Origin: a virus
Reading direction: 5' to 3' (one strand)
DNA length: 35,341 nt
IMG/VR virus record: IMGVR_UViG_3300023178_000142
Location: 1-35,341 of that record
The translations under genes and the position numbers were made by a program. How positions within the stretch are numbered: the first letter of the stretch is position 1; the number at the start of each line of letters is the position of its first letter. This document shows, piece by piece, positions 1 through 35,341 of the stretch. Below the pieces are notes generated by a model. The model worked only from the letters and a program-made list of their open reading frames with translations, was not told where the DNA came from and made no database searches.

Positions 1-1
1 T

Positions 2-784
2 CCAGGCAATGCTAGTTGGGTTGCACCGTTGGAGTATACCAACGATACACAAATGAAAAACTATACACAAAGTATTTGGAACAAATACGGATGGATATTT
101 AAAATAGGTCTAACAAATAGACAAGGCTGCGGACTTGTATTCGATACAAGATATACAGACCCTGAAGATGCAAAACAAGAATTTTTAAAACAAGCAGAAA
201 ATCGTAATATCAAAGAACCTAGATTAATAACTTGGGAGCCAAAACGATACAAAACACCAGCAGTACAAAATACATTTGCAATAGGTATGAGTGCAGGATT
301 TGTTGAACCAATGGAAGCAAATGCACTATACATTACTATTGCAACTATTAAAGGTGTTGAACGTGCATTAAACAATAACAACATAGACGAATACAATCGT
401 AGAGTTGGATTTACTATTGATGACATTGCCGATTTTATCGATGTGCATTACACACTTTGTAACAAAGGTTCAAGTGAATTTTGGAACGCACAACGTCAAA
501 GAGGCATAGAACAAAACCATGTAGATATGCTGTTAAAAAAATACAACAGCAAATATCACAACATAGGACATGCTGTTGAATACTGGACTATGTTTCCAGA
601 TTATATGTGGTTAGAACTTGCAGCAGGATGGACTAAAAATATAGATAAGTTTAAAAAAGATATTCCTGCAGAAACAATAAAAAAATTTAAAGAAATTGTT
701 GACATAAGAAAATTACAAATGCATAATGTAATGAAGAACGCACAAGATTACAAACAGTTTATAACGGAGTTTCATAATGTATAA
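2..784 (+). CDS. Flavin-dependent tryptophan-halogenase-like protein, C-terminal part (5' end outside window)
   Basis: The reading frame is open from the first complete codon (position 2) to TAA at 782-784, giving 260 visible residues. The TTG at 29 is inside the gene and is not its start. The sequence resembles the C-terminal half of the FAD-dependent tryptophan halogenase family (PrnA-like), which uses FADH2, O2 and halide to halogenate an aromatic substrate. Two family landmarks are present but altered: the W-x-W-x-I-P region reads W-I-F-K-I-G (92-109), and the halide-site segment usually E-P-L-E-S-T-G reads E-P-M-E-A-N-A (305-325). The nucleotide-binding N-terminus and the catalytic lysine lie upstream of the window. 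The stop overlaps the next gene by 8 bp, so the two are probably translationally coupled. Halogenase homologs are known in marine T4-like phages. Family membership is fairly sure; true halogenating activity is doubtful given the altered motifs. Confidence 0.8.
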   Translation, partial: PGNASWVAPLEYTNDTQMKNYTQSIWNKYGWIFKIGLTNRQGCGLVFDTRYTDPEDAKQEFLKQAENRNIKEPRLITWEPKRYKTPAVQNTFAIGMSAGFVEPMEANALYITIATIKGVERALNNNNIDEYNRRVGFTIDDIADFIDVHYTLCNKGSSEFWNAQRQRGIEQNHVDMLLKKYNSKYHNIGHAVEYWTMFPDYMWLELAAGWTKNIDKFKKDIPAETIKKFKEIVDIRKLQMHNVMKNAQDYKQFITEFHNV

Positions 785-1364
785 ATTTGAAATCTATGAC
801 GGCAGTCAAGATTTAACACAATGGTTTAAAGACGCAAAAGAGCACGGATACTACAACAACAGTAGTAAGGAAATGCTAATTGATTATATTGCAAAATACG
901 AAGATGCAACACTGTTTTTGCTTTATTACAATGATCGAATTGTTGGTAATAGTGTTGTACATAGTTTAAAAGAATTAAGCATACTTGGTAAAGATGCATA
1001 TCGTATCGGTGCAAGAACTTGTTTGATACGAGACCATATTGATGGTAATAGAGTATATGCACCTGCTAATGGTCCGGTAAATCATCACACTGTACAAATG
1101 CTATTACCTGTGTGTATTGAGCATGTAGGTAGAGATAAACCAGTTTATATCAGCACACACGAAGGCGGAGTAGGCAGTCAAGATCGTGTACACAAAGTAT
1201 GGACGTACTTTACAAATAAACTAGGTATTACTACTGATAGTATTGAAATTGAATACAAAGGCACATTCCAAACATTTAGACGCATTGATGTAGATAGAAT
1301 GTACGAACTGCTAAAAGAAGCAAGATGGCCCGAAGCTGAACAAGCCATTCCTTTGTTTAGTTAA
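777..1364 (+). CDS. Conserved hypothetical protein, possibly GNAT-like acyltransferase
   Basis: This 195-residue protein starts at ATG 777 inside the end of the halogenase-like gene. GGAG at 766-769 gives a 7-nt spacing that supports this start. The first 110 residues have the feel of a GNAT fold: a helical N-terminus, the strand LFLLYYNDRIVG near residues 47-58 and a later strand pair. I do not see the usual acetyl-CoA loop (Q/R-x-x-G-x-G/A), so the assignment is tentative. There is no signal peptide or membrane segment. Coupling to the halogenase-like gene suggests a common substrate or pathway, which is inference. The TAA stop (1362-1364) overlaps the stop of the convergent radical SAM gene. 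It could equally be a phage-specific protein of unknown function. Confidence 0.6.
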   Translation: MYKFEIYDGSQDLTQWFKDAKEHGYYNNSSKEMLIDYIAKYEDATLFLLYYNDRIVGNSVVHSLKELSILGKDAYRIGARTCLIRDHIDGNRVYAPANGPVNHHTVQMLLPVCIEHVGRDKPVYISTHEGGVGSQDRVHKVWTYFTNKLGITTDSIEIEYKGTFQTFRRIDVDRMYELLKEARWPEAEQAIPLFS

Positions 1365-2734
1365 ACATACTTTTTACAAAGTTCAAAAAAGTCTGCCATT
1401 TCAGGAAACGCTGCGTTAAAATCATTACCGCGGCGTTTATCTTGTTCAGTAAAGAAGTTATAAAAATCTGCTCTGCCTTGCATAATCTTTTCTAATGGAT
1501 ATTCAGTCTTATCCATGTAATCAACTACACGACGAAACTTTTCATACTCAATAGTACTAAACTTGTCCTTGCGATTATCGTCAACATTTTCTTTGATAAA
1601 TTGCAAGTGATCACGCATGTAACTCATATATTCTTTTGGAAGTATATTAATATCATACTGTAATGGCTCCTTAAGGTAAGGTGTGTCAAAGCCTAAACGC
1701 TGCCAACGATATGTGTCAACATTGTTGTACTTGGCACGCCATTCAAGAATTTTTTCAAGCAAACTGCGGAATGTTGTTACACTAAAGATGTTGAATGTAA
1801 TCATCAGTGTCATAGGTGCTGTAGTGTTACGCATCCAATAATCTAGATTACGTTCAAATACTTCTACATCTAGTCCATCACGAATATACTCCGCACGTTT
1901 ACCCCAAGTGTCAATACTACTAAACAACTTAAAACGTCTAATCTTATTATTTGTTAACAAATCGTTTACACGGTTAGTAAACTTTTCTAATTGACGTGGT
2001 TTGCCACCTAAGTTACTATTACAATTAAGTTCCAAGTCTGGCTTAGGGTCTGCATCTAGAGCATCAAACAATCTATATGTACTTTGCTGTATTGTAGGTT
2101 CGCCGCCTGTAATACGCAGAATAGTAAGCTCTTTACTAAGCTCAGGCCACCATCTCCAAAATGCATCAAGGTATGGATTGTTCTCTTCAGGGTAAATGTT
2201 AAACCAGTCGATGTCACAACGGTGGTTGCGTACATTAGTATAAGGACCGTGTTGTGCAATTTCTTGATAATATCTACTGCTTGCTTTAGGGTGACAGTAG
2301 CCGCAACGGAAGTTACACTCATTACCAAATGACACTTCTAAATACTCTGGATTTACGTTAAACTGCGATCCACCTTCTTTGACTGCTTGTAGTCTATGTT
2401 TAAAGAAAATAGTTTGGTTACGCTGTTTACGATCACTAATGTAATCTGCACCCATGTTTTCAATGTTCCAGCAATACTGACATCCAGCACACTGTTTACC
2501 TTCCATCATTTCTTGACGCTCTGCTTTTTTGATAGCAGTGTTATGAATTGCACTAGGATTAGTTTTAATTTCTTCTACATCAATCTTATGAGGAGCAGGA
2601 TGATAACAACTGTGTGTTTCGCCTGTTTGAAAATAGATGTTAGCATGATACCATTTAGCAAAACAAAATGTAGGAGAAATTTCTTTTGTTATAGCATCAA
2701 TGCGTTTGATTTCTTCGCTTTCGCTACGTTCCAT
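1361..2734 (-). CDS. Radical SAM protein with N-terminal twitch/SPASM-like cysteine cluster
   Basis: A 457-residue radical SAM enzyme. The core [4Fe-4S]/SAM motif C-N-F-R-C-G-Y-C (Cys140, 144, 147) is intact and is followed by the SAM-contacting GGEP motif at residues 210-213. Ahead of the core lie Cys24, Cys43 and a C-A-G-C-Q-Y-C group (Cys82, 85, 88). This matches the architecture remembered for twitch-domain radical SAM proteins, where an auxiliary Fe-S domain precedes the barrel. Such enzymes often modify peptides or small molecules, but no precursor-peptide gene is visible. It is the last gene of the minus-strand enzyme operon; its ATG shares one base with the stop of the upstream 306-aa gene (TAATG). 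Its end overlaps the convergent plus-strand gene by 4 bp. The enzyme class is secure; the substrate is unknown. Confidence 0.9.
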   Translation of the reverse strand: MERSESEEIKRIDAITKEISPTFCFAKWYHANIYFQTGETHSCYHPAPHKIDVEEIKTNPSAIHNTAIKKAERQEMMEGKQCAGCQYCWNIENMGADYISDRKQRNQTIFFKHRLQAVKEGGSQFNVNPEYLEVSFGNECNFRCGYCHPKASSRYYQEIAQHGPYTNVRNHRCDIDWFNIYPEENNPYLDAFWRWWPELSKELTILRITGGEPTIQQSTYRLFDALDADPKPDLELNCNSNLGGKPRQLEKFTNRVNDLLTNNKIRRFKLFSSIDTWGKRAEYIRDGLDVEVFERNLDYWMRNTTAPMTLMITFNIFSVTTFRSLLEKILEWRAKYNNVDTYRWQRLGFDTPYLKEPLQYDINILPKEYMSYMRDHLQFIKENVDDNRKDKFSTIEYEKFRRVVDYMDKTEYPLEKIMQGRADFYNFFTEQDKRRGNDFNAAFPEMADFFELCKKYV

Positions 2735-3654
2735 TATTCTCTATCCAAAAATTGTTTGCTGTTATCACGTGCAGGATTTTGATACACTGTTTTAAAGAAC
2801 AAACTTTGATTACCGTTGAGCGGTTCAGCAGCAATAGGCAAATCAAGTTCTTCAATTAACTTGTAACCAAGATCAACTGTATCTTCTTCCATTTGATCTT
2901 CATCAATGTCTTTGCTATCCCAATATTCATTGAGCCAGTCAAAGTCACGTACATTAATAAAGTCCCAGTCTGTACACATTGTTTTGTACAAACCTTCTCT
3001 AGCACCATAGATAGCCCAACGACCGTTTTCTACATCTGCACCTACCATTAGCCAGATATACAAACGATGCAAGTTTTTCCAATGGTTTTTATGGAAATCT
3101 TCTACACTAACACGCAAGCCTTGATCTAGTGCCATTTTAACACCTTCACGAAATCCTGCTCTCCATGCTTGTTTTGGTGTAGCGTTATTATAAATGTCAC
3201 TAAATGTTCCATTCATTTGAACATATTCGGTATCCCAACAAAAATCTACTTGTGCATGTGGATTGTTTGGATCTGCGTTTTCATGTGTACGCATGTTAAG
3301 TACATGTTGCTTAGGCCAGCATTTAATGCCACCATTTCCGTACTTGAGTCCGTTGATGGTATTTTCAGCAGTCCAGCTAATAACTTTATTAGTTAAATCT
3401 GTGTTTTCGTCAAAGTTGATCACTTGCGTAAGAAAATCATCGCGTATTCTATTGTCGCCATCGATTGTAATAAATCTGTCTGTGGTAGATTTCTCAGCGG
3501 CTGCTTTGTGAGCACTGTCACTGCCTTTTACACCATGTACACGTTCTGCCCAAGGTACTTTTTTGCAAAGGTCGGCATAGTTTTGTTCTGCGTTAGGCTC
3601 ATCATAGCTCAAGTATATAATATCGTAGTCAACGACACGAAAAGTGTTACTCAT
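2734..3654 (-). CDS. Glycosyltransferase-like (GT-A/family 2-like) protein
   Basis: A 306-residue protein with a GT-A-like start. A first strand (DIIYLSYDEP, 11-20) is followed by V-H-G-V-K-G-S-D around 39-46, then the strand FITIDGDN (61-68) with an acidic DGD motif at 65-67. In GT-A enzymes such an acidic motif binds the metal and nucleotide-sugar. The C-terminal half is rich in Trp and acidic residues and lacks membrane segments, so a soluble enzyme is expected. Proteins of this kind recur in marine T4-like phages, often annotated as glycosyltransferase family 2 or hypothetical. It overlaps the upstream 186-aa gene by 8 bp and the radical SAM gene by 1 bp, so it is part of the same operon. 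Donor and acceptor are unknown. Confidence 0.65.
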   Translation of the reverse strand: MSNTFRVVDYDIIYLSYDEPNAEQNYADLCKKVPWAERVHGVKGSDSAHKAAAEKSTTDRFITIDGDNRIRDDFLTQVINFDENTDLTNKVISWTAENTINGLKYGNGGIKCWPKQHVLNMRTHENADPNNPHAQVDFCWDTEYVQMNGTFSDIYNNATPKQAWRAGFREGVKMALDQGLRVSVEDFHKNHWKNLHRLYIWLMVGADVENGRWAIYGAREGLYKTMCTDWDFINVRDFDWLNEYWDSKDIDEDQMEEDTVDLGYKLIEELDLPIAAEPLNGNQSLFFKTVYQNPARDNSKQFLDRE

Positions 3655-4207
3655 TTATTACCTCGTGTAAATAAGATCCGAATCTTCTTATAGTATAAAT
3701 GCTAATGTCTAGATTGTCAAACTCAAAGTCGTAATCAAAAGGAATTTCGTTTCCATCAAACTTTAACAAACGATATAATATATTTGGATCACCTTTTTTT
3801 GTTATACTGTAAAATTGTTTTTGCGGAACAACCGAAATGTTTTGTTCTTGTAAATAACTATCTAACTGTTTGTGTACTTCTATACGCCAACATTTTTTAA
3901 TATTATCTTGTACAATTTTTATTTCAGCATAATCGTCATCAAGTGTTGAAGGCACTTCATATATAAACGCTTCTTTAGAATATGCATTTTCAAATTCAAT
4001 TCGAGATTTCAACACATACTTTTTTTCAATAAAATCATAATCAACAATATAATCAATTAATCTTTCACGGCCGTCTAAGATAGGCTGAATTTTTTCAAAC
4101 TCAATTTCAAAGCTATCTAATAGCTCATCAGGACGTCTGCCAATTCTATGAATGACTCCATTTTTATCAAACGAGACATATCTTTTTTGATCTATAGTGA
4201 TACTCAT
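3647..4207 (-). CDS. Conserved hypothetical protein of the glycosyltransferase operon
   Basis: A 186-residue acidic protein with no function I recognise. The N-terminus (VSFDKNGVIHRIGRRPDE, about 11-28) looks like a short beta hairpin leading into a glutamate-rich helix. The middle contains alternating hydrophobic strands. There is no cysteine cluster, nucleotide-binding loop, signal peptide or membrane segment. The ATG follows directly on the stop of the 282-aa glycosyltransferase-like gene (TAAATG), and its own end overlaps the next gene by 8 bp, so it is made with two GT-A-like enzymes on one transcript. A virion or adaptor role is possible, as similar beta-rich small proteins occur in phage structural regions. 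The context is firm; the role is unknown. Confidence 0.6.
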   Translation of the reverse strand: MSITIDQKRYVSFDKNGVIHRIGRRPDELLDSFEIEFEKIQPILDGRERLIDYIVDYDFIEKKYVLKSRIEFENAYSKEAFIYEVPSTLDDDYAEIKIVQDNIKKCWRIEVHKQLDSYLQEQNISVVPQKQFYSITKKGDPNILYRLLKFDGNEIPFDYDFEFDNLDISIYTIRRFGSYLHEVINE

Positions 4208-5056
4208 TTATAATCCTAAATATGTTTTATACTTGTTTACAATGCGTTCTGTAACAAAGTCGTTCTCTGTGTAATGAAACACTCCACTTTGTTTGTAATT
4301 TCCAATTTTTAAAACTAAATCATCTGTTAAATATACTCCAACATTGTCTTGCCAACGATGGGTATAGTTGTTATTCCAGTTTTGTATTTTTGATTTCATA
4401 TGTACAAAAGTAGGATACGACGATCTAGTATTTGTAATTTGTGTTTCGCAATCCATAATACGTGCTGCAATAGCTGCATTTAAATCCATACTACAAAAAT
4501 TTTGATAAGTTTTGCCACCTGCATGTTGCTTGTAAAACTGCTGATAGTTGTTTGTTATCATTTCCATCCAGGTATAAAATTCATGAGCTAGTTCAGATTT
4601 TTTAAACCAATGAAATCCACTGTACAAGTTTGGCAAATTAAATTTATCAAAGGCTCTACGATAATACGTTCCAGATACTTCTTCGCCTCTATAAGTTAGT
4701 ACTTTGCTAGTGTAATACAGATCATAATTTTGTAAAAATTCAAACCATGTGGTTAGGTCTTGTAAAACCAACATATCTGTATCCATTACAACTGTTTCTG
4801 TATAAGGAATAGCATGATATATTTTCCAACGATTGCTTACTTTCCATGTTTCGTTTTCAGCATGATCTCCCCAAGGTATTTCTACAATGTGATCAAACAA
4901 CTTCTGATATTCATCTGGAACAGTGTCATTGGTAATTAAACAAATACTTACATCAGTATTAGTAGCATGTATACTCATTGCAGCAAGACATGCTTGTTCG
5001 ATATAATTTGAATTTTCTGTATTTTGTGCTAAAAAAGTAAAGTTCTTAGTCGTCAA
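4208..5056 (-). CDS. Glycosyltransferase-like protein (GT8-like nucleotide-sugar transferase), TTG start
   Basis: A 282-residue protein with the layout of nucleotide-diphospho-sugar transferases. It has an N-terminal Rossmann-like half, then the strand TVVMDTDMLVL (88-98) carrying a DxD motif at 92-94, and a later N-W-N-N-N-Y segment of the kind that closes the acceptor side in GT8-like enzymes. The frame has no ATG before position 5056. A TGA lies nine codons upstream of the TTG, and GGAGAG stands 5 nt in front of it, so TTG is the best start. The gene overlaps the end of the 277-aa paralog by 11 bp. The shared V-M-D-T-D strand and similar length indicate that these two enzymes are distant paralogs. 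The fold is likely; sugar and target are unknown. Confidence 0.72.
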   Translation of the reverse strand: MTTKNFTFLAQNTENSNYIEQACLAAMSIHATNTDVSICLITNDTVPDEYQKLFDHIVEIPWGDHAENETWKVSNRWKIYHAIPYTETVVMDTDMLVLQDLTTWFEFLQNYDLYYTSKVLTYRGEEVSGTYYRRAFDKFNLPNLYSGFHWFKKSELAHEFYTWMEMITNNYQQFYKQHAGGKTYQNFCSMDLNAAIAARIMDCETQITNTRSSYPTFVHMKSKIQNWNNNYTHRWQDNVGVYLTDDLVLKIGNYKQSGVFHYTENDFVTERIVNKYKTYLGL

Positions 5057-5879
5057 TGCATCTCTCCAAACTAAACTTGTTCATAATATGTATATCATTG
5101 TCTTTTATTTGTGCAAGTGTGTACTCACCTAATCTGTTTTCTTTTTCAACTAAGAATTTAAAAGTATTGTCTGTTATATCAACAAGTACATCTCTATCAA
5201 TAGTATAAAATTTTGTGCCAGGCATTTTACCAACGAAATTACCTTGTTGATAACCATTCATAATATGTGCTGCTATACTAAATGCAAAGTCGTTTCTATA
5301 TGTTGTATTACTAAATTGAAATACACTTCTATAATGCCAATAATTTTCCTTGATATGCTTTACAAGATCAAAGAAAATTTTGTTTAATTCAGTTTTTCTA
5401 AAGAAAATAACAGTAGCCCAATAAAAGTCTACACTAGTATCGCTGATAGTTTTAAATTCAGGAGTATCACTATAGATTCCTAAATGTACTGCATCCTTGT
5501 ACAGCAAAAGATCTTTATGTTGTACAAAACAATTACTTAATGTATTGCTGGCAATAATATAATCTGTATCCATTACAAGTGTCTCTTCATAAGGAGATAA
5601 CTCGTAACTCATTTCTCTGCCGGCATTTTTAAAATTAAGTTTTGTCTTATATAATGCACCGTCTTGATAACGTTTAGTTGATAAAGTTTCAGATGATAAA
5701 AATATAATTTTATCAAAGTTTTCTACATAGTTTGGATATTTTGCAACAATATCAACGTCGGTCACAATACTAGTGGGCAAGTCTAAATACTTGCTTATGC
5801 GTGAGGCAAGGAAATTAGCTTGCTTTACATAGTCTATGCTTTCGTTGTTATATGCAAATAATAATACGCCTTTGCTCAT
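5046..5879 (-). CDS. Glycosyltransferase-like protein (GT-A fold, paralog of the 282-aa protein)
   Basis: A 277-residue protein with the same plan as its downstream neighbour. An N-terminal strand GVLLFAYNNES (4-14) is followed by a Rossmann-like segment (SIVTDVDIVAKY) and the strand TLVMDTDYII (100-109) with a DxD motif at 104-106. A second half rich in aromatic residues follows. No membrane segment or signal peptide is visible. The start ATG overlaps the TGA of the 115-aa gene (ATGA), a typical coupled junction. Possible targets are a host surface glycan, phage DNA or a virion protein, and the sequence does not distinguish them. The glycosyltransferase fold is likely from the DTD strand and the clustering of three such genes. 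Confidence 0.68.
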   Translation of the reverse strand: MSKGVLLFAYNNESIDYVKQANFLASRISKYLDLPTSIVTDVDIVAKYPNYVENFDKIIFLSSETLSTKRYQDGALYKTKLNFKNAGREMSYELSPYEETLVMDTDYIIASNTLSNCFVQHKDLLLYKDAVHLGIYSDTPEFKTISDTSVDFYWATVIFFRKTELNKIFFDLVKHIKENYWHYRSVFQFSNTTYRNDFAFSIAAHIMNGYQQGNFVGKMPGTKFYTIDRDVLVDITDNTFKFLVEKENRLGEYTLAQIKDNDIHIMNKFSLERCIDD

Positions 5880-6223
5880 AAATCCATTATACTTTCAACA
5901 GAACGGTTTTTCTTTAATTTGTTATATTCAGTGAAATAAGTATTAGTTGCTTCAAAGTACTTACTAACTACTGAACTTGTAAAACTTTCTAAATCTGTTA
6001 CTTCAACCGGAATATCATTATCGTCTACAAGAATAGTGCTTGTTTGTTCCATTGCTAACAAACTTTGACAAAAACTTACCAGTTGTTGTGTAACCTTAAA
6101 TTGTCCACCGTTGTGATAGTAGACTAAATTTTCTTGATGTTGTTCTTTAAGTAAACGTTTTTGGTTATTTAATGTAACCATATAGTTACTAATATCTAAT
6201 GCTTTTTCCAAGCGTTCGTCCAT
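5876..6223 (-). CDS. Small conserved hypothetical protein, first gene of the enzyme operon
   Basis: A 115-residue protein with a long predicted N-terminal helix rich in Lys/Glu/Gln (about residues 1-32), then a Q-F-K-V-T-Q-Q-L helix and an acidic linker (VDDNDIPVEV, 66-75). No catalytic motif is visible. The ATG at 6221-6223 is preceded by GGAG and stands about 20 nt downstream of the predicted start of the sigma70-type transcript, so it is the leading gene of the operon. It overlaps the next gene by 4 bp (ATGA). Small helical proteins in this place are remembered from other marine T4-like phages, without known function. A chaperone or adaptor for the neighbouring enzymes is possible but is inference. 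Confidence 0.6.
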   Translation of the reverse strand: MDERLEKALDISNYMVTLNNQKRLLKEQHQENLVYYHNGGQFKVTQQLVSFCQSLLAMEQTSTILVDDNDIPVEVTDLESFTSSVVSKYFEATNTYFTEYNKLKKNRSVESIMDL

Positions 6224-6244
6224 ACTAATCTCCGTAGAATTGTT

Positions 6245-6278
6245 AGTATAGTATATACAACTTTTTTAAAATTGTCAA
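6245..6278 (-). promoter_or_regulatory. Sigma70-type promoter for the glycosyltransferase/radical SAM operon
   Basis: On the minus strand TTGACA (6273-6278) is followed after exactly 17 bp by TATACT (6250-6255). A second, overlapping TATACT lies at 6245-6250. The -35 is consensus and the -10 has one mismatch. It lies in the 66-bp gap between the 355-aa and 115-aa genes, with GGAG before the ATG at 6223. No T4-type late box occurs here, so host-RNA-polymerase-type (early or middle) expression is inferred. Confidence 0.75.
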
Positions 6279-6289
6279 TGAAATACTGG

Positions 6290-7357
6290 TTAAAGATTTT
6301 TATCAGTAGCACCAGTTGGAGGATCTAGTTTGATAGCATCGTATGTAGTAGGTGTGCCGCCTTCTGTAATAGTAAACTCGCTATCAGGATAACGTGTTCT
6401 AAATTCACTAGTAATGGTTGCAGTTACGGGTTCATCGATTCTACCAGGTACATAACCTTCAACTTGACCGCCAGTACCTTGATCACTGTCATCAAATACT
6501 GCTTCCAATATTATTTGAGAGTTGTTAGGTACAACCATAACTAATCTAAATTGGTTATTGCTATAAATATTTTGGCCAAACGTAGGATTAAAGAAGCCGC
6601 CGTTGATACTATAAACTGTTGTACCGGCTGTTAAAAAGCCGCCACTTACAGTACTGTTACCGCTCATCGTAGCACTGTCATAACTCAACGAAGCAGAACC
6701 GCTGCTATAACAAACCCAGTTACCGTTTTGTTTGCGGCCAATACTTAGTGTTCCCATTGCACTTAGGATACGTGCCCAATCGCCGTCTTTGGTAGTTGCT
6801 GTTCCGCTTGTGCCGCCTGTAGCACTAGCATTAAATCTAATTAGGCCGCCTGCATTTAAATACCAGTTTCTAAAATTCTGGTTTTGAAATGAAATTGTAA
6901 TTCTATGAGAAATAATATCAACAGTATCACCCCATGTGTTGCCTGCTTTTGTAGATACCATAGTAGTACCACTTGGATAACTTGCACGTACAAAGTCTGT
7001 TGAAAAACTTGCTTCTGGAAAGTTAAACGGAGAGCTATCGTCGAACCCTGTTACTAGACCTTGCAAACTTTGCCATGTTGTAATATCAGACCACTCAATT
7101 AAATCTGTCGAATCTACTTTGCCTAGGTCAGTGGCTGCTGATGGAGATACTGCATTATTTTGATGCACGTAACCTGCTTCCATGTCAAGATACAGTTCAC
7201 GTTGTTGCTGAGACGTAACTAACTGAGTTGCACCGCCTGCAACTGTACTACTTAATAATGCTCTACCATAACCCGTTGAATTTCTTCCGATAGTTGGATC
7301 AACTGCCGAACGGATGTTGTTATAATTCAACGCTGTTATTAAGTCATTTACTGCCAT
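6290..7357 (-). CDS. Virion-structural-like protein, paralog of the 303-aa protein
   Basis: A 355-residue, Ser/Thr/Gly-rich, beta-type protein with no signal peptide. Residues 18-45 match the start of the upstream 303-aa protein in pattern (IG-RNSTGYGRALLSS versus MG-TGTSGYGQVVLSN). Both share a central block near residue 150: H-R-x-x-x-x-F, then W-Y-L-N-A-G-G-L-I-R-F and a G-x-W-A-x-x-x-x-A-M-G segment, about 150-212 here. Similar proteins occur near fibre genes of marine T4-like phages and are annotated as structural or hypothetical. The C-terminus (PVTATITSEFRTRYPD) again resembles its paralog. The gene has its own sigma70-type promoter, and AAAGG precedes the ATG. A fibre-associated or virion decoration role is inferred. 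Confidence 0.65.
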   Translation of the reverse strand: MAVNDLITALNYNNIRSAVDPTIGRNSTGYGRALLSSTVAGGATQLVTSQQQRELYLDMEAGYVHQNNAVSPSAATDLGKVDSTDLIEWSDITTWQSLQGLVTGFDDSSPFNFPEASFSTDFVRASYPSGTTMVSTKAGNTWGDTVDIISHRITISFQNQNFRNWYLNAGGLIRFNASATGGTSGTATTKDGDWARILSAMGTLSIGRKQNGNWVCYSSGSASLSYDSATMSGNSTVSGGFLTAGTTVYSINGGFFNPTFGQNIYSNNQFRLVMVVPNNSQIILEAVFDDSDQGTGGQVEGYVPGRIDEPVTATITSEFRTRYPDSEFTITEGGTPTTYDAIKLDPPTGATDKNL

Positions 7358-7374
7358 ACTATACCTTTTTTCAA

Positions 7375-7403
7375 ATTATAACACACTTGAATTTAAAAAT
7401 CAA
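7375..7403 (-). promoter_or_regulatory. Sigma70-type promoter upstream of the 355-aa gene, overlapping a palindrome
   Basis: On the minus strand TTGATT (7398-7403) and a perfect TATAAT (7375-7380) are separated by 17 bp, with the ATG 18 bp past the -10. The -35 lies inside an imperfect 21-bp palindrome (7385-7405, arms ACTTGA/TCAAGT), which could be an operator. The gap contains no GATAAATA/TATAAATA late box. Confidence 0.65.
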
Positions 7404-7405
7404 GT
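7385..7405. repeat. Imperfect 21-bp palindrome (possible operator)
   Basis: Arms ACTTGA (7385-7390) and TCAAGT (7400-7405) are perfectly complementary, and the AT-rich centre adds three more pairs on each side broken by one mismatch. It covers the -35 element of the promoter before the 355-aa gene. As RNA it would be a weak hairpin without a following U-tract, so an operator reading fits better than a terminator. Confidence 0.4.
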
Positions 7406-7406
7406 A

Positions 7407-8318
7407 CTATAAACTATTTACTTTATTAGAACTTGGAACATCAAGATCTACATATGTGCCATCAGGTTTGTAAAAATCAATAATACTTGTTAATGTTCCA
7501 TCAACAGGTTCATCTGCACCGCCGCTGCCGTTAGCATCATCTGTTAATCTTATAGTAATTACAAGTGTTTTACCTGAATTTTCTGTATTTGCATAAACCG
7601 AATATAAGTTATCTGCATACACAGCACTACCAGCTTTTGAATATCCTAGTGTTTCTGTTGTTGTTAAGTTGTATGGAGTAAGAGTTGTGCTTGTTCCTAC
7701 AGAGTTTGTACTAAACATTCCTGTATAATTAAACCTAATATTTCCCATAGCAGTAAACATTGCTGCCCAGTTACCACCTTTGGTATTTGTATAACCAGTA
7801 AGAGTAGCAGACATACGCAATTCGCCGCCTGCATTAAACCAATGACGTATTGCAGTTGCACTTACAAATGTAAATTTTACTCTATGTATAATTTCTTGCG
7901 GTGCTGAAGCTGGACCACCCCATGCAGTTGTTCTAACTGCATTAGCACCGGCATTAACTAAGTCTGCTTGAGAACTATGTATAACACGTTTGTCTGTTTC
8001 AATAGTTGTCATTAGACTTTCATACGAACTCCAAGTTTGTTCAATAGGAATAGTAGGATCTAAACTATTATCATCAGCAATTAAATCAGCAGTGGTTACT
8101 TCTTGTATGCTAGTCGGTTCTGTACCTGTTTGGTGCGTTCTAGCATTAACCATATCTCGATATAATGAATTAATATCTGATTCTAAAACTCTTTCGGTAG
8201 CTGCAACTTGGTTACTTAAAACAACTTGTCCGTAACCGCTGGTTCCAGTTCCCATAATTTGATTTAGTCTTCCTTGAAGTACATTATATCTACCTGATGA
8301 AATTAGTGCTTTTGCCAT
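7407..8318 (-). CDS. Virion-structural-like protein, paralog of the 355-aa protein
   Basis: A 303-residue beta-rich protein lacking signal peptide and membrane segments. The N-terminus has a helical stretch with M-G-T-G-T-S-G-Y-G-Q. The central block around 141-200 contains H-R-V-K-F-T-F, W-F-N-A-G-G-E-L-R-M and G-N-W-A-A-M-F-T-A-M-G. This block is the strongest link to the downstream 355-aa protein, so the pair arose by tandem duplication and has since diverged widely. The gene lies 22 bp after the 507-aa fibre gene and probably shares its late promoter (9887-9894), since no clear promoter is visible in the short gap. A role in the adsorption apparatus is inferred from position only. Confidence 0.65.
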   Translation of the reverse strand: MAKALISSGRYNVLQGRLNQIMGTGTSGYGQVVLSNQVAATERVLESDINSLYRDMVNARTHQTGTEPTSIQEVTTADLIADDNSLDPTIPIEQTWSSYESLMTTIETDKRVIHSSQADLVNAGANAVRTTAWGGPASAPQEIIHRVKFTFVSATAIRHWFNAGGELRMSATLTGYTNTKGGNWAAMFTAMGNIRFNYTGMFSTNSVGTSTTLTPYNLTTTETLGYSKAGSAVYADNLYSVYANTENSGKTLVITIRLTDDANGSGGADEPVDGTLTSIIDFYKPDGTYVDLDVPSSNKVNSL

Positions 8319-8340
8319 TATATTATCCTATTTTATGTAC

Positions 8341-9864
8341 TTATACCTTTAATACGCATTCAACTAATTTTTCTTCTTCGTTGTCATTTGATTCTAATGC
8401 AATACCAACTAATGCTCTAGTTGCTAATGTTGTACAAACACCTTCTGATAATGCATATACTGCTTGACCTTTTTTGACAACGCCTTTAACACGTACCGGA
8501 ACACGACCTTTTAGACCAATTGCTTGACCTTCACAATCATTGTTCATTAAGTATGCTGGCTCTGCACTGATTACACCTATTGCAAAATCGCTAGAATTAG
8601 CAGGGCGGGTTTCTGCTGTTGGATTATCAACTGACCCTTCTCCTGCAACTGCCATTGCTGTTCCTACTGGATATTCCTCAGCAGTTGTATATTTTTCAGC
8701 TAAGTCTGCATAACGTGCTGTTGTAGCTGTACCATTAAAAATTGTAGCTGTTAAGTTTCCGCTTGCATCTCTTGCTGCAATAGTGTTTGGTGTTGCTGCT
8801 GTTGCTGCTGATCTGTTTGTTCCGCCAACGCTTAATGTATCTGCACCTGTTGCTTGACCTGTAAATGTAGTTGCTACAACGTTTGCCCATTTAAGAGCAC
8901 CAGTACCTAATGTAAATGTATTATTTGTTGCAGGAACAACACCTTTTGTAGTTCCGCTATAAACAATATCTACAACTCTATTTGTTGTAATGCCATCTGC
9001 ACTTGCACCAAAGCGAATATCTGTACCTTTGTTGTTAAACATCTGTACAATATTACCGCCAGTAATCGAAATTTCAAAATCATTACCGTCGCCTAATAAT
9101 AGGCCTGCATCTGCAAAATTAACTACACTTGGGAATGATGAATTTGCTGTTGTTACAAAATCTGATGCAAGGTTGCCACCTAAACGTAGTGCATCACTTG
9201 CAGTACCCCAGAAATAAGGAGTAACACCGTCAGTATCAATTTGTGATACACCTAGTGTGCTTGACTTTTTAAGTGTAATGCCTTTCTTGATTACACTAAA
9301 GTTACCAGGAATATCAAAATCTTCTACTGCTGTAGGTTGTGTTGTAGCAGGTGTAAAGTTTTCATCTGCAATAATATATGCTGGTTCATTTTCAACTAAT
9401 GCAATAATAACAGGTTTTAATACTTCGCCAGGACCATAAATTTCAATTGATAGTAGCTGTGTAGTACCAGTACCAGCACTTTGTGGACCTACGAGAATCC
9501 ATTCATTGTTTCCTGAGCGAGCATATAATTGATTGTTTGTTGTACTCCACCAAAGGTCGCCTTCGTTAACGCCTGCTGGTTCACTAGGAGAAACTTCTGC
9601 ACCACCTGCATTTTTCCATGTAATACCAGTATAGTATTTTAGTTTTTCGTTAGCACTATCGTACCATACTTGCCCATCAATTGCTTTAGACGGTGATGTT
9701 GTTCCGGCAAAATTTTCTAACAAAAACATAATATTTTCGTTTTGTATTTCACCGTATCCTGAAAAGTTTTTACCAATAAATTTTAGGTCAGTAGTTTGGT
9801 CAATAGTACCGTCTTCAACTGCGGTAATTTGAGCTCCTGAATACCTGTTAATTATATATGCCAT
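8341..9864 (-). CDS. Tail fibre-like protein with C-terminal ADLAEKY module
   Basis: A 507-residue fibre-type protein. Residues 1-130 form the N-terminal module shared with the next two fibre genes: D-G-T-I-D, L-x-F-I-G-K-N, a LLENFA-x-x-x-x-P-S segment, G-Q-V-W-Y-D, G-D-L-W-W and W-x-L-V-G-P. The middle is low-complexity beta sequence rich in Gly/Thr/Asn. The C-terminal 130 residues start at ARYADLAEKYTT, run through A-I-G-V-I-S-A-E-P-A-Y-L-M-N and G-R-V-P-V-R-V-K-G-V, and end E-C-V-L-K-V. This end module is widespread on phage fibres, though its exact role is not clear to me. A GATAAATA late box stands 23 bp before the ATG and GAGGA is close by. Function: probable receptor-binding or fibre-shaft component of the adsorption apparatus. 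Confidence 0.78.
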   Translation of the reverse strand: MAYIINRYSGAQITAVEDGTIDQTTDLKFIGKNFSGYGEIQNENIMFLLENFAGTTSPSKAIDGQVWYDSANEKLKYYTGITWKNAGGAEVSPSEPAGVNEGDLWWSTTNNQLYARSGNNEWILVGPQSAGTGTTQLLSIEIYGPGEVLKPVIIALVENEPAYIIADENFTPATTQPTAVEDFDIPGNFSVIKKGITLKKSSTLGVSQIDTDGVTPYFWGTASDALRLGGNLASDFVTTANSSFPSVVNFADAGLLLGDGNDFEISITGGNIVQMFNNKGTDIRFGASADGITTNRVVDIVYSGTTKGVVPATNNTFTLGTGALKWANVVATTFTGQATGADTLSVGGTNRSAATAATPNTIAARDASGNLTATIFNGTATTARYADLAEKYTTAEEYPVGTAMAVAGEGSVDNPTAETRPANSSDFAIGVISAEPAYLMNNDCEGQAIGLKGRVPVRVKGVVKKGQAVYALSEGVCTTLATRALVGIALESNDNEEEKLVECVLKV

Positions 9865-9886
9865 TTTGATTCCTCGTAGTTTATGT

Positions 9887-9894
9887 TATTTATC
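9887..9894 (-). promoter_or_regulatory. T4-type late promoter box (GATAAATA) before the 507-aa fibre gene
   Basis: The minus strand reads GATAAATA, one mismatch from the T4 late consensus TATAAATA, in the 33-bp gap after the 630-aa gene and 23 bp upstream of the ATG at 9864. Sequence and distance agree with the three other late boxes in the window. Confidence 0.7.
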
Positions 9895-9897
9895 GTA

Positions 9898-11790
9898 TTA
9901 TGTCGGAGACCAAGGTGTAGTGCTTTGCCATGTCCATGTAGGCACCGATAATACTTCTGCTCTTTCAAATTCAATTATTACCCTCGACACAGAAGGAGTT
10001 GTGTAAACATATGGATCTGTAATACTAAACGATTCAACAACACTCTGGTTTTGTGTACCACCAGCATCAACAGGAACGTTTGTTATATTAACATTACCCA
10101 TTATATTATCTGGGTTAGCATCATACAATTCGCCTGTACCTGGATACGGATTAGTTGTAGTACCTACTAGATACTCATCTGCAACAGTACCAATAAGTTT
10201 AACTACTGTTCCATTTGCTTTATCTGCTGGATCAATTAGTGCATTTAATAGTTGCCAAACTTGGTCTGCACTACCTAGATTAACTGTTGTTGAATAATCT
10301 AGACCAGTAATATCAACTGACAAGATAATCGGAAACGCTTGTAACTCGTTATCAACATATCCTTTGGTTGCAGCATCGTTAGTCTGACTTGGATTTGACA
10401 AACCTCTTAGCTGAACATTGCTAAATGTAACAACACCTCCGGTGTTTATGTTCAGCGGGCCTGCTTGTATAATGTTGCCGCCAAGTGAAATATTGCCAAC
10501 AACATTTAAACTATCCAAGTTTCCAACTGATCGTAAACTACTGTTAACAACTGTCGAACCTAATTCTGTTTTACTTAAAACATCAGAGTTTCCAATTCGA
10601 TATGCCTTTGCATTGTCATCAATTTCAATGTTTTCGCTGGTTGTCCACGCACTAGTTGCATTCATCCAAGTCCAGTCAATACTTCCTTCACTAGACTCAA
10701 TTACAATACCAGCATCGTCAAGCACCGATTTGTCAGGTACAGTACTATCTTCAGATATAGCAAGTTGAATTTGTTTATCATTAACTCTTAAATTATTAAC
10801 ATCAAGTGTTGTAGTTATACCACGAACTGTTAAATCGCCTTCAACAATAACATTACCAAGTCCTGGAGTTCCGTCGCCAATGTGCAATTCTGCTTGAGGA
10901 TTGCTGTTTTGTATACCAATTCTTTTCTCAGTTGCTTTGATTGTTATTGCATCGTAGTCAGCACCGCTTTTTAATCTAACAATATAATCAGCACCATCTC
11001 TAACGTTTTGTACAACAGTACTAGATGAACCGACTGTAAATTTGTGATCTAATGTGTCACCAATTACCAACGGTACAGGATGTGATATAGATAATTGACC
11101 GTTCATAGTATCGCCAGCAGTTGATACAAAATTATCAACAGTGTATACGTTTCCTAGACTATCAACAATTTGCAATGCACTTTCTGCTTGGCCATGAAAC
11201 TTCCAATCAGAAAATGCTGTGCTAACATTAATCCCTGATTTAATAGTTGTAAACCCTGTTATAGGAATTTGTGGAATAAAAGTTTCTTTTGCATATATTG
11301 CTACTCTACTACCACCAATAAACAAGTCATTAACAATTTTATTTTGGCCGTTTTTATCTTTAAGAGTTCTAGTTACCCATCCGTTGATACCTTGGCTATA
11401 ATCATAGTGTGGTCCAATTAACTGCCAATCCGAACCATCATAGAAATATAATCTTTTGGTATTTGAATCTATCCATATATCTCCATCGACTTTGTCAATT
11501 GGGTTTTGAGCACCTAATACTATATTATCTGTGTTTCTAAATGTAGAACCGTCATATACTTTTAATCTTCCAGCACCTTTATCATACCATAATTGTCCTT
11601 CAACAGGTTTGCTTGGAGCACTTGTGTTAGCAAAATTTTCTAAAAGTTTAATAAAGTTTTCATTTAGTATTTCACCAAACCCTTGATAGTTTTTACCTAT
11701 AAAAATTAGGTCTGTTGTAGATGAGTCAATTGTTCCGTCAACTAATGTTAACAGTAACGAACCATCTGTTTTATTAAGTGCATAACTCAT
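9898..11790 (-). CDS. Tail fibre-like protein (middle paralog)
   Basis: A 630-residue fibre protein. The N-terminal module (about 1-130) matches its neighbours: D-G-T-I-D, LIFIGKNYQGFGEI, LLENFANTSAPS, G-Q-L-W-Y-D, G-D-I-W-I and W-Q-L-I-G-P. The shaft carries the common fibre pattern I-G-I-Q-N-S-N-P-x-A-E-L-H-I with V-E-G-D-L-T-V-R-G (near 290-325), then the segment NDAATKGYVDNELQ (near 480), typical of phage fibres just before a terminal domain. The C-terminal 145 residues are beta-rich and match neither the collar nor the ADLAEKY ends of the other two. The ATG shares one base with the stop of the 675-aa gene (TAATG). Trimeric fibre formation is expected from the family but is not shown here. 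Confidence 0.75.
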   Translation of the reverse strand: MSYALNKTDGSLLLTLVDGTIDSSTTDLIFIGKNYQGFGEILNENFIKLLENFANTSAPSKPVEGQLWYDKGAGRLKVYDGSTFRNTDNIVLGAQNPIDKVDGDIWIDSNTKRLYFYDGSDWQLIGPHYDYSQGINGWVTRTLKDKNGQNKIVNDLFIGGSRVAIYAKETFIPQIPITGFTTIKSGINVSTAFSDWKFHGQAESALQIVDSLGNVYTVDNFVSTAGDTMNGQLSISHPVPLVIGDTLDHKFTVGSSSTVVQNVRDGADYIVRLKSGADYDAITIKATEKRIGIQNSNPQAELHIGDGTPGLGNVIVEGDLTVRGITTTLDVNNLRVNDKQIQLAISEDSTVPDKSVLDDAGIVIESSEGSIDWTWMNATSAWTTSENIEIDDNAKAYRIGNSDVLSKTELGSTVVNSSLRSVGNLDSLNVVGNISLGGNIIQAGPLNINTGGVVTFSNVQLRGLSNPSQTNDAATKGYVDNELQAFPIILSVDITGLDYSTTVNLGSADQVWQLLNALIDPADKANGTVVKLIGTVADEYLVGTTTNPYPGTGELYDANPDNIMGNVNITNVPVDAGGTQNQSVVESFSITDPYVYTTPSVSRVIIEFERAEVLSVPTWTWQSTTPWSPT

Positions 11791-13817
11791 TAAACTTCTC
11801 CGACATACATAATGTAATTAAGTGTTAAGAACGGGTTAGTTACATTTAAAGGATCGTTATCTGCTCCGCCTGTAATATCTCCGCTGTTTTCCAATCGTGT
11901 TCCTGATCCTGCATCAAACGATCCTCCTGCTGTAACTTCTGGAGGTACTGTACTGTTTGTTGCTGTTGTTGTTGCATAAAATTGCTCGCCTAGTGAACTT
12001 TGTAGATCGTGTGTGTGACTTGGTAAGTTTGCTTCATCAAGTGTTGTTGTTTCTTCACCTGCAACACCGCCTAATGCATATCCTGCACTATCTGAAATTC
12101 TATTGTTCAATGTTGCTTCCGATCCGTCAAGTTTGCCTAAAATAAATCTACCTCTTAGATCTGGCAATCTAAAGTGTGTTAAATAACTGCTTGGAATACC
12201 GTAAACATGTGTAACTGCATCACTAGTAATTCCTAATGCTGCTGCCAATGCTGCATATTGTGCAAAAGTTAATTCTTGGTTGTTACAGAATTTCCAGCCT
12301 GCTGGTTCATACAATCCTGCATATGGCATAATTGTACCTAAAGGAAATACCGGCAAGTTTGTTATTAAATCGCCATATGTTACTTTATGAACACCAGTGG
12401 TGCTAGTACCATCAATGGTATCTGCTGTCGGTCTGTTTATCAATAACTCGTCAGAGCTAATAATTCTTCCGCCGGCATAGGTAGTTGTAATATCTGTTTT
12501 GTCTGTAAGGAAAGTGCTACTAATTGTTGTATTAAATGTTTTTGTTAACGAACCTGCACCGTTAAATGTAAATCCTGACGAACTTACATCTCCTGTCATA
12601 TTAAATGTAGTAGAACTTACTAGTTCTGATGCTTTTGTAGCATTACCTGTGATACTACCTACAATATTAGTTGCATTAACTGTTCCAACATTTAAATTTG
12701 TTATATAAGCATTTGTATAAGGATTACCAGAAGTACCAATATTATAACTACCTCCAGTATGCTGAATGTTACCTTCAATTACAACATCGCCGTCAACATT
12801 TAAGTTGCCAGTTAAATTTGTATTTGTTGTAATATCTACACTGGTTGCATCTACTTCAAACACTGATGCAACTTGTAATTGCGTACTTGCTTTTATTGTG
12901 CCTGCAACATCTAAATCTACATCAGGATTAGCATTGTTAATACCAACATTGTTATCTGCACTTACACGAATTGCTGGTACATTACTAGCTGTTGTTCTTA
13001 CATCAAAAGTACCTGTACCAACGTGGTTAAGAATACTGTCACTGCCCTCGACATTTAATACAAGTGTTTTAACTTGTCCTACTTCAATACCATTGTTATT
13101 TTTAACTTGCAGTTTGTATGTTGTAACACTAGTTTCGTCATTACGCATAAAACTAGTACTTGGTACTGTTGCACCATTTACAATAAGGTTGTTTGCTTTA
13201 TCTGCTGTACCATTTAAATATGCAGAAATACTACTGTTTAGGTTAATACCTTTTTTAATTATACTAAAACCTGATATTAAAGATTTTGGTGTAAATTCGT
13301 CATCGCTAATAATTGTTATAGGTACATTATTAATATAGTTAACAATAACTGACTTTTCTACATTAGCACTTGAAACAATAATTTCAGTTAACGATCCTGA
13401 TTTATTTGATGAATTGTATTCTGGTCCTACAAGAACCCAGCCGCTGCCGCTGTAAAGATAGAGTTGGCTAGTTTGAGTGTTTACCCACAAATCACCTTTT
13501 ACGCTGTTTGTTGTGTCAGGTTCGCTATCGCCTTTTTTAAGACCGCCAGCACTAACCCAAGCTGTACCATCGTATACTTTAAGTTGATCTACTCCTATTG
13601 TAGTATCATACCAAAGTTGTCCTTCTACAGGGTTACTTGGAGCACTTGTGTTAGCAAAATTTTCTAATAACTGTAAAAAGTTTGTATTAAGTGCTAACCC
13701 ATAATCTTGTTGTAGTCTGCCAACTAAACTTAGACTAGTTTCGTTGTTGACATCTCTGTCTTCAACTGTAATACTACCTTTGTTACTAACATCGGTAAAT
13801 GGGACTTGATATGCCAT
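11790..13817 (-). CDS. Tail fibre protein with C-terminal tail-collar domain
   Basis: A 675-residue fibre. Residues 1-135 are the shared N-terminal module (LSLVGRLQQDYG, LLENFANTSAPS, G-Q-L-W-Y-D, G-D-L-W-V, W-V-L-V-G-P). The shaft has V-G-I-N-N-A-N-P-x-V-D-L-D-V-A-G-T-I near 290-310. From about residue 490, F-P-L-G-T-I-M-P-Y-A-G and PAGWKFCNNQELTF open a phage tail-collar domain. It continues through FRLPDLRGRFILG to the metal-binding-type NLPSHTHD segment, and the chain ends T-L-N-Y-I-M-Y-V-G-E-V. Such ends occur on short tail fibres and some receptor-binding proteins. A 32-bp stretch near its N-terminus (13636-13667) is identical to the 630-aa gene (11612-11643), suggesting recent duplication or conversion. 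It is coupled to the upstream 203-aa gene by TAATG. Confidence 0.82.
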   Translation of the reverse strand: MAYQVPFTDVSNKGSITVEDRDVNNETSLSLVGRLQQDYGLALNTNFLQLLENFANTSAPSNPVEGQLWYDTTIGVDQLKVYDGTAWVSAGGLKKGDSEPDTTNSVKGDLWVNTQTSQLYLYSGSGWVLVGPEYNSSNKSGSLTEIIVSSANVEKSVIVNYINNVPITIISDDEFTPKSLISGFSIIKKGINLNSSISAYLNGTADKANNLIVNGATVPSTSFMRNDETSVTTYKLQVKNNNGIEVGQVKTLVLNVEGSDSILNHVGTGTFDVRTTASNVPAIRVSADNNVGINNANPDVDLDVAGTIKASTQLQVASVFEVDATSVDITTNTNLTGNLNVDGDVVIEGNIQHTGGSYNIGTSGNPYTNAYITNLNVGTVNATNIVGSITGNATKASELVSSTTFNMTGDVSSSGFTFNGAGSLTKTFNTTISSTFLTDKTDITTTYAGGRIISSDELLINRPTADTIDGTSTTGVHKVTYGDLITNLPVFPLGTIMPYAGLYEPAGWKFCNNQELTFAQYAALAAALGITSDAVTHVYGIPSSYLTHFRLPDLRGRFILGKLDGSEATLNNRISDSAGYALGGVAGEETTTLDEANLPSHTHDLQSSLGEQFYATTTATNSTVPPEVTAGGSFDAGSGTRLENSGDITGGADNDPLNVTNPFLTLNYIMYVGEV

Positions 13818-14428
13818 TAGCTTGCTCCTCCGCTAAGGCTTTGAACACGAACTGTATAATCTATTTGGATTAATCTGTTTAGTGATTTTTGAACTGGGTG
13901 AAAAATAACATGAGTTAAAAGTTTCTTTTGACTTTCAACATCGTTGTAACTTATTAAACCTAATTCGTCAAAAACATAAGATTGTTCAGTATCACTAGCA
14001 GTGTCAAATGCGTCTTGGCCGTTTGGTTCGCCGTAATCTAGTAAACAACTTACAACAATATCAGTGTAGTTTGTTCCGCTTATGTGGCGAGTCTCAATCT
14101 TGTTACGTGTTGGGTCGACATTGTTAACAGATCTATCATCAACTACTTTTGTATAAGTTTGATTATACAAACTAGCATTTGTACCAGTACTATTTGGTGT
14201 GAGGTATGTAATAATACCAGTAGGGTCAACGCTAGTTCCGCCATTGCCAAACGCTATTTCGTAAATAAATCCTTGTCCTGCATTTGCTAGACTTTCTGCT
14301 AATGCCACACTCATATTTTCATAGTGAATAGCATTGCGTTTGTCTACAAATACAAACCCAGACTCTGGATTAAAAATTTTAATGTGTCCTTCTATATGTA
14401 CACCTGTTAGTTCATCTGTTTTTTTCAT
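13817..14428 (-). CDS. Accessory virion protein upstream of the fibre genes (unknown role)
   Basis: A 203-residue soluble protein. The first half contains G-V-H-I-E-G-H-I-K-I, a strand pair F-V-F-V-D-K-R-N-A-I-H-Y-E-N-M, then a helix and Y-E-I-A-F-G-N-G-G-T-S-V. I remember this pattern from virion proteins encoded beside the giant structural gene in marine T4-like phages, but no molecular function is known to me. The second half is a beta domain ending I-Q-I-D-Y-T-V-R-V. GAGG stands before the ATG, and a GATAAATA late box 22 bp upstream overlaps the stop codon of the giant gene. As first gene of the 203-675-630 fibre unit, it may join fibres to the baseplate or giant protein, which is inference. 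Confidence 0.65.
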   Translation of the reverse strand: MKKTDELTGVHIEGHIKIFNPESGFVFVDKRNAIHYENMSVALAESLANAGQGFIYEIAFGNGGTSVDPTGIITYLTPNSTGTNASLYNQTYTKVVDDRSVNNVDPTRNKIETRHISGTNYTDIVVSCLLDYGEPNGQDAFDTASDTEQSYVFDELGLISYNDVESQKKLLTHVIFHPVQKSLNRLIQIDYTVRVQSLSGGAS

Positions 14429-14449
14429 GTCAACCTCACATTTATAATG

Positions 14450-14457
14450 TATTTATC
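14450..14457 (-). promoter_or_regulatory. T4-type late promoter box (GATAAATA) before the 203-aa/fibre unit
   Basis: The minus strand reads GATAAATA across the TAA stop of the 4660-aa gene (14453-14455), 22 bp before the ATG at 14428. A second looser match, TATAAATG (14439-14446), lies only 11 bp from the ATG and is probably chance. Confidence 0.7.
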
Positions 14458-17400
14458 GTGGTAGTTTTATTGTACTGCCTCTTAGGAATTTAGCGATTGC
14501 TGTTTGGCTATCAGCTAATGTGGTGCCTGGCTCAGTCCAGGTTTTACCCAATTTTCTAAACACTTGTACTCGTTGTCCTGCTGGCGGCACTGTTGCAAGT
14601 TTGATAACATTGTTATCACTTTGTGCTTGTCCTGATGCTGCTGCAAAGCCTGGGTATGCAGTTGCATCAACTCCTGTTAGTTCAGAGCGGTTTGTGTAAA
14701 GAGCAATTTCGTTATCTGCAATAACAGAAACTTCATAAAGATTTCCTGCAAATTCAACATAATCGTTTGGCAAGTTTACTAGTATAACTTTTTCATCATT
14801 AACAAATGTATGATTTTCAGTAAACACTATTTGCATAGGATTAGTTCCTTTGATGTATGCAATTTCGAAACTTTCGTTGTTCAACGAATATTCTGCAGGA
14901 ATAGTTACGTCACCTTCTGGCGAATCTTGAGCAATAATGTCAGTAACAATAGTTTCGCCACTGCGTTCTTCTTGCTGGTACACGCTCGTTGAATGATTGC
15001 GTAGTCTACGTCCTGCTAAGTATACTTCAAACTCATTCAAATTAGTTGGAATAAAGTTTACAACAAGTTTATCAGTTGTACCATCAGTTAATCCAGTAGG
15101 AATATTATATATTGAAGCATTTATACTCACATCTTGATAAGGAATACTTTCGCTAGGTCCTTGGTTGTAAATTTTAGTACCAGTATTGTAAATTAATTTA
15201 GTACCAGTACCTAATGTACTACGACGAAGCTGACGTAGAGTGTTTCCTTGTACTTGATAATATTCAATGCGTTCGCCATCGATAAAGATTACACCAGGAA
15301 TACGCTTGTTTGCATTAGGTAAATCAATTCCTGTAGCATCTTTTAATACAAGACTGTTGTCATAATATCTCAAGTCTTGAGCAAGTTCATAACTGTTCAA
15401 GTCGTTGATACGTTTGTAGTGCGTTCTGTTTAGAATATCTTTAAACTGTCTATAAGCAAATTTTGTTCCAACTCTTGGTGCTGCAAAATGCAACACTTGT
15501 ATGTTGTCACCTTTTTCAGGAGTTTTTGCAAGTTTAACAGTTCTGTTATTGATTATTTTATAGTCAACATCAGGTGATAATAACCAACCGTTGTGAATTA
15601 CCCAAACATAGTTTGAACTAATTGTATCAGACCCTAGCGAAATATATCCACTTGCAACACTGCTCATTTTTTGATTTTCGCTTGTGCCTAGCGGTGCATA
15701 CTGTGATGTATGCACAACATTGTAGGTTATTCTGTCAAATTCATTTACATCATGATTTGAGAATGCCCAAATTTTTACAGGCACTAGCGGACGATCTTTT
15801 AAACTTACAGTTTCAGTATCAACAAATTCGATATTTGTAATTTTTGCTGGTGTACTGTCGTCTCCCATTATTTCAATAGGATCGTCAATTGTGTAGTAAG
15901 CAACCAATTCTGAAACATGTCCTTGAAGTGTAATTGTTACATCGTCGCCATCTTTGACATATGATCTTATTGTAGCATTTAACATTGTACTGTCTGGTAA
16001 CTCAAACTCAATTTGTTCACCTGGAGCAAAGTTGTCAGTTAAGTTAGCAGCATTAGTCATAGTTAATACAGTATCTTGGAATGTATATTCTGCATCCTTG
16101 AGAATATAAATCTCAAGTTTGTCACCTAAGTTTCCGTAATTAACATTTTGTAATCTAACAGAACCATCAACTGCATCCCATACAAACTCATCTTTACGAA
16201 GTTTTGTTCCAGCTAGGTAAACTGCTACATCACCTTTTGCTATAGCATCAGTAGATTCAAACTGCCAAGAATCAATGCTGTATGTTCTTTCTGAAGTCAA
16301 TGTATGTGAAATTTTATATCCAGGATTTAAGAAATTATCACCTACTTGCACAAGAATTTTATGAGTCAACGGCAATTCGTTAAATGGTAAATCAATAGCA
16401 CCATTTACTCCAAATGTATGACTTCTGTTAGAACCATCACGAACAAATGTTTCATCAATTAATAGTTGACTATAAGTTTGTTCTTCAGTATTATAAATTG
16501 CATAATTTATAACGTATCCTAACGGAATGTTTGTAGTAAAGATAATGTGTGCTTTGTTGTTACGGTTTTCAATTGTATAGTTATATCTATCAGTAACACC
16601 ATTTACAGAAACAAATCCACTAATAGGAGTTGTCCAAGTAACACCTGTGTTAAATTGCTGAGTTTTGCCGTCAGCAATAATAGTGTCTGTATCAAGTAGT
16701 TCAGTACCGTTGTGACCAATTGTAGTTACTGATACTGCTGTTCCTTCTGGAATAGCACTACTATCTGTAAACTCGATTTCCATAGTGTTATAGTTTACTT
16801 CATAAGCATCCGAATCAATAGGAACATTATCAAGTTTAACAACCATGCTTGTTACAGTTTGTGGTACATTTTCAAAACCAAAATTAAAAGTATCACCATC
16901 TGCTAGATAATTTCTAGTTGTAAGTAATCCTGTACCACTTGATGCACGTTGATAAACTTGTATATCTAATGTATCGTATACTTGTCCAGGTACATGTTCT
17001 TCAGGACCTTTGTTTGCAGTCGGTGAAATAAATCCATCACCATCTACAACTATTTCTCCGGCATCAATACCTTTTGCAGTTGTATATAAGAAGTCGCCGC
17101 CAGCAAGCTCTGTATCAAGTATACTATTATTAGAAGTAAAGCTGCCGTCGCTTGTGCTTTTACGAATAATAATTACATCACCGTCTGCTGTTGGAACTTC
17201 AGGGTCATAGCCTGCAAGATTAATTTGTGTAGTAATACCGTCACCTGTAATAGTTGGTAACAATGCATTACTGTTTGTTTGCTGCGAAGTTCCAAAATAA
17301 GGATCATCAACACGTATTGCGTCAATTATAGAATCTTGCGAGCCTTTGTAAACATTATAAAGTACGTTTGGTTCTAGAGGTTCTGGTAATTCAAGTATTT

Positions 17401-20400
17401 GTGTACTACCATCTAATCTAAACACATAATCTTCTGTGCTAATGTCTGCTTCATCAAATGCAGAGTAACTAAACAGTGTAGTGTCAAATCCTTTTTCGGT
17501 ACCAAAGCCAATGGTATCAATCTGTACACCAGCATAGTCTACACCATCCATTAACTGACCTAAATCTTTGCCTAACATACCAGATGTTGGTTGATATAAA
17601 TCAGGATAGAAAATTCTATCTGCTGCATGTAGCATTGCAGGATCTATCATGTATTCTATCATAACATTATCAGTGTTAGTTGACGGAGCATTAACAAACG
17701 ATACAACACCTTTGTATCTTCTGTAACCTTTGCTCAAATCAATTTGGTTGTAAACTTCGTATTCACTTGAAAGTGATTCAACACCGTTAACATAAACTTT
17801 AATTTTGTTAACATTTAGATACATTGGATATTCTAATACAAATTCGGTAGTGGCACCAGTTCCGCTAAATGTTTCAGTTTTGTTAACATTTGTTATATCA
17901 AATTGACCTGTGATTCTATCAAACTTGATTAGAACCTTTGTTGCACGTACTTTGCTGTTTCCTAGTATAGGTGTAATAATTGCAGGTACGCCGTCATCGT
18001 CTTGCGGTCCTTCAACAGTAACAGTTGGCATAGTAATATATGTTGCATTATTTGTATCTACAATAATCTTGTTTATAGAACCATTACCAATAGTTGCACG
18101 ACCTTGAAGTGTTGGGCCGTTGCCTCCGCTGATTGTAACAACAGGTTCTGATTGCCAACCTGTGCCACCGTTTGCAATAACAAAGTCTGTGATTTCAAAT
18201 CCAACATTATCTAACCAATGTTTTTGCGGATATGTTTGTGCTTTATCACTAACAAACAATATCTGGCTATCAATTACTTTGATATCTTCACTTTGAATTT
18301 TTTTAGTTTTACTATTATATGTAGGCTGTAAATCAAAGTCAGTAACGCTAGTCTGTGTTAAGTCTACTTTATCGTAACTGCTCACATATTCACGAACTTT
18401 AGTTTTGTATGGTTTTACTTCGTTTACGTAATCTTGATAATTTGAAAGATTGTCGTTGCGGAATGTAATACGTTGATCTAATTCTCCGACATTGTGTTGT
18501 GCTTTTACAAAACTGGTTTTCATTACCCAATCTACTGTAGGTTGCTCTGCAAGCACATATCTAACACTGCTAAAGAATAGCTTATTCCATTCAACTGACA
18601 ATTCATTTACAAAAATATTATTTTGTAAAGTCTCCATGATAATTCTTATTTCAGCTGTTGGTTCTCTATCGTAAAGAACTGCATCATAAATTTGATTATC
18701 AAAACCACTTTCTACATTGTTAAACAGAAGATTACTAAACTGTATAGTACCATTTTCACGACCAATAGTTTTGTAATTTACAGTATAATCAACTTCTAGC
18801 TGATTGTCAATTTTTTCAAGCAATAACCAACCGCCCGATCCAATTGTTTCAATCTTAACAATATCACCTAAGTCGTCATTTAATCCATCAAGTGCATAGC
18901 TTCCCGGAATAACGTGATCAACATTAGTTAATTCACTATAACCAGTTGCGTACCAATCAATGTACTGCCAATAATAATCAACATCGTATCCTTGAATTTG
19001 TATTCTGTTCCATTCTCTAGATGTTGTATTGTATGTATACAAGCCCCAGAACCCGCCAACTGTACTATCAGAGCTAACAAGTATTGTAAACGGTCTTACA
19101 ATTGCTCTTGTTGTTCCAAGATAATTTTTACCGCCATTTACAACAACTGCTCTAGTAATTTGTCCTAAGTTGTTGATGTAAGTTTGTATTTTAGCACCTG
19201 TACCAGAGCCAACTACTTCAACTGTTGGACCTTTACGCACTGTGCTTGTTCCATCAACATACGATGTATCCTTGTATCCTCTTCCTGGATTGGTAATAGT
19301 TACACCAGTAATAGTTCCGTCAGTGATAACTAAATCAAGTGTTGCACGTTCTAAACGTGCTGTACCAACAAATCTAATTAAGTTTTCTGATTCAACAATT
19401 TCATCATAGCTATTTGAATAGATACTCGGAGGCAATTCGTATTGTGTTAACGGTGAAATATCATAATTGTCTACAATAAGATAATTTTTAAGTGTACTGT
19501 TTACACGTTCAACAATTTGTTTTAGTGCTTCAGTCTTGTTAACAAACATACTTTGGTTTGGCTGATCTAGTACGCCATAACGTCTTGCTATACTTACATC
19601 CAAGTCAGGAAGTTGATTTCCTACTTGGTCGTAACCAACTAAACTGTCGATCCATTTTTTAACAAGTTTTTGATTTGGTAAACTTGTTTCCAAACCTTCG
19701 GTCACAAGCTGATACTCTCTATGAATATGATTTTCACTAATTTCATTTGTGTCATCATATTCAAAGTGTATAATTGTATTTTTATCGTTTATTAAACTTC
19801 TGCAATTATATAATGCAAATTCTCCGCCTGCAAAAATACCAATAAATCTATATCCTTGGCCTGCTGGATCTTGAATTAATTGAGCAATATCGTACGAACT
19901 TAATGTTCTATTTGGAGTATATGTAGAAATTACTTTTTTATTCTTAACCCAGAAGTAGTATTTTGCACCGAATGTTCCAGTAATTGGATCATAAATTGTA
20001 GCTCTGCTATATCTGTTGTCGCTGTATTTTGTTGTACCGCTTATTCCGTCAGCAATACCTATGTTGGTATCTGCAAGATTATCCCATTCACTAGGAGATA
20101 AATCGCTTTCAACCCATTCGTACACATCGATGCTAAATCCTGGTAACAACTTATTCCAGTTGTTTGCACTGTAATCAATGTCATCTTGATAAGGGTTGTA
20201 CCATTTTGCGGTGCTTAAATCCCACCATACTTTTCCAACATAATCACTTGACCAAACATTTTTAGAACCAGTAGTAGATGCATTAACATTATACACTGCT
20301 GGGTCATAATGCAATTTCCAGTTTATTTCTTGATCGGCAACACCTGCAATCTTACCTTGAATTGGATCAATTACATCTAGGTATGTTATTAAATCACCAG

Positions 20401-23400
20401 TAACTTTGTCATACAAAAAGACATTTTTAATTCTGTCATATTCAGGAAAGTCTTTTGCTACACCAATTTGTTTCCAACTATTTTCAGTTTTGCTACGACT
20501 TAAATCAATTACTACGCCAAATTCGTTAGATACGTATTCAACATCTGGCAAACTTAAAATAACATGATTGTTATTAAACAGTATCTGAGGATTAGTTGAA
20601 GTGCTTAAATCTCTTTTATATCTTATTCCACCATCAATGTAATAACTATTATATTCTAATGTCTCACCGTATACAAGTACATCGTTGATGCTGTTGTAAA
20701 CATAAACTTGATTGTAGTTTCTTTCAGTGTCTACAATCTGAGTTGAGAACGAATCAAAATATGTTTCTGTATTATCAAAAATAGTATAATCGTTGTTAAT
20801 ACCATTTGTACTTAGAACAACTAAATCGTTGTTGCTAAACTTAACAACATGACCAAATCTTTCATTTAAACTTGCAACTGGAGCATATAATGTTTGAGAT
20901 AATTCAAATTCTCCTAATGCAGTATTGTATGTATAAACATATACTGCACCCGAATCTAGACCATTAGTGTCACTAGAAACTGCACCTACTGCAATTTTTG
21001 ATCCAGTTTCGTTTATACTTGATGATATACCCCATTCTTCGTCTGCATTAACTGAATTAATTGTTTCATAAAATTTGTATCTGTTTTCTTGTTTTCTATA
21101 AACGTTTAATTGGTTTTCTTCTGTAACTGTATTTTTACTTAGAATTATTAATACTTCACCATCTTTGCTAACATCAAAAGTTTTACCAATGTTTGTTGCG
21201 TCATTGTATGTAGTACTATCAACATCGCCGTCGAGAATATTAACAATAGGTAGATATCCTAGTCTATCAATATCTGCGTCAACTAATTCCCATGCAGGTA
21301 ACCCTGTCCATCCACCTGGAGCAACATTAACAGTTGCTTGATAGATAGAACCATTGTAGTAAACTTTTTCATTTGCTAGGTATGAGTACGATGCATTGTA
21401 ATCGCCTCTGTATGTTTCGTCAACACTGTTACCAAATTTATCGTCTCCGTATGGCTTGTCAAACAAGTATATTCTACCGTCATTCTTTTCTGAACGAACA
21501 AATAAGTTGTAAGTTAAGATAGTGTTAATGCTACTCTTAATACTTAGACCAAATTTTTCATTTGCAGACGGATACGATGACATTATAGTTTGAACTAATT
21601 CAAACTGACCATTCAATGCTTTTTTGTAAACATGAATCATTCCTTGGTCAGCAAGTCCACTGCCTGTACCGTCAACATCAGGTTCTAAAATTTCTACTCT
21701 TGCCCAGTCTTGGCTTTCAAGATGTACTGTACTTCCATCTTCAGGAAGATCAATTAGTGCTCTCCACAGTGTTCCTCTGTCGCTAACAATATCGCCAGCA
21801 CTATAAGCACTGCCTGGTGTAATTTCTCCAACATATCTACTTAATACGTTTGATGCATATGGAGCACCTACAAACAGATATTGTCCATCAGCAGTTATAT
21901 CTACACTTGTACCAAACCCAGTATCAGGATCAGAGAACAAGTTTGGATAATCAATAATTTGACTTTGAACATAACTTCCTAGTTCACTACTACGACTATA
22001 AACAACTACTTGGTTTGAATTTTTTTTGCCTATTGCTAAAATTGTATTACTACTGTTTCCGCAAATAGCATCACCAAATGATCTATCATTATCGCCGTTT
22101 GGTAATTCTTGTTTTTGAGAGTAAGCAAATTGATTTTCGTATGTGGCAAACTTTTCATCGCCTGTGTTATCAATCCAAATTTTGTCGCCGGCTGTAACAC
22201 CTTTGTTTATAAACAATGTATTTGCATCATCAAGTTTTTCAAGTCTTTTTGATAGCATTTGAGTTACAACACCTGTTGTACTATCGCTAAGGTCTTTACT
22301 ACTATCAGTAAGAGGTGTGTTTAGTGCAAACTCAACATAGTTAGGACCTTTTGCTGTAACAAATCTAAATCCATCTACTTCAGAATTTATTTGTCTTAAA
22401 CCTACTAAATCGTCTACTTCAAATTTTATATTTTTATTAAAGGTTGCTCTAAAACCTGTGTCAGTGCTGTCAATTCTAATAATACGAGCAGGTACAATTA
22501 CATGCTGATATACATTCCATGTATTTTTGTAATCGGGTACCCAAACGCAATCACCAATATTAACACCAGTAATATCCAATGCTAAAATATCATTAAATGT
22601 TTTAGCAATAAAATCTATCTGATCAAGTTTTACATATCCAGCAGTTTTGCTTACTTCGTCTGGTGTAAATTTTACAGGCAACGGAGCATTATTGTAGTTT
22701 TCTGGTTTTATGTAAACATCTTTACTTGGATATTGATATGTTAAATCTGTTCTAGTATTATCTACATTTTGTACCAGTTGCAATAACTGTGGTTCTATGC
22801 GGAATTTCGATTCGTCTAGTGCTAATTCAAACTCTTTATAAGTGTCAGTGTTTCCATACTGTCCAACACGGAATGCCCACTCTTCATAGAATTGTAAACT
22901 ATCTCTATCAGCACTGCCTAACTTATCAAACAATTTTGTAAGTGCATTGTTAGTACCCTTGTCTTGAATAAATCCTTGATAGAATTTATATTGGCTAATA
23001 TCGTCAGTTATGATATTGCCAAGGTATTCACGTTTTTGATAGCCAATTAAATGCTGTGCAAGTCTTTGTTGCTCACTATCAAAATTGTCAGTGTCTAAAT
23101 CATAAAAATCGGCAAATTGTTTTACACGATAATCCCAGTTAGGTTTTAACGCACTTTCTGGTTTTTCTGGTAATCTATTAAAGTTTGTATCTTCGAATAC
23201 TTCAGTACCAGTGTGTGTATTTTTTGCTGAATAATAAAATTCTTTGTATTTTACTAGATCACCAATTGTGTAATCTTGGTATGGTTCCCAATCTGTTATA
23301 ACAACATCATCAAGAATAAATCCTGGAATATTTAATGTACCATTCCACTCATCGGTTCTATAACCTGAAACTTTGATACGTTCTTGTCTATACCCAGCAT

Positions 23401-26400
23401 TAGGATCATAAATGGTATCATTGAATACTGTGGTATTGTCAATTAACACCACATGTTCTGTTTGCACTAGTAAAAGTTTTGCAAAATAAATTCCTTGTTC
23501 GGTGTTAACTGGTATTACACTAAATTGTGTACTGTTGTCTCTATTAATATTGCTAAAAGAAGATGTAATTTGATTTCCATTTTCATTTAACAATCCATAA
23601 CCAAACTTGCCTTGATGTACATCATATACTGTGTAATAATTTCTACTAAACACTAGTTTATTAGCAGCCGGACTTAATGTAATAATTGTTCCTGCTGCCC
23701 AATTCTGTGTTGTCCAGAAAAGGAATTCTTTGGAAATTTGTTTCCAGTTTTCGATAACATTGTATTCACTGTTAAAGTAATCAAAAACAAATCCTTGATA
23801 TTCTAAGTATTTTCCGTATCCTAAAAGGAAATCTATCAAGTCTTGAACATTGTTAAACTCAGTACCATATTGTAATACTGTAGGTTTTTCTTCAAATGTT
23901 TTTCTAAAATAAGCTGTAACACCACCAAACACTGGAAGTTCTTTTAAACGTGAAAAATTCGAATTAACAAAACTTGTTGTTGTAGTATGTGTAGTTGTTG
24001 CTCTATAAAACTGATTGTTGTATCTTACAACTTTACCTGCAACAATAGTTTTACCTTCTGACCACTCAATATAACTTTCGCTGATTCCACCTACTGTTGA
24101 TGATGGATCAACTTGAGTCGGAACAGCTCTAAAATATTTAAACACAGGATTTTCAATATCGTATCCTTTTACCTTATAACCTTTAGATGTTTTTTCAACT
24201 ACAACACCACTGTAATTTACAATTTCAACAGGACTACTTGTAGTGAGTTTTATTTTATAGTTCTCACTAGGTACAAATACGTTTCCTTTGTTTAATGGAG
24301 TTCTGCTATCAAGTATAAGTTTTAGTTTTTCTTTTTCTGCAAAACCAGCAAGTTTAAATGCCATTTTTTGATTTAAATTTGTTAGTTCTTCAATGTATGA
24401 TTGCATAGTTGTATCAACATTGGTGTATATTGCTTCTGCAATCCAATTTACTAAACCTGCTGTATACACAACATTATTGTTGTTTTTAGTTTTTGGAAAT
24501 ACTAAATCTTTGGTTCTTAATCTTTTTTCAGTATCTTCGTAAACTAACTGACCTACAAAATTTCTCTTGATTCTGCTTCTGTCAAATGTTAAGCCAAACA
24601 CTCTTGCTGGTCTTAAAACAATTAAAGCCATCATTAAGGAATATGGATAGTCGCTGCTGCGTCTCCACGCAGTTTCAACTGGTGCACCGTCACCGAATGC
24701 AAAACTTCTAGTTTGTGTTCTAAAACTAAATTCTTTTGCATAACCAGAATCTAACGGACTTATTAATTCGCCGTATTCGTTTACAGGTATATTGTTTACT
24801 AGGCCAGGACGTAGATATTTTTTGTTTCTAATAACTGCTTTGCCTGGCTCTCTGATTACACCTTTTTCAAGATCTTTCCAAAGTATTAAATTATCTTTAG
24901 TATACGGTGCAGGACCATAAACATCAGTCCACCAGCTAGGCATAATGCTAAATCCTAGCATTTCCCAAGGATGTGTATGTGGACGATCTGTGTCAAATGC
25001 ATTTTTATAAACTTCTCTCCAGAAACCCGGAAGCTGTTGTCCTTGTGCATTTACACAACGACTGTAATTATATGTAAAAGTTTCACCTTCTTGTATAATA
25101 CTTCCATCGGTATAGTTTAGATTACCTGCTTTTCTTGCCCACTTAATAAATTCGCTGATTAATATATTGTTTATTTGTGAATGTGTAATTCCAGTATTTC
25201 TATAGAACGAAGGTACATAATCAGCAATATCAAATATACTTGGATTGTATTCAACTTTGATATTGTTAAAAATTCTACGTTCAAGTTCTATTAATAAATC
25301 ATCTCTGTAATCGCCATATGCAATAGTAATACTACCGTCGTGACCCCTAATAACTTCTACAGGTTCTGCATAGCTAGTATCTACAAACTTTTCTGGAACA
25401 TACTTTGGATATATTCCTAATACACTAGGTGTTTGCGGAATATAACTTGCTTCAGTATTTTCGTATTCGTTGATAGTAACAATATCATCATCGGATAATG
25501 TTGCAGTAATTAATACAAATCCTTCGTCAGTAAATGTGTAATCCACACCATGTACAAGTTGTTCACCGTTTAAGTAAACATACACTGCTTTGTTTGTTAA
25601 TGAATTTAAATTAAATGGTGTGCTTAATGCAAAATAAGGATTTCTATAATCTAAAACTGTATATTCTAATTCTTTGTATCCGCCGAAACCGATCATGTCA
25701 GAACTGTAAAACGGCATTGTTTTTGCTTTTGTTTTAACATATTCTTTCATTACCAATTCAAACATCTTTTTAGATGTTGTATCAACACCAATGTTTTCAG
25801 CAATTTGAATTAAAGACTTTTTAAACTTTGAATATTCATCTTTTGCAAAAATGATTGATTTTAGTATGTCTGCATTATCGTCTGCTAAATGATACAGCGG
25901 CAAATTGATAGGACCGCTGTGTTGAACAAACTTAGTTCCGTAAGACGATACATTTCCTAAATCACGTAAATTATTTGCACCTGGCTGTATGCCTACAAAA
26001 TTATTCAAGTCTTGAGTGATGCTGGTTATATGTTCGTTGATTTGACCAAATGTAAACTCTGATAGATTGTTGTTTAATGGATTGTTTTCAAAGTTGCTAG
26101 GTATCTCATAATAACCGTTATCGTTTTTATCAGCAGTAGTATATGTTTTTATAACAACAATATCTGTTGATTCGAGATCTGCGGTTAACACAACTCTACG
26201 TGTTGTATTAACATTTACCAATGAGTAATCAACACCTTCAACTAGTGTATCGTTATTTTTATAAACTTTAACAATTAAGTCTGTTAAACTAGCACTGTTA
26301 TTATAAACGTCAATTGGCAAGTTGTTTACACGTTCTTGACCTGTAAATCTTTGAACCACAAATTGTCTGCTAAGTGTGTGGGCTTTTGTCCATCCGTTAG

Positions 26401-28435
26401 CATATTCAAAAGTATCTCCGTCTTCATTATAAATTTTAAAAAATCCAACATCGCTATTAATTGTATATGTTTGTTGATTAACTTTATACGAATACATATC
26501 AGTTTGAATATTGTTATCAAATATAATGTCTCCACTGTTTACTAGGTTTTTGTAAACCAATGGAAATCCTAGTTCAACATCATTTACACCTTCGCCTTCT
26601 CTATAAGAGAAAATTTTGTTTCCTTTAAAATCAGTAGCATCATAGTAATTTGTATCGCTAAAACTAATACCGTTTTCGTCATACAAATCAAACATAATAG
26701 GTTGGTTAACTTTTGTTTTATCTTGAGCCATTACCCATTCTGTACCATTATACCAGAACATACGGCCAGCATAATCGTTACCTGAACGAATTAAAACTGT
26801 TTCGTCCTCAAAAGGTAATGCATCCTCATCTTCGATTAAACTTATTTGATAATTGTTTAGATGTCTTATAAATGTAACTTTATAGATTTTTCCGTTGACC
26901 ATTGAATCAGGATCTGCTACAAATAATACACGCATACCTTCAACTAGTTCAACTCCATCAACATAATGTCCTATACTTCCTTCAATGGTGCTAAAAACAT
27001 CTTTTGTATATGTGTCTATTAAGTCAACTGTGTTTTTCTTCTTAGTACCATGATTTAACAATCTGATGCCGGGTTCAAATTCAATAATAGGACGTTTGGC
27101 TCTAGCACTTTGATCTAAGTCCATTAATTGATTGTTAATTTCTGCACTTTTTGCAATAACGTCTTTGTGGAACCAACGATTATATCTTGACCATGCATTT
27201 TTACTACTATCTGTTCTTGCCATTACAATGTAATCTTTAGTACCTGCATAGCTTTTTGCATCACTAAAAGGAACACGATCAAACCCGTTTGTATCAAATG
27301 GAATTACAGTGTCTTGTGTAAACACTGCTGGAACTTGCAAGTCAGTAACCGGTACCAACGAAATACCAGAACCAACACCTTCTACATAATAAAACCCAGT
27401 TGCATATGTCTCTGGTGTTACATTGCCAATAAAATACACTTTCATACCATTTGACAACGACCAACCGTCGCTGGTAGTATAAGTTTTTTTACCAATAATT
27501 TCTGCTTCAACATCAATTACACTGTTTTCTTCAATGTTAAAAACATCAAATGCACAACTAGTATCTAAATCAAATTGACTTACAACATATAATGTATCTG
27601 GTGCATTTTCAGGGATTGTAAATTCTATTACACCTTTTTCAATGTATCCATCTTCAATAAAATATTCAGGTTCAATTAACGGATCTAATTCAGGATATAG
27701 TGTAACACCTTCTGTGTAAAGTGTTGAAATTAACGAAATGCTTTCGCTTAAAGGATCAGGCTTAACACTACGACTAGTTGCAATACTAATTGGACTACCG
27801 TCTGTGTTTACTTCAAAACGATATGTTTGTCCTCTGTATAATTTAATACGAGGATTTCTAGTCTTTCCATCAGGTGTAAAAATTAATGCAGTATTATCAT
27901 CGTCGATAACAGTTTTAATTTGATATGTGCTTGTAATTCCTAGTGCTTGTCCTTTTACAGGTACTTCTTGAGGACCGTTAGGTAACCAATAGTATTCACG
28001 GAAATTACTAAATTTATCAAAATCAATGTGAGGGTTCCAAGTATAAAATTCTTGTTCGTTTAATTTGCTATGGTTAGCAGTAGTACCTTTATAAACATTA
28101 ACTAGTCCGATTAGATCTTTGTAGTCTTTGTAAAACTTTGCATTTCCAAACTTATCTTCGTAAACTGTTGCTGGTTCAAATTGATAGTTGTTTCTAAATG
28201 CATTTATATCATCAACATAATTGTCATCTACTGATACTGCTTTTGCTTCTCTGCGTCCAACAAATCCACTAAGTTTTTCAACAACACCAGAATTAGCGAA
28301 CTGGTCTAATGTACTACCTAAGAACTTTTTGTTTGCATCAGTTCTAAAATAACGAGGTAAGAATTCACTAGTCTGTCTTGGGTCATTCTTTCCTGTTGGT
28401 AGTGGATATTCGTTCTGGTTATCGTTGTATGCCAT
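14453..28435 (-). CDS. Giant 4660-residue modular virion structural protein
   Basis: One uninterrupted frame of 4660 codons, about 0.5 MDa. The N-terminal 175 residues (EFLPRYFRTDANKKFLGSTL, then WNPHIDF and REYYWLPNGP) match what I remember of huge structural proteins in marine T4-like phages. A second conserved block lies near 1142-1232 (DTDRPHTHPWEMLGF). Four short modules resembling CBM5/12 carbohydrate-binding folds (Y-x-x-G-D-x-V with x-Y-x-A) sit near 1458, 1718, 2205 and 2348. Residues ~2110-2560 contain FG-GAP-like beta-propeller blades (F-G-T-S-V-D-I-T-A-D-G-Q-Y-L-F-V-G-A-P). At least eight beta modules of type V-x-V-x-x-N-G followed by G-x-D-Y recur near 722, 948, 3545, 3862, 3939, 4025, 4272 and 4465. 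No protease, lysozyme or membrane segment was recognised. The ATG is joined to the gp6-like gene by TAATG. A peripheral baseplate or long-fibre role is inferred. Confidence 0.8.
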   Translation of the reverse strand: MAYNDNQNEYPLPTGKNDPRQTSEFLPRYFRTDANKKFLGSTLDQFANSGVVEKLSGFVGRREAKAVSVDDNYVDDINAFRNNYQFEPATVYEDKFGNAKFYKDYKDLIGLVNVYKGTTANHSKLNEQEFYTWNPHIDFDKFSNFREYYWLPNGPQEVPVKGQALGITSTYQIKTVIDDDNTALIFTPDGKTRNPRIKLYRGQTYRFEVNTDGSPISIATSRSVKPDPLSESISLISTLYTEGVTLYPELDPLIEPEYFIEDGYIEKGVIEFTIPENAPDTLYVVSQFDLDTSCAFDVFNIEENSVIDVEAEIIGKKTYTTSDGWSLSNGMKVYFIGNVTPETYATGFYYVEGVGSGISLVPVTDLQVPAVFTQDTVIPFDTNGFDRVPFSDAKSYAGTKDYIVMARTDSSKNAWSRYNRWFHKDVIAKSAEINNQLMDLDQSARAKRPIIEFEPGIRLLNHGTKKKNTVDLIDTYTKDVFSTIEGSIGHYVDGVELVEGMRVLFVADPDSMVNGKIYKVTFIRHLNNYQISLIEDEDALPFEDETVLIRSGNDYAGRMFWYNGTEWVMAQDKTKVNQPIMFDLYDENGISFSDTNYYDATDFKGNKIFSYREGEGVNDVELGFPLVYKNLVNSGDIIFDNNIQTDMYSYKVNQQTYTINSDVGFFKIYNEDGDTFEYANGWTKAHTLSRQFVVQRFTGQERVNNLPIDVYNNSASLTDLIVKVYKNNDTLVEGVDYSLVNVNTTRRVVLTADLESTDIVVIKTYTTADKNDNGYYEIPSNFENNPLNNNLSEFTFGQINEHITSITQDLNNFVGIQPGANNLRDLGNVSSYGTKFVQHSGPINLPLYHLADDNADILKSIIFAKDEYSKFKKSLIQIAENIGVDTTSKKMFELVMKEYVKTKAKTMPFYSSDMIGFGGYKELEYTVLDYRNPYFALSTPFNLNSLTNKAVYVYLNGEQLVHGVDYTFTDEGFVLITATLSDDDIVTINEYENTEASYIPQTPSVLGIYPKYVPEKFVDTSYAEPVEVIRGHDGSITIAYGDYRDDLLIELERRIFNNIKVEYNPSIFDIADYVPSFYRNTGITHSQINNILISEFIKWARKAGNLNYTDGSIIQEGETFTYNYSRCVNAQGQQLPGFWREVYKNAFDTDRPHTHPWEMLGFSIMPSWWTDVYGPAPYTKDNLILWKDLEKGVIREPGKAVIRNKKYLRPGLVNNIPVNEYGELISPLDSGYAKEFSFRTQTRSFAFGDGAPVETAWRRSSDYPYSLMMALIVLRPARVFGLTFDRSRIKRNFVGQLVYEDTEKRLRTKDLVFPKTKNNNNVVYTAGLVNWIAEAIYTNVDTTMQSYIEELTNLNQKMAFKLAGFAEKEKLKLILDSRTPLNKGNVFVPSENYKIKLTTSSPVEIVNYSGVVVEKTSKGYKVKGYDIENPVFKYFRAVPTQVDPSSTVGGISESYIEWSEGKTIVAGKVVRYNNQFYRATTTHTTTTSFVNSNFSRLKELPVFGGVTAYFRKTFEEKPTVLQYGTEFNNVQDLIDFLLGYGKYLEYQGFVFDYFNSEYNVIENWKQISKEFLFWTTQNWAAGTIITLSPAANKLVFSRNYYTVYDVHQGKFGYGLLNENGNQITSSFSNINRDNSTQFSVIPVNTEQGIYFAKLLLVQTEHVVLIDNTTVFNDTIYDPNAGYRQERIKVSGYRTDEWNGTLNIPGFILDDVVITDWEPYQDYTIGDLVKYKEFYYSAKNTHTGTEVFEDTNFNRLPEKPESALKPNWDYRVKQFADFYDLDTDNFDSEQQRLAQHLIGYQKREYLGNIITDDISQYKFYQGFIQDKGTNNALTKLFDKLGSADRDSLQFYEEWAFRVGQYGNTDTYKEFELALDESKFRIEPQLLQLVQNVDNTRTDLTYQYPSKDVYIKPENYNNAPLPVKFTPDEVSKTAGYVKLDQIDFIAKTFNDILALDITGVNIGDCVWVPDYKNTWNVYQHVIVPARIIRIDSTDTGFRATFNKNIKFEVDDLVGLRQINSEVDGFRFVTAKGPNYVEFALNTPLTDSSKDLSDSTTGVVTQMLSKRLEKLDDANTLFINKGVTAGDKIWIDNTGDEKFATYENQFAYSQKQELPNGDNDRSFGDAICGNSSNTILAIGKKNSNQVVVYSRSSELGSYVQSQIIDYPNLFSDPDTGFGTSVDITADGQYLFVGAPYASNVLSRYVGEITPGSAYSAGDIVSDRGTLWRALIDLPEDGSTVHLESQDWARVEILEPDVDGTGSGLADQGMIHVYKKALNGQFELVQTIMSSYPSANEKFGLSIKSSINTILTYNLFVRSEKNDGRIYLFDKPYGDDKFGNSVDETYRGDYNASYSYLANEKVYYNGSIYQATVNVAPGGWTGLPAWELVDADIDRLGYLPIVNILDGDVDSTTYNDATNIGKTFDVSKDGEVLIILSKNTVTEENQLNVYRKQENRYKFYETINSVNADEEWGISSSINETGSKIAVGAVSSDTNGLDSGAVYVYTYNTALGEFELSQTLYAPVASLNERFGHVVKFSNNDLVVLSTNGINNDYTIFDNTETYFDSFSTQIVDTERNYNQVYVYNSINDVLVYGETLEYNSYYIDGGIRYKRDLSTSTNPQILFNNNHVILSLPDVEYVSNEFGVVIDLSRSKTENSWKQIGVAKDFPEYDRIKNVFLYDKVTGDLITYLDVIDPIQGKIAGVADQEINWKLHYDPAVYNVNASTTGSKNVWSSDYVGKVWWDLSTAKWYNPYQDDIDYSANNWNKLLPGFSIDVYEWVESDLSPSEWDNLADTNIGIADGISGTTKYSDNRYSRATIYDPITGTFGAKYYFWVKNKKVISTYTPNRTLSSYDIAQLIQDPAGQGYRFIGIFAGGEFALYNCRSLINDKNTIIHFEYDDTNEISENHIHREYQLVTEGLETSLPNQKLVKKWIDSLVGYDQVGNQLPDLDVSIARRYGVLDQPNQSMFVNKTEALKQIVERVNSTLKNYLIVDNYDISPLTQYELPPSIYSNSYDEIVESENLIRFVGTARLERATLDLVITDGTITGVTITNPGRGYKDTSYVDGTSTVRKGPTVEVVGSGTGAKIQTYINNLGQITRAVVVNGGKNYLGTTRAIVRPFTILVSSDSTVGGFWGLYTYNTTSREWNRIQIQGYDVDYYWQYIDWYATGYSELTNVDHVIPGSYALDGLNDDLGDIVKIETIGSGGWLLLEKIDNQLEVDYTVNYKTIGRENGTIQFSNLLFNNVESGFDNQIYDAVLYDREPTAEIRIIMETLQNNIFVNELSVEWNKLFFSSVRYVLAEQPTVDWVMKTSFVKAQHNVGELDQRITFRNDNLSNYQDYVNEVKPYKTKVREYVSSYDKVDLTQTSVTDFDLQPTYNSKTKKIQSEDIKVIDSQILFVSDKAQTYPQKHWLDNVGFEITDFVIANGGTGWQSEPVVTISGGNGPTLQGRATIGNGSINKIIVDTNNATYITMPTVTVEGPQDDDGVPAIITPILGNSKVRATKVLIKFDRITGQFDITNVNKTETFSGTGATTEFVLEYPMYLNVNKIKVYVNGVESLSSEYEVYNQIDLSKGYRRYKGVVSFVNAPSTNTDNVMIEYMIDPAMLHAADRIFYPDLYQPTSGMLGKDLGQLMDGVDYAGVQIDTIGFGTEKGFDTTLFSYSAFDEADISTEDYVFRLDGSTQILELPEPLEPNVLYNVYKGSQDSIIDAIRVDDPYFGTSQQTNSNALLPTITGDGITTQINLAGYDPEVPTADGDVIIIRKSTSDGSFTSNNSILDTELAGGDFLYTTAKGIDAGEIVVDGDGFISPTANKGPEEHVPGQVYDTLDIQVYQRASSGTGLLTTRNYLADGDTFNFGFENVPQTVTSMVVKLDNVPIDSDAYEVNYNTMEIEFTDSSAIPEGTAVSVTTIGHNGTELLDTDTIIADGKTQQFNTGVTWTTPISGFVSVNGVTDRYNYTIENRNNKAHIIFTTNIPLGYVINYAIYNTEEQTYSQLLIDETFVRDGSNRSHTFGVNGAIDLPFNELPLTHKILVQVGDNFLNPGYKISHTLTSERTYSIDSWQFESTDAIAKGDVAVYLAGTKLRKDEFVWDAVDGSVRLQNVNYGNLGDKLEIYILKDAEYTFQDTVLTMTNAANLTDNFAPGEQIEFELPDSTMLNATIRSYVKDGDDVTITLQGHVSELVAYYTIDDPIEIMGDDSTPAKITNIEFVDTETVSLKDRPLVPVKIWAFSNHDVNEFDRITYNVVHTSQYAPLGTSENQKMSSVASGYISLGSDTISSNYVWVIHNGWLLSPDVDYKIINNRTVKLAKTPEKGDNIQVLHFAAPRVGTKFAYRQFKDILNRTHYKRINDLNSYELAQDLRYYDNSLVLKDATGIDLPNANKRIPGVIFIDGERIEYYQVQGNTLRQLRRSTLGTGTKLIYNTGTKIYNQGPSESIPYQDVSINASIYNIPTGLTDGTTDKLVVNFIPTNLNEFEVYLAGRRLRNHSTSVYQQEERSGETIVTDIIAQDSPEGDVTIPAEYSLNNESFEIAYIKGTNPMQIVFTENHTFVNDEKVILVNLPNDYVEFAGNLYEVSVIADNEIALYTNRSELTGVDATAYPGFAAASGQAQSDNNVIKLATVPPAGQRVQVFRKLGKTWTEPGTTLADSQTAIAKFLRGSTIKLPR

Positions 28436-31400
28436 TATGCATTATCTCCGCCGGTAATAATATATGTGCTTGAGGCTGTGTTACTTTGTACACCTGAATT
28501 TGCAGTAGTGCTACTTGAAATTACTGCACCAGATGCTTGTAATCTGCTTGCTGTGATTGCATCAATAATTTTGATATCGTCAACTGTTGCTGTACTAATA
28601 AAGATTTCGTCACTTTCTGATTTTATTTCATAAAGACTTCCAAAGCTCTGTGTTTCTTGAACTGGAACAAGAACAACACTCACAACATCTGGCGAAAGTT
28701 TATTCATAATATATGTTGATAGTTCTGTAAAATAGAACGTTTCGCCAAAGTCCCAATTTTCTAATGCAAAAAATTCATTTATTGCATCAATTGTTTTTGC
28801 TTTTACTTCGTTGTCGTTTACAATTTTTTCAATATTTTTTACAATTTTAATTTCTGCTTGTAAATCAACACTTGCATTGCTACCAAAAAGTGGTTTGTAT
28901 TTTACTGGATGATAAATTACTTCGTCACTAACACTTTTAATTTTATTAACTTCTTGACCGTAGTTAAGGAATAAATTATCGCTGCTAGGAGGAAGAGGTT
29001 TAGTTGTTGTTTTACCAGAAATCCAATCTCTATAATCATTATCGTATGTTCTTGTTAACAGATATACATCCATGATATTGCTACTACTTGGATCAATTCT
29101 CATTGTATCATCAGCAGCATGTAAATATTCAAATTTAATTCCGCTACGCCCAACAAACGCTTGGTAATCGGCTGTTTGTTCCAGCGTATTAGTTGCAGTG
29201 TTTAATACTTTAAAAATATCTTTTTCTACAAGATAAAAAACAGCACCATCATCATATTGACTAAATGCACCAATCGATGCTTCACTTCTAACCACTGTTA
29301 TATTTTCTGCAACAGCATCAACATAGTTGTATGTTTCTGTCTTGTTTATTGTTGCTTTCTTTTGGAAAATATATTTGGTTAACGGATTTACTGTTGGAGC
29401 AACAAAATGATCAAAAATATCAGGATCGTCAATAACACCATCGTTGTCGCTGTCGTAAAAACCAATTTCTACTTTTTTACTATCAACATATCCTGCACTG
29501 TTTTTGAACTCGTTTTTAATTTCCCATACAAAACTATTAGTAAAACTACTTAAACTATCAGGTTGATTGTTGTTACTCAAAAGAGTAATTTTATCTTTGA
29601 TAACTTTTCCTGTTTTACTGTCATAGATTTTGTTATTGCCATCAAAGTAAAATCTTATACGCTCTTCACTTTCGTAAATGTATCTTGATCCTCTAGATGT
29701 AACTGTGTATTTTTCGCCATCTGTTTCAAACAATAATAACCAACTAGCATCAAGTTGCTGATTTGTGTTATCACCTGTTTTACCTAAACTAAATGGAGAT
29801 ATTGAATTCAAATTTGTGTTTGTAATAACTCTCCAAGTTCTTGTTTCTGTATCGTAACGTAAACCAAAAGTTTTGTAAGCAAATATCTGATCTACTACTT
29901 GACGAGTTACATCAGTAGAAATACTTGTTGTTAATACAGGAATAATTTGTTTAAGAGTTGCTTTAACTAAATCTGTAGACGGAATAATATCGTTGAATAC
30001 AATTGGACCTAATCCTGTATCATTATCAACAACTGTTCCGTTTTCAACAATGCTTATTACTTTAACCCAACGATAAGTTAAGTCACCAACTTCGGTTGGC
30101 GTTCCTGCAACAATTCTATTTCCTCTAAAAAAGTAGCCTGTAGGTGCTTCAAATTTTAATAGTGCATTTGGTTCAATAAAACGCAAAATACTCTGTGTAT
30201 AAGAACTTACACTTGCTTTAAAATTGTTTTCATCTACAAAATAACCTGTGCTTCTATTTGTATCTGTAGTAACATTTACCCAAGTCAAGTTTAACTCAGA
30301 AACTGCTTCTGTTCTAGGGAAGTTTCTAAAGTAATAATTTTTAATTTTATCAGTTTTTAATATAGGTTCAATTTGATTTCTTATAACTGCTTCAATGTCA
30401 GTTCTTGTTGTAAATTCAAATCCAGTATAATCATTTAATGTTTCTTTGTAGATAACACCGTCGTTTCCAAACATTAATGTGTTTGTGTATTTTCCTGATG
30501 CATCACGCAAATCAAAATATCTACTAATACCACTGCTAGTTCTGTTAACTGCTTTTGTTTTAATAATTTCTTGACTTACACTCGAAATACCAACGTTATA
30601 ATCTTCACCTGTAATTAAACGGTTTTGTGTATAGTAAGTACTAGGAGCATTTGCTTTAATGCTTGCTGTTTCTTCGCTGGTTGTACCGTTTGTTACTGTG
30701 TATTTTAATTCTAAATACAAGTTAAGTGTTTCTTCTCTACCTGCTTTACTAATGTAAGGAATTTGCAGGTTGATATTTGTTAAATCACTTGGTAGTATTT
30801 TTAATTGCTTGTTAAGACTGGTTCTATAGTAAAGTTTATATGAACCTTTTGGCAATTCACCAAAAACGCCATCACTGAAAATTAGGCTAATTTTATCATC
30901 TACACGGCTAAGAACACTATATATGGTTCTAATGTTTTTGTTAATGCTGTTGTAGATAATGTTATTGCCTTCAATGCTATCAACTTTAGTCCACAATTCA
31001 CTTTCTAAATTATTGCTGTCAAGTTTGTACAACCAAACATCGCTGTTGTTAATTTTTGTAGTATCAACATTAACTACTGTATTTGGTGTAGGGTTGTTTA
31101 TTGAAAATAAGTTGTTCTGCATTGAACCTTGACGGAAGTGACAGAAAAATCCGCTGTTATTTGATCCTGCACCTTGACCATCATCTCTGTACAAAAATGC
31201 TAGTTTGTTTCCAGGAAACGGTTCTTCTTCATATATTGTGTTATCTTCAAAGTTAGTACTTGTAATTTCAAATCTAACACTGTTGCTATCAATATTTTTT
31301 GTAAAACTATACAAAGGTATTTTTGTACTATTTGCGTTAAATCTGTACTGCTCAGTTAAAACACTATTGATTGTTTCTTTTTTAACCGGACGACCAAATG

Positions 31401-31905
31401 TGTTAGTTGTCGGCAATGCAGCATTCATAATTTTAATAAATTGTTCATACCAATCAGCATTTGATCCGTCATTCCACAAAACTGTTTGACCGCTGAGATT
31501 TACTCCATTGCTGTCGTACACATCTTCTGTGGTGCTAATACTTTCAATTTTTAGTAAGCCGTTTGCTGCTTGGTTACGTTTAGGATTATAACTAATCAAA
31601 CGTGCTAGTCGGAGAACACTTTCTCTACGATCCGCAGTTTCGATATAGTTTTCACGTGCATTTAGGTCGGTACGGAAAGCAAGGTTTTGACCTAGGAATG
31701 CAATCAAATCAATCAGTGCAAGGTATTCTGAGCTTTCAATATAGTCGTTGAAATCCTCGGGATAGTTTTGACGTATATAATTAATCATTACTCGACGTAG
31801 GTTGTCGAAGTCATAACTTTCAAAGTCTGCATACTTGAAACTTTGATAAATTCTTTTCCAATCTTCTGCCAGAAGAAGTCTATTTTGACGCTCAGTGCTT
31901 GACAT
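28435..31905 (-). CDS. gp6: Baseplate wedge subunit, T4 gp6-like
   Basis: An 1156-residue homolog of the gp6/baseplate-J family, the protein that forms the dodecameric ring of the inner baseplate wedge. The diagnostic part is the N-terminus (about 20-125): Y-D-F-D-N-L-R-R-V-M, then N-Y-P-E-D-F-N-D-Y and SSEYLALIDLIAFLGQNLAF. Next comes D-L-N-A-R-E-N-Y-I-E-T-A and RLARLISYNPKR. T4 gp6 has about 660 residues, so this protein is much longer. Near residues 817-836 an insert carries the acidic repeat D-S-D-N-D-G-V-I-D-D-P-D, which looks like a calcium-binding turn. A GATAAATA late box lies 24 bp before the ATG. Direct coupling to the giant gene (TAATG) suggests co-assembly. Identification is strong; the function of the extra mass is not visible. 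Confidence 0.92.
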   Translation of the reverse strand: MSSTERQNRLLLAEDWKRIYQSFKYADFESYDFDNLRRVMINYIRQNYPEDFNDYIESSEYLALIDLIAFLGQNLAFRTDLNARENYIETADRRESVLRLARLISYNPKRNQAANGLLKIESISTTEDVYDSNGVNLSGQTVLWNDGSNADWYEQFIKIMNAALPTTNTFGRPVKKETINSVLTEQYRFNANSTKIPLYSFTKNIDSNSVRFEITSTNFEDNTIYEEEPFPGNKLAFLYRDDGQGAGSNNSGFFCHFRQGSMQNNLFSINNPTPNTVVNVDTTKINNSDVWLYKLDSNNLESELWTKVDSIEGNNIIYNSINKNIRTIYSVLSRVDDKISLIFSDGVFGELPKGSYKLYYRTSLNKQLKILPSDLTNINLQIPYISKAGREETLNLYLELKYTVTNGTTSEETASIKANAPSTYYTQNRLITGEDYNVGISSVSQEIIKTKAVNRTSSGISRYFDLRDASGKYTNTLMFGNDGVIYKETLNDYTGFEFTTRTDIEAVIRNQIEPILKTDKIKNYYFRNFPRTEAVSELNLTWVNVTTDTNRSTGYFVDENNFKASVSSYTQSILRFIEPNALLKFEAPTGYFFRGNRIVAGTPTEVGDLTYRWVKVISIVENGTVVDNDTGLGPIVFNDIIPSTDLVKATLKQIIPVLTTSISTDVTRQVVDQIFAYKTFGLRYDTETRTWRVITNTNLNSISPFSLGKTGDNTNQQLDASWLLLFETDGEKYTVTSRGSRYIYESEERIRFYFDGNNKIYDSKTGKVIKDKITLLSNNNQPDSLSSFTNSFVWEIKNEFKNSAGYVDSKKVEIGFYDSDNDGVIDDPDIFDHFVAPTVNPLTKYIFQKKATINKTETYNYVDAVAENITVVRSEASIGAFSQYDDGAVFYLVEKDIFKVLNTATNTLEQTADYQAFVGRSGIKFEYLHAADDTMRIDPSSSNIMDVYLLTRTYDNDYRDWISGKTTTKPLPPSSDNLFLNYGQEVNKIKSVSDEVIYHPVKYKPLFGSNASVDLQAEIKIVKNIEKIVNDNEVKAKTIDAINEFFALENWDFGETFYFTELSTYIMNKLSPDVVSVVLVPVQETQSFGSLYEIKSESDEIFISTATVDDIKIIDAITASRLQASGAVISSSTTANSGVQSNTASSTYIITGGDNA

Positions 31906-31928
31906 GTCGTATTCCTTGCTTTATATGA

Positions 31929-31936
31929 TATTTATC
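31929..31936 (-). promoter_or_regulatory. T4-type late promoter box (GATAAATA) before the gp6-like gene
   Basis: GATAAATA on the minus strand in the 52-bp gap between the gp25- and gp6-like genes, 24 bp upstream of the gp6 ATG, with AAGGAA just before the start codon. It would drive gp6 and the giant gene together. Confidence 0.7.
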
Positions 31937-31957
31937 TGGATTCAAAAAGTGCGTACA

Positions 31958-32392
31958 TTAAAGAAGACCGTTTGCTTGGTCGAATTTTAGCTGCACAGTT
32001 TCGCTAATATTATAAGGCAAATAGGACAATTGACACTTAACTTCTATGCCACTTTCGTACTCAGAAACTTCAACTTTTTGCACATTTACACGAGGATCAT
32101 AGTTTACAATAGTAGTGACATTTTTAATAATTGCTTCTTTTATTTCGCTGGTCAACGGCTCATATAAAATATCCCAAATTATTGTACCAAATGTAGGATC
32201 ACTGAGTTTTTCACCTTGACGTATATGAAAATGATTAATAATATCCTGCTTGATTAATGCTAAATCGTATAATTTAAAATTTTTAACAGACGAATTAACC
32301 GTACTCAACCCTCTGTACGCTTTTGAACGCACAGGACTATCAACTGTTGGTGAATCGATGGTTATATTTTTATATAATTGTTGCTCTGCCAT
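31958..32392 (-). CDS. gp25: Baseplate wedge protein, T4 gp25-like
   Basis: A 144-residue protein of the gp25/GPW family, close to the 132 residues of T4 gp25. Family features are in place: H-F-H-I-R-Q-G-E-K-L-S-D-P-T-F-G-T near 54-70, W-D-I-L-Y-E-P-L, a helix with E-A-I-I-K-N-V, then N-Y-D-P-R-V and a closing beta hairpin. In T4-like tails gp25 joins the inner wedge near the end of the tube and sheath, and its fold relates to lysozyme-like T6SS proteins without known enzymatic activity. It follows the 336-aa gene by 7 bp and lies just before gp6, an order known from T4-like marine phages. It probably shares the late promoter at 33432-33439. Confidence 0.92.
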   Translation of the reverse strand: MAEQQLYKNITIDSPTVDSPVRSKAYRGLSTVNSSVKNFKLYDLALIKQDIINHFHIRQGEKLSDPTFGTIIWDILYEPLTSEIKEAIIKNVTTIVNYDPRVNVQKVEVSEYESGIEVKCQLSYLPYNISETVQLKFDQANGLL

Positions 32393-32399
32393 ACTGTAT

Positions 32400-33410
32400 T
32401 TACCCTATTTGTATTGCACCGTTTGTAACTCTTCTAATGTTACTTGATGCTTCTGTTAGAGCTGTAGCTGCTCTTCTTGGGTTTTGAGCAAAAGCAAATC
32501 TGTCGCCGTCTTGCTGTAATACTCTTCTAAATTCTGTTTCAGCAGTTCTTGCTCTAGCTGCTAAATCTGCAAACACAGGATTACCTGTTTGTGCAAAAAA
32601 TGATCCATCTGCACCTGTTGCAGCACTTGCTAATCTGTTGAGTCCGTCTGCAGGATTTTCTGCAAAACGCATTTCACCTAAAATTCTATCTGCTGTTATT
32701 GTCGATACTGCCGATGCTAGGTTGGGTGTTCTTAGTACACTTGCACCAACTGCTCCTACTGCATCTGATGCAATGGCTTGTAATTCAGGCGATAAAGAAT
32801 TAAACCCTTCTTGGATGCTAGAAACTATTCCACTTGCAGCATTTCCTAATTCTTCAATTACAGGACCAACGCCAGGAATACTTGTTAAAGCATTTCCTAA
32901 TTCTCCTGCAATATGTCCTACTGCATTTGATAAACCTTCTGACAGCGATCCAAGAGCTTGACTTAATCCTGCACTTAATTGATCAACCATTCCACTTAAT
33001 GCACCTGTTAAACCGGTTGCACTTAAAAAGTCTTGCATAACAGGTGGCAAACTAGAAAGCAGATTGTTTAATGCACCACCAAGTATAGAACTAAGACTGC
33101 CTTGCAACCCTTGCAAAAACGAATCTGGGTTTAAAAGTACACCTTCTCCTGTTAAACTTTGAATATCAGTTCTCGGTGCAAGAAATTCTAATCCTGGTGT
33201 AAGTCCTGCAAATGTTTCTGGTGGGGGTGTTTCGCTTGCTGCTTCAGTCTGACTACTAGGTGCTTGTGTACTGCTTGGACTTCCACCCAATGACGGACCT
33301 ATTCCTGCTGCACTAGCTAGTCGCGGATCTACTTGGCCTTGACCGTAGCCAATTTCAGTACTACTTTGTGTGCCAACTCCGCCATCATTTACCGGCCATG
33401 TATCTGCCAT
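32400..33410 (-). CDS. Ala/Gly/Ser-rich virion-associated protein of unknown function
   Basis: A 336-residue protein between gp5- and gp25-like genes. The first 75 residues are a disordered Ser/Pro/Gly/Thr-rich tail. Residues ~100-220 are a long series of small amphipathic helices with recurring L-S-x-x-L/G-x-A-L-G patterns (for example GLSQALGSLSEGLSNAVG). The C-terminal 110 residues are more charged and helical (F-R-R-V-L-Q-Q-D-G-D-R-F-A-F). No PAAR, lysozyme, protease or membrane-spanning segment is visible, although the helical centre could insert into membrane or bundle in a tube. A late box TATAAATA stands 22 bp before the ATG, with GAGGGAG as ribosome-binding site. A tail-tip or hub role is inferred from position. 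Confidence 0.6.
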   Translation of the reverse strand: MADTWPVNDGGVGTQSSTEIGYGQGQVDPRLASAAGIGPSLGGSPSSTQAPSSQTEAASETPPPETFAGLTPGLEFLAPRTDIQSLTGEGVLLNPDSFLQGLQGSLSSILGGALNNLLSSLPPVMQDFLSATGLTGALSGMVDQLSAGLSQALGSLSEGLSNAVGHIAGELGNALTSIPGVGPVIEELGNAASGIVSSIQEGFNSLSPELQAIASDAVGAVGASVLRTPNLASAVSTITADRILGEMRFAENPADGLNRLASAATGADGSFFAQTGNPVFADLAARARTAETEFRRVLQQDGDRFAFAQNPRRAATALTEASSNIRRVTNGAIQIG

Positions 33411-33431
33411 AATTACTCCCTCTTACTATAA

Positions 33432-33439
33432 TATTTATA
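33432..33439 (-). promoter_or_regulatory. T4-type late promoter box (perfect TATAAATA)
   Basis: TATAAATA on the minus strand is identical to the T4 late consensus, overlaps the TAA of the gp5-like gene (33435-33437) and lies 22 bp before the ATG at 33410. It should drive the 336-aa and gp25-like genes. Confidence 0.8.
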
Positions 33440-34934
33440 GTTCATTCATAGGCGTTCTATCTGTCTGAACTTTTCTATCTTCATAGTGAATATCTTTGCT
33501 TGCATCTGCAACTGCTTCAGTTTTGTCTGGTGCAGTTTCCAACGGGTTCCAGTTTTCATGACCATCCCACGGCTCGTGTTGTGGTACACGATGAGGAAAC
33601 TTAGCTTTTACTGCTTCTGCTGCTTCTGCTGCTGCAGGTCCGTTAAGATGAATATCACCACCTGAAATTGTTGTATTAGCTGCACCAATAGAAAAATCCC
33701 CACCAGCAGTTACTTTTGAAGCACCGCCTGCTTTAATATTAATTTCTGCACCAGCTGTAATATTGCCATTAGCACCAACTTTAACTTCTAAATTACCTGC
33801 TGCACTTTGAAATATATTTTCATTGACAATCATATTGATATTTCTACCAGCTTCAAAATTAATATCTCTGTCTGCTGTAAAATTCATGTCTGTTTCTGTG
33901 TGAAAACTAATACTATCTTGTGCATATACATCTAATTTGCCGTTGCTGCTCATTTCAATCCAACAAGTTCCACGACTATTATTAATATAAATCAAATCTT
34001 CGCTGGTATGCATTAATATTTGAGCACCTGTGCGAGTTTTTAAGCGAATCATTTCGTTTGCAGGAATAGTTACATCGCCGCCTTGTTCGCTTGCTTCTTT
34101 GTTCATGTATTTGTATTCTGTATCTTTAGGAGAACCTTTGCGTATTTGCTTGTCGTCGCCGTCATCAATAAAAATACTACTGCTACCTAATCTACTAACT
34201 GGTATATTTGCTTTAGATTCTTTAACACCAACAGGTGCAGTAGGTTTGCCGCCACGTTTATCTAATGGACCAGGACTGCTAAAACCTACAACAGCACTAG
34301 GTGTTTCACGCTGAGCACTAGTTGTTGTAATACCACGCACTTGATCTTCGACTAAACCTTGCTCAATTAGTTTTGCAGCTAATTCTTCATTAACAGGTCT
34401 TTTGTATTTCACTACATTATTAGCAGCTGGTTTAGTAATTGCTTTGTTGTATTCGCCTGTTGGCAAGGGTTTGCCTGCAAATCCGTCTGGTATTTTACCC
34501 GAAGTTTGTTCTGTTGCTGGATCACCTGCAGGAAGCATATATGTCATACCTCTTTGCGGAATACAAGCAAACCAATATCCATAATCTTGGTTGCCTTCTA
34601 CAAACGTTACAAGTACTAAACTACCCGGGTCTGGCGGCACTGCCCACCACCCGTAACTTTTTTGTGTATTTGCAAAATCATCGTTTTTTCCAGGGCCATT
34701 TTGACTGTTTGTTAATCCATAAAACGGACTAGCATAATAAACTTCAATAGTTTGACCTAAAGTTTCGCCAATATTGCCTGCTTCGCCTGTTTTTAACAAT
34801 TGAACTTTTAAGCCACCAAGATACAAGCTATCTAAATGTTCAATAACTCTAGCAATATACGGACCAGCTTTTTTTGGTGTTTCACCAGAATCTGCTGATC
34901 TTGTTAATTCTGCCTTTGGGTTATTTTCTGCCAT
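33435..34934 (-). CDS. gp5: Baseplate hub/spike protein, T4 gp5-like without lysozyme domain
   Basis: A 499-residue protein. Residues ~25-128 form the gp5/VgrG-type OB fold (P-Y-I-A-R-V-I-E-H-L-D-S-L-Y-L-G-G-L-K-V, then PPDPGSLVLVTFVEG and Y-G-Y-W-F-A-C-I-P). Residues ~315-432 are repeated short strands rich in I/N/G (N-I-N-M-I-V, N-I-T-A-G, I-N-I-K-A-G-G) of the triple beta-helix that makes the membrane-puncturing spike. The lysozyme domain of T4 gp5 (about 575 residues) is absent; a Pro/Lys-rich linker with short conserved stretches replaces it. Thus it probably pierces the cell wall mechanically or with help of another protein. It follows the hub fragment by 11 bp and is preceded by GGAG. 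Identification as gp5-like hub spike is strong. Confidence 0.85.
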   Translation of the reverse strand: MAENNPKAELTRSADSGETPKKAGPYIARVIEHLDSLYLGGLKVQLLKTGEAGNIGETLGQTIEVYYASPFYGLTNSQNGPGKNDDFANTQKSYGWWAVPPDPGSLVLVTFVEGNQDYGYWFACIPQRGMTYMLPAGDPATEQTSGKIPDGFAGKPLPTGEYNKAITKPAANNVVKYKRPVNEELAAKLIEQGLVEDQVRGITTTSAQRETPSAVVGFSSPGPLDKRGGKPTAPVGVKESKANIPVSRLGSSSIFIDDGDDKQIRKGSPKDTEYKYMNKEASEQGGDVTIPANEMIRLKTRTGAQILMHTSEDLIYINNSRGTCWIEMSSNGKLDVYAQDSISFHTETDMNFTADRDINFEAGRNINMIVNENIFQSAAGNLEVKVGANGNITAGAEINIKAGGASKVTAGGDFSIGAANTTISGGDIHLNGPAAAEAAEAVKAKFPHRVPQHEPWDGHENWNPLETAPDKTEAVADASKDIHYEDRKVQTDRTPMNEL

Positions 34935-34945
34935 TTAAATCTCCG

Positions 34946-35341
34946 TTAAAATGCTGTGTGACTTTTTTCTGATGGAGTAGCAGTAGTAACATTAACTGCT
35001 AGATCATCACTGCCATCTGTGTTTGTGTCTTGTTCTTGGTTTCTGCGTCTTATTAAATTTAATCTCTGTGTAAATGCACCAGAACTTATTGAATTAGTAA
35101 GGTGAGTTACATAATATAATCCGCTAAATGCATCAACAGGAATAGTATCTTCAGGATAATGCATTCCTCCTGTTTCATCATTGTAATCAATTGGTGTTCT
35201 AAAATTCAAAAGAATATCAACTTGACTTCTTTGATATTCCATTGTTCCATCTTGAGTAACATTTAAACTTTCAACAGGTGCAGTATAGTTACCCATTCCG
35301 CTGTCAAATATGAAAAACGGATCGCCTAGTATTTCTAATTC
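34946..35341 (-). CDS. Baseplate hub-type structural protein, C-terminal end (partial)
   Basis: The frame is open to the right edge of the window; 131 residues are visible. The internal Met at 35294-35296 is preceded by in-frame sequence (ELEILGDPFFIFDSGMG), so it is not the likely start. The chain has a beta-rich pattern with V-D-I-L-L-N-F-R-T-P, a conserved G-L-Y-Y-V-T-H-L-T-N-S-I-S-S-G-A-F segment and R-L-N-L-I-R-R-R, then an acidic disordered tail ending H-T-A-F. Position just before the gp5-like spike gene and the L-G-D-P-x-F-I motif are what one expects of a large hub protein (gp27-type role or late-control-D-like fold). This is inference, because most of the protein lies outside. Confidence 0.6.
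   Translation of the reverse strand, partial: ELEILGDPFFIFDSGMGNYTAPVESLNVTQDGTMEYQRSQVDILLNFRTPIDYNDETGGMHYPEDTIPVDAFSGLYYVTHLTNSISSGAFTQRLNLIRRRNQEQDTNTDGSDDLAVNVTTATPSEKSHTAF

Follow-up and report, generated by a model that had tools for sequence, protein, structure and literature searches.

The baseplate wedge protein gp7 of phage T4 is a monomer present in six copies per tail; gp10 and gp9 are bound by its domains, which shift position during the baseplate switch (PMC3004832). In phage XM1, gp17 (242 residues), called the orthologue of T4 gp7, links two chains of gp16 (gp6) through a helical core bundle and also holds the tail spikes (PMC10457771). According to the genome records, gp7 (gpI) is encoded straight after gp6 (J) in T4, P2 and cyanophages, and cyanophage genomes of 180-250 kb carry gp7 proteins of up to 560 kDa; two of the three cyanophage proteins examined in this slot were annotated as gp7. 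ORF122 of cyanophage S-CREM2, which occupies the gp7 slot, was detected with 91 peptides (27.2% coverage; PMC10665884). Very large virion proteins have also been described in jumbo phages: phAPEC6 gp245 (381.88 kDa) was identified in the virion by 17 unique peptides (7.6% coverage), beside the 'baseplate wedge' gp244 (PMC7247149), and CBB_236 by 21 peptides (7.72% coverage), beside the baseplate wedge protein CBB_237 (PMC5259590). The mass of phAPEC6 gp245 equals that of 121Q gp582, and detection in the virion by ESI-MS/MS is stated in the record of PA5oct gp355. The family to which these jumbo-phage proteins belong (phrog_10938) and its presence in virions are already known, as is the annotation of giant gp7 proteins in cyanophages. 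No assignment of the jumbo giants to gp7 was found in a literature search that covered few subscription papers.

The window analyzed here, i.e. the whole stretch of 35,341 bases, is a virus fragment containing a giant gene at positions 14453..28435 of the minus strand (the strand of the four neighbors assigned to PHROGs below and of every block and module located within the gene). The initial annotation had described an unbroken frame of 13,983 bp filling 40% of the window, and both statements hold: the frame begins with the ATG at 28435, ends with the stop codon at 14453, comprises 4,660 codons plus the stop, and accounts for 39.6% of the window. Many stops interrupt the plus strand across the same interval, and the chance of 4,660 stop-free codons at a GC content of 0.348 is about 10^-134. 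The deduced protein (P0001; 4,660 aa, 525.5 kDa, computed pI 4.66) does reach the half-megadalton size remarked upon earlier, although such a size is not unprecedented in view of the cyanophage gp7 proteins mentioned above. Comparison with a 98%-identical contig (L112) revealed 29, 16 and 90 changes at codon positions 1, 2 and 3, respectively, over 2,640 codons. A more distant relative (L072) was 44-63% identical at the amino acid level along the entire length, and each tenth of the protein retained 36-63% identity to L072 and L109. Purifying selection thus acts on a conserved giant frame, and the codon-position pattern, together with the identity found in all tenths, indicates that a single frame is maintained throughout.

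In a profile search, P0001 matched phrog_10938, "virion structural protein", over four stretches (E about 0, 1177 bits). Homologues were detected by tblastn in about 60 phage records, from jumbo myophages infecting Pseudomonas, Klebsiella, Salmonella, Erwinia, Escherichia, Agrobacterium, Xanthomonas, Vibrio and other hosts. Ten representative jumbo phages, with homologues of 3,138–4,555 aa, were used for the comparison of gene context: Phosso (4555 aa), Atu_ph07 (4449), PA5oct (3857), SCTP-2 (3807), Vibrio 2.275.O (3771), GAP32 (3341), RaK2 (3326), 121Q (3323), XacN1 (3313) and RAS14 (3138). A scan of IMG/VR yielded at least 600 relatives, carried on contigs of up to 330 kb, so that the window probably derives from a jumbo phage. 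A viral-contig scan seeded with the PA5oct homologue returned no loci. No matches were obtained when the whole P0001 sequence was searched against the PDB, and a Foldseek search of the predicted model of residues 1000-2010 against viral models recovered the protein's own family.

The gene order around the giant gene is that of a baseplate wedge region. Immediately upstream lies the gene for the wedge subunit gp6 (28435..31905; 1156 aa, phrog_10646, E 3e-291), which, like the gp6 of jumbo phages, is homologous to cyanophage gp6 at BLAST level; it is accompanied by genes for the wedge subunit gp25 (31958..32392; phrog_261, E 8e-17) and for a gp5-like hub or spike protein (33435..34934; phrog_13211, E 1e-41). 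The TAATG fusion to a baseplate unit noted initially was confirmed at 28433..28437, with gp6 as the upstream partner (sense strand at the junction of the gp6 stop and the giant ATG: ...AGATAATGCATAATGGCATAC...), and the same one-base overlap was found in 70 of 98 relatives. Among the ten jumbo phages, nine have the giant homologue directly after gp6, usually with gp25 just before gp6; the exception is SCTP-2, whose gp6 homologue lies about 90 kb from the giant gene. Likewise, gp6 was immediately upstream in all 98 marine IMG/VR contigs with at least 300 nt of upstream sequence. The proposed link to the baseplate is thus supported by a position directly after gp6 in all genomes examined but one. 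On the other side, a 203-aa protein (13817..14428; phrog_11259, E 1e-71) has homologues near the giant gene in all ten jumbo phages (33-58% identity) and in each of the 16 marine contigs reaching far enough; this protein is probably a part of the baseplate or a fibre adaptor.

Farther downstream, three consecutive fibre-like genes (8341-13817) are paralogous in their N-terminal parts, at 31-37% identity over 200-290 aa. The first has a phage collar domain (E 5e-14) and the last a weak match to the Peptidase_G2 autocleavage domain (E 6e-4), below the cut-off. Two adjacent virion-like genes (6290-8318; 355 and 303 aa), with no PHROG match, are paralogues of each other (26% identity, E 5e-14). 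The same applies to two overlapping genes at 4208-5879 (27% identity, E 7e-8), glycosyltransferase-like by eye and with no Pfam match. A radical SAM protein (PHROG 5.5e-8) is encoded at 1361-2734, downstream of the fibre cluster; Atu_ph07 (L002:33190-34248) and Phosso (L008:28885) likewise have radical SAM genes downstream of their giant genes.

The claim that the giant is a virion protein is supported through its orthologues, given their detection by mass spectrometry in PA5oct, phAPEC6 and CBB. The size of the protein could also suggest a precursor cut into several virion proteins; a processing site was not found, though one may exist, and the frame is indeed divided into two ORFs in two relatives, L016 (9971-23940, near P0001 residue 2733) and L091 (9989-23990, near residue 380), either through errors or as genuine splits. 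However, a single frame was found in all other complete relatives, and the phAPEC6 and CBB proteomes report one protein, though at a peptide coverage of only about 8%; such processing is considered very unlikely.

Based on the alignment of jumbo-phage homologues, P0001 was divided into conserved blocks and variable regions. Five blocks were conserved: residues 18-180 (27896..28384), aligned at least partly in all ten homologues, 421-900 (25736..27175), 1021-1980 (22496..25375; AlphaFold2 model of 1000-2010, mean pLDDT 75.7), 2641-3000 (19436..20515) and 3180-3360 (18356..18898). The stretches between and after them (181-420, 901-1020, 1981-2640, 3001-3180 and 3361-4660) were mostly unalignable beyond the marine clade, and the C-terminal tail could be aligned in jumbo isolates only at 4251-4410, in PA5oct.

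The modular make-up proposed initially (carbohydrate-binding-like modules, a propeller and a series of repeated beta modules) was supported by Pfam, self-profiles, AlphaFold2 and Foldseek. Modules were located by slice-by-slice profile self-comparison of P0001, in which profiles were compared as slices rather than at full length. This procedure was used instead of an HMM built from the protein's own beta units, which was excluded as circular; a BLAST self-comparison printed no internal repeats. The self-comparison distinguished four CBM-like modules, five FG-GAP-like repeats, GGxGY repeats and eight small beta modules. Pfam PF02839 (CBM5/12) matched P0001 with 47 bits (cut-off 26.2; E 2.5e-12), and the first CBM5/12-like module (residues 1453-1500; 23936..24079) was recovered by Pfam, self-profile and Foldseek. 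Confident PDB matches of the 1000-2010 model were confined to the size of a chitin-binding domain, with about 44 residues superimposed on chitin-binding domains at an rmsd of 1.2-1.9 A. A second copy (1715-1765; 23141..23293) was identified by its self-profile match to the first, and two more were located by self-profile inside the propeller, at 2204-2257 (21665..21826) and 2340-2387 (21275..21418), the latter also matching All3316 of an Anabaena contractile injection system by profile (E 1.3e-4).

The propeller itself, predicted to be of the FG-GAP or integrin-alpha type, spans residues about 2082-2650 (20486..22192). It was detected by Pfam (FG-GAP_2, E 6e-6), by repeats at 2117, 2262, 2413, 2481 and 2573, and by the AlphaFold2 model of 1985-2995 (pLDDT 79.4), for which Foldseek returned integrin alpha chains (E 2e-10, target-normalized TM up to 0.62). 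The "beta-propeller-like core" of the initial annotation is thus borne out as a predicted propeller, but not as a core. The conserved blocks lie elsewhere, and the propeller is a variable module, since the FG-GAP match is shifted about 800 residues further along in the marine relative L057 and none is found by Pfam in the homologues from Atu_ph07, PA5oct and RaK2. GGxGY repeat modules occupy residues 3034-3113 (19097..19336), a self-repeat matching the depolymerase tailspike Dpo31/36 (E 0.0014), and 3414-3478 (18002..18196), which also match repeats of cyanophage gp7. Small beta modules were found at 722-768 (26132..26272) and 951-994 (25454..25585), followed by a C-terminal series of at least six within residues 3522-4482 (14990..17872), located at about 3525, 3860, 3921, 4064, 4271 and 4447. 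Overall, profiles of the module regions weakly matched the Anabaena injection-system protein, tail spikes, integrin alpha-6 and the depolymerase tailspike.

This architecture bears on two other explanations. A tape-measure or internal, ejected protein would also be a very large virion component; the beta-rich modules, the propeller and the carbohydrate-binding-like domains speak against that role, as does the baseplate-wedge gene order, and it is considered extremely improbable. More serious is an adhesin or fibre-like protein attached to the baseplate and forming a long external structure, with the true gp7 being another, unrecognized protein. The modules are of tail-spike and fibre type (the CBM5/12-like ones match tail-spike or fibre chains, and GGxGY a depolymerase tailspike) and the C-terminal tail is variable. 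Yet conserved frame, not variable tip, makes up about half of P0001, the gp7 slot is occupied by the giant in almost all genomes, often with translational overlap with gp6, and separate fibre genes, one of them with a collar domain, are located just downstream. On balance, an adhesin of this kind appears unlikely.

The candidate counterpart of the gp7/gpI core was located at residues 1740-1900 (22736..23218) by comparing 66 slices of P0001 with the cores of cyanophage gp7, P2 gpI and T4 gp7. The stretch QYKFYQGFIQDKGTNNALTKLFDKL (K1826, G1827) lies inside the 60-residue block with the highest conservation (0.75 identity), and the K and G are invariant in the 11 giant proteins aligned. The cyanophage gp7 core contains an FYxSKG(I/T)xxS helix and has a profile match to T4 gp7 724-813 (E 2e-8). 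Its best match among the 66 slices was at P0001 1796-1856 (E 3-4e-4), and the P2 gpI core, independently, at 1823-1842 (E 3e-3), in both cases with K-G in register. Column-shuffled and reversed decoys of both cores all scored below the real matches; the hhalign probability of the individual matches was low (6-16%). The T4 gp7 profile ranked the KG stretch sixth of 66 (E 0.04, not significant), and no P0001 slice had a significant profile match to T4 gp7. One reversed T4 decoy scored 27.7, level with the best real matches. Homology of the KG core to cyanophage gp7 and P2 gpI is thus suggestive only.

None of the T4 Gp7 domains (PF21427, PF21428, PF21456) was found in a Pfam scan of the whole of P0001, and matches to the T4-gp7, gpI and Baseplate_wedge domains of Pfam all stayed below the cut-off. 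A separate second gp7 or gpI gene was likewise not recovered above the cut-off in complete jumbo genomes, in which PF21427 was not found; that search is a weak one, since the annotated gp7 of cyanophage P-SSM2, which also lacks PF21427, equally escapes recognition. No T4 wedge protein was among the PDB Foldseek matches of the 1000-2010 model, in which the core is modeled at low confidence. AlphaFold2 predicted the KG core as helical, with low pLDDT as a monomer (1762-1873), which may fit a segment that folds only together with gp6.

Taken together, P0001 is probably a giant gp7-like baseplate wedge arm, present in six copies per virion and joining the gp6 core to the peripheral fibres. The long external structure on the baseplate suggested initially survives in part: the variable modules probably project outward, but the protein as a whole is better read as a subunit of the wedge frame, in the position of gp7 or P2 gpI. 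By this reading, one copy of P0001 per wedge would pair with two gp6 through the short helical core around 1740-1900, six copies adding up to about 3.1 MDa per virion, and the long flanks would extend from the core as an arm. The five conserved blocks (18-180, 421-900, 1021-1980, 2641-3000 and 3180-3360) would constitute the frame, whereas the propeller and the CBM5/12-like, GGxGY and C-terminal beta modules would be exchangeable surface modules facing the host. By analogy, these modules may hold the fibres encoded downstream, bind weakly to host-surface polysaccharide, or both, and at adsorption the arm could relay the signal to gp6 and gp25 and so set off contraction of the sheath, the part played by gp7 in T4. 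A more far-reaching, rather speculative version, for which the chances seem fairly low, is that a single chain stands in for several peripheral baseplate proteins of T4 (gp8, gp9, gp10 and gp11), with built-in surface-binding modules such as the integrin-like propeller, so that the wedge itself would partly perform primary adsorption.

The giant is among the largest genes of many jumbo and marine phages, annotated merely as 'virion structural protein' or 'hypothetical'. Its assignment to the gp7 slot would give one testable role to a family that occupies 9-14 kb per genome and is abundant in marine viromes, would account for the lack of a recognized separate gp7 in jumbo phages, and would illustrate how a baseplate frame protein can gather exchangeable surface modules. 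What is put forward here as new is the link between the jumbo giants and the gp7 slot, the location of a candidate gp7 core, and the predicted exchangeable integrin-type propeller with CBM-like inserts.

Compared with known systems, P0001 resembles the phrog_10938 giants of jumbo phages (PA5oct gp355, Atu_ph07 gp180, RaK2 ORF070, GAP32 gp230, and likewise 121Q gp582, phAPEC6 gp245 and CBB_236) in family, slot after gp6 and size class, with E values of about 0 and 25-34% identity over the conserved blocks. The propeller insertion (1981-2640) and the greater part of the C-terminal tail cannot be aligned with them, and the CBM-like match of P0001 far exceeds those in Atu_ph07 and PA5oct. The likeness of the propeller to that of integrin alpha concerns the predicted fold and the FG-GAP Pfam match and carries no functional inference; unlike integrin alpha, the P0001 propeller bears CBM-like inserts and belongs to a predicted phage virion protein. 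T4 gp7 (1032 aa), P2 gpI and XM1 gp17 share with P0001 the gene position beside gp6 or J, P0001 being 4.5 to 26 times longer; for P2 gpI the KG motif is additionally in register, although profile support for it is weak, and T4 gp7 has neither Pfam domains detectable in P0001 nor a significant direct match. The cyanophage proteins in the gp7 slot are likewise giant (P-SSM2, 5195 aa; P-HM1, 4446; S-WAM2, 3446). That of P-HM1 (L124 1858-15195) contains a CBM5/12-like stretch and a YHYH domain (E 1e-26), a name that recurs among uncultured relatives of P0001. P0001 and the giant cyanophage gp7 proteins have in common the slot after gp25-gp6, the putative KG-helix core, mobile GGxGY repeats and CBM5/12-like modules, but the core lies within residues 1-300 in cyanophage gp7 versus about 1800 in P0001, and the cyanophage proteins have no frame blocks alignable with those of P0001 and are followed by gp8 next downstream.
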